Shown here: positions 1 to 64,000 of the stretch, piece by piece
Numbering within the stretch: the first letter of the stretch is position 1
Layout: each line of letters begins with the position of its first letter
NCBI GenBank assembly: GCA_016871395.1
Contig: VFYV01000003.1
Location: 1-64,000 of the forward strand
From: Actinomycetota bacterium
Lineage (GTDB): Bacteria; Actinomycetota; Acidimicrobiia; Acidimicrobiales; Ilumatobacteraceae
DNA length: 64,000 nucleotides
Reading direction: 5' to 3'
The notes under the pieces: model-generated
What the model was told of the DNA's origin: nothing
What the model saw: only the letters and a program-made list of their open reading frames with translations
The model's database searches: none
Position numbers and translations under genes: made by a program

Positions 1-797
1 TCCCACTCACCGGGCTTCATGGGCACCAGGTGTTCCTCGGCGGGAAAGTTTCCGGATTCCACGTCGAGGCGGTACTCGGTGAACGCGGCCACACGTTCGT
101 GTTGAAGTCGCTCGTATTCGGCGGCGAAGTCGCGGTACACCTTCGAATGACGAGGCACGTGTGCGATACCGGACAGTTCTCGATTGGAGAAATCTCCGAG
201 GATGTCCATGGCGAACAGGTACTGCGCGTCGCATCCGGCACCCGATCCCATCGACCACAACGAGAGGCGCTTCAGCCGTCGACTGATCTCGGTGGCGACT
301 TCGGGCGGCACCACCTCGATCTCGGCGGCGATGGCCCCCGCGTTCTCGAGGGCGACGCACTCGTCGTACACCCGTAACGCTTCGTCGGCGGTCTTGCCCA
401 CCGCTTTGAACCCGCCGGTCCAACCGGCGCGCGAGGGAACCAAGCCCACGTGTCCGACCACCGGGATGTACTCCTTGGCCAAGTGTTCGACCCGATCCAT
501 GCTCCCCGAGCAGTAGATGCAGTCCGCACCGGCCAGGAGCATCGCTCCGGCCCAACGCAGGTGATCGTCGGTCGAACCCGCCTCGAGATGAGAGCGCCCG
601 GTGAGGGTGAACAGTGACGGAGCGACTTCGCGATAGCGAGGGTCGCTCACCAGTTCCGGTGGCGCGGATGCGATGTCGATACCGGCCTCCTCGGCCGCGG
701 CGGCCTCGTCGATGGTGAAGATGCGCAACATCGTGAGTTGTCGTTGGCCCTTCAGCCGAGCCAGGTCCGCGACAGTGAGACGGTGGCGGGACGTCAT
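1..797 (-). CDS. PanB-family (ketopantoate hydroxymethyltransferase-like) protein, 3' end cut by window
   Basis: PanB condenses 2-oxoisovalerate with methylene-tetrahydrofolate in pantothenate synthesis. About 263 residues are visible; the C-terminus lies outside the window. The second half matches the family: GHVGLVPSR at residues 115-123, a glycine-rich GGFKAVGK stretch, an Ala-Glu-rich segment with E159/E161 where the catalytic Glu (E181 of E. coli) is expected, and MGSGADAQY at 183-191 in place of the usual IGAG-DGQ. The first half is unlike canonical PanB: the GDS, DMPF and KLEGG metal and substrate motifs cannot be found. I infer a divergent PanB/PEP-mutase-like homologue that may not make ketopantoate. 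The ATG at 797 is supported by a TAGCAT box 6 nt upstream. Confidence 0.65.
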   Translation of the reverse strand, partial: MTSRHRLTVADLARLKGQRQLTMLRIFTIDEAAAAEEAGIDIASAPPELVSDPRYREVAPSLFTLTGRSHLEAGSTDDHLRWAGAMLLAGADCIYCSGSMDRVEHLAKEYIPVVGHVGLVPSRAGWTGGFKAVGKTADEALRVYDECVALENAGAIAAEIEVVPPEVATEISRRLKRLSLWSMGSGAGCDAQYLFAMDILGDFSNRELSGIAHVPRHSKVYRDFAAEYERLQHERVAAFTEYRLDVESGNFPAEEHLVPMKPGEW

Positions 798-803
798 GAT
801 TTG

Positions 804-809
804 ATGCTA
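804..809 (-). promoter_or_regulatory. leaderless -10 box (TAGCAT) of the PanB-like gene
   Basis: Read on the minus strand: TAGCAT, 6 nt, then ATG at 797. No Shine-Dalgarno sequence precedes the start, so the transcript probably begins at or next to the start codon. This is one of 15 sites of the same form in the window. Confidence 0.5.
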
Positions 810-851
810 GGTGGGCACGGAGTGCCAGGAGTTCCGTGGCAGACTTCGGGC

Positions 852-1313
852 ATGAAAGTCGATCGTGCGAAGGTGATGTCAGCTATGGCCCTGTCGGCCG
901 GACTCCTCTTGGGGGCATGTGGTTCGTCGGACTCCAGTGGTCCGAGTACCTCCCCGACGCCGTCCACCGAGCAGGTTGTCGCAACGCCGACCGATCCGCA
1001 GAACACCATGGCCCCCACGAGTACGGCATCGCGCGACGAACCCGAGACCGGAACGCCGCCCACGTTGTCGACCAACATCGAGATCGACGTGGAGGCCGAC
1101 GCGCCGGTGGAGGCCTCGACCACCGTCGGTTCACCGGTACGGATCCGCATCGTCAGCGAGGAAGAGCGCGAGTTCCATCTCCACGGCTACGACATCGAGT
1201 TGACCGGCGACGAGGTGGTGTTCGAGTTCGTCGCCGACGAATTGGGCGTTTTCGAGCTGGAGGATCACGACTCGGGTGACCTCATCCTCACTCTCGAGGT
1301 TCTGGCCGACTGA
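852..1313 (+). CDS. Cupredoxin-like secreted lipoprotein
   Basis: A 153-residue lipoprotein. The signal peptide ends in lipobox LGAC with the lipidated Cys at residue 23. A linker rich in Ser, Thr and Pro (about residues 24-90) is followed by a small beta domain containing FHLHGYD and a later LEDHDSGD segment ending in a strand. The spacing of these His-containing segments resembles EfeO-type and other cupredoxin-like domains, which bind copper or other ligands at the cell surface. The Cys and Met ligands of blue copper proteins are not evident, so metal binding is an inference. The ATG at 852 is chosen because it begins a normal signal peptide; longer in-frame extensions have none. It is convergent with the hydrolase gene that follows. 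Confidence 0.7.
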   Translation: MKVDRAKVMSAMALSAGLLLGACGSSDSSGPSTSPTPSTEQVVATPTDPQNTMAPTSTASRDEPETGTPPTLSTNIEIDVEADAPVEASTTVGSPVRIRIVSEEEREFHLHGYDIELTGDEVVFEFVADELGVFELEDHDSGDLILTLEVLAD

Positions 1314-1348
1314 CACCGACGGGCGAGTGAATGGCTCCGCTCACCCGA

Positions 1349-3565
1349 TCAAAGCGAACGACAGGGCTGACCGCGCAGCGCCCCGCAGGGAGCGACGCCA
1401 CGGGGAACGTTCAGTCCGGTGATGGTGCTGAACACGATCGACGAAGGATGTTCGGCATCGTGGTGGATCGTCACGTTTTCTCCGGCGCTGATGGTTCGGA
1501 ATTCCCACTCGCCATGGTTGCCGCCGGGAGCATCGATCGTGACGCGAATGCGAGATCCGGCGCGGAACGGATGAGCCACCGGGAAGATCTCCACGCGTAC
1601 CAGTGTGATCTCGCCGGGGGTCAAGGGCGCGGCGTCGGCTTCGAGGTGCGTGTGCGAGGGGCGGCTTTTGGTGCTGACGCCCTCGTCGAGCGCCCGATGG
1701 CTGGCACGCAACCAGCCGCTCTGTACGAACGTTTCCGTTCCGTCGGGTCGGATCTCCGAGATCATCACCTCGAGGTCGGTGTCGGTGGCATCGGACGAGA
1801 TCCAAAGATCGGCCGAGCCCGGCCCGACGATCACGAGATCTTCGACGAGCGGTTCGCTCGTGAACTCGGCCGCCGTTCCCGCGGGGTTACGGACCCAGTT
1901 CCAGGCCACGTCGGCACGCCAAATGTCGCTACCGGAGCCGTCGAAGTACGTGCCCGGTGTGGCAGTCGGGTCGGCGACGTATCTCGTGCTTCCCGACGAG
2001 CCGTTGGTCGAAAGCGTTCCGTTGGCGCCCAAGTTCAGACGAACCAACTCGGTCTGCGGGATGGGCCAGGCGCTGAACTCGGCCTGCCAGCGCGCCAAAG
2101 GTGAGCCGGCGGGCTGACCATCGGCGGCGCCTTCTTCGAACAGAACGCGCACCTTGGGTTCGGACTCGAACATCGCGAGAGCCTCGTCGAAGGTCATGCC
2201 GGTGAAACGATCCTGCTGCGGCAACCCCACCGCGGAACCGGTGATGCTGCTGGAAAGGATCGGAGCTATCAACGACGCGGCCGTCAGGTCAGGTACGGCG
2301 CGGGCCACGTAAAGGCTGAGGAACTCGGCGTAACGCGGGAAGACCGCGGTGCTGATGGACTCCGTGTGCAGACCATTCAGCAACGTGACGTACAAGTGCG
2401 GCGCAGAGTCGAAGTTCTCGAGCAAGGCGGGGAAATGTCCGCCCGTCTGCTCGTCTTGCCAGGCTCCGGCGAGGAACACGGGGACCTCGATCTTGTCGAC
2501 GAGAAGCGATGGATTGATCTCGTCCCCAACCTCGGGCGAGTAGAAGGGATTGGCGTCGATTTCGGCCACCAGATCGGGGTTCTGCAGACGAAGATTCTGG
2601 TTCGACGCGCAAGTCTCGTCGCCTTCGTCCGAGCGTTCCTTGGCCCACGATTGACCGAAAGGCTTGGATTCCTCCATGCGGGCCTCGGTCCATTCGACGG
2701 CGAACCCCGTGTTCAGGATTCCGCCGGGGTACAGGGTGCCTCGGTAGCTGTCGTCGATGACCGACAACGGTGTGATCGCCGCCAAACTCGGCGGCTGCGT
2801 GGACGCGACAAAGAGCTGACTGATGCCCGGGTAACTGATGCCGACCATGCCGACCTTGTTGTTGGCCACCCACGACTGGGCGGCCACGGCTTCGATGACG
2901 TCGTAGCCGTCGAGAAGTTGGCTCTCCTCGAAGAAGAGGTACGAACCGCCCGAGCAACCCGTGCCCCGCATGTTCACCCCGACGTAGGCGTATCCGAGCG
3001 TGTTGAACAACTCTGCGAAGGTGGAAGCACCGGGGTCGCTGGGAGCATATCCGGAGTACTCCACGACGGTGGGGTACGGACCCGCGTCGGGTTCACCGGG
3101 TAGCCACACCGTGGCCGACAGGGTGGTTCCGTCGCGCACGGTGATGTAGCCGAAACCCGACTCGATGGTCTGGTCGTCGTAGAACGACTGGTCGGGGACG
3201 TAACTGGCGTCGTAGACGGTGACGATGTCGCTGGCGGCTGAGCGATCGGCCAGCACGACGCGATAATCACCCGCCTCGACATCACGCTGCAAGAACGAGC
3301 CCAGTTCGTCGACAGTACCTTCGGCCACGGCGGCACCATCGACGGATTCGATCGACAGTTCCAAGCCGGGCTCGGCTCCGGTGACGGTTATCTGGTGCGT
3401 GCCGGGCACCACCGAGAAATCGACCGGTTCGAGCTCGACCGATGTCGGAGGTGCCGATGTGTCCGCCGTTTCGGTCGCGGACTCGTCGTTTCCGCTGGAG
3501 CAGGCCGTCACCCCGATCAGAAACACGACGGCAGAGATGGTCGAGCGGCTGGTGATCGATTTCAT
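1349..3565 (-). CDS. CocE/NonD-family (S15-type) alpha/beta hydrolase lipoprotein
   Basis: A 738-residue exported hydrolase of the X-Pro dipeptidyl-peptidase/cocaine-esterase superfamily, acting on esters or amides outside the membrane. A lipobox (VTAC, Cys22) is followed by a beta-rich N-terminal region up to about residue 130. The catalytic domain starts with RDGTTLSATVWLPG; the nucleophile elbow is GISYPG with Ser244. Further on come a GAWQDEQ segment (candidate Asp) and LLNGLHTES (candidate His). The C-terminal third is the jelly-roll typical of the family. The ATG at 3565 has a good ribosome site (GGGAGG) and begins the signal peptide. It is divergent from the M20 peptidase gene. Its substrate cannot be told from sequence. 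Confidence 0.85.
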   Translation of the reverse strand: MKSITSRSTISAVVFLIGVTACSSGNDESATETADTSAPPTSVELEPVDFSVVPGTHQITVTGAEPGLELSIESVDGAAVAEGTVDELGSFLQRDVEAGDYRVVLADRSAASDIVTVYDASYVPDQSFYDDQTIESGFGYITVRDGTTLSATVWLPGEPDAGPYPTVVEYSGYAPSDPGASTFAELFNTLGYAYVGVNMRGTGCSGGSYLFFEESQLLDGYDVIEAVAAQSWVANNKVGMVGISYPGISQLFVASTQPPSLAAITPLSVIDDSYRGTLYPGGILNTGFAVEWTEARMEESKPFGQSWAKERSDEGDETCASNQNLRLQNPDLVAEIDANPFYSPEVGDEINPSLLVDKIEVPVFLAGAWQDEQTGGHFPALLENFDSAPHLYVTLLNGLHTESISTAVFPRYAEFLSLYVARAVPDLTAASLIAPILSSSITGSAVGLPQQDRFTGMTFDEALAMFESEPKVRVLFEEGAADGQPAGSPLARWQAEFSAWPIPQTELVRLNLGANGTLSTNGSSGSTRYVADPTATPGTYFDGSGSDIWRADVAWNWVRNPAGTAAEFTSEPLVEDLVIVGPGSADLWISSDATDTDLEVMISEIRPDGTETFVQSGWLRASHRALDEGVSTKSRPSHTHLEADAAPLTPGEITLVRVEIFPVAHPFRAGSRIRVTIDAPGGNHGEWEFRTISAGENVTIHHDAEHPSSIVFSTITGLNVPRGVAPCGALRGQPCRSL

Positions 3566-3603
3566 AATCCTCCCGGCTATTCGTCCGACTGTAGGGGGTG
3601 ACG

Positions 3604-4737
3604 ATGAGGCACAATGTTGTCGTGTCGAAAACTGCTGTACGTGCGCCGGCGATCGAGCCGATGCTCGACGATCTTCGTGCCCTGGTGGAAGTGGAGTCTC
3701 CGTCGAGGGATCTCGATGCCCTGAGAACGAGCGCCGAGACGCTGGCATCGATAATGCACCGGTTGCTCGGAGCGCCTCCGGCGATCGTCGAGAGTCCCGG
3801 CGGACCGCACGTTCACTGGAAGGGCGGGTCGAACGCGAAGGTGTTGATCGTGGGTCACCACGACACGGTCTTTCCGAAGGGGGCCTTGGCGATGCGGCCG
3901 TTCACGGTGTCCGATGGTCGTGCGACGGGGCCGGGAGTGTTCGACATGAAGGCGGGTATCGTGCAGGCCCTCCACGGCGTGGCGGCGTTGTCGGATCGGT
4001 CGGCGGTCGAGGTGCTGATCACAGCGGACGAAGAGGTTGGCTCGGCTCATTCACGTGATCTCATCGTCGAGCGTGCCCGGCACTGCGGCGCGGTGTTGGT
4101 GCTGGAACCGAGCGCCGATGGCGGTGCCCTCAAGACGGGTCGAAAGGGAACGGGAACGTTCGAGGTGCGGGTGCACGGTCGGGCGTCGCATGCCGGACTC
4201 GAGCCCGAGAAGGGCGTGAACTCGTTGGTCGAAGCGGCGACGCAGGTGTTGCGCATCGCGACCTTCGGCGACCCCGATCGGGGGACCACGGTGACCCCGA
4301 CGGTGGCGTCGGCGGGGACCGCGGACAACGTGGTGCCGGCCTTGACCACCGTGTTCGTGGACGTTCGCGTGGAACATGCGGACGAACGGGAGCGGGTCGA
4401 CCGGGCGATGGCCGGTTTGGTGTCGACACACCCGGGGGCGCGCGTGGAGATTTTGGGTGGTTTCAACCGCCCTCCGATGCCGATGTCGGCGTCGGAGACG
4501 TTGTTCCCGGTCGCGGTCCTGGCGGCCGAGTCGGTCGGAATCGACGGGTTGCGTGGCGTGGCGGTCGGCGGCGGGTCGGACGGGAATTTCACGGCGGCGG
4601 CGGGGGTGCCGACACTGGATGGACTGGGAGCAGTGGGGGGCGGGGCACACGCCGAGCACGAATGGGTGGACGTGATGGCGATGCCCTCGCGCGCGCTCCT
4701 CATCGAGGCCATCGTTCGACAGTTGTCCTCTCGGTGA
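3604..4737 (+). CDS. M20-family metallopeptidase, carboxypeptidase G2-like
   Basis: A 377-residue cytosolic two-zinc hydrolase of the M20/CPG2 group, which removes C-terminal glutamate or splits related amides. Metal-binding and catalytic positions are present: H85 and D87 in GHHDTV, D114 in FDMKAG, the E143-E144 pair in ADEEVGS, E168 in LVLEPS and a late His in GGGAHAEHEW. A dimerisation domain lies between, marked by GRASHAG. ATG 3604 follows AGGGGG at a normal distance; GTG 3598 and GTG 3622 are in frame and possible. There is no signal peptide. It has no operon partner in this window; a hairpin-forming stretch follows the stop codon. Confidence 0.85.
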   Translation: MRHNVVVSKTAVRAPAIEPMLDDLRALVEVESPSRDLDALRTSAETLASIMHRLLGAPPAIVESPGGPHVHWKGGSNAKVLIVGHHDTVFPKGALAMRPFTVSDGRATGPGVFDMKAGIVQALHGVAALSDRSAVEVLITADEEVGSAHSRDLIVERARHCGAVLVLEPSADGGALKTGRKGTGTFEVRVHGRASHAGLEPEKGVNSLVEAATQVLRIATFGDPDRGTTVTPTVASAGTADNVVPALTTVFVDVRVEHADERERVDRAMAGLVSTHPGARVEILGGFNRPPMPMSASETLFPVAVLAAESVGIDGLRGVAVGGGSDGNFTAAAGVPTLDGLGAVGGGAHAEHEWVDVMAMPSRALLIEAIVRQLSSR

Positions 4738-4738
4738 C

Positions 4739-4756
4739 CCCCTCGACGAAGAGGGG
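4739..4756 (+). terminator. possible hairpin after the M20 peptidase gene
   Basis: CCCCTC, six bases, GAGGGG begins right after the stop codon. The GAGGGG arm can alternatively pair with a second CCCCTC at about 4780. No T-tract follows, so at most it is a weak or factor-assisted terminator between two convergent genes. Confidence 0.35.
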
Positions 4757-4854
4757 CCGGGGGGAATGCTCCCACCCGACCCCTCTGGAACTCGTCGGGT
4801 TCGGTCGTCTCGGTCGGTTGCCCACCCGATCCTGTCGAACCGTCCTGTGACGCG

Positions 4855-6321
4855 TCAGTCCGTGATGGACGTCCAGTCACTGGTGACGACACCACAAATC
4901 ACCGGTGCCGCACAACCGTTGTAGAGACCGTTCGCATCGGGGGCGGTGTCGGCCGCGGCGGCCGTCACCTTCACCACGTGGACGGCGTTGGCCGCGAACG
5001 GCTTGTCCGGAGCAAGAAGCCCGGTACCGCCACCGATCAGAGCCAAGGGCACCTCACCGAGTCCGCGTGCGGCCTCCAAAAAGGACGCCCGAGTCGGGTT
5101 GACCCCGGCGGCTTCGAGGGCCAGTTTCAAAATGTTCGCGATCGAACATTCCTGCGGGGTGTAATCGGAGTTGAGGACCTTACCCGTCGAGTCGGTGATT
5201 TGCTGACCAGCCGGCACGCCCGGATTGGTCGGACCGCCGTAGTACTCGGTGAAGTTGCTCTCGAAGTGTGCACGGCACTCAGCCTCGAACTCGGTGTCGG
5301 GACGAATCGACGTTCCATCGGTCGAATGGTCGTACGAAGTCGTGCAGGAGCTTCCGACGGCAGCAGCCGGAGCGCGGCTCAGGCCGAACGGTGAGCAACC
5401 CGACGACGACACGTCCATCAACGTGAACGGCAATCCGGCGGGGGCTGCCGCGTTCCAGAAACCGGTGTTTTCCGTGAACGGGGTGGCCAAAAGCACGTGC
5501 TGTGCATTCTCGGCTTGGAATACCCCGACAGCCGACGCGCCCTCCTCGTTGATCGCAGCGGTGTCGCCGGACAACGAGTTCAGTTCGATCTTCTTCACGG
5601 TGTAGCCCGCTGCGGTCAGCGTCGCCTCGGCAGCACTTCCGGCGGCGGTTCCGCCGGGGGTGTTGTTGGCTAGCACTCCCACCACGGAGCCGACGGCGAC
5701 ATCAGTCGTCTCGATCCACTGTTTGGCACCCGCTTGGGCGACCACTTCGGTCGGTGGCGCCAGAGAAATGGTCAACCCGGTCGCTAGTTCCGCGTTGGTC
5801 ATCACGTCGCCGTAAATCAGGGGCATCCCGGCGTCGAGCAAACACTCTCGGGCGACCGACGACAAACCGGTGCCATTGAGCACGAGGAACAACTCGTTGT
5901 CGATTGTGGCGGCTGCGCACAAGGTGTCGAACGACGAGGGATCGAGCGGATTCCAGACCAGTTGCACCAGTTCGATGGTGCGCCCGTTGATACCGCCGGC
6001 CTCGTTGATGTCGTCCATGAAGACCTGCCAGCGGTCGAACAGGTGGTCGGTGGTCAAGGTCTCCGGAATGGATATTCCCGCGGCCCGAACGGCCTCGAGA
6101 TCCGCGACGGCCACACCAAGTTTGATCGTGGTCTCGGTGATGCCGATGTCGGATGCCGTGGGCTCCTCGACGGGAGCCTCAGTGCTCGGCGCTTCGCTCG
6201 TAGGTGCTTCGGATGCGGGCGGATCTTCGGTGGTCTCTCCACCATCGTCGCCGCCACAGGCGGCGATGATGAGCGAAGCCCCCGCGAGCAACGTGACCGC
6301 GATACGTGACTTTCTCTTCAT
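4855..6321 (-). CDS. LivJ-like ABC substrate-binding lipoprotein
   Basis: A 488-residue type I periplasmic-binding-fold protein (Peripla_BP_6, hydrophobic amino-acid/aromatic acid uptake family). The signal peptide ends at lipobox AAC (Cys22), followed by an acidic Ser/Thr/Pro linker. The mature domain starts near ITETTIKLGV and contains DINEAGGINGR, a family hallmark. Several Cys residues near the C-terminus are unusual for the family and may form disulfides. The start at 6321 has a strong GGAGGGGG ribosome site. It lies divergent from the fused transporter genes and very probably delivers substrate to them. Such systems also import aromatic or dicarboxylic acids, and the neighbouring acyl-CoA genes favour a carboxylic acid over leucine. 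Confidence 0.85.
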   Translation of the reverse strand: MKRKSRIAVTLLAGASLIIAACGGDDGGETTEDPPASEAPTSEAPSTEAPVEEPTASDIGITETTIKLGVAVADLEAVRAAGISIPETLTTDHLFDRWQVFMDDINEAGGINGRTIELVQLVWNPLDPSSFDTLCAAATIDNELFLVLNGTGLSSVARECLLDAGMPLIYGDVMTNAELATGLTISLAPPTEVVAQAGAKQWIETTDVAVGSVVGVLANNTPGGTAAGSAAEATLTAAGYTVKKIELNSLSGDTAAINEEGASAVGVFQAENAQHVLLATPFTENTGFWNAAAPAGLPFTLMDVSSSGCSPFGLSRAPAAAVGSSCTTSYDHSTDGTSIRPDTEFEAECRAHFESNFTEYYGGPTNPGVPAGQQITDSTGKVLNSDYTPQECSIANILKLALEAAGVNPTRASFLEAARGLGEVPLALIGGGTGLLAPDKPFAANAVHVVKVTAAAADTAPDANGLYNGCAAPVICGVVTSDWTSITD

Positions 6322-6370
6322 CGTTTCCCCCTCCAGGATTGTGAACCCCGCGCAAGCGAGGCGCGACAGC

Positions 6371-6376
6371 ACGGTA
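6371..6376 (-). promoter_or_regulatory. candidate -10 box of the LivJ-like gene
   Basis: TACCGT on the minus strand, about 50 nt before the start at 6321. With a 17-nt spacer its -35 would fall on the left arm of the inverted repeat at 6394-6412. Predicted from pattern only. Confidence 0.35.
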
Positions 6377-6378
6377 GC

Positions 6379-6391
6379 ACGTGGGGGATCG
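6379..6391 (+). repeat. 13-nt direct repeat, copy 1
   Basis: ACGTGGGGGATCG. An identical copy lies at 6459-6471, exactly 80 nt further on, where it supplies the ribosome-binding site of the MFS-ABC fusion gene. This copy lies in the divergent promoter region. Confidence 0.5.
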
Positions 6392-6393
6392 GT

Positions 6394-6412
6394 ATCTGAC
6401 GGTGCGTCAGAT
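6394..6412. promoter_or_regulatory. operator-like perfect inverted repeat between livJ-like and fused transporter genes
   Basis: ATCTGACG-GTG-CGTCAGAT is a perfect 8+3+8 dyad typical of TetR-type operators. It would overlap the predicted -35 positions of both divergent promoters (-10 boxes at 6371-6376 and 6426-6431), so one regulator could control both sides. A related dyad with the same ATCTGAC half-site occurs at 16399-16413. No regulator gene is in the window. Confidence 0.45.
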
Positions 6413-6425
6413 GGGTGCCAACCAC

Positions 6426-6431
6426 TAGTGT
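6426..6431 (+). promoter_or_regulatory. candidate -10 box of the MFS-ABC fusion operon
   Basis: TAGTGT on the plus strand, about 40 nt before the ATG at 6472, giving a leadered transcript that carries the GGGGGA ribosome site. It has the same TAGNNT form as the leaderless boxes elsewhere in the window. Confidence 0.35.
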
Positions 6432-6458
6432 CGGGGCATAACAACCGAGCCATGGTCG

Positions 6459-6471
6459 ACGTGGGGGATCG
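6459..6471 (+). repeat. 13-nt direct repeat, copy 2, containing the ribosome-binding site
   Basis: Second copy of ACGTGGGGGATCG, ending directly before the ATG at 6472. Its GGGGGA core is the likely Shine-Dalgarno sequence. Confidence 0.5.
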
Positions 6472-8691
6472 ATGAAAGACCAGCAAAACGCGCCCCAAGA
6501 CCGTCCGCCGATGAGTTCGGCCTCGGCCCTGGTGGCATCCATCGCCGTCGAGGCACCCACTCACGACGCGACAAACCTCGATGTCGACGCCTCGGCGCTG
6601 AGCGGGTTCGTGGAGGCCGGTGACGCCCGGACATCGTTGCGGGCCGGTCTCAAAACCGGCGGTGTCGGAGTCGCCCTCGTTCTGCTGATCTTCACCATCC
6701 TCGAAGACTTCGATCGGGTTGCCATGCAGGTGCTCGGCCCCGACATCCAAGAGACCCTGGGGGTGTCTGACACTGTTCTCCTCGGCTTACAGAGTTTCGG
6801 CGGTGTCGTTCTCGTGCTGGCCACCTTGCCGTTCGCGTGGCTGGCCGATCGATACTCCCGGGTTCGTGTTCTCAGCGGCGCGTCGGGGTTGTGGTTGCTG
6901 TTCGTCGGGTTCACCGGTGCGGTGGTCAATCCTTTCTTGATGGGGGTCGCTCGCGCCGGCTCCGGATTCGGGGCCTCGGCTCGCATACCCATCGGCCCGT
7001 CCCTCGTCGCCGATCAATACCCCTTGAGAGTGCGAACGCGTATCTTTGCTCTCGAGGCTCTGGGTCGTCCGCTCGGTCAGGTGTTCGGTCCGTTGTTCGC
7101 CGGAGGAATTGTGTTGGCCGCTGGTGACGACGCGGGTGACTGGCGTGTCGTCTTTTTCGCGCTGATGATCCCCGCAGCCGCGTCGGTGTTGTGGTCGCTG
7201 ACGTTGAAGGAACCCGTGCGCGGTCAGCAGGAACAAGAGGCCGTTTTGGGTGCGGCGATGACTGGTCCGGCGGCCGACCCCCCCGTGCGTTTGTCGGCGG
7301 CATTCCAGCGTCTGAAGAAAGTACGTACGTTCTACTTTCTCGTGGTTGGCATCGGTGTGCTCGGCTTCGCGTTGGTCGCGGTGCCGAGTGCTTTCAACTT
7401 GCTGCTCGAGGACGCGTATGGTTACGACGCGTTCAAGCGTGGTTGGCTGGGCGCGGTCACTTGGTCGGGAGCACTCATCGGCATCCCACTCGCTGGTCGA
7501 TTCGGTGACCGGATTTTCCGCAAGAACCCCTCGACATCTTTGAAGATGATGGGTGGATTCATCCTCCTCTACGGACTTTTCCTCACCGTGGGACTGCGGT
7601 TTCAAAATCCGGTCGTGATGGTTGCTCTCGTCACCGTCGGCTATTCCTTCCAAGGCATGGCCTTCACTCAATTGGGTCCGGCGATCTCGTCGATCATTCC
7701 GTATCAAATGCGCTCACAGGCGTTCGCGATGGTCGGGGTGTACATCTTCCTCATGGGTGGATTTTTCGGCGGTTTACTGGCCGGTGCCCTCTCTGACGCG
7801 CACGGCGAGCGCACGGCGCTCACCTCCGTCGTTCCGCCCGCGGCTCTGTTGGGGGGATTGCTCATCATTTACGGAAGTCGTTACATGAAAAGGGACATCG
7901 CGCTTTGCGTCGCCGAGTTGAAAGAGCAGCGCGAGGAACAAGTCCGACTCAGCGCAGACCCGGACGGCGTCCCGGTGTTGCAGGTCCGCAACGTCGACGT
8001 CAGTTACGGAAACTTGCAGGTGCTCTTCGATGTCAACTTCGACGTACGGAGGGGCGAGGTCCTCGCTCTGCTCGGCACCAATGGGGCGGGTAAATCGACC
8101 ATCTTGCGGGCGATCTCCGGACTGGTGATGCCGGATCGGGGAGTGGTCCGCATGAACGGCCGCACCGTCACGTTGGTCGATCCGCAATTCCGTTCGCAGA
8201 TGGGTTTGGTGCAGATTCCTGGTGGTGAGGCGGTGTTCCCGTCCATGACGGTGGCCGAGAATCTGGCCATCTGGAGTCGCCAGATCCCCGATGTCGGCAA
8301 GCGTCGGGAGAAGTTGAATTTGGTCGAAGAGACGTTTCCCATGCTTCAGAATCGCATCGACCAACGTGCGGGTTCGTTGTCCGGTGGCCAGCAGCAGATG
8401 CTGGCGCTCGCCAAAGCCATCATGCTCGAGCCCGAGTTGCTGTGCATCGACGAATTGTCGTTGGGTCTGGCACCGGTGGTGGTGCAGGATCTGTTGCGTG
8501 TAGTGGAACGATTGAAAGAGCAGGGAACCACGATGCTCATCGTCGAACAGTCGGTGAACGTCGCTCTTTCCATCGCCGACCGGGCGGTTTTCATGGAGCG
8601 CGGTCAGGTCAGGTTCGAGGGTCCGGCGAGGGATCTCCTCGAGCGAGGTGACTTGTTGCGCGCGGTCTTCTTGTCGGGCGCGGGCGCGTGA
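6472..8691 (+). CDS. MFS transporter fused to LivF-type ABC ATPase
   Basis: A 739-residue fusion. Residues about 60-470 form a major facilitator carrier of roughly 12 helices, with a motif-A-like loop WLADRYSRVRVL at 123-134. After a short charged linker, residues about 502-739 form a complete LivF-type ATPase: Walker A GTNGAGKST (535-543), signature LSGGQ (636-640), Walker B with D660-E661, and the LivF-typical VEQ at the switch position. A secondary carrier joined to an ABC ATPase is unusual. It replaces a free LivF and overlaps the next gene by one base (TGATG), so both chains are made together. Whether the MFS half transports, acts as a helper, or energises the same import is unknown. The reading frame is open throughout. 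Confidence 0.85.
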   Translation: MKDQQNAPQDRPPMSSASALVASIAVEAPTHDATNLDVDASALSGFVEAGDARTSLRAGLKTGGVGVALVLLIFTILEDFDRVAMQVLGPDIQETLGVSDTVLLGLQSFGGVVLVLATLPFAWLADRYSRVRVLSGASGLWLLFVGFTGAVVNPFLMGVARAGSGFGASARIPIGPSLVADQYPLRVRTRIFALEALGRPLGQVFGPLFAGGIVLAAGDDAGDWRVVFFALMIPAAASVLWSLTLKEPVRGQQEQEAVLGAAMTGPAADPPVRLSAAFQRLKKVRTFYFLVVGIGVLGFALVAVPSAFNLLLEDAYGYDAFKRGWLGAVTWSGALIGIPLAGRFGDRIFRKNPSTSLKMMGGFILLYGLFLTVGLRFQNPVVMVALVTVGYSFQGMAFTQLGPAISSIIPYQMRSQAFAMVGVYIFLMGGFFGGLLAGALSDAHGERTALTSVVPPAALLGGLLIIYGSRYMKRDIALCVAELKEQREEQVRLSADPDGVPVLQVRNVDVSYGNLQVLFDVNFDVRRGEVLALLGTNGAGKSTILRAISGLVMPDRGVVRMNGRTVTLVDPQFRSQMGLVQIPGGEAVFPSMTVAENLAIWSRQIPDVGKRREKLNLVEETFPMLQNRIDQRAGSLSGGQQQMLALAKAIMLEPELLCIDELSLGLAPVVVQDLLRVVERLKEQGTTMLIVEQSVNVALSIADRAVFMERGQVRFEGPARDLLERGDLLRAVFLSGAGA

Positions 8692-11507
8692 TGGCCATGC
8701 TCGGTTTGGTTCTTTCCGGAGACATCGTCTTCGACGGTCTGGTGCAGGGTCTCGTTTACGCCCTGGTGGCGTTCGGATTGCTGTTGATCTACCGGGCCAC
8801 GGGGGTCATCAACTTCGCCCACGGTCAGATCGGGGCTTTCGGTGGTTACCTGATGGCCGTTCTCCAGATTCGCTACGACGTGGCGTTCGGAGTGTCATTG
8901 CCCCTGGCGCTCTTGGCCGGGACGGTGCTCGGGGTGGTGTCGGAACTGGTTCTGCGCCGTCTGTTCACTCAACCACGCTTGTTGTTGTTCGTGGCGACCC
9001 TCGGGCTCACTCAGGTGATCCAGTTACTCCAATTACGGCTTCCCATTCCTGACGAACAAGCATCGAGTGTCACGTTCCCCGTGTTGATCGTCGGCAGCTG
9101 GGAGGTTGCCGGAGTCTCCGTGACGGGACCGCAAGTACAGGTCCTGCTCGTGGTTCCGGCGCTGATGGCCTTTCTCGGCTGGTTGTTCTTGAAAAGTCCC
9201 TTCGGCATGCAGGTACGCGCGTCGGCCGACAACCTGTCGGCGGCGCAATTGGCCGGAATCAGCGTGCGCAAAGTGTCGACGAAGACGTGGGCATTGGCCG
9301 GCCTGTTGGCCGCTCTCAGCGCGCTACTCATCGCGCCAATGCAGGGGAGTTCGATTGCCACGGTTCAAAATGCACTCGGTCCCAAATTGCTCCTGCTCTC
9401 CCTGGTTGCGGCCATGTTCGGGCGAATGAAGTCCTTCGGCTGGACCTTGGTCGGCGGAGTGGTGGCTGGAGTGGTCGACCGCTTGCTGCTGTCCTGGTCC
9501 CTCGGCGGAGACCTGCCGATGGGGTCCAACGTCGCTCTACTGTTCCTCATCTTGCTGGTGGTGTTGTTCACGATCGGGCGCAGCGAGTCGATGCGCGACA
9601 GCGGATGGCAGCTCACCAACAAGGTGCGTGCCGCTCGCCAAGAATTGACTCGCCATCCGCTGTACCGCGTCCTGACGTGGGGAGGGGTCGTCGCCCTGGG
9701 TGCCCTGGCTCTCGCGGTTCCGATCATCGCCGAAAAGCCCAGCGACATCTTGAAGTTCACCACCGTGCCCGTTTTTTTGATCGTGGCGCTGTCCATCACG
9801 ATCTTGACCGGTTGGGGCGGTCAATTGTCGCTGGGTCAATTCGGTTTCGTGGCACTCGGCTCGTACTCCACCATCTATTTCGCCAACGGACTTCCCTATT
9901 GGACCGCGTCACTCATCGGTGTGTCCGTCGGGGTGGCCGCGGCCGTCGTCATCGGAGTCCCGGCGTTGCGGGTGAAGGGTCTGTATCTGGCGGTCATCAC
10001 CCTGGGTTTCGGATTGGTCATCCGCTCTTGGTTCATCGTGGCCGACAAGGTCGCTGACGGGGGAACGGCAAAGTTGAATGTCGACCGGGCCAAGGGCTTT
10101 CGTCTCCTCTTCTTCACCGTCAAGGGAAACGATTTCGATGGCGCGTATTATTTCTGTCTGCTCATCGCGGTCGTGGCGATTCTTCTTGTTTGGCGAGTAC
10201 GTCGCACCGGGATCGGACGTTCGATCATCGCCACGCGCGACAACGAGAACTCGGCGGCGGCCTTCACGGTTTCTCCCCAACGGGCGAAGTTGTTGGCGTT
10301 CGCCATGTCGGGAGGTTTGGCTGCCCTGGCTGGTGCCCTCATGCCCTTGGCGGACCGCAGCGGTCAATTCAAGGTCGACCTGCTCGCTTTCGAGTTCGAG
10401 GATTCCCTTCGTATCGTCGCGGTTGCGGTCGTTGGCGGAATCGGCTCCATCACCGGTGCGGTTTTGGGAACGTTGGTGATCATCGCTGTTCCGATCTTCT
10501 TCGACGGAACCGACCAAGTCCAGTTGTTCGCCAGCGGTTTTGGCATGTTGATCGTGTTGCTCTACTTCCCGAGTGGTCTCATCTCGATCCTGCACTCGTT
10601 CCGCGACGTTCTCTTGTCCTGGATCGCCCGTCGCACCGACTGGACCCCGCCGGTTCGTGAGAGGGGCGCCAACGTCGTTTCGTTGGCCAATTCCACGGCG
10701 AAGAAGCCGTCGGTGGCGATGCCTTTGCGTACCGACGGGCTGACGGTGAACCTCGGTGGTCGCATCATCGTCGAAGGCGTCGACCTGGAGGTTCGCTCCG
10801 GCGAGATCGTCGGGCTCATCGGAACGAATGGTGCCGGCAAGACGACCATCCTCAACGCGGTCTCAGGTTTACTGCCGTCCACGGGTGTGGTGGAGTTGTA
10901 CGGACGAGACATCGCGAACCTCTCGGCCCACCGTCGCGCTCGATTGGGGCAGGGGCGGGCGTTTCAGAACGCCCGTCTGTTCGCCTCTCTCACCGTACGC
11001 GAGACCGTGATGGTCGCTCTCGAATCGCGTCAGCGTTCGTTGTTCGTTCCCTCCGTCCTCGGGTTGCCGCCGTCACCAATCGCCGAGCGTCGTAAGCGCC
11101 GCGAATCCGACGAGATCATCAGTTATCTCGGGCTCGGTCGGTATGCGGACTCGTTGTTGGGCGAGTTGTCCACCGGGACGCGTCGCGTCGTCGAGCTGGG
11201 GGCGCTCATCGCTCTGGACTCGAGATTGTTGCTGCTCGACGAGCCGACCGCCGGAGTCGCCCAGCGCGAAACCGAAGCTTTCGGACCGCTGGTCCAGACC
11301 ATCCAACGAGAGCTCGGTGCGTCTATTCTGATCATCGAGCACGACATGCCGATGGTCATGTCCATCTCCGATCGCATTTACTGCCTGGAGGCCGGACGGG
11401 TCATCGCCGAGGGCGACCCCAAGTCGATCCGCGAGAACCCCGCCGTGATCGCCAGTTATCTGGGGACCGACGAACGGGCCATCCAACGCAGCAACACGAA
11501 TGACTGA
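8691..11507 (+). CDS. LivH-LivM-LivG fusion: branched-chain-type ABC permease/permease/ATPase
   Basis: A 938-residue fusion of three normally separate subunits. Residues about 1-300 are a LivH-type permease (INFAHGQIGAFGGY near the N-terminus, a typical start). Residues about 325-630 are a LivM-type permease with GQLSLGQFGFVALGSY. Residues about 685-938 are a LivG-type ATPase: Walker A GTNGAGKTT, signature LSTGTRR, Walker B LLLLDEPTAG and switch His in IIEHDM. Together with the upstream LivF-type domain and the LivJ-like lipoprotein, this completes a five-module hydrophobic/aromatic acid importer in three polypeptides. The start is ATG 8691, which shares a base with the preceding stop codon; GTG 8688 is also in frame. 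Confidence 0.9.
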   Translation: MAMLGLVLSGDIVFDGLVQGLVYALVAFGLLLIYRATGVINFAHGQIGAFGGYLMAVLQIRYDVAFGVSLPLALLAGTVLGVVSELVLRRLFTQPRLLLFVATLGLTQVIQLLQLRLPIPDEQASSVTFPVLIVGSWEVAGVSVTGPQVQVLLVVPALMAFLGWLFLKSPFGMQVRASADNLSAAQLAGISVRKVSTKTWALAGLLAALSALLIAPMQGSSIATVQNALGPKLLLLSLVAAMFGRMKSFGWTLVGGVVAGVVDRLLLSWSLGGDLPMGSNVALLFLILLVVLFTIGRSESMRDSGWQLTNKVRAARQELTRHPLYRVLTWGGVVALGALALAVPIIAEKPSDILKFTTVPVFLIVALSITILTGWGGQLSLGQFGFVALGSYSTIYFANGLPYWTASLIGVSVGVAAAVVIGVPALRVKGLYLAVITLGFGLVIRSWFIVADKVADGGTAKLNVDRAKGFRLLFFTVKGNDFDGAYYFCLLIAVVAILLVWRVRRTGIGRSIIATRDNENSAAAFTVSPQRAKLLAFAMSGGLAALAGALMPLADRSGQFKVDLLAFEFEDSLRIVAVAVVGGIGSITGAVLGTLVIIAVPIFFDGTDQVQLFASGFGMLIVLLYFPSGLISILHSFRDVLLSWIARRTDWTPPVRERGANVVSLANSTAKKPSVAMPLRTDGLTVNLGGRIIVEGVDLEVRSGEIVGLIGTNGAGKTTILNAVSGLLPSTGVVELYGRDIANLSAHRRARLGQGRAFQNARLFASLTVRETVMVALESRQRSLFVPSVLGLPPSPIAERRKRRESDEIISYLGLGRYADSLLGELSTGTRRVVELGALIALDSRLLLLDEPTAGVAQRETEAFGPLVQTIQRELGASILIIEHDMPMVMSISDRIYCLEAGRVIAEGDPKSIRENPAVIASYLGTDERAIQRSNTND

Positions 11508-11513
11508 TTCTCC

Positions 11514-13631
11514 ATGACCGAACGCGCGTACAACTCCCTACTTTCGTCCGGTCGCATCGCTGGACTCGAATTGTCGAATCGGGTGTTCCTGGCGGCCATG
11601 GACATGAACCTTTGTGTCGACGGCGAGATCAGCGACGGCGAGATCGCCCACTACACGGCCCGAGCGGCGGGCGGAACCGCCATGGTCATCACCGGCACCG
11701 GTGCGGTGGCGTGGCCCGTGGGTGCCACCTCGCGCCATCAGCCGGCGTTCTCCGACGATCGTTTCATTCCCGGCATCGGCCGGTTGGCGGACTCGGTTCA
11801 CGCCGCCGGCGGTCGTCTGTGCATGCAGCTCTGTCACCACGGCAAGACCGCCAGTGTGGACACGGCCGAGGGTCGACCGCAGTTGGTGCCCTCGTTGCTC
11901 GACGGTACCCCCGATCTGTCGGCCCTTCGAGACAGCCCAATGGACGAGTTGCGGCGACTCGCCACGGCCACGCAAGGCAAGAAAGCCACCTACAAGGTGG
12001 CCGACGAGGAAGACTTGGTCTGGGTGATCGATCAGTTCGCCGCCGCCGCCCGACGCGTGAAGTTCGCCGGCGTCGACGCCATCGAGATCCACGCCGCCCA
12101 CGGCTATCTGTTGTCGACCTTTTTGTCGCGCACCTATAACAAGCGTGACGATCGTTGGGGAGGTTCGATCGAGAACCGGGCACGCCTCACCTGTGAGGTG
12201 GTGCGGGCGGTGAAGCGCGAGGTGGGTGCGGATTACCCGGTGCTCGTTCGACTGAATGGTCATGAATACGGACCGTGGGATGGCCTGACCGCGGCTGAGA
12301 GCGCCGAAGCGGCGGCTCTCATCGAGCGAGCGGGGGCTGACGCCATCCACGTCTCGGCCAACGCGCACAATCCCTTCGCCGACTTCACCGACGGGCCGTT
12401 GCCCAGCGCGGTGGGGGCGTATCGCGAGCACACCAAGACGATCAAGCAGGCCGTATCCATCCCCGTGGTGGCCGTGGGGCGCATGTTGCCCGAGTTGGCC
12501 GACGAGATGATTGCCGCCGGCGAATGCGACTTCGTCTCCATGGGACGCCAGCTCCTGGCCGATCCCGAATTGGTGAACAAGATTCGGGCCGGCCGTCGTC
12601 GCTCGGTGAGGCCGTGCATCAACTGCTACGTGTGCGTCGAGCAGAACTTCTTCGATGGCAACCCGAAATGCGCCGTCAACCCGGCCTTGTGCAACGAGGA
12701 GGTGGCGCTCCTCACGCCGTTCGATCGTCCTCGGCACGTTGTCGTCATCGGTGGCGGACCCGGTGGCATGGAGGCCGCGCGCGTGGCGGCGACTCGTGGG
12801 GCCAAGGTCACTCTCATCGAAAAGGGCGGGCGTCTCGGTGGAACGCTGTGGTTCTCCCAACTCACGACGCCGGCCAATGAGATGCTCGTCGACTGGTTGA
12901 CCCACGAGGTCGAGCGCCTCGGTGTGGAAGTTTTGCTGGGCACCCGTGCCGACGTCGATCTCGTCGACAGTCTGCGGCCCGATGTGGTGATCGTGGCCAC
13001 GGGTGCTCGTCGCGGTCGTCCGGACGTTCCTGGTGCGGATCTACCCCATGTGCTCACCGGTGATGCACTGCGCGGTGTCATCACCGGCGAGGCCGATGCC
13101 GATCTCGCGGCGCTGGGTCCACTCCAACGAGTGGTGGTGGCGGCGGGTCGCGCGGTGGGAGCGTTGAGCGATGCGAACCGCGTCCGTCGCCTTTCCAAGA
13201 TGTGGATGCCGATCGGCAGACGCGTGGTCGTCGTCGGAGGCGGTTTGGTGGGTCTCGAACTGGCCGAGTATCTGGCCGAGCGCGGACGTCACGTCACGGT
13301 GTTGGAAGAGGGCCAACACCTTGGTCTTCCGATGGCCATGCCCCGTCGTTGGACGGCGGTGCGCGAGGCCCGCGAGCACGGCGTCGTCCTCGTTCGTGAA
13401 GCGCGTCTGGTGTCGATTTCGTGCGACTCGGTCCGTTACCACGTGGGTGACGAGCAGTTCGACGTGGGGGCGGACAACGTGATCGTGGCCGGCGAAGTTC
13501 GTGCTGACGCATCCCTCGCCGACGAGCTGTCGGCGCGGGGGCTGAACGTGAGGTTGGTCGGTGATGCCGCCGAGGTGGGCTACATAGAGGGTGCCATTCA
13601 CGGCGCCATGAAGGTGGCCCGTGACCTCTGA
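11514..13631 (+). CDS. NADH:flavin oxidoreductase, 2,4-dienoyl-CoA reductase (FadH) type
   Basis: A 705-residue flavo-iron-sulfur protein with FadH architecture: an old-yellow-enzyme FMN barrel (about 1-370, with HAAHGYLLSTFLS and RWGGSIENRARL), a 4Fe-4S site CINCYVC followed 11 residues later by another Cys, and an FAD/NAD(P) region with two dinucleotide-binding loops (GGGPGG and GGGLVG). FadH-type enzymes reduce conjugated double bonds in CoA esters, and relatives act on aromatic or steroid intermediates. The gene starts 6 bp after the transporter fusion and overlaps the next FadD gene by 11 bp, so it belongs to the same transcript. This couples uptake, CoA activation and reduction. The exact substrate cannot be assigned. 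Confidence 0.88.
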   Translation: MTERAYNSLLSSGRIAGLELSNRVFLAAMDMNLCVDGEISDGEIAHYTARAAGGTAMVITGTGAVAWPVGATSRHQPAFSDDRFIPGIGRLADSVHAAGGRLCMQLCHHGKTASVDTAEGRPQLVPSLLDGTPDLSALRDSPMDELRRLATATQGKKATYKVADEEDLVWVIDQFAAAARRVKFAGVDAIEIHAAHGYLLSTFLSRTYNKRDDRWGGSIENRARLTCEVVRAVKREVGADYPVLVRLNGHEYGPWDGLTAAESAEAAALIERAGADAIHVSANAHNPFADFTDGPLPSAVGAYREHTKTIKQAVSIPVVAVGRMLPELADEMIAAGECDFVSMGRQLLADPELVNKIRAGRRRSVRPCINCYVCVEQNFFDGNPKCAVNPALCNEEVALLTPFDRPRHVVVIGGGPGGMEAARVAATRGAKVTLIEKGGRLGGTLWFSQLTTPANEMLVDWLTHEVERLGVEVLLGTRADVDLVDSLRPDVVIVATGARRGRPDVPGADLPHVLTGDALRGVITGEADADLAALGPLQRVVVAAGRAVGALSDANRVRRLSKMWMPIGRRVVVVGGGLVGLELAEYLAERGRHVTVLEEGQHLGLPMAMPRRWTAVREAREHGVVLVREARLVSISCDSVRYHVGDEQFDVGADNVIVAGEVRADASLADELSARGLNVRLVGDAAEVGYIEGAIHGAMKVARDL

Positions 13632-15321
13632 GCAAAGTGCCACTCTCACCTTCGCCGATCACGTTCGCGCGCGCGCCGAGGACGACAACGTGGCGATCCT
13701 GTTCGAGGATTCCTCGATCACGTATCGACAGTGGTGTCGAGAGGTCGCGCGTCGGGCCTCGCTGTGGCGCTCGGTCATCGACGCCGCGCCGACGGGGACG
13801 TCGCCCCACATCGGCGTGATGCTCGACAACACCCCCGAATTCACCATGTGGCTCGGGGCTGCCGCGGTGACCGGTGCCAGTGTGGTGGGGATCAACAGCA
13901 CGCGCCGTGGCGCTGAGCTGGCCCGCGACATCGTGCACACATCGTGTCGAGTGGTGGTGACCGATTCGACCCAATCGGGCCTACTCGACGGATTGGATCT
14001 CGGTGGCGCGAACGGGCGGGTCTTCGTCGTCGACTCGACTGAACACGGGTTGTTACTCGCCGAACACGATGGGGCGAGGCTGCCCACCTCGGCACAATGT
14101 CCGGTCGAGCCGTCCTCCACGTTCCTGTTGCTCTTCACGTCGGGAACCAGCGGTGCGCCCAAGGCGGTCATCACCAGTCACCAACGGTTGAATTTCGTGT
14201 CGGGTTCGATGGTGATGATCACCGAGCTGACATCCACGGACGTGACCTACATATCGATGCCACTGTTCCACTCCAACGCGTTGTTCACCGCCTGGGCGCC
14301 CTCGGTGTTGTCAGGGGCCACGATTGCCCTGCGCCGCAAGTTCTCGGCATCGGAGTTCATGCCCGACGTCCGCCGCTATGGTGCGACGTACTTCAATTAC
14401 GTAGGCAAACCGCTCACTTACATCCTGGCCACTCCCGAGAGTCCGAACGACCGGGACCACAAACTGCGTATCGGATTCGGCAACGAGGGTTCGGAAGTCG
14501 ATCTGGCTCGATTCGCCGAACGATTCGGGGTGCGGCTCATCGACGGGTACGGTCAAACCGAGACCGGAGCGTCGATCGTGCGCGTCCCCGGGATGCCAGC
14601 GGGGGCCCTCGGGGTGGCGGCCCAACCCACCATCACCGTTCGTGACCCCGGGTCCAATCGCGAGTGCCCGCGGGCGGTCTTCGACGATCGAGGTCGGGTG
14701 CTCAACTTGGAGGAGGCCACCGGAGAGATCGTCAATGCCGGCGGAGGCACGTTCGAGGGGTACTTCAACAACGAGGAAGCGAATCGGGAGCGTCTTCGTG
14801 ACGGGGCGTATTGGACCGGTGACCTCGCGTACCGTGACGAGTCGGGATTCTTTTACTTCGCCGGTCGAAGCGCCGATTGGATGCGCGTCGATGGAGAGAA
14901 CTTCGCCGGAGCGCCCATCGAGCGCATCATCATGCGCCACCCGAGCGTCCTGCTCGCCGCCGTGTACGGGGTGCCCGACGCCGAGATCGGTGATCGTGTC
15001 ATGGTGGCCATGCAGTTGAAGCCCGAGACCAACTTCGACATCGACGAGTTCGCCTTGTTCCTGTCGACCCAGGGCGACTTGTCCCCGAAGTGGCTTCCCT
15101 CCTTCGTGCAAGTGGTCGACGGGTTTCCGATGACCTCCACCAACAAGGTCGTCAAGCGTGATTTGGTGAAGCGACGATGGCACGACGTGGAAGGCGGGGG
15201 ATCCGCGCGCATCTGGTGGCGTCGTGGTCGTGAGACGAACTTCGTGAGTTTCGATGCTGCTGCCGCGGACGAACTCCGCCGACGATTCGAATCGGTCGGG
15301 CGCGGTCAGATGTTGGCCTGA
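13621..15321 (+). CDS. FadD17-like acyl-CoA synthetase (first of two)
   Basis: A 566-residue adenylate-forming ligase that activates a carboxylic acid to its CoA thioester. It has the ATP loop LFTSGTSGAPKAV, the adenylate motif DGYGQTETG, the hinge region YWTGDLAYRDESGFFYF, and a C-terminal TNKVVKRDL carrying the catalytic Lys. GINSTRRGAELARD is characteristic of the mycobacterial FadD17/FadD1 branch, whose members act in sterol and lipid catabolism (family knowledge). It begins with GTG inside the end of the flavoenzyme gene and closes the transporter operon. It is paralogous to the gene at 17758-19413, sharing FEGYxNN and the GRSADWxRVDxENFA block. Confidence 0.88.
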   Translation: MTSEQSATLTFADHVRARAEDDNVAILFEDSSITYRQWCREVARRASLWRSVIDAAPTGTSPHIGVMLDNTPEFTMWLGAAAVTGASVVGINSTRRGAELARDIVHTSCRVVVTDSTQSGLLDGLDLGGANGRVFVVDSTEHGLLLAEHDGARLPTSAQCPVEPSSTFLLLFTSGTSGAPKAVITSHQRLNFVSGSMVMITELTSTDVTYISMPLFHSNALFTAWAPSVLSGATIALRRKFSASEFMPDVRRYGATYFNYVGKPLTYILATPESPNDRDHKLRIGFGNEGSEVDLARFAERFGVRLIDGYGQTETGASIVRVPGMPAGALGVAAQPTITVRDPGSNRECPRAVFDDRGRVLNLEEATGEIVNAGGGTFEGYFNNEEANRERLRDGAYWTGDLAYRDESGFFYFAGRSADWMRVDGENFAGAPIERIIMRHPSVLLAAVYGVPDAEIGDRVMVAMQLKPETNFDIDEFALFLSTQGDLSPKWLPSFVQVVDGFPMTSTNKVVKRDLVKRRWHDVEGGGSARIWWRRGRETNFVSFDAAAADELRRRFESVGRGQMLA

Positions 15322-15358
15322 TCGCCAAAGCGCACCGCATGCGCGCGCCGGTCCCGCC

Positions 15359-16345
15359 TCAGGGGCGCAGGGCGATCTTGCCGGCCACTCGGCGATTCTC
15401 GAGGTCGCGCAGTGCATCGGCAGCCTGCGCGAGGGGGTACGTCACCGGTTCGACGGGACGCAATTCACCGCGCGCGATGAGAGCCAGCACGTCGTCCAGC
15501 AGGGCGTTGTTGCGATCGGGATTCTTGCCCGCCCACCCACCCCAGTCGACTCCGGTGATTCGTCGATTGCGCAACAAGACCTGGTTCGCCGGCAACCGGG
15601 GAATACCTGCGACGAATCCGATCACCAGATACTGACCGTCGTCGCCCAGGGCGCGAAGACAGGTTTCGCCGACCTCACCACCGATCGGGTCGTAGAGGTA
15701 GTCGATGGCCCCGCCCGACACCCGCTTGGCGGTCTCCTTGATTTCGTCGGCCGACAAGGTGGAGTCGATCGTGACCTCGGCACCGCGCTCGGCGGCCAGT
15801 CGACGCTTCTCGTCCGTGGAGGCCACCGCGACGACCCGCAGACCGAGTGAGCGCCCGACGTCGACGGCGGCCAGACCCACTCCGCTTCCGGCTCCCAGCA
15901 CCATCAGCCACCGGCCCGACTCCACGTGCGCCCGTTCCACCAACGCGAACCAGGCCGTGAGGTAGCTCTGCATGAAGGTGGCCGCCTGACCGTCGGACAG
16001 CGTGCTGGGGATGCGGACGAGACGCTTGGCCGCCACGATCGCTTGGGAGGAGTAACCGCCCAATCCGACGTTGGCGAACACACGTTGGCCGAGTGAGATT
16101 CCCTCCACGTCGGGAGCGATCTCGATCACTCGCCCGACGACCTCCATGCCGGGGACGAAGGGCACGGGTGGTTTGATCTGATATTTGCCTTGCACGAAAA
16201 GGGCGTCGACGAAGTTCACGCCACAGGCGGTGACGTCGAGGCGCACGCAACCGGGGAACAGATCGCCGGCCGACGCTTCCTCCAACACGAGGCGGTCGAG
16301 GGGGCCGAACTCGCGACACACGATGGAGCGAACGACTGCCGACAC
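15359..16345 (-). CDS. Quinone-oxidoreductase-type MDR dehydrogenase
   Basis: A 328-residue medium-chain NADPH oxidoreductase without zinc ligands, as in the QOR/enoyl-reductase group. It has a GroES-like N-terminal domain (VRSIVCREFGPLD, ACGVNFVDALF) and a Rossmann domain with GAGSGVGLAA. A longer reading frame extends to 16414, but GTG 16345 is preferred because TACGGT lies 7 nt upstream and the protein then begins exactly at the family N-terminus. It converges with the FadD gene and diverges from the SDR gene, with a dyad between the two promoters. It probably reduces an enoyl-CoA or ketone intermediate of the island's pathway. Confidence 0.82.
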   Translation of the reverse strand: MSAVVRSIVCREFGPLDRLVLEEASAGDLFPGCVRLDVTACGVNFVDALFVQGKYQIKPPVPFVPGMEVVGRVIEIAPDVEGISLGQRVFANVGLGGYSSQAIVAAKRLVRIPSTLSDGQAATFMQSYLTAWFALVERAHVESGRWLMVLGAGSGVGLAAVDVGRSLGLRVVAVASTDEKRRLAAERGAEVTIDSTLSADEIKETAKRVSGGAIDYLYDPIGGEVGETCLRALGDDGQYLVIGFVAGIPRLPANQVLLRNRRITGVDWGGWAGKNPDRNNALLDDVLALIARGELRPVEPVTYPLAQAADALRDLENRRVAGKIALRP

Positions 16346-16352
16346 GTCGAAC

Positions 16353-16358
16353 ACCGTA
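16353..16358 (-). promoter_or_regulatory. leaderless -10 box (TACGGT) of the MDR gene
   Basis: TACGGT, 7 nt, GTG on the minus strand. It decides the start at 16345 over the longer in-frame alternatives, none of which has a ribosome-binding site. Confidence 0.45.
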
Positions 16359-16400
16359 GTCACCGACGATGGATTCTGGTGGTGCCGGTCAGCGTCGATC

Positions 16401-16413
16401 TGACACACTGTCA
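16401..16413. promoter_or_regulatory. operator-like inverted repeat between MDR and SDR genes
   Basis: TGACA-CAC-TGTCA. Extended leftward it reads ATCTGACACACTGTCA, sharing the ATCTGAC half-site of the larger dyad at 6394-6412. It lies 18 nt before the SDR start, where a bound regulator would block initiation. Confidence 0.35.
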
Positions 16414-16431
16414 CGTGGCGGAGGGGATGAA

Positions 16432-17217
16432 ATGAGAACGATCTGCGTCACGGGATCGGCGTCGGGGATCGGCGCGGCTACCAAGAGGCGTCTGGAGGCC
16501 GACGGACATCGGGTGATCGGGGTCGATCTTCGTGACGCCGATGTGATCGGTGATCTGTCCAAGGTCGGCGATCGACACCGGATCGTGGAGGAGGTGACCA
16601 CGAAGTGCGGGGGAGTCCTCGACGGATTGGTGCCGTGCGCGGGGGTGAGCACACCGGCCTCGAACGAGTTGGTGGTTCGGGTGAACTTCTACGGAACCTT
16701 GGCCGTCGTCGAGGGCCTGCGCGGTTGTCTCGAAAAGGGGGTGAATCCGGCGGTGGTCATGATTTCGTCGAACAGCACCACCATGACCCCCGGTCTCCCG
16801 GTGGAGGAGGCCATCGCTCTCTTGAACGGTGACGAGGAGACGATGGTGGCCCGTCACGCGACCCCCCAGACGTTCCTCGCCTACCCCGCGGGGAAGTTGG
16901 CGATTGCGTTCTGGGTGCGTTCCCAGTCGGCTTCGTGGATCGCATCGGGTATTCGTTTGAACGCGGTCGCACCCGGCGTCATCGACACCGGCATGACCCG
17001 ACCCTTGCTCGAAATGCCGGAGTTGAAGGACTCGCTCGAGCTGATCCCCATCCCGATCGGTCGATGGGGCAAGCCCGACGAGATCGCCGGCGCGATCTGT
17101 TTTTTGCTGTCGGCCGACGCGTCGTACGTGGTGGGTCAGGTGCTGTTCGTCGACGGGGGAACCGACGCGTTGTTGCAACCCACCGCCCATCCGCATCCGT
17201 TGCCGAGGGGACGCTGA
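16432..17217 (+). CDS. Short-chain dehydrogenase/reductase (3-alpha-hydroxysteroid dehydrogenase-like)
   Basis: A 261-residue SDR. The NAD-binding loop TGSASGIG lies at the N-terminus, with an active-site Ser in MISSNS and YPAGK supplying the Tyr-Lys pair. The compact N-terminus (MRTICVTGSASGIG) and the long insert before the Tyr resemble bacterial 3-alpha-hydroxysteroid dehydrogenase and carveol-type SDRs. It oxidises or reduces a hydroxyl/keto group of the island's substrate. ATG 16432 has a GGAGGGG ribosome site. The NTF2-like gene follows after 3 bp, so the two are cotranscribed. Confidence 0.85.
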   Translation: MRTICVTGSASGIGAATKRRLEADGHRVIGVDLRDADVIGDLSKVGDRHRIVEEVTTKCGGVLDGLVPCAGVSTPASNELVVRVNFYGTLAVVEGLRGCLEKGVNPAVVMISSNSTTMTPGLPVEEAIALLNGDEETMVARHATPQTFLAYPAGKLAIAFWVRSQSASWIASGIRLNAVAPGVIDTGMTRPLLEMPELKDSLELIPIPIGRWGKPDEIAGAICFLLSADASYVVGQVLFVDGGTDALLQPTAHPHPLPRGR

Positions 17218-17220
17218 CCC

Positions 17221-17751
17221 GTGGACGAGCTTCGCGATTCCGATCCCATCGCCTGGTTGTCGGCGTGTGAGGAGATCCGTCAACTGGCCAGCCGTTACGC
17301 CGTTTGGTTCGGCGTTCGCGACACCGAGAACCTGGCCCGGCTCTTCGTTCCCGATGTCAAGGTCACGCGGGAGACCGCGGGAACCGACGCCTTGCGCGCC
17401 AGTTTCGACGGTCAGATGGACTCGCTCGGTCGGGTGATCCTGATGGTGGGCAATCACGTCATCGACGCGACCGACCACGACAACGCCACCGGGATCGTGA
17501 GTTGTCGCGGGGAGATCGAGGATGCCGAGGGCCAGTGGATCATCCATCAGATCCAGTACCACGACGTCTACCGGCGTGTGAACGGTCGGTGGCTGTTCGT
17601 GCGTCGGCGCCATTTGCTCTGGTACGGGCACGACATGCCCAATCCGCCCGTCGGTTTGGCCGACGCCAACTGGCCCCGTAGTCAGACGGGTCGAGGTGAA
17701 TTGCCCGAGTGCATCGAGACCTGGCGCACCTGGTCGGCCAGGAAGGCCTGA
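17221..17751 (+). CDS. NTF2/SnoaL-like domain protein
   Basis: A 176-residue protein with the cone-shaped NTF2-like fold suggested by an EEIRQLASRYAVWFGVRD helix, a central sheet with GNHVIDATDHDNATG, and strands with Tyr/Arg-rich VNGRWLFVRRRH. SnoaL-like proteins in actinobacterial catabolic clusters are small isomerases, dehydratases or hydratases acting on ring or CoA substrates. The GTG start is 3 bp after the SDR stop, so it is coexpressed with the dehydrogenase. A catalytic Asp/His pair cannot be fixed with confidence. It converges with the second FadD gene. Confidence 0.75.
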   Translation: MDELRDSDPIAWLSACEEIRQLASRYAVWFGVRDTENLARLFVPDVKVTRETAGTDALRASFDGQMDSLGRVILMVGNHVIDATDHDNATGIVSCRGEIEDAEGQWIIHQIQYHDVYRRVNGRWLFVRRRHLLWYGHDMPNPPVGLADANWPRSQTGRGELPECIETWRTWSARKA

Positions 17752-17757
17752 TCGGCG

Positions 17758-19413
17758 TCAGAGTCCGCTGAGGACGTGGGTGCGCTTGTTGTCGGCAAAG
17801 GCCTGTTCCAGGTCTGCTTTGTCGTCGTCGGTCATGGGGCGCAGGCCTTCTCCCCGTCGGGCGCGCCAATAGAGGGTCTCGGTGGTTCGCCACTTCTCCG
17901 TCCGCAACGGCGGTTTGTGCACCTTGTTGTTGGCGGTCAAAGGCATGGCGGTGGTGACCCGAACCAACTGCGGAGACCACTTCGTTCCCAGATCGCGTTG
18001 CGCCTCGAGGAAGGCGTCGAAGGCCACGGGATCGAAGTCGACGGCAGGGTTCATCTCGATGGCCACCATCACCATGTCGCCGGTCACCGGATCGGGCACC
18101 GGATAGACCGCGGCCATCACCACGCCGGGGAAGCGACTGACGATGTTCTCCACGGGGGCGCTGGCGAAATTTTCGCTGTCGACGCGCAGCCAATCCGCGC
18201 TTCGTCCCGCGAAGTAGAAGAAGCCCTCGGCGTCGCGGTACCCGAGGTCGCCGGTCCAGTACCAGCCGTTTCGCACTCGCTCGCTCGATGCCTCGGGGTT
18301 GTTGTAATAACCCTCGAAGGACGAACCACCCGCGGTGTTCACGATCTCACCGATGCACTCGGGATTACTGATGGCTCCGTGCTCGTCGAAGATGACTCGC
18401 GGACATTCGACGCTGGTGCCCGGATCGACGATGATGACGGAGCCGGCCATGTCGGGCCGTTCACGACCCAACGCGTTCGCCGGTGTGTCGGGAGATCGGA
18501 TGATGGCCACCACGCTCTCGCTCGACCCGTAACCCTCGACCAACTCGCAACCGAAACGCTCGAGAAAGCGCTCACGATCGAGCGCGCTGGCCTCGGTGCC
18601 GAATCCGAGGCGCAGTCGATGGCGACGATCGTTCTCGGTTGGTGGTTGCCCCAACACGTAGGCGATCGTGCGACCGACGTAGGTGAAATACGTGCAGTCG
18701 TAGGTGCGCACGTCCTCGAGGAACCCGCTGGCGGAGAATTTACGACGTAGCACCAACGTGGCTCCCACGGCCAATGCCGGGCCCCAACACGCCATCAACG
18801 CGTTGCCGTGGAAAAGTGGCATGGGGCTGTAGCACACCTCGTCGCGAACGACGCCATAGATCTCACCGGCGCGCACGGCGGTGAAGGCCATGCGCTCGTT
18901 GGAGCACACCACGGCTTTGGGTGCGCTCGTGGACCCGGAGGTGAAGAGTAAGAAGAGGGGCAGCGAGCCGTCCGGTGAACTGGAGGCCAACAGGTCGGCG
19001 TCGAACGGGGGCAGACTCGATCGAACGACGTCCACATCGACGAAGGAGTCCGACGGCACCCCACAATCGAGGCCGTCGAAGGTGGCTCGTCCGGCCGCGT
19101 CGGTGACGATCATCTGACAGTCCGTGTGGCGCACGTCGCGGGCCAACTCCGACCCCCGACGGGTGGGATTGATTCCCACGATGCACGACCCGGTGAGGGC
19201 CGCAGCCCCGATCCAGTAGAGGTACTCGGGGGTATTCTCCAGCAGCACTCCGACGTGGGGTTTGGCCGTCGGTCGCAGGTGTTCGCGCAGATACGCGGCG
19301 CGACGCGCGGATTCGCGTACCACCTCGTCCCACGACGCAGTTCGACCCTCGAAGACGTAACCGGCGTGTTCGTCGCCGAGTCGATCGCGCAACAGATCGG
19401 CAACTGTGCTCAT
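17758..19413 (-). CDS. FadD17-like acyl-CoA synthetase (second of two)
   Basis: A 551-residue acyl-CoA ligase, paralogue of the one at 13621-15321. It has GINPTRRGSELARD, the ATP loop LFTSGSTSAPKAV (the usual TSGTTG-PK is changed to SGSTSAPK), an adenylate region EGYGSSESV, YWTGDLGYRDAEGFFYF and a NNKVHK segment with the catalytic Lys near the end. ATG 19413 overlaps the amidohydrolase stop by 4 bp (ATGA) and follows GAAGGA, so it is the last gene of the SDR-amidohydrolase-FadD operon. Two ligases of one subfamily suggest two acid intermediates, for example before and after side-chain shortening. Confidence 0.87.
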   Translation of the reverse strand: MSTVADLLRDRLGDEHAGYVFEGRTASWDEVVRESARRAAYLREHLRPTAKPHVGVLLENTPEYLYWIGAAALTGSCIVGINPTRRGSELARDVRHTDCQMIVTDAAGRATFDGLDCGVPSDSFVDVDVVRSSLPPFDADLLASSSPDGSLPLFLLFTSGSTSAPKAVVCSNERMAFTAVRAGEIYGVVRDEVCYSPMPLFHGNALMACWGPALAVGATLVLRRKFSASGFLEDVRTYDCTYFTYVGRTIAYVLGQPPTENDRRHRLRLGFGTEASALDRERFLERFGCELVEGYGSSESVVAIIRSPDTPANALGRERPDMAGSVIIVDPGTSVECPRVIFDEHGAISNPECIGEIVNTAGGSSFEGYYNNPEASSERVRNGWYWTGDLGYRDAEGFFYFAGRSADWLRVDSENFASAPVENIVSRFPGVVMAAVYPVPDPVTGDMVMVAIEMNPAVDFDPVAFDAFLEAQRDLGTKWSPQLVRVTTAMPLTANNKVHKPPLRTEKWRTTETLYWRARRGEGLRPMTDDDKADLEQAFADNKRTHVLSGL

Positions 19414-20630
19414 GGAACAATTTCCTTCGGGAGCGGTTGGCGGTAGAGGGCGGCAGCGTTCTCGCAGCACAATTTGCGCAACAACGCGGGCGAGAGATGA
19501 CCCCAGGCATCACGGAGTATCGACTGGGTGTTCGGCCACGTGCTGTCACCGTGAGGGTAATCCACCTCGACCATGATGTGGTCATCGCCGATCACGTCGT
19601 GCAGGTCGATGGTGGAGGGGTCGTCGATCGTGCAGAACCAGAAGTTGCGGCGCAGAACTTCGGCCGGACGTAGATCCCAGCCCGCGCCATATCCACTGCG
19701 ATCGACCACGTTCTCGAGGCGATCGAGCAACATGGGCACCCAACCGATACCACCCTCGCTCATGGCGATCTTGAGATCGGGGTACCGGTAGGCGTATCCA
19801 CTCCACAACCACTCGGCGCACGCCGTCAACGACAACTGTCCGAACAGGGTGGCGCCCAGTTGGAGGGCCGGTGCGTCACTGGGCATGGAGTACATCCCCG
19901 AGGAACCGACGTGGAGAGAGATGACGGTGTCGGTTTCGACGCAGGCTTCGATGATGGGGTCCCACCAACCACTGAAGAGGCTGGGACATCCGATGTTGTG
20001 GGGCCGCTCGGGCAGGGTGACCGAGGTGAAGCCACGCGAGGCGTTGCGTCGGATCTCGTCGGCACCCAGACGCGCCGAACCGTCGGGGCCCGGGGCCAAC
20101 CAGGTGATGCCGCACGGAATGATGCGCTCGGGATAGGGCTGCCACCATTCTTCGTAGAGCCAATCGTTCCAGGCGCGCATGGTGGCCAGGCCCAGTTCGG
20201 GGTCGCTGCACGCGCTGAACACTCGTCCGGCGAAACCGGTGATCTGCGACGGAAAATTGAGCGACGCCCAGCAGCCGATCAAGTCCATGTCCTTGATGCG
20301 CTCGTGAATGTTCCAACACCCGGGTCGCATGTCCTCGAAGCGGGCGGGCTCCAATGATCGAAGTTCCGGCTTGCGCCCGGCCACGGCGTTCATGCCGACT
20401 TGGCTGAAGATCTGGTCGTCGAAGTTCCAGACCTGGTGTCCACGCTCGTTCTCGATGAGGCGAGGGGCACGGTCCTGAAGTGCCGAGGGAAGCCGGCCAT
20501 CGAACATGTGTGGCGGTTCGACAAGATGGTCGTCGACGGAGATCAACGTGTAATGGACCGGGGCCATTTCGGGCTCGGGAAGGAGAATGTCGTAATTGGT
20601 CGATCTGATCACGTAGGTGTCAAGGGCCAT
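19410..20630 (-). CDS. Amidohydrolase (Amidohydro_2 family)
   Basis: A 406-residue TIM-barrel hydrolase/decarboxylase of the Amidohydro_2 family. It opens with SVDDHLVEPPHMF (DxH-type first metal motif), has HVGSSG in the middle, and ends with VEVDYPHGDSTWP, the family's late Asp motif. Members hydrolyse C-C or ester bonds or decarboxylate aromatic acids (ACMSD group), and homologues are common in actinobacterial sterol and xenobiotic clusters. ATG 20630 (with AGGAC upstream) is preferred over 20672; it lies inside the end of the SDR gene. It overlaps the FadD start by 4 bp, so it is tightly coupled to both neighbours. Confidence 0.85.
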   Translation of the reverse strand: MALDTYVIRSTNYDILLPEPEMAPVHYTLISVDDHLVEPPHMFDGRLPSALQDRAPRLIENERGHQVWNFDDQIFSQVGMNAVAGRKPELRSLEPARFEDMRPGCWNIHERIKDMDLIGCWASLNFPSQITGFAGRVFSACSDPELGLATMRAWNDWLYEEWWQPYPERIIPCGITWLAPGPDGSARLGADEIRRNASRGFTSVTLPERPHNIGCPSLFSGWWDPIIEACVETDTVISLHVGSSGMYSMPSDAPALQLGATLFGQLSLTACAEWLWSGYAYRYPDLKIAMSEGGIGWVPMLLDRLENVVDRSGYGAGWDLRPAEVLRRNFWFCTIDDPSTIDLHDVIGDDHIMVEVDYPHGDSTWPNTQSILRDAWGHLSPALLRKLCCENAAALYRQPLPKEIVP

Positions 20631-21483
20631 GACGTCCTGCCTCTGCTTGTAAAACGACCCTCTCATATTCATCGTCTCCGAGGTGTCGGCGCAAGTAGGG
20701 CTGGGCGTGTATGTAGCCCCCGTTCGGAATGCTCGGGTCGGTCACAATCATCGCCACGGCCCGCCCGATCACCGCGGGTGGAACCCCATGGCGAGCGACC
20801 CACTCGAGGCCGGCACCGGAGTCGAGAACTCGTTCAGTGGTGACGAACCCGGGATTCACATTGAAGGCTCGGATCGTCGGATGCTCGACGACGACCATGT
20901 CGGCGATGCGGTGGAATCCGGCCTTGGTGGCCGCGTAGACGAGAGACCAACCACCGCGGCCCGCCGGGTGGTCTGGGGAGCGCTGACCAGCATCACTGGT
21001 GATGCCGATGATCGTGGCCTGATCGGTTCGCCCGGTCGCCACGACGTGGCGCAGAAACGCGCGGGTCATCAGCAAGGGCGCGGTGAGATTGCCACTGACC
21101 CGTCGGATGACGTCGTCGGCCGATCCCTCGGCCAAGAGGACGTCGTTGCCCGGTCCGACGTACACGGCGTTGTTGACGAGGATGTCGACGTCCCCCACCG
21201 CCGCGATGCAACGATCGAACGAGGCCTCGACGTCGTCGAGGTCGAGGACGTCGGCTTGGATGCAGTGTGCACGTCCGCCAGCGCGTTCGACGGCCTCGGC
21301 CGTGGCTTGCAGACTGCCGGGAAGTCGGTTTCCGGTGGCGGGATTGGTGGCCGATCCCTCGACGAGAGTACGACCGGTGATCACCAGGTCATGACCCGAC
21401 GACGCCAGCGAGACGGCGATGGCACGTCCGATTCCGCGACTGGCACCGGTGACGAGAGCAACGGGGCGCGTCTTTTCCGCCAA
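20620..21483 (-). CDS. Short-chain dehydrogenase/reductase, TTG start
   Basis: A 287-residue classical SDR: cofactor loop TGASRGIG, LVNNAVY, active-site Ser in GITSDAG, and YAATK. Between the cofactor loop and the fold core is a NPATGNRLPGS insertion of the kind seen in SDRs near amidohydrolases. I place the start at TTG 21483 because GGAGGGGG sits 6 nt before it and the product then begins MAEKTRPVALVTG, as the family normally does. An ATG at 21522 would add 13 residues with no ribosome site. It is the first gene of the operon running through the amidohydrolase to FadD. Confidence 0.82.
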   Translation of the reverse strand: MAEKTRPVALVTGASRGIGRAIAVSLASSGHDLVITGRTLVEGSATNPATGNRLPGSLQATAEAVERAGGRAHCIQADVLDLDDVEASFDRCIAAVGDVDILVNNAVYVGPGNDVLLAEGSADDVIRRVSGNLTAPLLMTRAFLRHVVATGRTDQATIIGITSDAGQRSPDHPAGRGGWSLVYAATKAGFHRIADMVVVEHPTIRAFNVNPGFVTTERVLDSGAGLEWVARHGVPPAVIGRAVAMIVTDPSIPNGGYIHAQPYLRRHLGDDEYERVVLQAEAGRHGP

Positions 21484-21489
21484 TCTCCA

Positions 21490-21497
21490 CCCCCTCC
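21490..21497 (-). promoter_or_regulatory. ribosome-binding site that fixes a TTG start
   Basis: GGAGGGGG on the minus strand, 6 nt before TTG 21483. The ATG at 21522 lies upstream of this site and cannot use it. Confidence 0.6.
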
Positions 21498-21602
21498 ACA
21501 CGAGTCGAACGGTGACGGCCATCGCGCGAATCTTCGGAGCTGGCCGTTGGACGACTAGTTTTCACGACGGTATCAGAAGCGTCGGAATCGGAGACGGGGC
21601 GA

Positions 21603-22496
21603 ATGGGTGCATTGACGGGCAAAGTGGCGATCGTGACCGGAGCGGGTCAGGGTGTGGGTCGTTGCCACGCGGAGTTGTTGGCCAAGGAGGGTGCCAGCGT
21701 GGTGGTGAACGATCGGTCCGATCTGGCCGACGAGGTGGTCGAAGAGATCACCGCCGTTGGTGGTCGTGCCGTGGCGTGCAAGGGCAGTGTCACCGACTGG
21801 GCGTTCGCGGAGTCGTTGGTCGATACCGCGGTTCGCGAGTTCGGTGATCTGCACATCCTGGTCAACAACGCGGGTTTCATTCGCGACGCCATGAGTTTCT
21901 CGATGGAGGAGCAACAGTTCGACAGCGTGGTGAGCGTGCACCTGAAGGGTCACTTCGCCCCGGCGCATTTCGCCGCAGTGCTGTGGCGCAACAAGGCCAA
22001 GGAGTTGGAAGGTGCCGAGGGCGGCTTGCCCGCGCGACGGATCATCAACACCACCAGCGAGAGCGGATTGTTCGGTGGACCCGGTCAGGGCAACTACGGC
22101 TCGGCCAAGGGGGGAATCATCACGATGACGACGATCTTGGCCCGCGAACTGGGTCGCTACAACGTGACCGTCAACTGCATCGCCCCCCGGGCACGAACAC
22201 CGATGACCGAGGTGAATCCGAAGTTCGCCAAGCCTGAGACCGGTTTCGACAAGTACGACCCGGCCAACATCAGCCCGATGGTGGCTTTCCTGGCCAGTGA
22301 CCTGGCGTCCGACATCAGCGCTCAGACGTTCATCGTTCTGGGCGACCAGGTGCACCGCATTCGCCCCACCGAGATCGCCGGCTCGATCACGGCCGGCGGC
22401 AAGCAATGGACGGTCGAAGATCTTGCCGCCGCCAAGGGTCGACTATTCGGCGACGCGTCAAGCGGTACGCCCGCGTGGGGCGGCCCGCCGATGTGA
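21603..22496 (+). CDS. SDR, multifunctional-enzyme-2/HSD17B4-like hydroxyacyl-CoA dehydrogenase
   Basis: A 297-residue SDR: cofactor loop TGAGQGVG, VVNDR (an Asp at the ribose position, indicating NAD use), LVNNAGFIRD, active-site Ser in NTTSESG and NYGSAK. This pattern matches the (3R)-hydroxyacyl-CoA dehydrogenase part of peroxisomal multifunctional enzyme 2 and mycobacterial homologues used in sterol and fatty-acid beta-oxidation. It stands alone on the plus strand, divergent from the SDR-amidohydrolase operon. GGAG precedes the ATG. The C-terminal tail after residue 260 is poorly conserved and Gly/Pro rich. Confidence 0.87.
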   Translation: MGALTGKVAIVTGAGQGVGRCHAELLAKEGASVVVNDRSDLADEVVEEITAVGGRAVACKGSVTDWAFAESLVDTAVREFGDLHILVNNAGFIRDAMSFSMEEQQFDSVVSVHLKGHFAPAHFAAVLWRNKAKELEGAEGGLPARRIINTTSESGLFGGPGQGNYGSAKGGIITMTTILARELGRYNVTVNCIAPRARTPMTEVNPKFAKPETGFDKYDPANISPMVAFLASDLASDISAQTFIVLGDQVHRIRPTEIAGSITAGGKQWTVEDLAAAKGRLFGDASSGTPAWGGPPM

Positions 22497-22526
22497 CGGG
22501 GTCCCCGAGTGGGGCGGCCCGGGCGG

Positions 22527-23162
22527 TCAGTGCGGAGCGCCGAACTGGCGATCACCGGCGTCGCCCAGACCGGGGACGATGAAGGCGTTCTCGTTCAGGC
22601 GCTCGTCGATCGATGCGGTGAAGATGCGCAGATTCAACCCGGTGCCACGTAGGAACTCGATGCCCTCGGGGGCGGCCAACGCGCAGATCACGGTGATCGG
22701 ACCGGTGGGATTGCGCTCCATGAGGAGTTCGCACGTGTGAGCGAGCGAACCACCGGTGGCCAACATGGGGTCGAGCACGATGCAGGTGCGCCCCGCCAAC
22801 GTTTCGGGCAACTTGTTGACGTAGGGCTTTGGTTCGAAGGTCTTCTCATCGCGGCTGATGCCGACGAAGCCGACGTCAGCGTTGGGCATCAACTCTTGGG
22901 CGGCGTGGACGAAGCCCAATCCGGCGCGTAGCACGGGCACGACGACGGGTTGGCTCGAGAGCGCGCGACCACTGGTGGTGGTGAGCGGCGTCTGCACGGT
23001 CACATCGTGTGTCGCGAGGTTGCGGGTGGCCTCGGCGAGCAGCAGCGTTCCAACCCGCTCGAGTTCCTGTCGGAAGAGAGCGTTGGGCGTGGAGACGTCG
23101 CGTATTCGGGTCAGCGAGTCGGCGATGAGCGGATGGGCGACGACGGTGACCTCGACGGGCAT
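22527..23162 (-). CDS. upp: Uracil phosphoribosyltransferase
   Basis: A 211-residue enzyme making UMP from uracil and PRPP. The PRPP loop is DPMLATGGS with D131 first. The family N-terminal pattern HPLIADSLTRIRD and the C-terminal uracil-binding GLGDAGDR are present. Length is normal for bacterial Upp. It lies 17 bp after adenosine deaminase, in the same direction, and is probably the last gene of the phyH-add-upp transcript. It provides pyrimidine salvage next to the nucleoside importer. Confidence 0.95.
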   Translation of the reverse strand: MPVEVTVVAHPLIADSLTRIRDVSTPNALFRQELERVGTLLLAEATRNLATHDVTVQTPLTTTSGRALSSQPVVVPVLRAGLGFVHAAQELMPNADVGFVGISRDEKTFEPKPYVNKLPETLAGRTCIVLDPMLATGGSLAHTCELLMERNPTGPITVICALAAPEGIEFLRGTGLNLRIFTASIDERLNENAFIVPGLGDAGDRQFGAPH

Positions 23163-23179
23163 GGCCTCAGTCTTGCCGA

Positions 23180-24262
23180 TCAGCGGGTCTGACTTCCCAT
23201 TGCCAGTTCGGCCCGTAGCAAGGCGTAGCGAGGCTTGATCATGCCGTTGATGATCCGTAGGCGCTCAGGGAACGGGGCGAAGGCGCTCTTCATGGCGTTC
23301 AGGGTCATCCACTCGAAGTCGTCCAGCCCCCAACCGAAAGCGACGCTCAGTTGGGCGAATTCCTTGGTCATACTGGTGTCGCTCATGAGGCGGTTGTCGG
23401 TGTTCACGGTCACCCGGAACCGCAGACGGCGCAGCAATCCGATGGGATGTTCGGCGATCGAGCCACACACACCGGTGTTGACGTTACTGGTGGGGCACAA
23501 CTCGAGAGGGATGCGTCGGTCGCGCACGAAGGCCGCCAGACGTCCGAGTTGCTCGGCCCCCTCGGGTCCGGTGATGTCGTCCACGATCCGAACTCCGTGC
23601 CCGAGGCGCTCGGCTCCGCACAACTGCACGGCCTCCCAGATGCTCGGGAGGCCGAAGGCCTCTCCGGCGTGGATGGTGGAATGAAAGTTCTCGCGCTGCA
23701 CGTGGTTGAAGGCTTCCAGATGCCGAGTGGGAGGATGGCCGGCCTCGGCTCCGGCGATGTCGAATCCGATCACGCCACGATCGCGCCAACGCACTGCGAG
23801 GTCAGCGATCTCGAGACTCCGGCGAGCCGTACGCATCGCCGTGCAGATGGCGTAAATGGTCAAGTCGGTGCCGCTCGCCCCGCGGGCGAAGCCGTCCATG
23901 ATGGACTCCATCACCTCGTCCAAGGTGAGACCCTTCTCGGTGCACAGCTCAGGTGCCATGCGCACCTCGGCGTACACCACCCCGTCGGCAGCCAGATCGT
24001 GGGCGCACTCGTAGGACACGCGTTCGATGGCGTCCTTGTCCTGCATGACGCCCACGGTGTGGGCGAAGGTCTCGAGGTACAGCACGAGATCGTTGCGCTT
24101 GGCACCGCGGTGGAACCATCTCGAGAGATCCGTCACGTCGGCGGTGGGTAGTCCCCGGTAGCCGTACTCGGCCGCCAGTTCGACCACGGTCTCGGGTCGA
24201 AGACCTCCGTCGAGGTGATCGTGCAACAGCACCTTGGGTGCACGGCTCAGGACGTCGCTCAT
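23180..24262 (-). CDS. add: Adenosine deaminase
   Basis: A 360-residue zinc deaminase converting adenosine to inosine (deoxyadenosine likewise). Zinc and catalytic residues are visible: H14 and H16 in HDHLDGG, H198 and catalytic E201 in HAGE, H222 in GHGV, and D289 in NTDNRLMS, the actinobacterial variant of the usual [13 protein letters not shown] is also typical. The ATG overlaps the PhyH stop codon by 4 bp, so translation is coupled. It processes nucleosides delivered by the BMP-type importer encoded just beyond queF. Confidence 0.95.
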
Positions 24263-25134
24263 CGGGCTCGGGCCATGTCGCTGAGTCGTCGCAACGGGAG
24301 GTCGGCTGATCGCTGCAACCAATTCCACGACGGATAGTCGGCCGAGGCGGCGATGCAATGCAGTGAATAGGCGTGGCGACTCTTGTCGCTGCGGTTCACG
24401 TCGCTCCAGTGCGGCAAGAGACCGTGAAGGACGATCATGGTCCCGGCCGACACCTCGAGGGGAACGAGATCACCGGGGGCCTCGGGAAGAGGATTCGGAT
24501 CGAGCACGTCGAAGGTGGCTCCGTCGTTCTCGACGTTGCGCACGAACTTCTTGCGCAACGACGTGCGATGACCACCCGGAGACGCCCACATGCAACCGTT
24601 TTCCAACGTGGCGTCCTCGATGGCGAACCAGAAGCCGGTGACGGTGATCGGGACGGTGTAGAGAAAGGTCGCGTCCTGATGGCAGCCGACCTCACCACCG
24701 ATACGGGGTTGCTTGCAGATGTACATGCTCTGCAGGGCCAAGGCATCGGGTATTCCGATGTCGGCGGCCACGCCGGCGAGTTTTGTGGTGTACGTGAAGG
24801 CGGCGAAAACGGGATCGAGGTCGTGCATGGCGTGGCCGATCTTGTTGACACTCAATTCCTTGGCTTGGCGAAGTCGACCCTCCTCGTCGAAAGCTTCCTC
24901 CTCGAAAAAACAGTGGATGCCGTTGGCCGACTCGATGAACTCACGATCGGCGTGACGGCTCTGCTCGTTGGTGGTGAAGACACTGCGATGGGACTCGGGA
25001 TCGAAGGCCCGCAAGATCTCCTCGGCGCGGGTCTTGACGGCTCGGCAGGCCGAGGCGTCGGTGAAGTCGGGGATCACCAAAAACCCGTCGCGGTGGTAAC
25101 CGGCGATCTGAGACTCGGAAAGGACCTGACCCAT
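24259..25134 (-). CDS. Phytanoyl-CoA dioxygenase (PhyH) family protein
   Basis: A 291-residue Fe(II)/2-oxoglutarate dioxygenase. The metal triad is H152 and D154 (HQD) with a distal His in [17 protein letters not shown], most likely H242; R253 would bind 2-oxoglutarate. It resembles PHYHD1-type members, whose substrates are unknown. It is translationally coupled to adenosine deaminase (4-bp overlap) and leads that operon, an odd partner for nucleoside salvage. The start at 25134 has no ribosome site; TAGGCT lies 6 nt upstream, as for a leaderless message. Substrate cannot be predicted; hydroxylation of a nucleoside or of a lipid are both open. Confidence 0.85.
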
Positions 25135-25140
25135 GGTCGA

Positions 25141-25146
25141 AGCCTA
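25141..25146 (-). promoter_or_regulatory. leaderless -10 box (TAGGCT) of the phyH-add operon
   Basis: TAGGCT, 6 nt, ATG 25134 on the minus strand, with no Shine-Dalgarno sequence. Confidence 0.5.
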
Positions 25147-25196
25147 GGGGGTGGACTTCGGGCCGTGGCGTGGGTGCGGACCCGGTGAAAGACCCA

Positions 25197-25202
25197 TACG
25201 CT
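25197..25202 (+). promoter_or_regulatory. leaderless -10 box (TACGCT) of queF
   Basis: TACGCT, 8 nt, ATG 25211. No ribosome site is seen before queF. Confidence 0.45.
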
Positions 25203-25210
25203 GTTTCTCC

Positions 25211-25618
25211 ATGGGAAAGAACTCGTCCGACATCCCGCACGACGGCCTGACCGTTCTGGGCGCCACGGTTCGCGAGGCGATCGAGCACGTCGAGGTCTTT
25301 GCGGCCCCAGCCAACGTGTCGGTGGTGACCTTCACCACCGATGAGCTGGCATCGCTGTGCCCGGTCACCCGCCAGCCTGATCTCGCGACCGTGGTCATCG
25401 AATATCGGCCTGTCGCGTGGTGCGTGGAATCCAAGAGTTTGAAGTTGTATCTGTGGAACTTCCGCGACCGGGCGGTGTTCGCCGAGACATTGGCGGCCGA
25501 AATCGCCGATGAGATCATGAACACCGCCGCGCCGGCGGGCGTTCGGGTGACCCTGACCCAACGGCCCCGAGGAGGCATCGAGGTACGCGCCGTCGCCGAG
25601 CTGGGGGGCTTTTTCTGA
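25211..25618 (+). CDS. queF: NADPH-dependent 7-cyano-7-deazaguanine reductase (preQ0 reductase), short type
   Basis: A 135-residue T-fold enzyme reducing the nitrile of preQ0 to the amine of preQ1 for queuosine tRNA modification. Key residues are present: nucleophile C50 in LCPVTRQPD, D57, and the QueF signature VESKSLKLYLWNFRD with E73. Its length fits the short, single-domain type. Relatives of the GTP cyclohydrolase fold lack this set. It is a solitary gene between phyH and the importer permease, converging with the latter (1-bp gap). No other queuosine gene (queC, D, E or tgt) is in the window, so the rest of the pathway must be elsewhere or preQ0 is salvaged. Confidence 0.93.
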   Translation: MGKNSSDIPHDGLTVLGATVREAIEHVEVFAAPANVSVVTFTTDELASLCPVTRQPDLATVVIEYRPVAWCVESKSLKLYLWNFRDRAVFAETLAAEIADEIMNTAAPAGVRVTLTQRPRGGIEVRAVAELGGFF

Positions 25619-25619
25619 C

Positions 25620-26882
25620 TCAGTGATTCTCGCCGGGGCGATACGACTGCCCGGCGTGCGCGGGTGGACGCAGTTGTTGTCGAGCGCCGGCCAGCACGAT
25701 GATCGTCACGATGTACGGCGTGGCAGCCACGAATTCCGAGGGCACCTCGTCGACGGTGATCCAGGTGAACAAGGCCAATACCGATCCGAACGCGGTGCCA
25801 CTGGCGGCCAGAGACTTGCGTCGCGACCCCAGCAATACGCTGACCAGAGCCAACACGACGGCGGTCACCAACAGCAGTGCGGGCACGTTCTTGGCGTCAC
25901 GGAACCTCAGCGCGGTCGGGAAACCGAACAGGATCGCACCGCGCAGGACGCCGACCGGATTCCAGTTGCCGAAGATGGTGGTGGCCAAACCGATGAATCC
26001 CCGGCCACCGGTTTGCCCCTGCCGATACGTGCTGGTGAGAACGCACGACAAGTATGCGCCACCGAATGCGGCCAGCGAGCCGCTGATGGCCATGGCCTGG
26101 TAGCGCAGGCGCACCACTGGTACACCGAGGCTCTCACCGGCTCGCGGTGACTCGCCGCTGGAACGAAGTCGCAAGCCCCATCGCGTTCGCCACAGGACCC
26201 ACGCCGTCAGCGGGACGATGGCGAGTGCCACCATTGTCGGGATGTACACGTTGCTGGAGACACCCCGCGCGAACGAGGCCAGGTCGGGGATGAGGGGGAT
26301 GTCGTTCTTCTTCTCGATCCAACCGAGGATGTTCGGGCTCTTCCAATCACCGATGTGACCACCGCTGAGGAACGGCAAGTCGAAGGTCCCGTATCCGCCC
26401 TTACCGTTGGGAGACTGACTCTCGCCTCCTCCGTTGTTTTTGAAGGCGATGATGGACAGATATTCGGTGGCACCGGCGGCGAGAATGTTGACGGCGATCC
26501 CCGACACCACGTGATCGACGTTGAACCGAACCGTGGCCAACGCATGGATGAGACCCACCAGTGCTCCGCCGACGAGCGCGAGACCGATACCAGCCCACGA
26601 ACCCCACTTCCAGGCTCCGAAACCACCGAGCCACGAGCCAACGATCATCATGCCTTCGATGCCGATGTTCACGATGCCCGCACGCTCGGCCCACAAACCA
26701 GCGAGACCGGCCAGCAGGATCGGTGTGGCCACGCGAAGCGTCGACGAGATGGTGCCCGAACTCGTGAGATCGTCGGTCCCGGTGAGGACCCGCACCATGG
26801 ACAGGATGAAGACGAAGCCGAGTGACACGAAAATCACGCGACGCGCCGGACTCAAGGAGGACAGGATCGAGATGCGACTCAC
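25620..26882 (-). CDS. Nucleoside ABC importer permease (second permease)
   Basis: A 420-residue inner-membrane permease of the BPD_transp_2 family, nucleoside/BMP-associated branch (NupC/YufQ-like). It has about ten hydrophobic segments, and AERAGIVNIGIEGMM is the family's N-terminal motif. A loop of Gly-rich and charged residues around 160-210 is longer than usual. GTG 26882 overlaps the preceding permease stop by 4 bp (GTGA), which fixes the start over a longer frame to 26936. It is the last gene of the ATPase-permease-permease operon and converges with queF. Confidence 0.9.
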   Translation of the reverse strand: MSRISILSSLSPARRVIFVSLGFVFILSMVRVLTGTDDLTSSGTISSTLRVATPILLAGLAGLWAERAGIVNIGIEGMMIVGSWLGGFGAWKWGSWAGIGLALVGGALVGLIHALATVRFNVDHVVSGIAVNILAAGATEYLSIIAFKNNGGGESQSPNGKGGYGTFDLPFLSGGHIGDWKSPNILGWIEKKNDIPLIPDLASFARGVSSNVYIPTMVALAIVPLTAWVLWRTRWGLRLRSSGESPRAGESLGVPVVRLRYQAMAISGSLAAFGGAYLSCVLTSTYRQGQTGGRGFIGLATTIFGNWNPVGVLRGAILFGFPTALRFRDAKNVPALLLVTAVVLALVSVLLGSRRKSLAASGTAFGSVLALFTWITVDEVPSEFVAATPYIVTIIVLAGARQQLRPPAHAGQSYRPGENH

Positions 26883-27961
26883 GATGCCGCCTCGACCATC
26901 GCTGCGGCGCGACGCTGGATTCGTCGGTCGTCCCAACGTTTGACCGCCTCGTTGATTATGACCACCGCCAGCACGATGATGCCGGTCATGATGGTGACGA
27001 TCTCCTTGGGAATGTCGTCCAACTGCAGACGTCCGGAGGCCTCGCCGAGGAATCCGAACAAGAGAGCCGAGAAGAAGATGCCCAAGGGATGATTGCGTCC
27101 GAGGAGAGCGACCGCGATTCCATTGAACCCTTGCTGTTCAGCCAGATTGTTCTGGTAGGCGTGAACGTCACCCATCAAGGCGCGCATACCCACCAGACCG
27201 GCGAGTGCACCCGAGATCAACATGGATATCACGATCATGCGCTTGGGATTCACACCGGAGGCACGCGCCGCTCCGGCGTTGGCCCCCGACGCACGTAACT
27301 GGAATCCGAATTTGGTTTTCCACACCAGTATCCAGAACAGGATCAGGATGACGACGGCCACGATCAGAATTCCGTTCAAACGTCGATCGACCAGATCGGG
27401 GAACCAAGCACTTCGCGGCAGGTCCTTGGTCTTCACCAGAAGGCTCGTGGATTCACCTTCCTCGTCGAGGCGGAAGAAGGTGTCGAACGCCCAAGCCACC
27501 ACACTGAGTCCGATGAAGTTCAACATGATCGTCGAGATGACTTCGTTGACGTTGCGCTTCACCTTCAGCCAACCGGCGATTCCGGACCAGAGGGCACCGG
27601 TGGCCATGGCGATCATGAAGCAGAAAGCGACATGCAACGGGGCGGGTAGGTCCACGGCTCCGCCGATGACCGCGGTGGACAACAACGCCACCCGCATCTG
27701 ACCCTCGACGCCGATGTTGAAGAGATTCATCTTGAAGCCGATGGCCACCGCCGCCGCCGAAATCATGAGAGGGGTCGCGCGGTTGAGCATGCCCTGCAAG
27801 ACCTTCGTCTCGCTGGCCGCGCCGAAGAGCGTCGAGTATGCCTTCACCGGGTCCTTGCCGGTGACGAGCAGGATGACGGCGCAGACGACGAGGGCCACGA
27901 TGATCGCGAGAACCGAACTGGCCGACGTCACCAGCACACGCTGCAATCTCTGACGATTCAC
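26879..27961 (-). CDS. Nucleoside ABC importer permease (first permease)
   Basis: A 360-residue permease of the same family (NupB/YufP-like). FNIGVEGQM near residue 80 matches the conserved permease motif, and there are about ten hydrophobic helices. GTG 27961 overlaps the ATPase stop codon by 4 bp, and its own stop overlaps the next permease start, so the three are translated as a coupled unit. It pairs with the second permease to form the channel for nucleosides bound by the BMP lipoprotein. Confidence 0.92.
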   Translation of the reverse strand: MNRQRLQRVLVTSASSVLAIIVALVVCAVILLVTGKDPVKAYSTLFGAASETKVLQGMLNRATPLMISAAAVAIGFKMNLFNIGVEGQMRVALLSTAVIGGAVDLPAPLHVAFCFMIAMATGALWSGIAGWLKVKRNVNEVISTIMLNFIGLSVVAWAFDTFFRLDEEGESTSLLVKTKDLPRSAWFPDLVDRRLNGILIVAVVILILFWILVWKTKFGFQLRASGANAGAARASGVNPKRMIVISMLISGALAGLVGMRALMGDVHAYQNNLAEQQGFNGIAVALLGRNHPLGIFFSALLFGFLGEASGRLQLDDIPKEIVTIMTGIIVLAVVIINEAVKRWDDRRIQRRAAAMVEAAS

Positions 27962-29511
27962 GAATCGACTTCCTGCACTTCACCGGTCATGTAGGTGCCC
28001 AGCAGCTCCGGAGTGGCCTCGGTCGGATCCAAGTGCGCCGTGATGCGACCGTCGAACATGACGAGGATGGTGTCGCTCAGTCCGATGAGTTCCTCGAGGT
28101 CGGCGCTGATCAGCAACACCCCCATGCCGTTGTCGCGGGCGTTACGGAGCTCTTCCCAAATGGCGGCTTGGGCGCCAACGTCGACGCCTCGCGTGGGGTG
28201 CGCGGCCAGCAGAATCTTGGGGTCGCTGGCCATCTCTCGTCCGACCACCAGCTTTTGTTGGTTCCCACCAGAGAGGGCGAAGGCCGGCGCTTGCTCGCTC
28301 GGTGTGCGCACGCCGAAACGCTCGATGACGGCGCGACTGTCGGCCTCGATCGCCCGCCGGCGCGTGAACAGCACCGACGAGAGTTGGCGGTCGTCCTCTC
28401 GGCCGAGGAACGTGTTCTCCCATAGGGGGGCATCGAGCAGTAAACCCTCGCGATGGCGGTCGAACGGGATGTACGAGAGTCCCGAGTTGATACGTTCGCG
28501 GGTCGGCGTGTGAGTGATGTCGCGACCCTCCAGGGACACCGAACCGTGATCGGTCGCAATGAGACCGAGGATCGCCTCGCACAATTCGAACTGGCCGTTC
28601 CCCTCCACTCCGGCGATGCCGACGATCTCTCCGGACCGGACGCGCAACGAGACTTGATCGAGAGCCAACTTGGAACCGATGGTTGCTCCCGCCACATCGA
28701 TACGGTCGACGTCGAGCAGCACCGAGTCGCGGATGTGGGTGTCACGACCGGAGGGATCGGGAAGATCACCACCAACCATCAACTCGGCCAATCCGCGTCG
28801 GCTGGTTTCTCGCGGCGACGTGTGCGCGACGGTGGTGCCCTGGCGAATGACGGTGATCTCGTCGCAATTCTCCAACACCTCATCGAGTTTGTGTGAGATG
28901 AAAATGACCGTGGAGCCCTCTCGAACCAGACGCTTCAGGATCACGAAGAGTTCGGAGACCTCTTGGGGCACCAGGACCGCCGTGGGTTCGTCGAGGATCA
29001 GGATGCGAGCGCCTCGAAACAGAACCTTGAGAATCTCGACGCGCTGGCGCTGGCCCACACCGAGACTCGACACCGGGGCATCGAGGTCGAAGTCGACGCC
29101 GAGCATCGTCATGAGAGCGTTGATTCGGGTATTGGCGGCGACGAAGTCGATACGTCCGCGCGACGTCACGGGCTCGTTGCCCAGAATGATGTTCTCGGTG
29201 ATGGTGAGATTGTCAGCCAACATGAAGTGTTGGTGAACCATGCCGATTCCGGCTTCGATGGCGTCGGTGGGGGACCGGAAAACACTGGTCACGCCGTCGA
29301 CCGTGATGGACCCCTCGTCGGGTTGGTGCATTCCGTACAAGGTCTTCATCAACGTGGACTTGCCGGCCCCGTTCTCGCCGACGATTGCGTGGATGGTGCC
29401 GGGACGAACTGCCAGACTCACGTGGCGATTTGCGATCACCCCGGGGAAGGTTTTGGTGATTCCACGCAGTTCGACCGCGAAGTCGCCGCGCGCTTGCGGA
29501 TGTTCCGGCAT
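27958..29511 (-). CDS. Nucleoside ABC importer ATPase, two-domain (NupA/YufO-like)
   Basis: A 517-residue protein with two ABC domains in tandem, as in sugar/nucleoside importers. Domain 1 has Walker A GENGAGKST, signature LGVGQRQ and Walker B LILDEPTAVL. Domain 2 has the customary degenerate Walker A (GVEGNGQFE), signature LSGGNQQK and HPTRGVDVGA. HQHFMLADNLT in domain 1 is typical of the BMP-associated class. The ATG follows GAGGGG. It heads the permease operon and lies downstream of the binding-protein gene, separated by a strong hairpin. Confidence 0.93.
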   Translation of the reverse strand: MPEHPQARGDFAVELRGITKTFPGVIANRHVSLAVRPGTIHAIVGENGAGKSTLMKTLYGMHQPDEGSITVDGVTSVFRSPTDAIEAGIGMVHQHFMLADNLTITENIILGNEPVTSRGRIDFVAANTRINALMTMLGVDFDLDAPVSSLGVGQRQRVEILKVLFRGARILILDEPTAVLVPQEVSELFVILKRLVREGSTVIFISHKLDEVLENCDEITVIRQGTTVAHTSPRETSRRGLAELMVGGDLPDPSGRDTHIRDSVLLDVDRIDVAGATIGSKLALDQVSLRVRSGEIVGIAGVEGNGQFELCEAILGLIATDHGSVSLEGRDITHTPTRERINSGLSYIPFDRHREGLLLDAPLWENTFLGREDDRQLSSVLFTRRRAIEADSRAVIERFGVRTPSEQAPAFALSGGNQQKLVVGREMASDPKILLAAHPTRGVDVGAQAAIWEELRNARDNGMGVLLISADLEELIGLSDTILVMFDGRITAHLDPTEATPELLGTYMTGEVQEVDS

Positions 29512-29544
29512 GGTTCCCCTCGATGAGATCCGTCAGTTATAGCA

Positions 29545-29573
29545 GAGAGCCCGGGTCGTGGACCCGGGCTCTC
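29545..29573 (-). terminator. strong hairpin between the binding-protein and ATPase genes
   Basis: A perfect 13-bp inverted repeat, GAGAGCCCGGGTC with its complement around a GTG loop. No T-tract follows on the minus strand. Between a binding-protein gene and its transporter genes such a stem usually stabilises the upstream message or causes partial termination, so more binding protein than transporter is made. Confidence 0.6.
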
Positions 29574-29612
29574 GCGTTGTGCTGGTAGCGGAACGAGCCC
29601 GCTGATTCCCGA

Positions 29613-30665
29613 TCAGGGAGCCGTCGGAACCTCGATCTCGCCCGCGATGATCGCGGCCTTGATCTCGTCGAGGTCAGCGACGATGTCGTCGATCCATCCA
29701 CCAGAGGTGGCATAGCCGACGCCGTCATTGCTCAGATCGAACACCTTGATCCCGCCAGAGGTATCTCCCGAGGCGACGGCCTTGATGGTCTCGCACACGG
29801 CCACGTCGACGCGCTTCAGCATCGAAGTGAGGATGTGCTCCTGAGCCTCGGGGTCACCCGAGGTGAGGTATTGGTCGCTGTCGACACCGATAGCCCACGC
29901 ATCGGCCTCGATGGCCGCTTGGATGGTGCCCGCACCCGAACCGCCAGCGGCGGTGTAGATGATGTCGGCGCCTGCGGCGTACCAGCCGGCGGCGATTTCC
30001 TTGGCTCCGTCCACGTTGCCCCACGCGGTGTTGTCACCAGCGGGTCCGAGGTAGGCAACTTCTACGACGATGTCGGGGTTCACGTACTTGGCGCCCGCGG
30101 CGTAACCGGCCTCGAACTTCTTGATGAGGTCGATCTCCTGACCACCGATGAAACCAATGGTGCCGGTCTCGCTCTTCAGCGCGGCGGCGGCTCCGACCAG
30201 GAACGAGCCCTGCTCCTCGGCGAACACCAGGCTCGACACGTTGTCAGCCTCGACCACCGAGTCGACGATGCCGAACGACACGTCGGGGTTGGCCGCGGCG
30301 ACCTCACCCATGGGATCGGTGAACATGAAGCCCACACCCACGATGACCTTGGCGCCACCTTCGACCAATAGTTCGAGGTTGGCCTTGCGGTCCTCGTCGA
30401 CATTCGCCTCGAGTTCCTTGACTTCTGCACCGGTTGCCTCGGCGGCGCACTCGCCACCGGCGGCGGCCGAGTCGTTGAACGTGCCGTCGCCACGGCCACC
30501 GGTGTCGAAGGCGATTCCGGCGATCAGATCGCTGGTTGCCGGAGCCTCGGACGACTCGGTCGGGGCCTCGCTACTGGTTGATCCGCCGTCGTCGCCACCG
30601 CAAGCCGCGGCGAAGAGGCCGAGAGCAGCCAGCGAAGCCGCCAGCAGTCGTGCTTTCTTACGCAT
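29613..30665 (-). CDS. BMP-family nucleoside-binding lipoprotein
   Basis: A 350-residue lipoprotein of the BMP/Med family (PnrA/BmpA-like), the external purine-nucleoside receptor of ABC importers. The signal peptide ends in AAAC with Cys22, followed by an acidic Ser/Thr linker. The mature fold starts at AGIAFDTGGRGDGTFND, a hallmark of the family; IGFIGG and WGNVDGAKEIAAGWY follow. ATG 30665 follows GGGAGG. It is first in the importer gene set; the hairpin after it suggests it is the most abundant product. The specific nucleoside is not clear from sequence. Confidence 0.92.
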   Translation of the reverse strand: MRKKARLLAASLAALGLFAAACGGDDGGSTSSEAPTESSEAPATSDLIAGIAFDTGGRGDGTFNDSAAAGGECAAEATGAEVKELEANVDEDRKANLELLVEGGAKVIVGVGFMFTDPMGEVAAANPDVSFGIVDSVVEADNVSSLVFAEEQGSFLVGAAAALKSETGTIGFIGGQEIDLIKKFEAGYAAGAKYVNPDIVVEVAYLGPAGDNTAWGNVDGAKEIAAGWYAAGADIIYTAAGGSGAGTIQAAIEADAWAIGVDSDQYLTSGDPEAQEHILTSMLKRVDVAVCETIKAVASGDTSGGIKVFDLSNDGVGYATSGGWIDDIVADLDEIKAAIIAGEIEVPTAP

Positions 30666-30741
30666 GTGGTTTTCCTCCCCTGAATCGTCGAACGGGGTGT
30701 CCGACGAAGTGAATGTCAAACCTTACACAATCCGCGGATGC

Positions 30742-31536
30742 CTACTGGTGACGCCCGCGATCTTGAATGGCCTCGCGTCGTTCGGCCACTTTTTCCGGAG
30801 AAAACTGTGTTGCCCGCCAGCGGGAACCGTCGCGGGCCTCGATCTCCCAGCCCGCGGCGTCGGCGTGGATGGACGCATAGGTCCGACGAATCTGGCGCAC
30901 CCCGGGCTGGTCATTGCCCGCGATGTCGAGGGCCAGTCGGCGGGTGAACCCCATCAGGTCGTCGTGGGGCACCACGTGGTTCACCAGCCCGCGAGCCAGG
31001 GCCTCGTCGGCCGACATGAAGTTGCCCGTCATGCTCATCTCGCGCGCTCGTCGCACGCCGATGGCTTGGGGCAACAACACGGTGAGACCCCAACCGGGCA
31101 TGACGCCGACGCGCGCGTGGGTGTCTCCGAACTTGGCGCGCTCCGACGCCACCAAGAAGTCGCAATTCAAGGCCAACTCGAGGCCACCGGTGATGGCCAC
31201 GCCGTTCACGGCACCGATGAGGGGCTTGGTCACGTTGGGGAACGGTCCGCGCACGCTGTCGGCTTTCGTTCGGCCCGCGGTGCCCGATCCGAGATTCTGG
31301 CCCGTCGAGCCCAACTCTTTCAGGTCGAGTCCGGCGCAGAAAGCCGGGTCTGTGCCCGTGAGGATGATCACGTCGACGTCGTCGCTGGCATCGACCTGTC
31401 TCAAAATTTGCGGCATCATCCTCAGTACCTCGGAGGACAACGCGTTGCGAGCCGCCGGACGATTGAGCGTGATGGTGGCGATGCGTTCGCTGACCTCCAG
31501 CAGAACCACGCCGTCGGTGATGGGGAGAGCAGTCAT
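30742..31536 (-). CDS. Enoyl-CoA hydratase/isomerase family protein
   Basis: A 264-residue crotonase-fold protein. It has the N-terminal ITLNRPAARNALS, an oxyanion-hole segment AFCAGLDLKEL, and AITGGLELALNCD, which keeps the first Glu of the hydratase pair. In the second active-site segment (ARVGVMPGWGL) the second catalytic Glu is not at its usual place, as in several actinobacterial EchA proteins, so simple hydration is uncertain. The C-terminal region carries a Trp/Arg-rich RDGSRWRATQF tail. It follows the gene at 31575-32171 after 38 bp and may be cotranscribed with it. Confidence 0.85.
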   Translation of the reverse strand: MTALPITDGVVLLEVSERIATITLNRPAARNALSSEVLRMMPQILRQVDASDDVDVIILTGTDPAFCAGLDLKELGSTGQNLGSGTAGRTKADSVRGPFPNVTKPLIGAVNGVAITGGLELALNCDFLVASERAKFGDTHARVGVMPGWGLTVLLPQAIGVRRAREMSMTGNFMSADEALARGLVNHVVPHDDLMGFTRRLALDIAGNDQPGVRQIRRTYASIHADAAGWEIEARDGSRWRATQFSPEKVAERREAIQDRGRHQ

Positions 31537-31574
31537 GTTCGTTTGCTTTCGTCGGATTTCTTCGGAGATTGATG

Positions 31575-32171
31575 TCAGTCGGCGGGAAGGAACGTGTACT
31601 TGACGTCACCCATTTTCACGAGCATGGCGGCCACCCAGCCTCCGAGGGCCCCGAAATGGTCGTCGAGCAACGAGCTGGCACCGTCGGCCAACGATTCCTC
31701 CGACAATTCGTACCGGCCCTCGTACGTGGCCTCCACCGCGTGTTCGACGAATTCCTCGTCGTCGAGATGAGTGGTCTCGACAGTGAGTCCGGCACGTTCC
31801 ATCCGACCGTTTCCGATGAGGGGACTGAGCCGGGGGAGAAAGGACCGCACAAGATCGAGATCCGGTCGGTCACCGACGCGTTGAATACGCAAGACCACTT
31901 CCATCTCGATGAATGGTTGCTCGTCGAGTTTTTCGTCGACGTACCAGCGTCGGTAGGCGGTCTGGCTCCATGACGGCCAGTCGAAGGTCACGTGCGCGAC
32001 CACGCGTGGCGGAAGTCCCTCGCCGGGGAGCCCGTAACTGGTTTCCCAGGTGACGTCGCCCAACATCACGTCGACCTGAAAGTGCTCTTCGAACGCTTGG
32101 CGCTCCAGGAAGGCGCGCTCGAACGCGTCGCGAAGGGCGCTGATGACGTCGGTGAACACGTGGTCGAGCAT
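31575..32171 (-). CDS. Hypothetical protein, 198 residues
   Basis: I do not recognise a family. The protein is soluble and acidic, with no signal peptide or clear membrane helix. It has a mixed beta-rich pattern (FQVDVMLGDVTWETSYGL, RVVAHVTFDWPSWSQ, FIEMEVVLRIQRV), several Trp residues, and a helical C-terminal part around HFGALGGWVAAMLVKMGDVKY. ATG 32171 is preceded by TAGCGT and 8 nt, a leaderless start. Its neighbours, an enoyl-CoA hydratase and a NUDIX hydrolase, give no firm clue. Codon use looks native. Confidence 0.7.
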   Translation of the reverse strand: MLDHVFTDVISALRDAFERAFLERQAFEEHFQVDVMLGDVTWETSYGLPGEGLPPRVVAHVTFDWPSWSQTAYRRWYVDEKLDEQPFIEMEVVLRIQRVGDRPDLDLVRSFLPRLSPLIGNGRMERAGLTVETTHLDDEEFVEHAVEATYEGRYELSEESLADGASSLLDDHFGALGGWVAAMLVKMGDVKYTFLPAD

Positions 32172-32179
32172 CGTCCATG

Positions 32180-32185
32180 ACGCTA
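32180..32185 (-). promoter_or_regulatory. leaderless -10 box (TAGCGT) of the 198-residue hypothetical gene
   Basis: TAGCGT, 8 nt, ATG 32171 on the minus strand. Confidence 0.45.
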
Positions 32186-32223
32186 CTTGCTCGCTCGTGT
32201 CATCGTTTCGCCCCGGCGAACGC

Positions 32224-32916
32224 TCACGCGCGGACGTAGATCCATTCCGTCCCGCCGAAACCGTTCAGCATCACCAGGCGATTGCGGGATCCCGGAAGGT
32301 CGGCATCACCCGACTCGTATCCCGCGTCTCCGGTCCACATCATCACGTCTTGGCCGTCGCCGGTACGACCGGGACGGGTGACGTAGGCCGGAGGATTCGA
32401 TCGCCCCCGGCGGATGGAGAGGTGGTCGCCCGCCTCGTGGAGTTCGTGGAGTGTGACGATGGTGGGCGGGGCCATCGGTAGCGCGGCGGCGAGCGCTCGG
32501 TCGGGAGCCAGCCAGCGGAAGTCGACGATCTCGCGGTTGTCGATGGTGATCTCACCAGTGTCGTGCGTCGCCACGAAGAACCACGTCGTGAAGCGAGTCG
32601 GTGCCGACAAAGGAGGGGTCCAATGGCTCCAGGGCACCAACGCGGCTCGGTCGACTCGAGCCGACACCTCCTCGTGGGCCTCGCGGACGGCGGCGGACAT
32701 GGCGCGCGTGACGTCGTCGTGGCCCTCGTCGGCGTCGTCGACCCGCCCGCCGGGGAAGACCCACATCCCGGCGAAGGCACCGACGTTGCTGCGTCGTAGC
32801 AACAGCACCTCCAACCCGCAGGCGGAGTCCTCGGCGAGCCGGGTGAGTATCACCGTGGCGGCCGGGCGACTCTTGCGGGCCTTTTGCCGAGCCCCGTCGC
32901 CCTCGTCGATCGACAT
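32224..32916 (-). CDS. NUDIX hydrolase (NUDT19-like, extended box)
   Basis: A 230-residue NUDIX protein cleaving a nucleoside diphosphate linked to another group. The Nudix box is present but interrupted: GGRVDDADEG is followed, after an insert of about ten residues, by AAVREAHEEV with the metal-binding REAHEE core. This extended box and the preceding LLLRRSNVGAFAGMWVFPGG resemble the NUDT7/NUDT19 CoA-diphosphatase group, so CoA or acyl-CoA is a possible substrate. ATG 32916 has TAGTGT 6 nt upstream and no ribosome site. It is divergent from the crotonase gene at 32961. Confidence 0.85.
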   Translation of the reverse strand: MSIDEGDGARQKARKSRPAATVILTRLAEDSACGLEVLLLRRSNVGAFAGMWVFPGGRVDDADEGHDDVTRAMSAAVREAHEEVSARVDRAALVPWSHWTPPLSAPTRFTTWFFVATHDTGEITIDNREIVDFRWLAPDRALAAALPMAPPTIVTLHELHEAGDHLSIRRGRSNPPAYVTRPGRTGDGQDVMMWTGDAGYESGDADLPGSRNRLVMLNGFGGTEWIYVRA

Positions 32917-32922
32917 GGACCA

Positions 32923-32928
32923 ACACTA
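32923..32928 (-). promoter_or_regulatory. leaderless -10 box (TAGTGT) of the NUDIX gene
   Basis: TAGTGT, 6 nt, ATG 32916 on the minus strand. Confidence 0.45.
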
Positions 32929-32960
32929 GGCACGGCCAGCACGTCTGCGAGGATGAGCGG

Positions 32961-33734
32961 GTGACTGATTCGCCCGCTCCACTCGTCCTACTCGACGTCG
33001 CCGATGGCGTTGCCACCATCACCTTGAACAATCCGGCCGAGCGCAACACGCTCACCGCGCCCGTGGTGGTCGAGATCGTGGCGGTCATGGATCGGGTGGA
33101 GTCCGACCCAGCGATCGGAGCGATTGTGGTCACCGGTGCCCCGCCGGCCTTTTGCGCTGGCGCGAATTTGGGCAATCTTCGAACCAGCACGGCCGAGAGC
33201 CTGGGCGATATCTACGAGGGCTTCCTGCGCATCGCACGAAGCGAACTGCCCACCATCGCCGCGGTGAACGGAGCCGCCGTGGGGGCGGGAATGAACCTCG
33301 CCCTTGGATGCGACGTGCGCCTCGCGGCTCGCCGTGCCCGCTTCGACACTCGCTTCCTGCAGATCGGCATTCATCCCGGTGGCGGACACACCTGGATGTT
33401 GAGTCGCATCGCCGGACCGCAGACGACGATGGCGACGGTGGTCTTTGGTGAGGTCGTCGATGGCATCGAAGCCGAACGCCTCGGCATCGTCCATCGTTGC
33501 GTGGATGACGATCAGTTACTGAGCGTCGCTCACGCCATGGCGGCCCGTGCCGCCGCCGCGCCCCGCGAGTTGGTCATCGAGACGAAGAAGACCGTCAAGG
33601 CCATGGCCGAGATCACGGAGCATCCCGACGCCGTGGCACGCGAACTGACGCCGCAGTTGTGGAGTACGCGTCAGCCCTTCTTCGAGGAGCGCATCAAGGC
33701 TCTGCAGACGCAGATCTCCTCGAAGAAGCCCTGA
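32961..33734 (+). CDS. Crotonase-fold protein lacking the catalytic glutamates
   Basis: A 257-residue enoyl-CoA hydratase/isomerase homologue: ITLNNPAERNTLT at the N-terminus, oxyanion-hole AFCAGANLGNL, and AAVGAGMNLALGCDVRLA. At the two positions normally held by catalytic Glu (GGGCELA and the PEI-IG loop) it has GAGMNLA and FLQIGIHPGGG, so neither Glu is there. It probably does not hydrate enoyl-CoA by the usual mechanism; isomerase, thioesterase or decarboxylase activity is possible in this fold. GTG 32961 is preceded by GAGGATGAG. It stands alone on the plus strand. Confidence 0.85.
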   Translation: MTDSPAPLVLLDVADGVATITLNNPAERNTLTAPVVVEIVAVMDRVESDPAIGAIVVTGAPPAFCAGANLGNLRTSTAESLGDIYEGFLRIARSELPTIAAVNGAAVGAGMNLALGCDVRLAARRARFDTRFLQIGIHPGGGHTWMLSRIAGPQTTMATVVFGEVVDGIEAERLGIVHRCVDDDQLLSVAHAMAARAAAAPRELVIETKKTVKAMAEITEHPDAVARELTPQLWSTRQPFFEERIKALQTQISSKKP

Positions 33735-33821
33735 TCGATCAGGGATCGACCTTCATCGACGAACCACGGGCGGTGGGCCCGGCAATCTGCCCTTGAAACC
33801 TGGCCAAAATGATGTACCTTT

Positions 33822-33851
33822 CCCTTGGGGGGAGTTCAACGGAACCAAGGG
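33822..33851 (+). promoter_or_regulatory. leader hairpin overlapping the ribosome site of the small basic protein gene
   Basis: CCCTTGG and CCAAGGG form a 7-bp stem around a 16-nt loop. The right arm runs into the GGGGGG used as ribosome site 5 nt before ATG 33859, so folding could lower translation. Function unproven. Confidence 0.3.
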
Positions 33852-33858
33852 GGGTCCG

Positions 33859-34179
33859 ATGAGCCAGCGCCATCGAAGCCAAGAAGCGGTACCGCTGCCG
33901 AGAGCCGAGCTACGGGCCCACGCCCACGGCGAGCGTCACCGGGTGAAGAGCGAACTGCACGAGCTCGCCGACATGGTGAGTCACGGGCTCGAACCCGACG
34001 ATGCGGACGAGCCGGGGAGGCAATGGCGACCCGCTCATCATCACGACGCGGAACGGGCCGTCAAAAAACTCGACCATCGTCGCAAATTGCGTCACTGGAA
34101 GGTCAAGGAGTGGAAGCGTCGCACCGTGGTGCGTCGACAAAAGGCCGCGGCGTATCGAAACTGGGCCCAATCGGCCTGA
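33859..34179 (+). CDS. Small, strongly basic hypothetical protein
   Basis: 106 residues, rich in Arg, Lys and His. I recognise no family. The N-terminal half is helical and charged (ELHELADMVSHGLEPDD) and the C-terminal half is almost continuously basic (LDHRRKLRHWKVKEWKRR), compatible with nucleic-acid or ribosome binding; that is inference. ATG 33859 is chosen because a GGGGGG ribosome site precedes it; a TTG at 33793 in the same frame would add 22 residues. It ends directly at the stop of the convergent acetyltransferase gene. Confidence 0.6.
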   Translation: MSQRHRSQEAVPLPRAELRAHAHGERHRVKSELHELADMVSHGLEPDDADEPGRQWRPAHHHDAERAVKKLDHRRKLRHWKVKEWKRRTVVRRQKAAAYRNWAQSA

Positions 34180-34803
34180 TCAGAGCCAGGCTGCCGCAAG
34201 TTCATCGCGTCGCGCGGACCATTCCTCGGTGGTGAGGGCGTATCGCACGTGGTCCTCCCACGTGCCGTTGATCTCGAGGAATCGCTCGGCGGTTCCTTCG
34301 TTGCGTAGTCCCAACTTGTCCACCACACGATGCGAGTTGGCGTTGCGAGGCACGATGCAGATCTCGAGACGGTGCAAGCCCAATTCCTCGAAGGCGTAGC
34401 GACTCAACACGATCACCGCTTCCGATGTGTAGGAGTGTCCGGCCCGTGCTTGGTCGATCCAGTAACCGACCGAGCCCCCCATCATCGCCCCGCGCACGAC
34501 GTTGTTGAGGTTCACCTCGCCGGCGAAGGCGTTGTCGACGAACATGCCGAAGGCGTAGGCCGTCCCGGATTGTCGTTCGCGGTCGCGCAACGCGCAACGC
34601 GCCGAAAAGGCCTCACGGTCGGTGCTGGGGTCGGGGGAAGTCGCCGGTCGTAACGGCTCCCAGACCGTGAGCCACTCGTGATTACGGGTTCGCACCTCGG
34701 ACCAGCCGGAAAAGTCCGGCGGAACCAGGGGGCGCAACACCACCCGACGTCCGTACAAACGGACGGCGACAGAGCGTGTGGGGTGGACGTCGTGACGGCT
34801 CAT
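34180..34803 (-). CDS. GNAT acetyltransferase, RimJ/RimL-like
   Basis: A 207-residue N-acetyltransferase of the RimJ/RimL type (acetylation of ribosomal-protein N-termini or small amines). The core includes LRPLVPPDFSGW, the strand GSVGYWIDQARAGHSYTSEA with the acetyl-CoA loop region, and FEELGLHRLEICIVPRNANSHRVVDKLG, the most typical segment of the family. ATG 34803 overlaps the exopolyphosphatase stop by 4 bp, so it is the last gene of a DUF501-exopolyphosphatase-GNAT operon. Confidence 0.88.
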   Translation of the reverse strand: MSRHDVHPTRSVAVRLYGRRVVLRPLVPPDFSGWSEVRTRNHEWLTVWEPLRPATSPDPSTDREAFSARCALRDRERQSGTAYAFGMFVDNAFAGEVNLNNVVRGAMMGGSVGYWIDQARAGHSYTSEAVIVLSRYAFEELGLHRLEICIVPRNANSHRVVDKLGLRNEGTAERFLEINGTWEDHVRYALTTEEWSARRDELAAAWL

Positions 34804-35726
34804 CGGACTGACTCTTCGAGAAGTTCAGCACAAATCCCGTCCATGATGTTGTGAGCCGACACGACGATCTCGTCGGCGTCCCAACGTCGGAGCAGTCCGA
34901 CGAGGACGCACAAGCCGCCGACGATGACGTCGGCCCGCTCGCGAGGCAAGCCGGGATTGTGCACACGGTCACTCAGTGGTTCGGTGGCCAATGTGCGAAA
35001 GACGTCCTCCACAGCGTTTCGTTCGAATCGGAATCCGTGCACCCGAGACGCATCGAAGGTGGCCATGCCGATTTCGACCGCGGCCGCCGTGACGATGGTG
35101 CCCGCGGTACCGATCAACTGACGTGCCCCGGCCACGGCGGGTGTCGCCCGGATCATCTCGTCGAACAGATCCTGCACGTCACCGATGGCGTTCAACAGTT
35201 CCTCGGGTCGGGGCGGATCGTGTTCGAGGTGACGTTCGGTCAGGCGAATCGCACCAACGTCGATGCTGTGCGTGTGCCGTAGTTCGGTGTCGCCGTAGGC
35301 GAATTCGGTGGACCCACCACCGATGTCGATGACGCAGTGCCCCATGGGGTCCGGGGTGAGACCGGTGAACGCGCCTCGGTACGCCAGACGCGCCTCGTCG
35401 TGCCCACTGATCAGTTCGGGTCGTCGACCCAGGACGTTGGTCACCCGGTCGAAGAACTCGTCGCGATTCGCCGCGTCGCGACAAGCACTCGACGCCGAGA
35501 CTCGCAACGGAACGGGCCTCGACGAACCAGATGCGGAAATGATCGTTGCGTACCGGTTCAAGCAGCTCAGCGTGCGATCGATGGCCACCGGTGTGAGCGA
35601 TCCGGACCGATCGACTCCGGAGCCGAGTCGGGTGACCTCGACGATCCGGTGCAACGTCGAGCCATCGTCTCCCACCACCAACAGGTTGGTGGAGTTGGTA
35701 CCGATGTCGATGGCGGCCACGGGCAC
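34800..35726 (-). CDS. ppx: Exopolyphosphatase, Ppx/GppA family
   Basis: A 308-residue phosphatase of the ASKHA fold, degrading polyphosphate or guanosine pentaphosphate. Phosphate loop 1 is AAIDIGTNSTNLLV at the N-terminus and loop 2 is CVIDIGGGSTEF near the middle. The length matches the short actinobacterial Ppx1/Ppx2 type, without the C-terminal HD-like domain of E. coli Ppx. GTG 35726 is chosen because GGAGG lies 9 nt upstream and the product then starts just before the first loop; a longer frame to 35828 adds an unrelated Arg-rich tail. It lies 2 bp after DUF501. Confidence 0.9.
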   Translation of the reverse strand: MPVAAIDIGTNSTNLLVVGDDGSTLHRIVEVTRLGSGVDRSGSLTPVAIDRTLSCLNRYATIISASGSSRPVPLRVSASSACRDAANRDEFFDRVTNVLGRRPELISGHDEARLAYRGAFTGLTPDPMGHCVIDIGGGSTEFAYGDTELRHTHSIDVGAIRLTERHLEHDPPRPEELLNAIGDVQDLFDEMIRATPAVAGARQLIGTAGTIVTAAAVEIGMATFDASRVHGFRFERNAVEDVFRTLATEPLSDRVHNPGLPRERADVIVGGLCVLVGLLRRWDADEIVVSAHNIMDGICAELLEESVR

Positions 35727-35728
35727 GA

Positions 35729-36202
35729 TCAAACACCTCCGCCGAGAGTGGAGAGTCGCCGTTCGACCCAGCGTCCGACCGGATCGTCCCCGCCGGCGAG
35801 GTGCCAGGCGTAATGGGCGTGCAGACACTTCACTCCCGCACGAGTGCCGGCCACGCCTCCCGACGGCCGGGGACCCACGTGGTCGTCGGCGATGTCCGCG
35901 TCGCGTTCCACCGCGTAACGGCGATGGGCGGCGGCCAGTTCGATGCCGTCCACCTCGGCCTCGGCCCGATCCACTCCGCCGTCAGCCTCGAGACGACTCA
36001 CTTGGACGACGATCCTCGGGTCGCACAGCCAGAACAAGGTCGGCATGGGGGTGCCGTCGTCCATCAACGGCGCGTTGCGCAGCACCACGGGCTCACCCGC
36101 GGGTGACCGCACGACCACTTCGAACCAACTGTTCGGGCGCCGACCGAGAAGGCGAGTGACCGTGTCTATGTCGGTGACCGAGGGCGCCGGACGCGCATTC
36201 AT
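35729..36202 (-). CDS. DUF501 family protein
   Basis: A 157-residue member of DUF501, an actinobacterial family of unknown function that very often lies beside exopolyphosphatase. The diagnostic C-terminal block is RPSGGVAGTRAGVKCLHAHYAWHLAGG written in part as GGVAGTRAGVKCLHAHYA; Cys and three His residues there could bind a metal. An N-terminal segment PTLFWLCDP is also conserved. It is the first gene of the operon with ppx and the acetyltransferase. The link with polyphosphate or ppGpp metabolism is inferred only from position. Confidence 0.92.
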   Translation of the reverse strand: MNARPAPSVTDIDTVTRLLGRRPNSWFEVVVRSPAGEPVVLRNAPLMDDGTPMPTLFWLCDPRIVVQVSRLEADGGVDRAEAEVDGIELAAAHRRYAVERDADIADDHVGPRPSGGVAGTRAGVKCLHAHYAWHLAGGDDPVGRWVERRLSTLGGGV

Positions 36203-36250
36203 CCCAGAGTAAGACCCATACCCGACGGAGTACTCGAATCGGGGTTCGAT

Positions 36251-36928
36251 TCAAGCCTTCTTACGACGGCGCGAGAGAATCCTCTTCAGGAACAAACCGA
36301 GAGCAGCCAGACCGGCCAGCACCGGAAGGATGCGCTTCATCATCGCGCCTCCGGCGACGTCTTGCAGATTCAGTGGCTCGGCGGCCGGTCCTTCGATCTT
36401 GCGCACCCTGGGGAGTTCACCCGAAGTGTCCAACGCATTCGGAGCCGGCGCCGTCGTGTCGGTTGTCGGCGCCGTCGCACCCTCGGTGTCGATCAAGGTG
36501 TTGAGATTGTCGGCGAACTGGGCGATGAGTTTCTCGCTGATGTCGGCCATCGCGCCACGACCGAACTGCGCCACCTTTCCGGTGATCGCCAGATCGGTGA
36601 CCACCTCGCACATGGTGGAGGTGTCCGTGAGTGCGGTCAACTGAGCGGTGATGGTGGCCGAAGCGTTGCCTTTGCCGCCGGTGTCTCGACCCGAGGCTTT
36701 CAAGGTGGCCTTGAAGTTGGTGTCGTCGCGCTCGGCGATCTGGGCCTCGCCCTTGAACTGGGCCACGATCGGGCCGACCTTGATCTTCACCACGCCTCGG
36801 TGCACGTCACCGTCGACCTCTTGCAGCTGTGCTCCTGGCAAACACGGCGCGATGCGCTCGAGGTTGGTGAGGATCTTCCATGTCTCGGCAATCGATTGAT
36901 TGACGGTGATCGAGTGGTTCAGGTCCAT
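36251..36928 (-). CDS. coxG: CoxG-like SRPBCC protein with C-terminal membrane anchor
   Basis: A 225-residue protein. Residues 1 to about 145 are the CoxG/SRPBCC lipid-binding domain (ITVNQSIAETWKILTNLERIAPCLPGA, DTGGKGNASATI). A Thr/Ala/Pro-rich linker follows, then a hydrophobic helix (about 200-217) and a terminal RRRKK. CoxG attaches aerobic CO dehydrogenase and related molybdenum hydroxylases to the membrane and helps pass electrons to quinone. The start lies inside the end of the MocA-like gene (10-bp overlap). No CO dehydrogenase structural gene is present in the window, so the partner enzyme is encoded elsewhere. Confidence 0.88.
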   Translation of the reverse strand: MDLNHSITVNQSIAETWKILTNLERIAPCLPGAQLQEVDGDVHRGVVKIKVGPIVAQFKGEAQIAERDDTNFKATLKASGRDTGGKGNASATITAQLTALTDTSTMCEVVTDLAITGKVAQFGRGAMADISEKLIAQFADNLNTLIDTEGATAPTTDTTAPAPNALDTSGELPRVRKIEGPAAEPLNLQDVAGGAMMKRILPVLAGLAALGLFLKRILSRRRKKA

Positions 36929-37506
36929 GGGTCGAGGTCCTCCTGGGTGTCGATGTCCGCCGCCGAACCAGCGCAGGCTACTTCGCGAACGAGTTCGGGG
37001 CGCAGGCGCATCAGTTCTCGCGCACCGACGTCACCGGTCGTTGGTAACAGTGGCCAGACCTCGGCGTCGAGCCGAACCGGATTACCGCGTGTGCCGTCGT
37101 AGGTGGCAACCGCGATCGGTGATTCGGCACGGGCCACGTCACGCCAGGCCGAGGCGGTGACGAAGGGTTGGTCACCCAGTCCGATCACGGCCACGGACGA
37201 ACCGAGTTCGGCGACCGCCCGCAAACCGACGTTGATGGACGTCGCTTGGCCCCGAGCCCAACCCGCGTTGTGGCGCACGACGATGGTCGGATCCTCGAGC
37301 ATCTCGGGCGGGATGGCAATCGCGCCGGTGACCACCACGATGGACCCGAACCCCGCCTCTCGTACGGCGGCGAGCGAGCACTCGAGAACGGTTGTGTTTC
37401 CGAGGGGGGCCAGGAGTTTGTGGGTCGGACCCCCGAATCGAGACCCGGCTCCGGCGACGAGGAGGACGGCCACGCCCGGCACGGACGTGCTCGGTGATGG
37501 CGTCAT
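36919..37506 (-). CDS. MocA-like molybdenum cofactor nucleotidyltransferase
   Basis: A 195-residue NTP-transferase 3 protein. Near the N-terminus LLVAGAGSRFGGPTHKLLAPL is the nucleotide-binding loop with its Lys, and GLGDQPFV supplies the metal-binding Asp. MocA/CoxI-type enzymes add CMP (or AMP) to the molybdenum cofactor for xanthine-oxidase-family hydroxylases. It overlaps coxG by 10 bp, which supports a shared role in maturing a molybdenum hydroxylase. ATG 37506 has AGGATGG upstream; the longer frame to 37560 has no support. Cobalamin or sugar nucleotide transferase roles are less likely. Confidence 0.82.
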   Translation of the reverse strand: MTPSPSTSVPGVAVLLVAGAGSRFGGPTHKLLAPLGNTTVLECSLAAVREAGFGSIVVVTGAIAIPPEMLEDPTIVVRHNAGWARGQATSINVGLRAVAELGSSVAVIGLGDQPFVTASAWRDVARAESPIAVATYDGTRGNPVRLDAEVWPLLPTTGDVGARELMRLRPELVREVACAGSAADIDTQEDLDPWT

Positions 37507-37597
37507 ACCACCATCCTGTCCCGTGACCAGCGGTTTCTCGGAATCCGAGGCGCATGACACAGCCCCCGACTGGAATCATGTCGATCCTGCGACAAAT

Positions 37598-38341
37598 GTG
37601 ACGTTCGTGTTGCGAACCCATCTCTTCGTTCGTGTCGGTCCAACGGAAACCGACCGTCGGCCCCCCGGGGGCGAGCGGCCACGTCGCCGAGGTCGAGTTC
37701 TGGGTGGGGTTGTCGCGGTCGCTTCTGCCCTCGCCGTGTCTCTCGTGGGGGGCGACATGTCGCCGGTCTCCGCCGCGGGGGCGACCGTGGTTCCCGCGAC
37801 GGTTCGATCGATCGATCCCATCGCCGACAGCGCCACCCGGGCGTTGGCCCTGTTACGTCGCGACCTGGCTCGAGGAGAGGCGTTGTCAGCGGCCTACCTC
37901 GCCGCCCGGGCCGGCCTTGCCGACGAGGTGGGAGCACGATTGTGGACGCCGGGAGAACAGTTCGACGAGGCGTGGGGTCAGGCCGATCACGAGCATCAGG
38001 TGGCGGTTCTGGGGGCCCTGACCCAGTTGGGAATCCCGTACAAGCGCAATGCTTCGCTTCCCGGAGTCGGGTTCGATTGCTCGGGGCTGACCTCGTTCGC
38101 ATGGTCGGTGGCCGGCTTCCGGTTGCCGCGAAACTCCACGGCGCAGATTCGAGCCGCCGAGCCACGCACGTGGGATACGGCGCAGGCCGGAGACTTGGTG
38201 CGTTATCCGGGCCACGTGATGATGTGGCTCGGAGTGGGCAAAGCCGTGATCCACTCGCCACAGTCGGGCCGACATGTCGAGATCAAGTTCATCGCGAACC
38301 ACCGCTTCACGAGGAGTAGCGTCGGCGACCCGACGCAGTGA
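37598..38341 (+). CDS. Secreted NlpC/P60 peptidoglycan endopeptidase
   Basis: About 247 residues. A basic N-terminus (GGERPRRRGR) and hydrophobic helix form a signal peptide, probably cleaved near SAA at residue 60. The C-terminal NlpC/P60 domain has nucleophile C161 in GFDCSGL, H206 in YPGHVMMWLG and H219 in AVIHSP, the Cys-His-His set of gamma-D-Glu-meso-DAP peptidases. The domain IPYKRNASLPG before the Cys is typical. The start is uncertain: GTG 37598, GTG 37607 and TTG 37610 are all possible, none with a ribosome site. It cuts cell-wall stem peptides outside the membrane. Divergent from the MocA gene. Confidence 0.85.
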   Translation: MTFVLRTHLFVRVGPTETDRRPPGGERPRRRGRVLGGVVAVASALAVSLVGGDMSPVSAAGATVVPATVRSIDPIADSATRALALLRRDLARGEALSAAYLAARAGLADEVGARLWTPGEQFDEAWGQADHEHQVAVLGALTQLGIPYKRNASLPGVGFDCSGLTSFAWSVAGFRLPRNSTAQIRAAEPRTWDTAQAGDLVRYPGHVMMWLGVGKAVIHSPQSGRHVEIKFIANHRFTRSSVGDPTQ

Positions 38342-38349
38342 CGCGTTGG

Positions 38350-39021
38350 TCAGTTCGGCGGTTGGAAACGCGCCGGATCGGCGTTGTCCTCGACTACCAG
38401 CGTGCGCACGGACAAATCGGCGGTGTCCATCGACGCGATCACCCCGTAACTCTCGAAAACACAGTAGGTCTTCGTTCGTGAGGCACCTTGGGAGTCGACC
38501 ACCGAGAAGTCCGCGCATCGGCTCGTGCGACCGTCGTCAGACGTGACCTCGTAGCCGGCAGCCGGACCGACCGCGATTCGGGCGTCCTGACGGATGCGGT
38601 CGATCGCCGACTGCTTGAAGAACGCGGACGTCAATTGACGATCGGATACCCGCGACTCGTCGATGCCTGTCGCGCACTCATACGTCGTCGTGGAACAGGT
38701 GGATGTGGTGCCCTCGGCGGTGAAGAGATAGCGCGTGTCACCGATCTCGACACTGGTCCCGAGGATCTCGTCGTTGGCAATCACGGCGCGGGTCGTCTGG
38801 CCGCCGAATTTGGTGGTGATCTCGTATTCGATGGTGAACGACGTGGTCGCTGTCGTCGTCAGGGCCGTGACGACGGCCGCCGCCGCGGTATCACCAAGGG
38901 GCACGACCGTGTCGATCGGTTCGAGTGTCGGTCGGGAGCCGGTGAAACACGATGAGAGTGTGAGGGCCAGCATGAGGGACGAGACCAATGTCGAGGTGAG
39001 ACCACGCACGTTCTGCGTCAC
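38350..39021 (-). CDS. Hypothetical lipoprotein
   Basis: A 223-residue exported protein with lipobox LSSC (Cys25). After a Thr/Ala-rich region it has beta-strand-like stretches (FTIEYEITTKFGG, TRYLFTAEG) and three further Cys-containing stretches (STCSTTTYEC, SRCADF, TYCVF) that could form disulfides. No family recognised. GTG 39021 is preceded by TAGGCT and 6 nt, a leaderless start. It is divergent from the membrane-protein gene; the two -10 boxes lie about 30 bp apart, suggesting joint control but not shared function. Confidence 0.65.
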   Translation of the reverse strand: MTQNVRGLTSTLVSSLMLALTLSSCFTGSRPTLEPIDTVVPLGDTAAAAVVTALTTTATTSFTIEYEITTKFGGQTTRAVIANDEILGTSVEIGDTRYLFTAEGTTSTCSTTTYECATGIDESRVSDRQLTSAFFKQSAIDRIRQDARIAVGPAAGYEVTSDDGRTSRCADFSVVDSQGASRTKTYCVFESYGVIASMDTADLSVRTLVVEDNADPARFQPPN

Positions 39022-39027
39022 GTCGCC

Positions 39028-39033
39028 AGCCTA
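39028..39033 (-). promoter_or_regulatory. leaderless -10 box (TAGGCT) of the hypothetical lipoprotein
   Basis: TAGGCT, 6 nt, GTG 39021 on the minus strand. Confidence 0.5.
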
Positions 39034-39062
39034 GGGTGTAGTGCGAACTCGACGACTGGTCG

Positions 39063-39068
39063 TAGCGT
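39063..39068 (+). promoter_or_regulatory. leaderless -10 box (TAGCGT) of the 8-helix membrane protein
   Basis: TAGCGT, 7 nt, GTG 39076. The box overlaps the alternative upstream GTG at 39067, which argues for the later start. Confidence 0.45.
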
Positions 39069-39075
39069 GACGACC

Positions 39076-39942
39076 GTGATTCGACTCGACGTGACCACCG
39101 TGCTCCTTCAATGGGCGATCGGCGGAATGTTCGGTTGTTGGTTCACCACTCGACACCGTGAGGTCGGTCTCGGTTACGGCTGGCTTCTTCGTGGAACGTA
39201 CCTCGTGATGGCCATCGGAGCGGTCATGGCCACCGGCACGTCGTTCGATGGTGTCGCCGAGGGCGTGCGTGATGTCGGTGGAGTCGTGGTGGCAGTGGCG
39301 TGTCTGGTGCCGCTGCTGCAGAGCATCGTTCGTCGGCGCGCGGGCGTGCGTGGTTTTCTCGAAAAACACGATGAGCGGTCCGATCGCGTGGCGCGCATGA
39401 CCGGAATCGAGCGTCAGGCATCCGACCGAATTCGCGACGCGGGCCCCGAGTTCGATCCGCGACTCGATCTCCTTGCGGTGGTTGTCGGCCTTCCGGTACT
39501 AGTGGCCGCCGGGATCACCGCCGGAGGTGCCGACGCATTGGCGGTGCTGCGCATCCTCGTCGGAGCGGTGTTCCTCGGTCTGGTGAGCGATGCGATGCTT
39601 CTCGGCCACTGGTATCTGGTGCAGCCGGGGTTGCCGCGTCGACACGTGAACGAGATCGTGCGCGCTTTCTTGTGGTCGTGGCCGGCCGAGGTGGTGGTGA
39701 TGTTGATTCCCACGGGGATGTTCAGCGTCTTTTCCGGTTCGGTGGACGACGGGTGGGGCGGTCAGTTGGGTTGGTTCTGGGCGACCTGTGCCGTCACCAC
39801 CGGTGTTCTGGGTGTCGTGACCTTGAAGGCCCTGACCGAGCGGGCGTATTCGGCAGTGATGGCGGCGACCGGGCTCATGTACCTGGCGATCCTCACGGCG
39901 TTTGGCACCGATCTGGTGGCCCGTGCGGTGTTGGCCGGGTGA
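39076..39942 (+). CDS. Conserved-looking integral membrane protein, eight helices
   Basis: 288 residues and about eight predicted helices, with a charged cytoplasmic loop (EKHDERSDRVARMTGIERQ) between helices 3 and 4. The most distinctive segment is MLLGHWYLVQPGLPRRHVNE after helix 5. I do not recognise the family. The GHWY His and Arg pair could bind haem or quinone, but this is speculation. GTG 39076 is preferred to GTG 39067 because a TAGCGT box overlaps the latter. It converges with the minor-pilin operon. Confidence 0.65.
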   Translation: MIRLDVTTVLLQWAIGGMFGCWFTTRHREVGLGYGWLLRGTYLVMAIGAVMATGTSFDGVAEGVRDVGGVVVAVACLVPLLQSIVRRRAGVRGFLEKHDERSDRVARMTGIERQASDRIRDAGPEFDPRLDLLAVVVGLPVLVAAGITAGGADALAVLRILVGAVFLGLVSDAMLLGHWYLVQPGLPRRHVNEIVRAFLWSWPAEVVVMLIPTGMFSVFSGSVDDGWGGQLGWFWATCAVTTGVLGVVTLKALTERAYSAVMAATGLMYLAILTAFGTDLVARAVLAG

Positions 39943-39952
39943 TGTGGGACCG

Positions 39953-41404
39953 TCACGGGTCGATGACCCAGGAGTTGATGGCGTAACTCCGATCGGCGTG
40001 GACCTCGATGTCGGCGGTCGACACCGCGGAGTGACCACCGGTGATGGCGGTGACCGACAGTCGTACCTTGCGCTGGATCGCCGCCGAGACCACGCCCGTG
40101 ACGTAGTTCGTGGACGTGGAGGGTGCTCGGGCCAGTGAGTGTTCCAGGCGCGTAGCCACGACACCGCTGGAAGCAGACCAGGCGTAAGAGGCGGTGGTGC
40201 CCGTGACACGCAAGCCGGCGTTGGGGACGAAGATGTAGCCGTCGGCGAGAAACCGATTGGTGCTCACCGCCGTTCCGTTCAGTCGCACGTCGACGGCCCA
40301 CGATGTCGCTGGTGAAAGAGTCGATGTACGATAGGAGACCGGAGTCGCGTTGGCGCTCGGGACGATGGAGTGGTTCGTGACCGAGGTGGTCGAGCCGTTG
40401 GCCAGTAGCACCGAGTCCGTCGGGACCGTGACCGAGGCGTTCGATTGACCGAAATTCACCGTCCGAATCGAGACCCCGTCACTTCCGCGGGTAGAAGCCG
40501 TGGACACTCGTCGGTTGAAGCGGACCGATGATTCCTGAACGGTGATCGTGGCGGCCTCCCCGAGCAAAAGCGTGGCCCCCTTGCCAGTGATCTCGTGATT
40601 CCTGGGCGCGGTCGAGGCGTAGGCCGCTTGGGCGTCGACGACGCATCCGGCATACAGGCCCTCACCGAAGACGACCTGGGCACCACCCGTGACGACGAGA
40701 GGTCGTTCGAAGTAATAGACGCCCGAGGCGAAGTAATGGGTACCGCCGCTCAATGTCAGCGGTGTGGTTCCGAGGTAACGCCCGGGGAAGTACACGAGGC
40801 ACGCACCGATGGAGGCCTGTGAGCCGGGGCGCGAATAACTGGGCACTTGGGGCAGGGGTGGATAGGCCCGAGTGACGCCGTTGAGGTCGCCGACCATCTG
40901 CCACCAAGCGGTCGGCACCGTGGTCCATGAGTGGGTGCCATTGGCGCCGCGGGAGATCACGGAGGAGGACGAGACTCCCGGGGCTCCGGTGTTGATCGAC
41001 ACCTCTCCGGACAGCGCGCGAGCCATGCTCGCGGTCCAGGTTGGAGTGATGATGTTCGACGGGGTCCCCGAGTTCGCGGTGGTGACCGACCCGATGCGAC
41101 CACGGCCGGTCGAGTAACTCGACAGGGTCGTGCACGTGACCGTGACATCGGCGCCACCGATCGTCCACTGCGTGGTGCCGACGAAGCAGTCGGACGGTCC
41201 GAACTCGCGTTGAAGGGAGATGGCCATGCGGGTGCCCGACTTGGCGGCCTCGGCGCCCGCGGTGCGCTCGTGCAACAGCGGTCGGGCGCGAATGACCGCT
41301 TGCGAATACGTCAACAGCCCGGAGGCGATGACGCCTCCGACCACCATCAGGATCATGACCATCAGCAATGCCGAGCCCCGATCGTCGGACTCGGGGCGCT
41401 TCAT
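39953..41404 (-). CDS. PilX/GspK-like minor pilin, beta-rich
   Basis: A 483-residue prepilin-like protein. The leader MKRPESDDRG precedes SALLMVMILMVVGGVIASGLL; cleavage after G10 would leave a pilin helix whose position 5 is Met rather than Glu, as in tip-located GspK/PilX proteins. The remainder is long and beta-rich, with a GGTHYFASGVYYFERPLVVTG stretch and repeated GGAxVxxGE-type turns suggesting a beta-helix. ATG 41404 overlaps the vWA-pilin stop by 4 bp. It is the last gene of a three-pilin operon and probably caps the pilus together with the vWA pilin. Confidence 0.75.
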   Translation of the reverse strand: MKRPESDDRGSALLMVMILMVVGGVIASGLLTYSQAVIRARPLLHERTAGAEAAKSGTRMAISLQREFGPSDCFVGTTQWTIGGADVTVTCTTLSSYSTGRGRIGSVTTANSGTPSNIITPTWTASMARALSGEVSINTGAPGVSSSSVISRGANGTHSWTTVPTAWWQMVGDLNGVTRAYPPLPQVPSYSRPGSQASIGACLVYFPGRYLGTTPLTLSGGTHYFASGVYYFERPLVVTGGAQVVFGEGLYAGCVVDAQAAYASTAPRNHEITGKGATLLLGEAATITVQESSVRFNRRVSTASTRGSDGVSIRTVNFGQSNASVTVPTDSVLLANGSTTSVTNHSIVPSANATPVSYRTSTLSPATSWAVDVRLNGTAVSTNRFLADGYIFVPNAGLRVTGTTASYAWSASSGVVATRLEHSLARAPSTSTNYVTGVVSAAIQRKVRLSVTAITGGHSAVSTADIEVHADRSYAINSWVIDP

Positions 41405-43107
41405 GAGGGCCTCGAGATCATCACGCACGACACCGCCTCGTCGGGTGTGAGTGTGACCACCACGCCGGGAGTGCCGTCGGCTGGCGGGGCGAGACGACCC
41501 GCGGTCAGCGCAGCGCCGCCCGATGTGCACTCAGCGCGCACGAACGTGTACCCCGCAACGGGAGTCTCGCTGATGCGCACGGAGCGGGAAGTGGTGCCGG
41601 TCCGGAAGGTGTAGTCGAAGGTGATCGACGACGAGGTTGCCAGATCGAGTTCGCGTACCCCGACGTCGGTGGTGTAACTCCACACTCCGTTGGCCTCGAC
41701 CAACGAACCGCCGATCTCCAAGCGCTTTTGCACCGTGACGGTTCCTCCGCATTGGGCGGCGCTGATGGCGCGCAAAACGTTGCCCAGTTGGGCGAAGGAG
41801 GCTGAGTTGGCGGGGAGAAAGAAGTCCGCCGCGGAGGCGTTGCCGAGATTGGTCGGCCCGGTGCCGTTCCACGTGACCGGACCGACCACGCTTCGCATTC
41901 GATTCTGATTGATGGTGCTGGCGGCGTTGCCGACGAGCACTCCGACGATCCGGGCGCCGGTTCCGCGCCCGTAGTTGGCCGCAGCGACGGCCCGCGACAG
42001 AATCGTGGAGCTGTTACGAGTGTTTCCGTAGTCCGGCGGATGGGATCGAGTGCGGTTGGGCGCACCATCGGAAACGAAGACCACGAGTTCGGGTAGTTGC
42101 GAGAAGGGGGTACCCGAGGTGGTGCGAAATGCCTGCCAAAGTCCGTCCTCCCAATTGGTAGCGCCACCCCAGCGCCCCGCGGACGTGTCTTGGTCGTCGA
42201 CCTTTTTGCGCATGGCGGTGAGTGACGGGGATGGATTGAGGATGTTGACGTACTGTCCGGCAACCGTGGGGTAGTACGAGTACGCGGAGATGTCGAACCC
42301 CACGATCCGCATGAATGTGGGGGTTCCCGTGTACGCGTCGATGAATCCCAGGGCCGCGTTCACGAGTGCGGTCTGGCCCTGCTGGAACGGAATCGAAGTG
42401 GACGTGTCGAGCACGATGGTGACCGTTCCACCGCATCTACTCGGTGGTGACGCCGGGTCCACGACGCCGCCGGCGTAGTTGGTTGGTAACTGGTCCTCGG
42501 AGGACAGGCCGGCGCCACCGGTGGTGAAGACCTCGCCACTGGCAAAGGTGAAGTCGATGTCCTCGCCGATGGGTCGCAGTACCACCTGGTTACGCGCCGT
42601 GACCAGAACGGCGTGGACCGGCGGTTGTGTCGGTGTCCAACTGGGCGGGGGTGCGATCAGCTCGTGGGCCACGCCGACGGGTGTCACCTTCGGGTTCGGT
42701 CCGTTCGGGTCGCGAATCTCGTAGCGCCGCAGTTGCCATTCGTCGCCGTCGTTCACGTAGCGATAGCTGATGGTGATGTACCTGGTGGTCGCCGAACCCG
42801 ACAGATCCGGTCGGGTGATGGTGATGACGTTCGTGCCGGGAAGCACGATGGCGGACGCGGGTTGGTGCGTCGGCTCGATGTTGCGTGAGACCGCCGACGC
42901 GAGATCGGTGGGGATCCAGGCTTGTAGGAACGTCACGTCCTTGGATTCGGCGATGCGGTCGCGCGTGGGCGCCTCGGTGCGCAACATTACGACGACTGCT
43001 GCAGTCAACGAGGACATGATGACACCCAGGATGGTGACCGTCACGAGCATCTCGACGAGGGTCATTCCACGGTCGGTTTCGTTACGAGATGACGCGCGCA
43101 AAGACAT
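41401..43107 (-). CDS. Modular minor pilin with von Willebrand A domain
   Basis: 568 residues. Residues 1-45 are a canonical class III prepilin leader and helix: cleavage after G14, then MTLVEMLVTVTILG with Glu at mature position 5. After a pilin-like beta region (to about 215) comes a vWA domain: MIDAS DTSTS at 234-238, a later Thr in GGATNWEDGL and Asp in FVSDGAPN. The last 90 residues (from about TVTVQKRLEIGG to the Cys-containing end) resemble a SpaA/prealbumin-like beta domain. Tip-located vWA pilins act as adhesins; PilB of Streptococcus sanguinis is a known modular pilin. It overlaps both neighbours. Confidence 0.82.
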   Translation of the reverse strand: MSLRASSRNETDRGMTLVEMLVTVTILGVIMSSLTAAVVVMLRTEAPTRDRIAESKDVTFLQAWIPTDLASAVSRNIEPTHQPASAIVLPGTNVITITRPDLSGSATTRYITISYRYVNDGDEWQLRRYEIRDPNGPNPKVTPVGVAHELIAPPPSWTPTQPPVHAVLVTARNQVVLRPIGEDIDFTFASGEVFTTGGAGLSSEDQLPTNYAGGVVDPASPPSRCGGTVTIVLDTSTSIPFQQGQTALVNAALGFIDAYTGTPTFMRIVGFDISAYSYYPTVAGQYVNILNPSPSLTAMRKKVDDQDTSAGRWGGATNWEDGLWQAFRTTSGTPFSQLPELVVFVSDGAPNRTRSHPPDYGNTRNSSTILSRAVAAANYGRGTGARIVGVLVGNAASTINQNRMRSVVGPVTWNGTGPTNLGNASAADFFLPANSASFAQLGNVLRAISAAQCGGTVTVQKRLEIGGSLVEANGVWSYTTDVGVRELDLATSSSITFDYTFRTGTTSRSVRISETPVAGYTFVRAECTSGGAALTAGRLAPPADGTPGVVVTLTPDEAVSCVMISRPS

Positions 43108-43585
43108 TGTTCTTCACCACCTCGAGCGTCTTGCTGTAACCGGATGGTGAGGTGACCGAGATGGTGATCAATTGCAAGGTGCGCGCGGTGGTGAGCGACG
43201 CGGATTCGTTGCACTCGCCAGCCGTGAGTCCGTTGGCGGTGACCCAGGTGCCTTGAGATGGTGATGTTGGCGACCAATGGCGCAGCGAGACCAAGGCGAC
43301 GGTGGAGACGGGCCAGTCCACCGTCCCGGCGGCGGCTTGCACGATGGGGAGGTATCCACCGTGACCCGAGAGCGTGGGGCAGGGAATGTACGCGTAGTTC
43401 GCCAAACGATCCGCCGCGCTACCCAACACGGCCTCGACCTTGGCCTGGTCGTCGGAGAAACGTGACAAGCGCACCGACGACCACATCGCCCCCAACACGC
43501 CGGCAACGACGAGGCCCATCAGTGAGACGGCGATCACCGTCTCCACCATGCTGGAACCTCGGTCTTTCCTCAACTGTCGTGCCAT
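43082..43585 (-). CDS. PilV/PilI-like minor pilin
   Basis: A 167-residue prepilin. Leader MARQLRKDRG, then SSMVETVIAVSLMGLVV with Glu at mature position 5 and a hydrophobic helix of normal length. The globular part contains two Cys (PCPTLS and GECNES) that may pair. It is first of the three-pilin operon, and its end overlaps the vWA-pilin start by 26 bp. Such small pilins initiate assembly and carry the larger tip pilins. No pilus ATPase, platform or prepilin peptidase gene is in the window. Confidence 0.8.
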   Translation of the reverse strand: MARQLRKDRGSSMVETVIAVSLMGLVVAGVLGAMWSSVRLSRFSDDQAKVEAVLGSAADRLANYAYIPCPTLSGHGGYLPIVQAAAGTVDWPVSTVALVSLRHWSPTSPSQGTWVTANGLTAGECNESASLTTARTLQLITISVTSPSGYSKTLEVVKNNVFARVIS

Positions 43586-43688
43586 CAGCCGTTCCCGTCT
43601 CGCGCTGGAGCGGGTATCGGTTACCGCTCGGGAACGGTTCGTCAGGCTTTCGTCAAGACAACCACGATGCGGGTCGGCGCACCTTCGT

Positions 43689-43706
43689 GGCCCGCGCGCG
43701 CGGGCC
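43689..43706 (-). terminator. GC palindrome directly after the CoA-transferase gene
   Basis: GGCCCGCGCGCGCGGGCC, a perfect 18-bp palindrome adjoining the stop codon at 43707. It can form a very stable stem with a tight loop, but no T-tract follows, so termination would need other factors. Confidence 0.35.
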
Positions 43707-44912
43707 TCAGCGGATGACCCCGGCGGCGCGCAAGGCCACGGGGTCGCGGCCGATCTCGGTCACCACGTCGTCGCTGTGCTGTCCGGCCAAGGGGGCGAAG
43801 TCACCCACGCGGGCCGGTGTGGACGAGAAGCGAGCTGCCGGTCGCGGCTCGCGCACGCGACCCGCCGAGGGATGCTGGCGTTCGACGAACACCTTGTTGT
43901 TCTCGATTTGGGGTTGGGACGCGAGATCGGGGATTCGCACCACCGACGCGGCGGGGACATCGTTGGACTGAGCACGCCTTACGAAATCCTCGGCCTCGAT
44001 CTGGGCGTTCAACTCGGTCATGAGCGGTACCAACTGCGACGCATTCTGGGTGCGAGCCATCATGGTGGAGAAGCGAGCATCATCGGCCAGTTCGGGTCGC
44101 CCGTACGTGGCGCACAAACCGCGGAACTCGTCGTCGCTCACCACCGCCACGGCGGCAAAACCGTCCTTCAGTCGGGTGATGCTGTAATTCTCGCCGATGG
44201 TGGGCGTGCGATTCGCGTCGTCGTCCAACAGCACCGCGTCCATGCCCGAATCGGGCCACATGAAGGCAATGGCGGCATCGAGCATGGCGAGCACGACATG
44301 TTGGCCCTCGGCGTTGCCGGCGGCGCGGGCGAACAACGCAGCGGTGATGGCTTGGGCGGCCGTGAGCGAAGTGACCTTGTCGCAGATGAGCGTGCGGAAC
44401 AACGACGGTTCTCCGGTGTGAGGATCCGTTTGCACACCGGCCAGCCCTGATGCCGCTTGGATCACATTGTCGTACACCCGGTGACCACTCGACGGACCAT
44501 CCGGACCGTAGCCGCTGATGCTGCAATAAATCAGCCGCGGGTTCACCACCCGCAGATCCTCGTATCCGATACCCAGTCGTTCGACCGCACCGGGCCGGAA
44601 GTTCTGGATGACGACGTCGGCGGAGGCGGCCAACTCTTTGAACAGGTCGATGCCCTCGGGCTTCTTGAGATCGATCACGATCGACCGCTTGCCCCGGTTG
44701 TTGTTCAGGAAGATGCCGGTCATGCCGCCTTTGGACGAGCCGAGATATCGCATGAAGTCGCCTAGACCGGGCGATTCCACCTTGATGACATCGGCGCCCT
44801 GATCGGCGAGCATCATTCCGGCGAGCGGACCGGAGATCATGACGGAGAGATCGAGAACCTTGATTCCGGCCAAAGGGCCGGGTGTGTTCGCAGTGACGTC
44901 AGTTTTCGGCAT
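43707..44912 (-). CDS. CaiB/BaiF family III CoA-transferase
   Basis: A 401-residue CoA-transferase moving CoA between carboxylic acids. Family features: GIKVLDLSVMISGPLAGMMLADQGADVIKVE at the N-terminus, RGKRSIVIDLKKPEG, and the catalytic Asp as D148 in HRVYDNVIQAASG. ATG 44912 lies 14 bp inside the end of the MFS gene, giving a coupled amidase-MFS-CoA-transferase operon. Its substrate is unknown; coupling to an amidase suggests that an acid released from an amide is converted to its CoA ester. Confidence 0.9.
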   Translation of the reverse strand: MPKTDVTANTPGPLAGIKVLDLSVMISGPLAGMMLADQGADVIKVESPGLGDFMRYLGSSKGGMTGIFLNNNRGKRSIVIDLKKPEGIDLFKELAASADVVIQNFRPGAVERLGIGYEDLRVVNPRLIYCSISGYGPDGPSSGHRVYDNVIQAASGLAGVQTDPHTGEPSLFRTLICDKVTSLTAAQAITAALFARAAGNAEGQHVVLAMLDAAIAFMWPDSGMDAVLLDDDANRTPTIGENYSITRLKDGFAAVAVVSDDEFRGLCATYGRPELADDARFSTMMARTQNASQLVPLMTELNAQIEAEDFVRRAQSNDVPAASVVRIPDLASQPQIENNKVFVERQHPSAGRVREPRPAARFSSTPARVGDFAPLAGQHSDDVVTEIGRDPVALRAAGVIR

Positions 44913-46290
44913 GCGCAATATTGCCCGATGAGCCCCGACGAGAAACGCGTCGAGCGAGCAGGAGTCCGAGAAAGCCGAACAGCATGGCCATGATCAGGTT
45001 CGACGCGAGGGCGTGGGAGAGAGGCCATTGGGTGCGATCAGATGCGGCCACCGTGGCTCCACCGAATCCTCCCATCAGCGCAAAGCCCACGTTGTCGGCC
45101 AGATTGATCTGGCTTCCGATGGCTCCTTCGGTCCCACTGTCGGAGTACTCGAGGGCGGCAGCCGAGGTGGGCACAAAAAGCAGTCCCATGCCGAGACCGG
45201 CGATGCTCCACGTGAAAAAGGTGATCGACAGCGACCAATCCGCCGACAGCACGGGTACGACACCGGCCAATCCGACGACGAGCAAGAAGAAACCGGCTCG
45301 CGACGAGCGGACCAGGTCGTGCTCGAGGGAGTCGCGACGACTGCTGAATGCCGATCCCACGCTCCATGCCAGGGCCGCACCAATGATCACGAAGCCCTGC
45401 GCGGTGGCCGACGCACCGTGAATGCGATCGGCGGCCAACGGGATGAAGGAGTCGGCGCCGAGGAAAGCTGCCGTGGCCAACGATCGACAGGCCAAGATCG
45501 CAGGCAATCCTCGTCGGGCCCGAAGAACCCCCGGTGGCATCAGTCGTCGATACGACGCGACCCCGATGAAGGAACCGACCGCGGTGGAGGCCACGGCGAA
45601 CGACGCGACGGGTGATTGGACACCGGCGATGATCAGACCGACCCCGACCGCCAGTCCGACAGCGAGTGGCACCTGACTGGATCGATCACGGGTCGACGTG
45701 AGGTGGGGATCAGTCGGCAACGAACCCATGGCGGACACGACGACGAGGGCGGTGACGATCGCCAAAGGCGCGATGCCGATGAACACCCATCGCCAATCGG
45801 CGACGCCGGTGATCCATCCGGCGATACCGGGGGCGATGAGACTGGGCAGAACCCAGCCGGCCGACACCCAGGCGAGGATGGAGGCGCGATTATCGGCGGG
45901 CCAGATCTTTCCGATGAGCGCGTACGTGATCGGAGCCAGACCACCCGCACCGGCGCCTTGAATGATTCGACCCAGCAGCACGATCAGCATGTCGTTGGCC
46001 GTTCCGGCAACGACGAGGCCTATCACGAACACTGTGATGCACGCGATGAAGGGGCGGCGGGGACCGAGACGGTCGGCTTGCTCGCCCGAAGCGACCAGAC
46101 CCACGAGATTGGCCAACATATATGCAGCCAACGTCGCTCCGTACAGAGAATCACCATCGAGCTCTTCGGAGATCGTGGGAAGCGCGGTGAGAACCGACGT
46201 CACCTCGAAGGCGACCAACGATGTGGACAACACCAAACCGACCGCCAAGGTTCGGCGGTGCACGGGGTTGGTGATGTGAGCGTCGGTCAC
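44899..46290 (-). CDS. MFS transporter
   Basis: A 463-residue carrier with about 14 hydrophobic segments, of the drug:H+ antiporter-2 type (EmrB/QacA-like). ADRLGPRRPF in the loop after helix 2 is motif A, and RIIQGAGAGGLAPITYALI follows as in this family. GTG 46290 overlaps the amidase stop by 4 bp (GTGA); a longer frame upstream has no transporter character. Its position between amidase and CoA-transferase suggests uptake or export of the amidase substrate or product. Confidence 0.87.
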   Translation of the reverse strand: MTDAHITNPVHRRTLAVGLVLSTSLVAFEVTSVLTALPTISEELDGDSLYGATLAAYMLANLVGLVASGEQADRLGPRRPFIACITVFVIGLVVAGTANDMLIVLLGRIIQGAGAGGLAPITYALIGKIWPADNRASILAWVSAGWVLPSLIAPGIAGWITGVADWRWVFIGIAPLAIVTALVVVSAMGSLPTDPHLTSTRDRSSQVPLAVGLAVGVGLIIAGVQSPVASFAVASTAVGSFIGVASYRRLMPPGVLRARRGLPAILACRSLATAAFLGADSFIPLAADRIHGASATAQGFVIIGAALAWSVGSAFSSRRDSLEHDLVRSSRAGFFLLVVGLAGVVPVLSADWSLSITFFTWSIAGLGMGLLFVPTSAAALEYSDSGTEGAIGSQINLADNVGFALMGGFGGATVAASDRTQWPLSHALASNLIMAMLFGFLGLLLARRVSRRGSSGNIAHAEN

Positions 46291-47714
46291 CGGGGACTGC
46301 CCGGTGCCACCAACGGCCACGGGTTGGTGCGCTCGACGTGCAGGGCGATGTCGAGGAGGAGTTGCTCGGTGAAGTGTCGTGACACCACCTGCAAGCCCAC
46401 AGGGAGTCCGTCCACGTCGCCCACGGGAATGGAGATGGCCGGGTTGCCGTACAGGTTGGCCGGGAACGTGAGTCGACCGTTGTTGCCGATGCCACCGTGC
46501 ACACCACCGAATTCGGAGGGCAACGGACCGTCGGCATCGAAGGCCACATCGGGGTTGCTGGCGGTGAGGACGAAGTCGACGCCGGTGCTCGCATCGAGGA
46601 TCGCGGCCATTCGTTCGTTCAGTGCGCTGCGTCGCGACTCGATTCGGGCCCGGGCCTCGGTGCCGTAGCGACCAATGGTCGATTCGAGACCGAATCGCAT
46701 CTCGGGGGTGAGGATGTCGGCGCACGCCGGCCAATGCTCGGCCAGTGCGGCCTGAATCTCGATCATGCCGCTGATGCTCCAAGCCGCTCCCATGCTCGGT
46801 AGCGAAGTGTCGAGGTCGACCCGCTTCCAGCCGAAGTCCGCGATCAGGCCGTCGATTCGAGCCGCGAGAACGTCCCACATCGTCGGAGAGATGACCGCAC
46901 CTCCCCAATCGGGCACGACGGCGACGCGCTTTGCGCGCAACGTCTCGAGGAACGAACCGAGTCGAGGTTCCCACGGATCGGTGTCGGCGAGGCTGAGCGG
47001 GTCGCGTTCATCGCGACCGGCGCACACGTCGAACCAACGAGCGGTGTCGCGCACGCTACGCGACACGCATCCGGCGTTCACCGTGAGGTTTCCCAATTGG
47101 GCGTGCGGCGCGCGGGGAATGCGACCAAAGGTGGCCTTCAGGCCGATCAAGCCGGTGAAGCCCGAGGGGATACGGATCGATCCACCACCGTCACCAGCCG
47201 TGGCCAAGGTGACCAGTCCACCGGCCACCGCCGCCGCGCTTCCACCCGACGAGCCTCCGGGTGTGCGCCCTTGGCACCAAGGGTTGTGCGTGGTGCCGTT
47301 CAACACGGTGCGCGTCACGTTCACTCCACCGAACTCACTCGCCGTCGTCAGGCCGACCAGTACGGCGCCACCAGCCTGCAGTCGTTGGACCATCACCGAG
47401 GTGTGCGTGGCCTTGCGATCGGCGAAGAGTGCGCAGGCCTCGGTATCGGGCCAACCCGTGACCTGGTCGAGTTCCTTCACGCCGGTGGGTAGACCACCAA
47501 AAGGCCGGGAGACGTCGGCATGTTCGGCGCTGTGACGGGCGCGCTCCGGATCGAGAAAGGAGAATGCATTGAGCTGACTGGTCGAGATGGCCGCGAGCGA
47601 CGCGTCGAGTTCCTCGACCGGTGAACGCTCGCCGCGTCGGAAAGCGTCCACCAACGAGCAGGCGTCTCCCTTCCACGTGTCGGAGGTGGACGGGGTGCCA
47701 TGAGTTAGAGCCAT
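46287..47714 (-). CDS. Amidase-signature family hydrolase
   Basis: A 475-residue amidase. The catalytic triad is visible: K80 in GVKELDQ, cis-Ser S155 in TPGGSSGGSAAAVA, and nucleophile S179 in GGSIRIPSGFTG. Length and order fit amidases of small amides; GatA is less likely as gatB/gatC are absent. ATG 47714 is preceded by TAGCGT and 8 nt with no ribosome site. It leads the amidase-MFS-CoA-transferase operon and is divergent from the thioesterase gene, whose -10 box is 22 bp away. Confidence 0.9.
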   Translation of the reverse strand: MALTHGTPSTSDTWKGDACSLVDAFRRGERSPVEELDASLAAISTSQLNAFSFLDPERARHSAEHADVSRPFGGLPTGVKELDQVTGWPDTEACALFADRKATHTSVMVQRLQAGGAVLVGLTTASEFGGVNVTRTVLNGTTHNPWCQGRTPGGSSGGSAAAVAGGLVTLATAGDGGGSIRIPSGFTGLIGLKATFGRIPRAPHAQLGNLTVNAGCVSRSVRDTARWFDVCAGRDERDPLSLADTDPWEPRLGSFLETLRAKRVAVVPDWGGAVISPTMWDVLAARIDGLIADFGWKRVDLDTSLPSMGAAWSISGMIEIQAALAEHWPACADILTPEMRFGLESTIGRYGTEARARIESRRSALNERMAAILDASTGVDFVLTASNPDVAFDADGPLPSEFGGVHGGIGNNGRLTFPANLYGNPAISIPVGDVDGLPVGLQVVSRHFTEQLLLDIALHVERTNPWPLVAPGSPR

Positions 47715-47722
47715 GCGAAGCG

Positions 47723-47728
47723 ACGCTA
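47723..47728 (-). promoter_or_regulatory. leaderless -10 box (TAGCGT) of the amidase operon
   Basis: TAGCGT, 8 nt, ATG 47714 on the minus strand. It faces the divergent box at 47751-47756. Confidence 0.5.
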
Positions 47729-47750
47729 GTGCCCTCTCGGAGTCCCCATC

Positions 47751-47756
47751 TAGAGT
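47751..47756 (+). promoter_or_regulatory. leaderless -10 box (TAGAGT) of the thioesterase gene
   Basis: TAGAGT, 8 nt, ATG 47765. Confidence 0.5.
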
Positions 47757-47764
47757 CGTGAGAG

Positions 47765-48616
47765 ATGGACAGCCTCCAATTCCTCGGTCTCGAGCCCACC
47801 CATAATCCGTACCGCTGGCTGTTGCCCGTGGTGCCCGGCATCTCGACGGGAGGCGGCTTCCTTTTTGGTGGTTGCGGATTGGGTGCGGCCATCTTGGCGA
47901 TGGAGCGCACGTCGGGTCGTCGTGCCGTGTGGGCCACGGGTCAGTACTTGTCGTACGCCAAGCCCGGCGAGGTGATGGACATCGACGTCACGTTGGCGGT
48001 CTCGGGTCACCACATAAGCCAAGCCCGCGCGGTGTGTCACGTGGGTGATCGCGAGATACTGACCGTGAACGCCGCTCTGGGTGATCGCGATCTCGATGAG
48101 ACCGGACAATGGGAGTCGATGCCTTCGAATGTCCCATCACCGCTCGACTGCAGGGAACGACCGCACGTGCTCGACTGGTCGGGCACCATCAGTGGCCGCA
48201 TGGATCAGCGCATCGTGAAAGGTCGTGAGAGGCTGTCGGAACTCGACGGAACTCAGGGCGACGGTCAGGTGTTGATGTGGACCCGTATTCCCGAGGTCAT
48301 CGAGGGAGTGGACGCGTCTACCTTGGCGATCCTGGGCGATTTCGTTCCGATGGGCGTCGGCCAGGCGCTGGGTATTCGCGGCGGTGGCAACAGCCTCGAT
48401 AACACCTTGCGTATCGGTCGCCTCGTTCCCACCGAATGGGTGTTGCTCGACATCCACATCCACATGGTCCAGCGGGGCTTCGGACACGGATTGGTGCACA
48501 TGTTCGCCGAGGACGGCACGTTGATGGCCACGGCCAGTCAGAGCTGCATCGTGCGTTTTTGGCGCGACATGCCGGGCCCGGGTCCAGCCGGTAAACATCG
48601 CCCGGAATCCGGGTAG
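47765..48616 (+). CDS. Acyl-CoA thioesterase, TesB-like double hotdog
   Basis: A 283-residue protein resembling TesB/4HBT_3 thioesterases: two hotdog repeats, the first with GGGFLFGGCGLGAAILAMERTSGR and QYLSYAKPGEVMDIDV, the second ending with LIATASQS-like LMATASQSCIVRFW. The conserved Asp of the second half probably lies in ILGDFVPMGVG. It would hydrolyse an acyl-CoA to the free acid. A leaderless start is predicted (TAGAGT, 8 nt, ATG). It is divergent from the amidase operon and upstream of the LLM oxidoreductase, 47 bp away. Confidence 0.82.
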   Translation: MDSLQFLGLEPTHNPYRWLLPVVPGISTGGGFLFGGCGLGAAILAMERTSGRRAVWATGQYLSYAKPGEVMDIDVTLAVSGHHISQARAVCHVGDREILTVNAALGDRDLDETGQWESMPSNVPSPLDCRERPHVLDWSGTISGRMDQRIVKGRERLSELDGTQGDGQVLMWTRIPEVIEGVDASTLAILGDFVPMGVGQALGIRGGGNSLDNTLRIGRLVPTEWVLLDIHIHMVQRGFGHGLVHMFAEDGTLMATASQSCIVRFWRDMPGPGPAGKHRPESG

Positions 48617-48663
48617 GCGCGGCGGGTACCCGCGTGGGTTGCCCGAACAGTAAGAATGCGGGG

Positions 48664-49665
48664 ATGACGCAATCTCCCGGTTCTGCTCTCGCGCGACGTG
48701 ACGGGATGACGGTGCCCTTGCCCGGCCACCTGCACACCCACCGCGAACGATTGATGGAGTTGGCCGACCTTGGCTACTCCGACATCTGGTCAGCGGAGTC
48801 CGATGGTGCCGATGGTTTCACTCCGTTGGCCATGGCCGCAGTCTGGGAACCACGACTGCGTCTGGGGACCGCGATCATCCCGGCCTACACTCGGTCTCCC
48901 GCATGCTTCGCCCAGAGTGTGGCGAGCCTCGCCGATGCGGCCCCGGGTCGCTTCGCCATCGGCATCGGATCCAGCAGCAACGTCATCGTCGAGCGATGGA
49001 ACGGAATACCCTTCGTCGAGCCGTACAAGAAGGTGCGCGACGTGGTGCGCTTCTTGAACGACGCCCTGTCCGGGGAGAAGGTGGCCAAGAAGTACGACAC
49101 CTTCGAGGTGAACGGGTTCAAGTTGGGTGTGCGTCCCGAGCAAAAGCCCAAGATCCTGGTGGCGGCGTTGCGCGAGGGCATGCTCCGACTGGCCGGTCGC
49201 GAGAGCGATGGTGCCATCATCAATTGGCTGTCACCCTCCGACGTGTCCAAGGTTGCTGCCGTGGTTCACGGTGCCGCTGGAGGGGAGCAACGCGAGATCG
49301 TGGCGCGCATCTTCGTGTGTCCGTCGGAGAACACCGAGGTGGTGCGGGCGGCCGGTCGTTTCGCCATTGCCGCCTACCTGAACGTACCGGTGTACGCCGA
49401 CTTTCATCGATGGCTCGGACGTGGGGAACTATTGCAGGAGATGTGGGATCTGTGGTCGGCCGGCGATCGCAAGGGCGCCCTGGCGGCCATTCCCGACGAG
49501 GTGGTGGACGACATCTTGATTCATGGTTCGCCCGCCCACTGTCGGGCCAAGATCGACGAGTATTTCGCCCACGGTGTCACCACCAGTTCGTTGGCCATTT
49601 TGGGTCTGGATCCCGAAGTGAATTTCTGGGAGTCGGTGAGGGCACTGTCGCCATCGGCCGGGTGA
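48664..49665 (+). CDS. LLM-class (probably F420-dependent) oxidoreductase
   Basis: A 333-residue luciferase-like TIM-barrel protein of the actinobacterial F420-dependent branch. Evidence: MELADLGYSDIWSAESDGADGFTPLAMAAVWEPRLRLGTAI at the N-terminus, and GRFAIGIGSSSNVIVERWNG, the family's cofactor-binding region. No flavin reductase partner is adjacent, which fits F420 use. ATG 48664 is chosen because it begins the barrel; an upstream ATG at 48634 in the same frame is possible. The substrate is unknown; such enzymes act on ketones, sulfonates or lipid intermediates. Confidence 0.85.
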   Translation: MTQSPGSALARRDGMTVPLPGHLHTHRERLMELADLGYSDIWSAESDGADGFTPLAMAAVWEPRLRLGTAIIPAYTRSPACFAQSVASLADAAPGRFAIGIGSSSNVIVERWNGIPFVEPYKKVRDVVRFLNDALSGEKVAKKYDTFEVNGFKLGVRPEQKPKILVAALREGMLRLAGRESDGAIINWLSPSDVSKVAAVVHGAAGGEQREIVARIFVCPSENTEVVRAAGRFAIAAYLNVPVYADFHRWLGRGELLQEMWDLWSAGDRKGALAAIPDEVVDDILIHGSPAHCRAKIDEYFAHGVTTSSLAILGLDPEVNFWESVRALSPSAG

Positions 49666-49685
49666 TTCCGGTTCGACAGGGTTCG

Positions 49686-49934
49686 TCAGGCGGCCCGCTC
49701 GCAGTTGTTGTTTCGCGCGTCGATAGCGCGGCCGTTCGCCAGAATGCGTCGCATCTCGGCGAGGTGCTTGCGTCCGATTCGGCAGGTCTCGTCGGAGAGG
49801 ATGAACCGGGGGTCGATGTCTGCCAAGGGGTCGGCGAAGCCCTCGAGAGTCAATTGTTTTGCGGGCTGATTCGCGGGTGTGTCGATGTGGTCGCTCATGT
49901 TCGTGACGGGGGTGGGCGGCAGGTTCGTGATCAT
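49686..49934 (-). CDS. Hypothetical protein, 82 residues
   Basis: A small soluble protein without signal peptide. The C-terminal half (DPRFILSDETCRIGRKHLAEMRRILANGRAIDAR) looks helical; I recognise no family. ATG 49934 follows a GAGG sequence; ATG 49898 would give 70 residues. It lies between the LLM oxidoreductase (convergent) and the ABC exporter (divergent). Codon use fits the surroundings, but its being a real gene rests mainly on the open frame and ribosome site. Confidence 0.45.
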   Translation of the reverse strand: MITNLPPTPVTNMSDHIDTPANQPAKQLTLEGFADPLADIDPRFILSDETCRIGRKHLAEMRRILANGRAIDARNNNCERAA

Positions 49935-50001
49935 GACCTCAGCCTGCCCACGGGGTGTGGCACGCCCCGCGATGAGTCGGTCTCCTCCCGGGGCGGTTGA
50001 G

Positions 50002-50007
50002 TAGTTT
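50002..50007 (+). promoter_or_regulatory. leaderless -10 box (TAGTTT) of the ABC exporter operon
   Basis: TAGTTT, 7 nt, GTG 50015. It favours GTG 50015 over an in-frame TTG at 49997. Confidence 0.45.
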
Positions 50008-50014
50008 CGGAACG

Positions 50015-51874
50015 GTGGACTCCCTCGAGACGCAGGCGACCCGACAAGGGTGGAGGCTCTTGTGGCGGGTCCTCATGGAGCAACGGCGAGGTCTGATCGT
50101 CGGGGTGGTGGTGGGCCTGCTGTGGGCCGTGGGCAAGGTGTCGGTGCCCCAGATCACCAAACTCGGCATCGACCGTGGCATCAATGGCGACGGCAGCCTG
50201 CCGTTCTGGACCGGGTTGGTGGTGGCCGCGGCCGTGATCGCTGGCATCTTCACGGCTTTTCGCCGTTGGGTGGCTTTCCGGGAAAGTCGCTGGATCGAAA
50301 CCCGTTTGCGCGAGCAGATTTTCGATCATCTGCTGCGCCTGCACGTGGGATATCACGATCGCACTCAAACCGGTCAGTTGATGAGTCGCGCCTCGTCGGA
50401 TCTGCAACAACTTCAGGCCTTCGTGGTGATGATCCCCATCACTTTGTCCAACCTGGCCATGATCATCGCCGTCGTCGTGCTGCTGTTGGCGTCGCACCCC
50501 TATCTCGCCATGTTCGCCCTGGCGCCGTTGCCGCTCGTCAACGTGTTGGCCAGTCGCTTCTCGCGTCGGATCCAACCGGTGGTGATGGCGGTCCAACAGG
50601 AGCAGGCTCAATTGGCCACGGTGGTCGAGGAGAGCGTGTCCGGTGTTCGGGTGATCAAGGGCTTCGGCGCCGAGGGTGTGCAGTTCGCCAAGGTGAACAT
50701 CGAGGCCGACGACATCCAGCGGGTGTCGATGGAGGCCGCGCGGATTCGAAGTCGGTTCTTGCCGGCTCTCGATGTGCTTCCCGCCCTTGGTTTGGTGGCC
50801 GTGCTCGGAATCGGTGGCCATCGGGTGATCGACGGTGCGATGACCGTCGGTGATCTGGTGAAATTCAACGCCTACATCACGATGCTCATCTGGCCGCTAC
50901 GAAATCTGGCGATGACAGTGGCCTTGGGTCAACGAGCATCGGTCGCACTCACGCGAGTGAACGAGGTGTTGAGCACGCCTTCGGCGATCGTGGACCCGCT
51001 CGTACCAGTGCCCCTGCCAGCCGCCACGATCGAGAGGCCCGTCGGTGAGGTCCGCTTCCGCAACGTGGTTTTCGCCTACGAGGGATCCGACCCCGTGATC
51101 GACGGATTCGATCTGACGATTCCCGCCGGACGGGCGGTCGCCTTGGTGGGCGCCACCGGTTCGGGCAAGTCGACCCTCGTGCGCCTGCTCACGCGATTCC
51201 ACGACGTGAGGTCCGGTGCCATCGAGATCGATGGGGTCGACGTGCGCTCGATGTCGCTCGCCGATCTGCGATCGGCGGTGGGAATCGTCTTCGAGGACAC
51301 GTTCCTCTTTCACGATCCCGTGCGTGTGAACATCGCCTTCGCCCGTCCGGGGGTGTCCGAGGACGTCGTGCAGGGGGCCGCGCGACTGGCGGGGGCGCAC
51401 GAGTTCATCACCCACTTGCCCGAGGGTTACGACACGATTTTGGGGGAGCGCGGTTATTCGTTGTCGGGGGGACAGCGTCAACGCATCGCCATCGCGCGAG
51501 CGATCGTGGCCGAACCTCGTGTGCTGGTGCTCGACGATGCGACCTCGGCGGTGGATCCGAGCAAAGAACACGAGATTCGCGAGGCGATGAGCACGGTCAT
51601 GCGGGACCGCACCACCATCGTCATCGCTCACCGTTCCGGAACCATCGCTCTGGCCGACACCGTGGTGTTGCTCGACGACGGACGCGCGGTCGCCGTCGGG
51701 TCCCACGAGGAACTGCTCGCCACGAATGACCGCTATCGACAGGTGTTGGCGGCGTGGGCGGTACGCGACGAGGACGGCGACGATGACGCACCGACACCGA
51801 ACCCCGAGGCGACGACCGCGGTCGTCGGGAGTCCGGTGGCGTTCAGTCGTGCGGTCGATGGGGGCGTGGTCTGA
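50015..51874 (+). CDS. ABC exporter half-transporter with degenerate Walker B (subunit 1)
   Basis: A 619-residue half-transporter: six-helix exporter domain (about 1-310), then an ATPase domain with Walker A GATGSGKST, signature LSGGQRQR, Walker B VLVLDDATSAVD and switch His in VIAHRSG. The catalytic Glu after Walker B is replaced by Asp (LDDATS, not LDEATS), the change seen in one subunit of heterodimeric exporters such as TM287/288 and LmrCD. A Pro/Asp-rich tail of about 40 residues ends the protein. GTG 50015 follows a TAGTTT box. The partner gene follows immediately. Substrates are lipids or drugs in homologues; none can be assigned here. Confidence 0.9.
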   Translation: MDSLETQATRQGWRLLWRVLMEQRRGLIVGVVVGLLWAVGKVSVPQITKLGIDRGINGDGSLPFWTGLVVAAAVIAGIFTAFRRWVAFRESRWIETRLREQIFDHLLRLHVGYHDRTQTGQLMSRASSDLQQLQAFVVMIPITLSNLAMIIAVVVLLLASHPYLAMFALAPLPLVNVLASRFSRRIQPVVMAVQQEQAQLATVVEESVSGVRVIKGFGAEGVQFAKVNIEADDIQRVSMEAARIRSRFLPALDVLPALGLVAVLGIGGHRVIDGAMTVGDLVKFNAYITMLIWPLRNLAMTVALGQRASVALTRVNEVLSTPSAIVDPLVPVPLPAATIERPVGEVRFRNVVFAYEGSDPVIDGFDLTIPAGRAVALVGATGSGKSTLVRLLTRFHDVRSGAIEIDGVDVRSMSLADLRSAVGIVFEDTFLFHDPVRVNIAFARPGVSEDVVQGAARLAGAHEFITHLPEGYDTILGERGYSLSGGQRQRIAIARAIVAEPRVLVLDDATSAVDPSKEHEIREAMSTVMRDRTTIVIAHRSGTIALADTVVLLDDGRAVAVGSHEELLATNDRYRQVLAAWAVRDEDGDDDAPTPNPEATTAVVGSPVAFSRAVDGGVV

Positions 51875-53674
51875 GTGTGGGGCATGGCCGCCATCAGCGA
51901 GCAGGATCGGCTCGATCGCGTGCAGACGTGGCGGGCGTTACGCCGTTCCTACGACCTGGCTCGGCCACAACGTCGGATCCTGCACGCCGCGTTGACCTTG
52001 ATTCTCATGAGCACGCTGATCACCCTGGCCGGACCCTTGCTGTTGCGATCCGCCATCGATCACGGCATCAAAGACGGCGATGGACGGGTGTTGAACTGGT
52101 TGATCGTCGTGTACCTCGGCATCACGGCGTTCGGTTACATCGTGGGCCGCGTGCAGTATCTCGCCGTCAACCGCGCGGGTGAGGGCTTCCTGCGAACCCT
52201 ACGACTCACCGTGTTCGAGCGACTGCAAAAACAGTCGATGGCATTTTTCGATCGCGAGAAGGCCGGCGTGTTGGTCTCCAGAATGACCAACGACATCGAA
52301 TCCATGGGTGAGCTCATCCAATTCGGGTTGTTGCAGTTCGTATCGGCCTCCTTGTTGTTGGTCCTGGCCGTCATCGTGCTGCTCGTGATGTCGTGGCAGT
52401 TGGCTTTGGTGGCACTGGTGGTGTTGCCCCTGTTGGTGGTGGCGTCGGTGCGATTCCAGAAGCAGTCGAATCGCGCCTACCTGGACGTGCGGGAAAAGGT
52501 GGGCGAAAACCTGTCCGTCCTCCAGGAGGGCATCACGGGGGTCCGAGTGATCCAGGCGTACGGGCAGCAGAACGCGCGATCGCGTCGATTCCTCTCCACG
52601 AATCGTTCCCTGTTCGACTCGCACATGCACAGCGTGAAAGTGAGCACTTGGTACTTCGGTCTCGTCGAGTTCGCCGGTATCGCCGCCACCGGGGCGATCA
52701 TCGGTGTCGGCGGTTGGCTGGTGCACCGTGACGACGTCAGTATCGGAACGGTGACAGCCTTCATCTTGTTGCTCGCCAACCTGTTCGACCCGGTCCAGCA
52801 GTTGAGCCAGCTGTACAACACCGTGCAGTCGTCCACGGCGGCGCTACACAAGTTGTTCATCATCATCGATGCCAAACCCGATGTCGGCGAGGTGGAGCAC
52901 CCCGTACCGTTGCCCGCGCGAGGCGCCATCGACGTCGTCGATGTGACGTTCTCCTACGAGACCGCCGATCGAGCGGCGTTGCGTGGTGTCTCCATCACGG
53001 TGGCCGACGGGGAGCGACTGGCCCTGGTGGGCCCGACGGGCGCCGGCAAGTCCACCTTGGCCAAGTTGATGGCTCGTCTCTACGACCCGAGCACGGTGAA
53101 CGGTTCGAGCGGCTCGGTGAGCTTCGGTGGTGTCGATCTACGGCAGTCGTCGATGAGCGATCTGCGGCGCCGCATCGTGGTGGTTCCCCAAGAGGGCTTC
53201 TGTTTCGGTGGCACCATTCGCGAGAACATTCGTATCGCGCGCCCGACCGCCACCGATGCCGAGGTCGAGCAGGCCCTGAACTCCATCGGGGCCCTCGGTC
53301 GCTTCCTCGACTTCCCCGAGGGCCTCGACACCGAGGTCCGCGAGCGGGGATCGAGATTGTCGGCGGGCGAGCGACAGTTGGTCGCGTTGGCTCGCGCCGC
53401 GTTGGTCGACCCCGCGGTGTTGGTACTCGACGAGGCGACATCGAATCTCGATCCCGGCACCGAGGCCGTCGTCGAGCACGCTCTCGAGCAGTTGATGCGC
53501 GGTCGCACCGTCATCGTGGTGGCGCATCGACTGTCGACCGTGCGACGGGCCGATCGCATCGCGGTGGTGGTTCACGGCGAGTTGGCCGAACTGGGCTCGC
53601 ACGACCAGTTGGTGGCCCGCGGGGGTCGATACTCGGCGCTGGCTTCGGCGTGGGAGGCCAGCCAGCCCCATTGA
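51875..53674 (+). CDS. ABC exporter half-transporter (subunit 2)
   Basis: A 599-residue half-transporter with a six-helix domain and an ATPase domain: Walker A GPTGAGKST, signature LSAGERQ (unusual Ala and Glu), Walker B VLVLDEATSNLD with the catalytic Glu, and switch His in VAHRLSTV. The signature change here and the Walker B change in the partner fall in the same composite ATP site, leaving one active and one inactive site in a heterodimer. The start is GTG 51875, directly after the preceding stop; ATG 51884 in the same frame is also possible. Confidence 0.9.
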   Translation: MWGMAAISEQDRLDRVQTWRALRRSYDLARPQRRILHAALTLILMSTLITLAGPLLLRSAIDHGIKDGDGRVLNWLIVVYLGITAFGYIVGRVQYLAVNRAGEGFLRTLRLTVFERLQKQSMAFFDREKAGVLVSRMTNDIESMGELIQFGLLQFVSASLLLVLAVIVLLVMSWQLALVALVVLPLLVVASVRFQKQSNRAYLDVREKVGENLSVLQEGITGVRVIQAYGQQNARSRRFLSTNRSLFDSHMHSVKVSTWYFGLVEFAGIAATGAIIGVGGWLVHRDDVSIGTVTAFILLLANLFDPVQQLSQLYNTVQSSTAALHKLFIIIDAKPDVGEVEHPVPLPARGAIDVVDVTFSYETADRAALRGVSITVADGERLALVGPTGAGKSTLAKLMARLYDPSTVNGSSGSVSFGGVDLRQSSMSDLRRRIVVVPQEGFCFGGTIRENIRIARPTATDAEVEQALNSIGALGRFLDFPEGLDTEVRERGSRLSAGERQLVALARAALVDPAVLVLDEATSNLDPGTEAVVEHALEQLMRGRTVIVVAHRLSTVRRADRIAVVVHGELAELGSHDQLVARGGRYSALASAWEASQPH

Positions 53675-53685
53675 CGTGGGGGTGA

Positions 53686-54429
53686 TCAGGCGCGTCGGAA
53701 GGCCAGCACGAACTCGATGAGACCGTCATCACCGGTGGTGACGAAGGGGTTGGACGGGTTGTCGATGTCGTAATCGGCGAAGAGAATCCCGATGCCACCC
53801 AGCACTCCGATGACACCGTTCTCGATGCGTGCGCTCACCTCGAACGAGACGTCGCGAGTGACACCGTGCATGGTGAGTTCGCCCACGGCGATCGCGGTGA
53901 TGGTCGCGCCCGGCGCGGGAAAGGAGCCGAGTTCGATCGGCTGTGTCAATCGGAAAGATGCCGTCGGATGAATCGCGGTTTCCATGATCGGTCCGGCGAA
54001 TTGCGAGTCTCGACGGGTGCTGTCGCTCGTGATGGTGGCGACCTCGACCGAGAAAGTGGTCTCGGTGATGGCGGTTCCTTCGATGGTCAAGGTACCGGTG
54101 ACGTCGGTGGTGCGTCCCACGCCCTCGGTGTCGACCCCACCAAGAACCTCCTTCACGCGGTATCCGACTTCGGAGCCGCTGGTCGCCGTCCACGAACCTG
54201 TCGGGTCGTCGTCGGTGGGAGCCGGAGTCGCGTCGACGATGGTCGTGTCCGGTGAGTCGCCCGCAACGGTCGTGGTGACGTCCACGACGGCGGCCAGGTC
54301 ATCGGAGTCGAAACGATCCTCGGGTTTGTTGATCACCTTGGTCCACAACAGGATTCCCCCGTACACGAGGCCGACACCGACCAGAGCGAGAACGACACCA
54401 CGAATCAGCCACTTGTTCATGGACGTCAT
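53686..54429 (-). CDS. YceI-domain protein with N-terminal membrane anchor
   Basis: A 247-residue protein. An N-terminal helix (KWLIRGVVLALVGVGLVYGGILLW) anchors it, followed by a Thr/Asp-rich linker. The YceI lipocalin-like domain spans about residues 75-247, with TGTLTIEGTAI, FSVEVATITSD and DSQFAGPIMETAIHPTASF, the most typical part. YceI proteins bind isoprenoids or quinone-like lipids in a hydrophobic pocket. ATG 54429 follows AGGG; ATG 54420 is an alternative. It converges with the ABC exporter operon and lies downstream of metH in the same direction. Confidence 0.87.
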   Translation of the reverse strand: MTSMNKWLIRGVVLALVGVGLVYGGILLWTKVINKPEDRFDSDDLAAVVDVTTTVAGDSPDTTIVDATPAPTDDDPTGSWTATSGSEVGYRVKEVLGGVDTEGVGRTTDVTGTLTIEGTAITETTFSVEVATITSDSTRRDSQFAGPIMETAIHPTASFRLTQPIELGSFPAPGATITAIAVGELTMHGVTRDVSFEVSARIENGVIGVLGGIGILFADYDIDNPSNPFVTTGDDGLIEFVLAFRRA

Positions 54430-54454
54430 TCAACCCTGTCGAGCCGGGTCATGA

Positions 54455-57400
54455 TCAGCGGGCGACGAAGTATTTCGCCTGCGGGTGGTGGCAGATGATC
54501 GCCGAGGTGGTCTGCTCGGGCTGGTACTGCCAACCTGTTTCTTCGCTGACCTCGATGCCCAGGCGTCCGGCCTGCAGTAAGCGCGCCACCGTGGCATTGT
54601 CTTCGAGGTCGGGGCAGGCGGGGTAGCCCCACGAGTAGCGACCGCCGCGGTACTGCTGGCGGAACAAGCCACCGATCGACGGGCCGTCCTCGGCGACGAA
54701 GCCCCATTCCTCGCGAATGCGCTTGTGCCACAACTCGGCGAGGGCCTCGGCCATTTCGACGCCGAGACCATGCACGGTCATGTACTTCTGGTACTCGTTC
54801 GCCGCGAACAGGCGGGCCGCTTCCTCGCTGACCGCGCTACCCATGGTGACGATGTGGAAGGCGGCGTAGTCCGGACCCCGGTCGACGGGGCGGAAAAAAT
54901 CGGCGATGCACATGAACGGCGACTCGCTCTGACGCGGGTAGTGAAAGCGCTCCAACTCGGTGGAGCGCGTGGCGTCACTCCACACCACCAGGTCGTCACC
55001 GTCGGCGTTCACACAGAAGTAGCCGTAGACGACCTGCGGCACGAGGAAGCCATTGGCTTTGGCCTCGGCCAGTTCCAGGCGCAGCCGCGAGCGAAGTCGG
55101 GTCTTGAAGTCCTCGTCGGTCTCGTCGCCCTCCGGGCGGAACTGCCACTGGTTTCGGAACAGTGCGGTTTCGTTCACGTAGTGCACGATGTCATCGAGGG
55201 GGATGCCCTTGACGATACGAGTGCCGAGGAAGGGAGGCTCGAACACCTCGTTGTCGGCGGCCACCTCGGGTGAACGTGCCGGGTTGTTCACCGAACCCTT
55301 CGTGGCACCGGAGCGCGCAGGCAACACGCGCCCTGAGGGCAACCGGCCGAACTCGGGCTCGTCGGAGCCGGAGCGTTTCATCTCCATCAACTTGTCGAGG
55401 ATGCCGAGGCCCTCGAAGGCGTCGCGACCGTAGAAGACGCGCCCCTGGTAGACCTCGCGCAGATCCTTCTCGACGTAGGTGCGCGTGAGAGCGGCACCAC
55501 CGAGCAACACCGGTACATCGCAAACTCCGAGGTTGTTCATCTCCAACAGGTTCTCGCGCATGATGAGGGTGCTCTTGACCAGCAGTCCGCTCATACCCAG
55601 CGCGTCGGCGCGAACCTCTTTCACCTTCTGCACCATCTCGGAGATGGGGATCTTGATGCCGAGGTTGTGTACCTCGTAGCCGTTGTTGGTGCAGATGATG
55701 TCGACCAGGTTCTTGCCGATGTCGTGCACATCGCCTTTCACCGTGGCCAACACCAGTTTGCCCTTGGACGACGAGCCGGAAACCTTGTCCATCAACGGTT
55801 CCAGGTGGGTCACAGCAGCTTTCATGGTCTCGGCACTCTGCAGGACGAAGGGCAACTGCATCTGACCGGAGCCGAAGAGTTCACCGACCACCTTCATGCC
55901 GTCGAGAAGAATGTCGTTGACGATCGACAGAGGAGCGAGCCCACCGGCCATCGCCATTTCCAACTCGTCGGTCAAACCCTCGCGATCGCCGTCGATGATT
56001 CGCTGCTTCAGGAGTTGCTCGATGGTCCAGTCCGAGCGGTCCTCGCGCAACGTTGCCACGCTGTCGACGTCGGCGAAGACCTCCAGCAGCTTCTTCAGCG
56101 GGTCGTAATCGCCCGTGCGCCGGTCGTAGATGAGATCGAGACAAATCTGTTGGTGCTCTTGCGGCATACGAACCAGGGGCACGATCTTGCCGGCGTGCAC
56201 GATGGCGGAATCGAGTCCGGCCGACACGCACTCGTGCAGAAACACGCTGTTCAGAGCCTGGCGGGCGGCGGGCTTGAGCCCGAAACTGACGTTGGAGACC
56301 CCCAGCGTGGTGAAGCAACCTGGTATCTCGACCTTGATGCGCCGAATCGCATCGAGAGTGTGTTTGGCGTCGAGACGCAGATCATCATCTCCCGTGGACA
56401 ACGGGAAGGTGAGCGCGTCGAAGATGAGATCGCTGGCCGACAGCCCGTACCGATCGACCGCGATGCGGTGCAGACGATGAGCGATCTCCATCTTCCACTC
56501 GACATCGCGTGCTTGACCCTTCTCGTCGATCAACAGGCACACCACGGCGCAGCCGTACTCGCGAGCGAGGGAGAACACGCGATCGAGGCGACTGCCGTCT
56601 TGCTCACCATCCTCGAGATTGGCCGAGTTCAAGATGGTCCGCCCGCCGATGTGCATCAGGCCGGCCTCCATCACCTGGGGCTCGGTGGAGTCCAGCACGA
56701 GAGGGACACTGGCTTGGGTGCCGAAACGTGCGGCGATCTCGTCCATGTCGATCACACCGTCGCGACCCACGTAGTCGACGCAGACGTCGAGGACGTGAGC
56801 ACCCTCGCGGATCTGCTCGGTGGCCATCTTGGTGCAGCTGTCCCAATCGCCGGCGATCATGGCGTCTCGGAAGGCCTTCGAGCCGTTGGTGTTCGTGCGC
56901 TCACCGATGATGAGGAACGAGTTGTCCTGCTTCACGGGCACCGACGAGTAGATGGACGACACGCTCGGTTCGAACATGCCCGAGCGACGGGGCACGTCGA
57001 GCCCGCTCACCGCATCGACGACGGCCTTCATGTGGGCCGGAGTGGTCCCACAGCATCCGCCCACCACACTGATGCCGAGATCCGTGACGTGATGGTGATG
57101 GAACTCGGCCAGTTCCTCGGGGGAGAGGTCGTAGTGCGTGCGGCCGTCGATGACGCTCGGAAGTCCGGCGTTCGGCAACACGCTGATGGGGATGGAAGAG
57201 CATTGACTCAAGTAGCGCAGGTGCTCCTGCATTTCGGCGGGACCGGTGGCGCAATTGATCCCGAACACGTCGGGTCGCATGGCACCGATCGCGGTGAGCG
57301 CGGCTCCGATCTCGGATCCGACCAACATTCGACCGGTGGTTTCCATGGTCACTTGGACCTGAATGGGTACCTCACGACCCTCGGCGGCCATGGCGCGTCG

Positions 57401-57928
57401 ACAAGCGATCATCGCGGCCTTGATTTGCAGAAGATCCATGCAGGTCTCGATCATGAACAAATCCGCGCCGCCGACCAACAAGCCGCGAGCCTGTTCCACG
57501 TATGCGTCGCGAAGTTCGGCGAAGCGAATCTGGCCCAGGCTCGGCAACTTGGTGCCCGGCCCGATGGATCCGGCGACATACCGCGACCGGCCGTCGGACT
57601 CGTAGTCGTTCGCTGTCTGACGAGCCAGACGCGCGGCGGCCACGTTCAGTTCGTAGGCCCGCTCGGCGATGTTGTACTCGGAGAGAACGGTGGCGAAACT
57701 TCCGAAACTGGCGGTCTCCAGTGCATCGACCCCGACGTCGAGGAAGTCCGCGTGCATTTGTCGGATGATTTCGGGGCGAGACAGACAGAGCATCTCGTTG
57801 CAGCCCTCGAGAGAATCACCGCCGAAGTCGTCGGGTCCGAGATCGAGCCCTTGTAGGAACGTCCCGAAGGCGCCGTCGAACACGATGATGCGTTCTTTGA
57901 TCGCTTCGAGATAAGGCTGTCGGGCCAC
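54455..57928 (-). CDS. metH: Cobalamin-dependent methionine synthase
   Basis: A full-length 1157-residue MetH transferring methyl from methyltetrahydrofolate via cobalamin to homocysteine. The homocysteine domain (1 to about 320) has zinc ligands C226, C292 and C293. The pterin domain follows (about 335-610). The cobalamin module holds KGDVHDIGKN with axial ligand H735. The reactivation domain (about 900-1157) contains RPEGDE and YRGGRYSWGYPACPD for AdoMet binding. GTG 57928 is preceded by TAGCGT and 7 nt; being leaderless, the message has no room for a cobalamin riboswitch. It is divergent from the PduO-type cobalamin adenosyltransferase. Confidence 0.97.
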   Translation of the reverse strand: MARQPYLEAIKERIIVFDGAFGTFLQGLDLGPDDFGGDSLEGCNEMLCLSRPEIIRQMHADFLDVGVDALETASFGSFATVLSEYNIAERAYELNVAAARLARQTANDYESDGRSRYVAGSIGPGTKLPSLGQIRFAELRDAYVEQARGLLVGGADLFMIETCMDLLQIKAAMIACRRAMAAEGREVPIQVQVTMETTGRMLVGSEIGAALTAIGAMRPDVFGINCATGPAEMQEHLRYLSQCSSIPISVLPNAGLPSVIDGRTHYDLSPEELAEFHHHHVTDLGISVVGGCCGTTPAHMKAVVDAVSGLDVPRRSGMFEPSVSSIYSSVPVKQDNSFLIIGERTNTNGSKAFRDAMIAGDWDSCTKMATEQIREGAHVLDVCVDYVGRDGVIDMDEIAARFGTQASVPLVLDSTEPQVMEAGLMHIGGRTILNSANLEDGEQDGSRLDRVFSLAREYGCAVVCLLIDEKGQARDVEWKMEIAHRLHRIAVDRYGLSASDLIFDALTFPLSTGDDDLRLDAKHTLDAIRRIKVEIPGCFTTLGVSNVSFGLKPAARQALNSVFLHECVSAGLDSAIVHAGKIVPLVRMPQEHQQICLDLIYDRRTGDYDPLKKLLEVFADVDSVATLREDRSDWTIEQLLKQRIIDGDREGLTDELEMAMAGGLAPLSIVNDILLDGMKVVGELFGSGQMQLPFVLQSAETMKAAVTHLEPLMDKVSGSSSKGKLVLATVKGDVHDIGKNLVDIICTNNGYEVHNLGIKIPISEMVQKVKEVRADALGMSGLLVKSTLIMRENLLEMNNLGVCDVPVLLGGAALTRTYVEKDLREVYQGRVFYGRDAFEGLGILDKLMEMKRSGSDEPEFGRLPSGRVLPARSGATKGSVNNPARSPEVAADNEVFEPPFLGTRIVKGIPLDDIVHYVNETALFRNQWQFRPEGDETDEDFKTRLRSRLRLELAEAKANGFLVPQVVYGYFCVNADGDDLVVWSDATRSTELERFHYPRQSESPFMCIADFFRPVDRGPDYAAFHIVTMGSAVSEEAARLFAANEYQKYMTVHGLGVEMAEALAELWHKRIREEWGFVAEDGPSIGGLFRQQYRGGRYSWGYPACPDLEDNATVARLLQAGRLGIEVSEETGWQYQPEQTTSAIICHHPQAKYFVAR

Positions 57929-57935
57929 CTCTCAA

Positions 57936-57941
57936 ACGCTA
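57936..57941 (-). promoter_or_regulatory. leaderless -10 box (TAGCGT) of metH
   Basis: TAGCGT, 7 nt, GTG 57928 on the minus strand. Confidence 0.5.
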
Positions 57942-58027
57942 CCCGTGAGCGGTGCGGGATCGAAGACTCACCGAGTTTTTGCGGGTGTTTGGCCGGTTCT
58001 GACCTCTCGTCATCGGTCACATCGTTG

Positions 58028-58033
58028 TAGCGT
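58028..58033 (+). promoter_or_regulatory. leaderless -10 box (TAGCGT) of the cobalamin adenosyltransferase gene
   Basis: TAGCGT, 7 nt, GTG 58041. Confidence 0.5.
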
Positions 58034-58040
58034 CTCGATC

Positions 58041-58589
58041 GTGGTCAAAGCGCGCGTGTACACCCGTGAGGGGGATGACGGGACCACCGGCCTTCTATAC
58101 GGTGGACGAGTTCCCAAGGACAGCCAACTTCCACGGGCGTACGGAAGCGTCGACGAGGCGCAGGCCGTCATTGGTATGGTCCGCGCCGAGTCGGGAGCCG
58201 GCTCGGAACTGGAGTCGATGCTCATCCCGATCATGCGCGACCTGTGGGTGCTGATGGCCGAGTTAGCCACGTTGCCGGAAAATCGCTCGAAGCTCGACCC
58301 CGGTGTGACCAGCGTGGAACCCGGGATGATCGATCGTCTGGAGAAGATGATCGACGAGCTCGACACTCGATTCGATCGCCCCAGCGAATTCGTGGTGCCC
58401 GGAGGCAACAAGACGTCGGGGTGGCTCGACGTCGCACGAACCGTCGTGCGTCGCGCCGAACGACACGCGCTGATGGCCGCACCACCGCCGTCGCAGGTGG
58501 TGCCGTATCTGAATCGACTGTCCGACTTGCTGTGGACCATGGCCCGGTGGCAGGAGGGCGAACCCCTCCCGGTTCGCCAGGTCACCTGA
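58041..58589 (+). CDS. PduO-type ATP:cob(I)alamin adenosyltransferase
   Basis: A 182-residue four-helix protein making adenosylcobalamin. The ATP loop YTREGDDGTTGLLYGGRVPKD in part (TREGDDGTTG) is at the N-terminus. AYGSVDEAQAVIGM and the C-terminal ARTVVRRAERH with its active Arg pair match the family (MMAB/PduO). Adenosylcobalamin serves mutases, so its placement opposite metH links cobalamin use but not the same coenzyme form. GTG 58041 has a TAGCGT box 7 nt upstream; a longer frame from 57945 has no support. Confidence 0.93.
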   Translation: MVKARVYTREGDDGTTGLLYGGRVPKDSQLPRAYGSVDEAQAVIGMVRAESGAGSELESMLIPIMRDLWVLMAELATLPENRSKLDPGVTSVEPGMIDRLEKMIDELDTRFDRPSEFVVPGGNKTSGWLDVARTVVRRAERHALMAAPPPSQVVPYLNRLSDLLWTMARWQEGEPLPVRQVT

Positions 58590-58611
58590 GTCGGGACTGC
58601 CTCTCCATCAC

Positions 58612-58617
58612 TAAACT
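58612..58617 (+). promoter_or_regulatory. leaderless -10 box (TAAACT) of pepA
   Basis: TAAACT, 6 nt, ATG 58624. Confidence 0.45.
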
Positions 58618-58623
58618 CGGCGC

Positions 58624-60093
58624 ATGGCCAACAACGTCACCGTCGATTCCGTCCGATCCTTTCCGAGGAAGGTGGAGGTGATCGGCGTTCCGGTGGGCAC
58701 CACCGGTGCCATTCCGCGTCAAGTGGGTCTGTCGCGGGCGACGTTGAACACGCACGGTTTCCACGGCCGGGTGGGCCAAACGCTGACCGTGCCGTCCTCG
58801 TCGGGTCCGACCATCATCGCGTTGGGCATCGGTGACTCTCGAAAGGCGACCGTCGCCACGGTTCGTCGCTCGGCCGCGGCGCTCGCTCGCGCGGCGTCGG
58901 GTCGCGCCTCGGTGGCCACTTCGCTCGTCGATGCCGTGTCGCTCGACGCCCGTGCGGCGGCCCAGGCCGCGGTAGAGGGTTTCGTGTTGGCGTCGTACCG
59001 GTACACCGACCTCAAGTCCGGCGTCGAGAACCCGGCCGTCTCCGTCGCGCTGGTGGCCACCGGATCAAGGGCCAAGGGTTGTGATTCCGGAGTCGAGCGT
59101 GGTCGTACGACAGCGGCCGCCGCATGGACTGCCCGTGATTTGGCCAACACTCCGCCGGCGTACCTGACGGCGAGGATGATGGCCGATCGCGCGGTGGCCA
59201 TGGCCAAGGAGTCCGGCCTCGACGTCGAGGTGTTCGACAATGACAAGTTGGCCGTCATGGGATGCGGCGGACTGCTGGGAGTCAATCGTGGGTCCATCGA
59301 ACCGGCGCGCATGGTCAAGTTGACGTACAACCCCTCCGGCAAGCCGTCCGGCTCACCGAGGCATCTCGTCATGGTGGGCAAGGGAATCACGTACGACTCC
59401 GGTGGCATCAGCTTGAAGCCGAGCGACGCCAGCCACGCCAACATGAAGATGGACATGTCGGGTGCGGCCGCGGTGTTGTCGGCGATGAGTGCGTTGAAAG
59501 CATTGCGGTGTCGCACGAAGGTCACCGGTTATCTGATGTGCACCGACAACCGCCCCTCGGGAAGCGCCATGGCCATGGGGGACGTGCTCACGTTCCGCAA
59601 CGGTAAGACCTCCGAGATCCACAACACCGACGCCGAGGGTCGTTTGGTGCTGGCCGACGGACTGTCGCTCGGCACCGAGTCCAAGCCCGACGCCATGGTC
59701 GACATCGCGACGCTCACGGGTGCCTGCATGGCGGCTCTGGGCACCAAGATCGCCGGTGTGCTCGGTACCAACGAGGCGTTCATCGAGCAAGTGAAAGAGG
59801 CCGCCGGTCGCGCCGACGAGCCGGTGTGGCAGTTGCCGCTGGAGCGCGATTACCGCCGTTCATTGGACTCCAACGTGGCCGACATGCGCAACATCGGTGG
59901 TCCCTACGCCGGAGCCATCACGGCGGCGTTGTTCCTGTCCGAGTTCACCGGGAACGTTCCCTGGGCACATCTCGACATTGCCGGGCCCATGAGCGTGGAC
60001 GGTGACGACGGTTGGCTGAGTCGCGGTGCCACGGGTTTCGGAACGCGTTTGCTCATCGAGTTGGCACTGAACTTCACCAAGCCGAAGCGCTGA
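58624..60093 (+). CDS. pepA: Leucyl aminopeptidase (M17)
   Basis: A 489-residue two-metal aminopeptidase removing N-terminal residues from peptides. The C-terminal catalytic domain has GKGITYDSGGISLKP (metal-binding Lys and Asp), MKMDMSGAAAV, and the signature NTDAEGRLVLADGL with catalytic Arg. The N-terminal domain (1 to about 160) is the usual variable regulatory part. TAAACT 6 nt before the ATG suggests a leaderless message. Its 3' end overlaps the convergent hypothetical gene by 20 bp. In bacteria PepA also acts as a hexameric DNA-binding protein, which cannot be judged here. Confidence 0.94.
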   Translation: MANNVTVDSVRSFPRKVEVIGVPVGTTGAIPRQVGLSRATLNTHGFHGRVGQTLTVPSSSGPTIIALGIGDSRKATVATVRRSAAALARAASGRASVATSLVDAVSLDARAAAQAAVEGFVLASYRYTDLKSGVENPAVSVALVATGSRAKGCDSGVERGRTTAAAAWTARDLANTPPAYLTARMMADRAVAMAKESGLDVEVFDNDKLAVMGCGGLLGVNRGSIEPARMVKLTYNPSGKPSGSPRHLVMVGKGITYDSGGISLKPSDASHANMKMDMSGAAAVLSAMSALKALRCRTKVTGYLMCTDNRPSGSAMAMGDVLTFRNGKTSEIHNTDAEGRLVLADGLSLGTESKPDAMVDIATLTGACMAALGTKIAGVLGTNEAFIEQVKEAAGRADEPVWQLPLERDYRRSLDSNVADMRNIGGPYAGAITAALFLSEFTGNVPWAHLDIAGPMSVDGDDGWLSRGATGFGTRLLIELALNFTKPKR

Positions 60094-60571
60094 TCGACGC
60101 CGACCCCTCGTGAGGTTCGAGGTCGAGGGCGATGGCCAGCGCCGTCGAATTGTCGACGTCGCTCCAGAGCGCGTGCGCTCGTTGCAGGCGCTCGGGTAAG
60201 CGGGACAAGTGTCGCACGCTCAACGGTGGCACCACCGTCCGCACGGCCACCGCGACATCGACGTGGCGAGCCAGGCCGAACATCACCAGCCGTTGCAGGG
60301 CGCGGGTGAGGGCGTTGGTCCGGCTCGAGTCCCAGCCGAGTCCGAGAGCTGCCGCGGTAGTGGCAAGATCCACGCGGTGGCCCTCGGGGTGCGCCACTGC
60401 CACCACCGCCAAACGCCGGAGCAACCACGTGGCGGTTGGTCCGAGGATGCCGAGCCAGAACAGTTCGACGTAGTCACCCAAGGTGTCGTGACCGAGGCGC
60501 TCGATCAGCGGATCGCGCCAGGGTCGAACGACGAGATGGTCAGATGACGGATTGATCGAACGTTCGGACAT
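60074..60571 (-). CDS. Hypothetical protein, 165 residues
   Basis: A soluble protein with PWRDPLIERLGHDTLGDYVELFWLGILGPTATWLLRR at the N-terminus and a helical middle (TAAALGLGWDSSRTNALTRALQRLVMFGLAR) that resembles a winged-helix recognition unit. I can assign no family with certainty; conserved actinobacterial DUF proteins of this length exist. ATG 60571 has GGAGG upstream. It is convergent with pepA, overlapping its end by 20 bp, and divergent from the sirtuin. Confidence 0.65.
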   Translation of the reverse strand: MSERSINPSSDHLVVRPWRDPLIERLGHDTLGDYVELFWLGILGPTATWLLRRLAVVAVAHPEGHRVDLATTAAALGLGWDSSRTNALTRALQRLVMFGLARHVDVAVAVRTVVPPLSVRHLSRLPERLQRAHALWSDVDNSTALAIALDLEPHEGSASISASAW

Positions 60572-60645
60572 GATGCCTCCGTGGTGGTGACCTCGGGGGT
60601 GAGCGCGGGTGGCGTGACGCTGGTGATCGGTGGAAGAGTGGGAGC

Positions 60646-61434
60646 GTGTCCGATCACCCCATCGCCACGTCCGTCCTCGACCCGTTGTTCGACGAAATCG
60701 TTGGTTGGGTCGCCGCGGCCGAGCGAATCACCGTGCTCACCGGAGCGGGTATCTCGACCGGCTCGGGTGTACCGGACTTTCGCGGGCCCAATGGACTGTG
60801 GACGCTCAACCCCGGCGCCGAGCGGGCGGCCCAGGTCCGGTACTACCTCGAGGACGAAGAGGCCCGGCGCGCCGGGTGGCGCGCCGCCCTCGACCGTCGC
60901 ATGGGCAAGATCACACCCAACGTGGGTCATCTGGCCTTGGTGGACCTCGAGCGTTGCGGCAAGTTGCTCGGGTTGGCGACGCAGAACGTCGACGGACTGC
61001 ACATCGCAGCCGGTAATTCGCCCGAGATCGTTCACGAACTACACGGAACGTGGCGTTTCTCGCGTTGTTTCGGTTGCGGCGATCGACGGCCGGTCGAAGA
61101 GACCATCGAGCGCGTGGCCGCGGGCGACCAAGATCCGCGCTGCCTGTTGTGCGGGGGAGTGATGAAACGTGACGTGGTCCTGTTCGGCGAAGCACTCGAC
61201 GAGGACGTCATCGGGGCTGCCATGATCGCCGCGGAGGCCTGCGACCTGTTCTTGGCCATCGGCACTTCGCTCGGCGTCACCCCGGCGGCCAACACCATCT
61301 CGCGCGCTCGGGCTGCGGGAGCGCGCACCGTGATCATCAACGGACAGCCCACCGATCGTGACCATTTCGCCTCGGCCAGCCTGCGCGGGGAGATCAGCGA
61401 ATTCCTCCCCGCGCTGGTGTTTCGCGCCACCTGA
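60646..61434 (+). CDS. Sirtuin NAD-dependent protein deacylase
   Basis: A 262-residue Sir2 protein removing acyl groups from lysine while cleaving NAD. The NAD loop is TGAGISTGSGVPDFRG, catalytic base H133 lies in ELHGTW after ATQNVDGLH, and zinc is bound by C141, C144, C166 and C169. It lacks the Tyr/Arg pair of desuccinylases as far as I can see, favouring deacetylation. GTG 60646 follows GGGAG. It stands alone on the plus strand 52 bp before the rhodanese-ThiF gene. Regulating acetyl-CoA synthetases of the window is conceivable but unproven. Confidence 0.93.
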   Translation: MSDHPIATSVLDPLFDEIVGWVAAAERITVLTGAGISTGSGVPDFRGPNGLWTLNPGAERAAQVRYYLEDEEARRAGWRAALDRRMGKITPNVGHLALVDLERCGKLLGLATQNVDGLHIAAGNSPEIVHELHGTWRFSRCFGCGDRRPVEETIERVAAGDQDPRCLLCGGVMKRDVVLFGEALDEDVIGAAMIAAEACDLFLAIGTSLGVTPAANTISRARAAGARTVIINGQPTDRDHFASASLRGEISEFLPALVFRAT

Positions 61435-61473
61435 CCCCTTCATCCCGATCGGTTGAATTCCCGACCAAATCGG

Positions 61474-61479
61474 TAGGCT
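61474..61479 (+). promoter_or_regulatory. leaderless -10 box (TAGGCT) of the rhodanese-ThiF gene
   Basis: TAGGCT, 6 nt, ATG 61486. TTGAAT at 61453-61458, 15 nt before it, may be the -35. Confidence 0.5.
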
Positions 61480-61485
61480 TTAGAC

Positions 61486-62652
61486 ATGGCGACGTTTCGA
61501 GACCTCCTGGCCGCAGCCAAGTCCGAGATCACCGAGATCGACACCGGGGCGGCGCAGGCCCTGATCGACTCGGGTGGCGTGACGGTGCTCGACGTGCGCG
61601 AGCCCGACGAGCACGCCGAGGGTGCCTTGGTCGGCGCGCTGCACATTCCGCGCGGTCACCTCGAAGCCCAGATCGAGGGGCGCATCCTCGACAAGGACTC
61701 CACCGTGGTGGTCTATTGCGCCGGTGGGGTGCGCAGCGCGTTCGCCGCCAAAACCTTGGGGGAACTGGGGTACAGCAACGTGCTGTCGATGGCCGGTGGC
61801 TACGGCAAGTGGAAAGACGAGGGGCGCGCGTGGAAAGCGCCGGCGTCACTCACCGCCGAGCAGACCAATCGTTACAAGCGCCATGTGTTGCTACCCGAGG
61901 TGGGTGTCGAGGGCCAAGCCAAGTTGCTCAGCAGCAAGGTGTTGTTGCTCGGTGCCGGTGGGCTCGGTTCGCCAGCGGCGTTGTATCTGGCTGCCGCGGG
62001 CGTGGGCACGTTGGGCATCGTCGACATGGACGAGGTCGACGCCAGCAATCTGCAGCGTCAGATCCTTCACAACATCGATCGCGTCGGAGACCGCAAAGTG
62101 GATTCGGCCAAAAAGACGCTCACTTCGTTGAACCCCGACGTCGACGTGGTCACCTACGACACTCGTTTGTCGGCCGAGAACATCATGAGCATCATCTCGG
62201 GCTACGACGTGATCGTCGACGGCGCCGACAACTTCCCCTCGCGGTATTTGCTGAATGACGCCAGCGTGAAGTTGGGCATTCCCGTCGTGCACGGCTCGAT
62301 TTTCCGTTTCGAGGGAATGGTGTCGGTGTTTCACCCCCAGCAGGGTCCGACCTATCGCGACATGGTTCCCGAGCCGCCGCCGGCCGAACTGGCACCGTCG
62401 TGTGCCGAAGCCGGCGTGCTCGGCGTGCTACCGGGCATCATCGGCTCGATTCAGGCGCTCGAGACCATCAAGATCCTGCTCGAACTGGGTGAGGGCTTGA
62501 TCGGGCGGATTCTGGCGGTGGACACGACCGAGATGAGTTTCCGCACCTTCAAGTTGCGGGCCGATCCGACCAACCTGGTGACGTGGGCCAACCGCGACAA
62601 GATCCAGGTGCGCGACCTCGACGGTTCGTGCGCACCGTGGATGAATCACTGA
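61486..62652 (+). CDS. Rhodanese-ThiF/MoeB fusion (MoeZ-like with domains in reverse order)
   Basis: A 388-residue sulfur-carrier activating enzyme. The rhodanese domain comes first (about 1-115; active loop VVYCAGGVRS with Cys). The ThiF/MoeB adenylating domain follows (about 125-388) with LLGAGGLGSPAALYLAAAG for ATP, a DMDEVDASNLQRQ Arg finger, and YRDMVPEPPP then PSCAEAGVLGVLPG. The two CxxC zinc pairs of E. coli MoeB are missing, as in mycobacterial MoeZ. In MoeZ the rhodanese is C-terminal; here it is N-terminal. It would adenylate and thiolate MoaD/CysO-like carriers. A leaderless start is predicted. Confidence 0.9.
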   Translation: MATFRDLLAAAKSEITEIDTGAAQALIDSGGVTVLDVREPDEHAEGALVGALHIPRGHLEAQIEGRILDKDSTVVVYCAGGVRSAFAAKTLGELGYSNVLSMAGGYGKWKDEGRAWKAPASLTAEQTNRYKRHVLLPEVGVEGQAKLLSSKVLLLGAGGLGSPAALYLAAAGVGTLGIVDMDEVDASNLQRQILHNIDRVGDRKVDSAKKTLTSLNPDVDVVTYDTRLSAENIMSIISGYDVIVDGADNFPSRYLLNDASVKLGIPVVHGSIFRFEGMVSVFHPQQGPTYRDMVPEPPPAELAPSCAEAGVLGVLPGIIGSIQALETIKILLELGEGLIGRILAVDTTEMSFRTFKLRADPTNLVTWANRDKIQVRDLDGSCAPWMNH

Positions 62653-62659
62653 CGGTCAG

Positions 62660-63496
62660 TCAGGCGTCGAGTCTCTCGCGTTCCTGCACGACGACGCCGG
62701 TCAGCACCAACGCCATGCCCACGAGGTCGATCGTCGTCGGGCGCTGATCGAGGGCGATGAAGGCCACCAAGGTGGCGGTCACGGGCAACAGCGCCAACAA
62801 CACGCTGAACCGACGGACCGGGATACGTCGCAACACCGACTGGTCGATGCCGTACCCGATGGCGTTCGACATCACGCCGACGAGCATGCACAGCAGGATC
62901 AGGTGGGGAGACGACCACACGGGACCACTCGACGGCGCACCGACGGGGGTGACGACCACGGCGCCGATCAACAAGCCGAATCCGAGTCCGGACACACCGC
63001 GATTCTGTTGGGCCACCTTGGACCCGATCACGATGTAGGTGGCCCACATGGCCGAGGCCAGGAAGATGAACAGCAATCCCAAAGGTTCGCCGTCGAGTTC
63101 CACGCCCGACAGGACGGCTACGCCCGCGGCGGCCAGCACCAATGCCAGCGCGTTGCGTCGCGAACGTGTTCGCACTGCGGCCACCGAGATGGGGCCGATG
63201 AACTCGATGGCCACCCCCTTGCCCAAGGGCAGGCGATCGATGGCCAAATAAAAGAACGTGTTCATCGACGCGGTCGCCACACCGAAAACGGTCATGGCCA
63301 CGAAATCAGCGCGGCTCCACGGTCGCCGCAGATGACGCCCCGACACCAACAGCACCGCGATGGCGGCACCGAACACCCGCAACCAGGCCACGGTGGCGGG
63401 GTCGACCCGATCGAACAGATCGATGGCGATGACGGCACCGACGTATTGCGCGATTGCGCTCAAGACGAAGAGAGCCTCCGGCGAGGCCGTGGCCAT
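62660..63496 (-). CDS. DMT-superfamily transporter (EamA/RhtA-like)
   Basis: A 278-residue inner-membrane exporter with about ten helices in two EamA repeats. The repeat pattern AWLRVFGAAIAVLLVSGR, then FFYLAIDRLPLGKGVAIEFIGPISVA is characteristic of RhtA-type amino-acid/threonine exporters. ATG 63496 is taken because it begins the first helix; a longer frame to 63586 overlaps the aldolase gene and carries no extra motif. It converges with the rhodanese-ThiF gene and follows the aldolase gene after 47 bp. Substrate unknown. Confidence 0.85.
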   Translation of the reverse strand: MATASPEALFVLSAIAQYVGAVIAIDLFDRVDPATVAWLRVFGAAIAVLLVSGRHLRRPWSRADFVAMTVFGVATASMNTFFYLAIDRLPLGKGVAIEFIGPISVAAVRTRSRRNALALVLAAAGVAVLSGVELDGEPLGLLFIFLASAMWATYIVIGSKVAQQNRGVSGLGFGLLIGAVVVTPVGAPSSGPVWSSPHLILLCMLVGVMSNAIGYGIDQSVLRRIPVRRFSVLLALLPVTATLVAFIALDQRPTTIDLVGMALVLTGVVVQERERLDA

Positions 63497-63543
63497 GAAG
63501 TGCCCGACGGGGGAGTCGGGTACGGGGGAGGGGTCGACGGAGG

Positions 63544-64000
63544 TCAGTCGAACAGTTCGGGATCGGTGCGGCAGATCTCCTGCCACAGCGGTTGGAACTG
63601 GAACCAGCCGGCCAGTGAATGCCCGGTCTGGTCACGCGTGTACGAGGCGTACTCGGGTTTGATTTTCTTGGGCGTGCCGGCGGCCATGGCGAGCAACTGA
63701 GCCTGACACGAGCGATCCATCGACAAGAACCAGAACGCGGCTTCCTCGACGGTGCTGCCCACGGTGAACAAGCCGTGGTTCTGATGGATGGCCGCCTTGC
63801 CTGTCGGGAACATCGACGCCAACTCCTTACCGGCGTCGACGTCGAACACCACGGCGCCACCCTGCTCGGAGATCACCACGTGATCCTCGTAGAAGATGCA
63901 GGCATCCTGGGTGATGGGGTCGAGGGGAATACCCAACGAACTGAAGGCCTTGCCGTGCACCGAATGCGCGTGGGCGGCCGAGACGACGTCGGGTCGAGCT
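63544..64000 (-). CDS. Class II aldolase/adducin family protein, 5' end cut by window
   Basis: The C-terminal 152 codons of a zinc aldolase-fold protein. Zinc ligands HAHS near the edge and the His in NHGLFTVG are present. PKKIKPEYASYTRDQTGHSLAGWFQFQPLW at the C-terminus (in part) is typical of a subgroup that is often not a sugar aldolase. Reactions in the family include fuculose-phosphate cleavage and dehydratase roles. The N-terminus and the rest of the active site lie outside the window, so function is unassigned. Confidence 0.85.
   Translation of the reverse strand, partial: ARPDVVSAAHAHSVHGKAFSSLGIPLDPITQDACIFYEDHVVISEQGGAVVFDVDAGKELASMFPTGKAAIHQNHGLFTVGSTVEEAAFWFLSMDRSCQAQLLAMAAGTPKKIKPEYASYTRDQTGHSLAGWFQFQPLWQEICRTDPELFD

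Follow-up and report, generated by a model that had tools for sequence, protein, structure and literature searches.

The window examined here is a 64,000-nucleotide stretch of DNA from an actinomycetotal bacterium. A gene at 6472..8691 (+) encodes a 739 aa protein in which an MFS carrier is followed by a LivF-type ATPase. Translation of the frame meets no stop, Pfam assigns a domain to each half, and relatives carry the same arrangement; the MFS-LivF fusion is real, as the first-pass annotation of this DNA had claimed in describing a complete MFS domain and a complete ATPase read in one frame. The MFS half occupies residues 66-485 (6667..7926, +) and is spinster-like, judging by the solved structures closest to it in sequence. 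Pfam MFS_1 spans residues 72-431 and is matched almost end to end (profile positions 2-345 of 347, E 4e-33), a full-length match that speaks against the possibility, raised at the outset, that this part does not have a transporter fold. A hydropathy scan of the MFS half returns 11 segments rather than 12, the segment at ~158-180 having probably been missed. The loop of motif A, LADRYSRVR, lies at residues 124-132 (6841..6867, +) and stands out by its conservation across distinct fusions. The ATPase half occupies residues 501-735 (7972..8676, +). Pfam ABC_tran covers residues 519-661 (profile positions 2-134 of 137, E 2.5e-29), and the best NCBIfam models for this half are UrtE at 193 bits (cutoff 285.8) and LivF at 171 bits (cutoff 441), both below cutoff. 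The catalytic motifs expected of a complete ATPase could all be located, at positions that we take to be Walker A (535-542), the signature (636-642), Walker B (656-661), and the EQ switch region (690-694); they are near-invariant among 50 distinct fusions, the set obtained when 95 such frames are thinned at 85% identity. AlphaFold2 models of the whole protein and of the MFS half, built on no more than 19 and 17 aligned close relatives, reached mean pLDDT values of 45.9 and 46.6, too low to reveal the fold.

The stop of this gene shares 4 bases with the GTG start of the next one (8688..11507, +), so the overlap with the rest of the importer was correctly described. The downstream product is a LivH-LivM-LivG fusion of 939 aa that matches Pfam BPD_transp_2 in two stretches, ABC_tran, and BCA_ABC_TP_C, with LivG as its best NCBIfam model, below cutoff. 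Divergent from the MFS-LivF gene lies the gene of a Peripla_BP_6 binding protein (4855..6321, −; Pfam) that begins with an ATG at 6321 and has a lipoprotein-like N-terminus. These features of a HAAT importer present in the window (LivH, LivM, LivG, the ABC motifs, and the binding protein) are the ones found in LivJHMGF and UrtABCDE, which likewise combine LivH, LivM, LivG, LivF, and a Peripla_BP_6 binding protein, all adjacent. Here, in contrast, fusion of the permeases and ATPases has placed a single set of LivH, LivM, LivG, and LivF on two neighboring polypeptides, and an MFS carrier stands N-terminal to LivF. Two further genes follow, for an Old-yellow-enzyme/FadH-type flavin reductase of 705 aa (11514..13631, +; Pfam Oxidored_FMN) and an acyl-CoA ligase of 566 aa (13621..15321, +; Pfam AMP-binding). 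Between the two divergent genes there is an operator-like perfect palindrome, TCTGACGGTGCGTCAGA (6395..6411, +), that is conserved upstream of orthologues.

Recurrence of the Fusion in Two Gene Layouts

All 24 genomes of a genus sample match the fusion protein at E 1e-60 or better, and in 23 of them the match covers the two halves and reaches at least residue 700; the best match in the remaining genome (G014) stops at 657. In a class sample of 395 genomes, 117 match at 1e-66. At least 101 of the 395 have one match across both halves, a lower bound counted by hand from the listed rows with two candidates scored per genome; the other 16 have fragments or the ATPase half only. A both-halves match was also found in 19 of 396 genomes of a phylum sample, six of them outside the class (G572, G576, G586, G590, G600, and G700). 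A single frame runs across both halves in 95 of 1673 open frames (117 loci), duplicates included. Five single-contig genomes carry the fusion (G042, G203, G301, G377, and G500), as does the complete sequence NZ_CP108785.1 of Embleya sp. NBC_00888, where MFS-LivF is followed by LivH-LivM-LivG and then by a binding protein; among 1436 matching plasmid records, no other has 80% or more of the query covered in one place. The idea that homologues might turn out to be two separate genes with a frameshift in between did not hold, the homologues being single-frame with a sole exception. That exception is L192 (6865-9321), the only case seen with MFS and LivF in two frames, and it could be either a split gene or a sequencing error. 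We note that three MAG records titled Bifidobacterium breve (L025, L026, and L032) contain the gene at 77-80% identity; the organism names look wrong.

We picked 40 loci with both halves from the match lists, a non-random sample, and in all 40 the fused gene adjoins Liv permease genes. Homologues of the same architecture, whose surroundings had been put forward as a check, thus sit beside such genes throughout this set, and they do so in two layouts. In layout A (20 of 40), MFS-LivF accompanies LivH-LivM-LivG, with a separate LivH gene in L122. Layout B (the other 20) consists of LivH-LivM and MFS-LivF-LivG; no LivG was detected in L154, and a contig end cuts L156. LivH and LivM are present in all 40 picked loci and LivG in 39, L154 again being the one in which none was detected. 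A binding protein was found in 35 of the 40 stretches with a profile that had been grown in three rounds from the same loci it scored. It was found in none of L119, L128, L154, L155, and L156, and in two of these five, L119 and L156, the fused gene runs to the contig end. Six further fusions (L203, L204, L205, L209, L210, and L211) also occur with Liv permease genes; in L204 and L209, the binding protein gene lies between the fusion and the permease genes.

Since each layout contains one of each Liv module and one MFS domain, the two-layout pattern is the strongest evidence we have for identifying the ATPase half with LivF of the importer and for counting the MFS domain as part of the system. 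The view taken in the first-pass annotation, that the ATPase half most likely serves as LivF of the adjoining importer, agrees with the permease genes in 40/40 picked loci and the binding protein in 35/40, and it is most likely right. With the same joint gene recurring beside the same importer genes in many relatives, the arrangement looks like a genuine combined uptake system.

Marker Residues and Conservation of the MFS Half

The nearest solved relatives of the MFS half by sequence are HnSpns (6e8j), SPNS1, and SPNS2, followed by DgoT, at E 1e-8 to 1e-4; even the best of these E values to PDB chains (about 1e-8) is modest, and HnSpns gives no significant alignment with the second half. Motif A is kept as in the spinster carriers, with D126 and R127 in 49/50 distinct fusions and R130 in 50/50, and motif A together with D181, R225, R250, R323, R414, and D475 is found in 98-100% of them. 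The TM1 pair of the spinster carriers (D41 and R42 in HnSpns) corresponds to D81 and R82 in the window protein, of which D81, again shared with HnSpns, SPNS1, and SPNS2, occurs in 41/50 and R82 in 34/50 distinct fusions. In a second set, all 20 layout-B loci have this Asp, versus 13 of the 27 layout-A loci, another 5 of which have Glu. That set also gives D126 of motif A in 23 of the 27 layout-A loci; the Asp is gone in L203, L204, and L210, all from one genome (G271), and in L133 (G700). Arg323 is found in 26/27 layout-A and 20/20 layout-B fusions versus 1/10 standalone relatives.

An account of HnSpns names Asp41 and Glu129 as its proton switches (PMC9440201), and the equivalent Glu126 is named in a mycobacterial relative (PMC13192786). 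In contrast to the spinster carriers, the fusions are without the TM4 Glu: the position is Ala168 in the window protein, and Glu occurs there in 0/50 fusions. We considered that this loss might be tied to the fusion and rejected the idea, because 9 of 10 standalone relatives are also without the Glu (present in 1/10); the loss belongs to the branch and not to the fusion.

For the four closest orthologue pairs, we obtained pN/pS values of 0.076-0.112 in the MFS half and 0.093-0.135 in LivF, with synonymous sites near saturation. In these close pairs, the MFS half is under purifying selection as strong as that on the ATPase, and this conservation argues against a dispensable passenger. The MFS half is less constrained in four more distant pairs (0.17-0.40 versus 0.13-0.27 for LivF), the L035 pair giving 0.40 versus 0.27, and over the 50 fusions the mean top-residue frequency is 0.49 for MFS versus 0.68 for the ATPase. 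When compared by helix group, a coarse test from which L203, L204, L205, L209, and L210 (layout A), L211 (layout B), and L192 (standalone) were left out, mean conservation is alike in fused and standalone carriers, and the peripheral helices of the fused carriers show no conservation excess. In 25 layout-A loci, MFS distances track those of LivM beyond the effect of LivF (partial r 0.37, 0/500 permutations), and the same test with LivH gives a partial r of 0.29 (4/500 permutations); common inheritance can also give such correlations.

Module Exchange and a Second LivF Fusion

In the MFS tree, layouts A and B form two groups. The exception is the fusion L205 (7787-10030), whose MFS half falls among the standalone carriers and whose LivF half falls in the layout-A group, with a long branch in both trees. 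The AU test rejects a tree in which the fused MFS halves all form a single clade (p 2.6e-5; the group was chosen after the tree had been seen). When L205 is removed, the fused MFS rows form one side of a branch supported at 77, short of a firm grouping. In the LivF tree, L154 and four rows of standalone LivF are neighbors of layout B, so layouts A and B may go back to one fusion event or to more than one. The split placement of L205 suggests that the N-terminal module was exchanged on at least one occasion.

On its contig 8, the source genome has another LivF gene, whose product carries a membrane domain at its N-terminus (L009 5399-7309); a binding protein gene precedes it and LivHMG follows. 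This domain has at least 11 hydrophobic segments; no Pfam family matched it, and no MFS similarity was detected. Of the 24 genus genomes, 4 have the paralogue; a search of 198 class genomes with a somewhat shorter query found it in 2, both members of the genus. We asked whether the domain could be an eroded MFS carrier and set this aside, the hhalign probability against the MFS set being 1.9% versus 6.0% for an unrelated LivM used as a control, in what is a weak test with only 4 near-identical rows in the alignment of the domain. The presence in the domain of 11 hydrophobic segments, with positive charge in the even-numbered loops, is no more than suggestive.

Catabolic Neighbors and Likely Substrate

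Five close relatives (L023, L024, L025, L027, and L028) carry the full cassette of binding protein, MFS-LivF, LivHMG, flavin reductase, and acyl-CoA ligase, with the binding-protein homologue in the same place in all five. The best NCBIfam model for the ligase is the steroid-22-oyl-CoA synthetase CasI (586 bits, below the cutoff of 900). In the roomy distant loci L033, L034, L037, L039, L120, and L121, reductase and ligase were not found at a 60-bit threshold; as they were detected near the fusion in close relatives only, steroid breakdown was dropped as a role of the whole family.

The palindrome between the divergent genes was found in one or two near-perfect copies in each of eight close relatives examined, and the core TGAC-N(3-7)-GTCA lies upstream in 14/14 relatives examined, some of them near-duplicates. 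No other site with fewer than 3 mismatches is present in the window, where 3-mismatch sites are no more frequent than by chance. The source genome has 16 sites at up to 2 mismatches versus 3 for a reversed control, and seven sites, the window palindrome included, have 0 or 1 mismatch. We inspected seven other sites, six at 0 or 1 mismatch and one at two. Genes for acyl-CoA dehydrogenases nearest PimC adjoin three of the seven, a count without a genome-wide baseline and for enzymes that score far below NCBIfam cutoffs; at one of these three sites, an IpdE2-like gene comes next after the dehydrogenase. The remaining sites adjoin short-chain, alcohol or aldehyde dehydrogenases, amidohydrolases, a TauD-type dioxygenase or a luciferase-like oxidoreductase, and at one of them an acyl-CoA ligase is next in line. 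The palindrome is likely the regulator-binding site of a candidate regulon. Its neighbors hint, weakly, at the breakdown of alicyclic or steroid-like acids, and such a regulon would point to an alicyclic or steroid-like acid as the substrate of the importer.

The nearest known case in physiology appears to be that of Rhodococcus jostii RHA1, in which the ABC transporter CamABCD and the MFS carrier CamM are described as importing different cholate metabolites (PMC8399759). As in the MFS-LivF system, one ABC and one MFS transporter occur together, there in one actinobacterium and for steroid (cholate) metabolites; unlike the fusion, CamABCD and CamM are two separately encoded transporters, a comparison that we draw from their description and not from sequence.

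The named relatives of the fusion are largely Acidimicrobiia-type MAGs, several of them from lakes or a pond, and the module may therefore be a route for the uptake of complex organic acids in such settings.

Possible Roles of the MFS Half

The reading that we favor, at about even odds (a probability of roughly 0.5), is a two-polypeptide HAAT importer whose LivF subunit, the product of this gene, has a spinster-like MFS carrier built in, with the MFS half functional as a carrier of the importer's own substrate or of a related compound. The binding protein would deliver its ligand, a carboxylic acid that may be alicyclic or steroid-like, to LivH/LivM, and ATP hydrolysis by LivF and LivG would, as family knowledge suggests, power import through LivHM. 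In the source genus, the downstream ligase could then activate the imported acid. More tentatively, the MFS half might work as a carrier inside the same complex, as a second mode of uptake or for the release or exchange of a product. The options offered in the first-pass annotation for the MFS half (two-mode uptake, a membrane tether for the ATPase, and counter-transport of a product) are all candidates only. We count for a working carrier the palindrome sites that the system has in common with catabolic genes and the precedent of CamABCD and CamM; the support from catabolic neighbors is limited in that the reductase and ligase were found only in close relatives. Against a working carrier count the loss of the motif-A Asp in 4/27 layout-A loci and the presence of Asp81 in only 13/27, the contig 8 paralogue with a domain of no detectable MFS similarity in the same place, and the faster evolution of the MFS half than of the ATPase in distant pairs, together with its lower conservation over the 50 fusions.

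Some of these observations would be explained if the MFS half no longer transports and has become a membrane module with a structural or regulatory task, one that brings LivF to the permeases or that senses substrate and gates the ATPase, which we regard as possible, though short of probable. Four layout-A loci, three of them from one genome, have lost the motif-A Asp yet retain the N-terminal membrane domain, a domain of no detectable MFS similarity fills this place in the contig 8 paralogue, and the MFS module of L205 appears to have been swapped, L205 being a long branch in both trees. The loci without the motif-A Asp and the paralogue argue, at least in those cases, that the role is structural or regulatory. 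In nearly all of the 50 fusions, however, motif A and the other carrier residues are kept under strong selection, and the peripheral helices are without the excess of conservation that the coarse helix-group test might have revealed.

By convention, ABC transporters and MFS carriers belong to different classes, each with its own source of energy; a conserved covalent link between the two, in an apparently complete importer that includes a binding protein, allows one to ask directly whether an ABC machine can drive, gate or feed an MFS carrier. In a hybrid primary/secondary transporter, the binding and hydrolysis of ATP by LivF would drive or gate the alternating access of the MFS half. If true, this would be an ATP-powered or dual-energized MFS carrier, without the usual spinster proton switch, inside an ABC importer; we consider it doubtful. 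About as doubtful is that two independent transporters with separate jobs share one gene for co-expression only. Gene fusion can serve co-expression, and the halves in L192 do lie in two frames, but the link is kept in two layouts, across a class and beyond, only ~35 residues separate the last hydrophobic segment of the MFS half from the ATPase, and all 40 picked loci sit with Liv permeases. The chance of an assembly or gene-calling artefact is negligible: named relatives are largely MAGs, but the recurrence of the fusion in at least 101/395 class genomes, in five single-contig genomes, and in the complete NZ_CP108785.1 contradicts it.

A search of open-licence literature, judged by title and the start of the abstract, returned no paper on an MFS carrier joined to a Liv-type ATPase. 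Database entries with the MFS-LivF architecture probably exist, and fused genes of this kind may be labeled by one half only. Secondary carriers are otherwise tied to another activity in LplT-Aas fusions, or to an ATPase that changes the energy source in ArsA with ArsB; unlike the fusion described here, neither of these involves a Liv-type ABC importer. Elsewhere in the window, at 22527-30719, genes for a uracil phosphoribosyltransferase and an adenosine deaminase lie near frames that by eye resemble an ABC importer (27958-30719).
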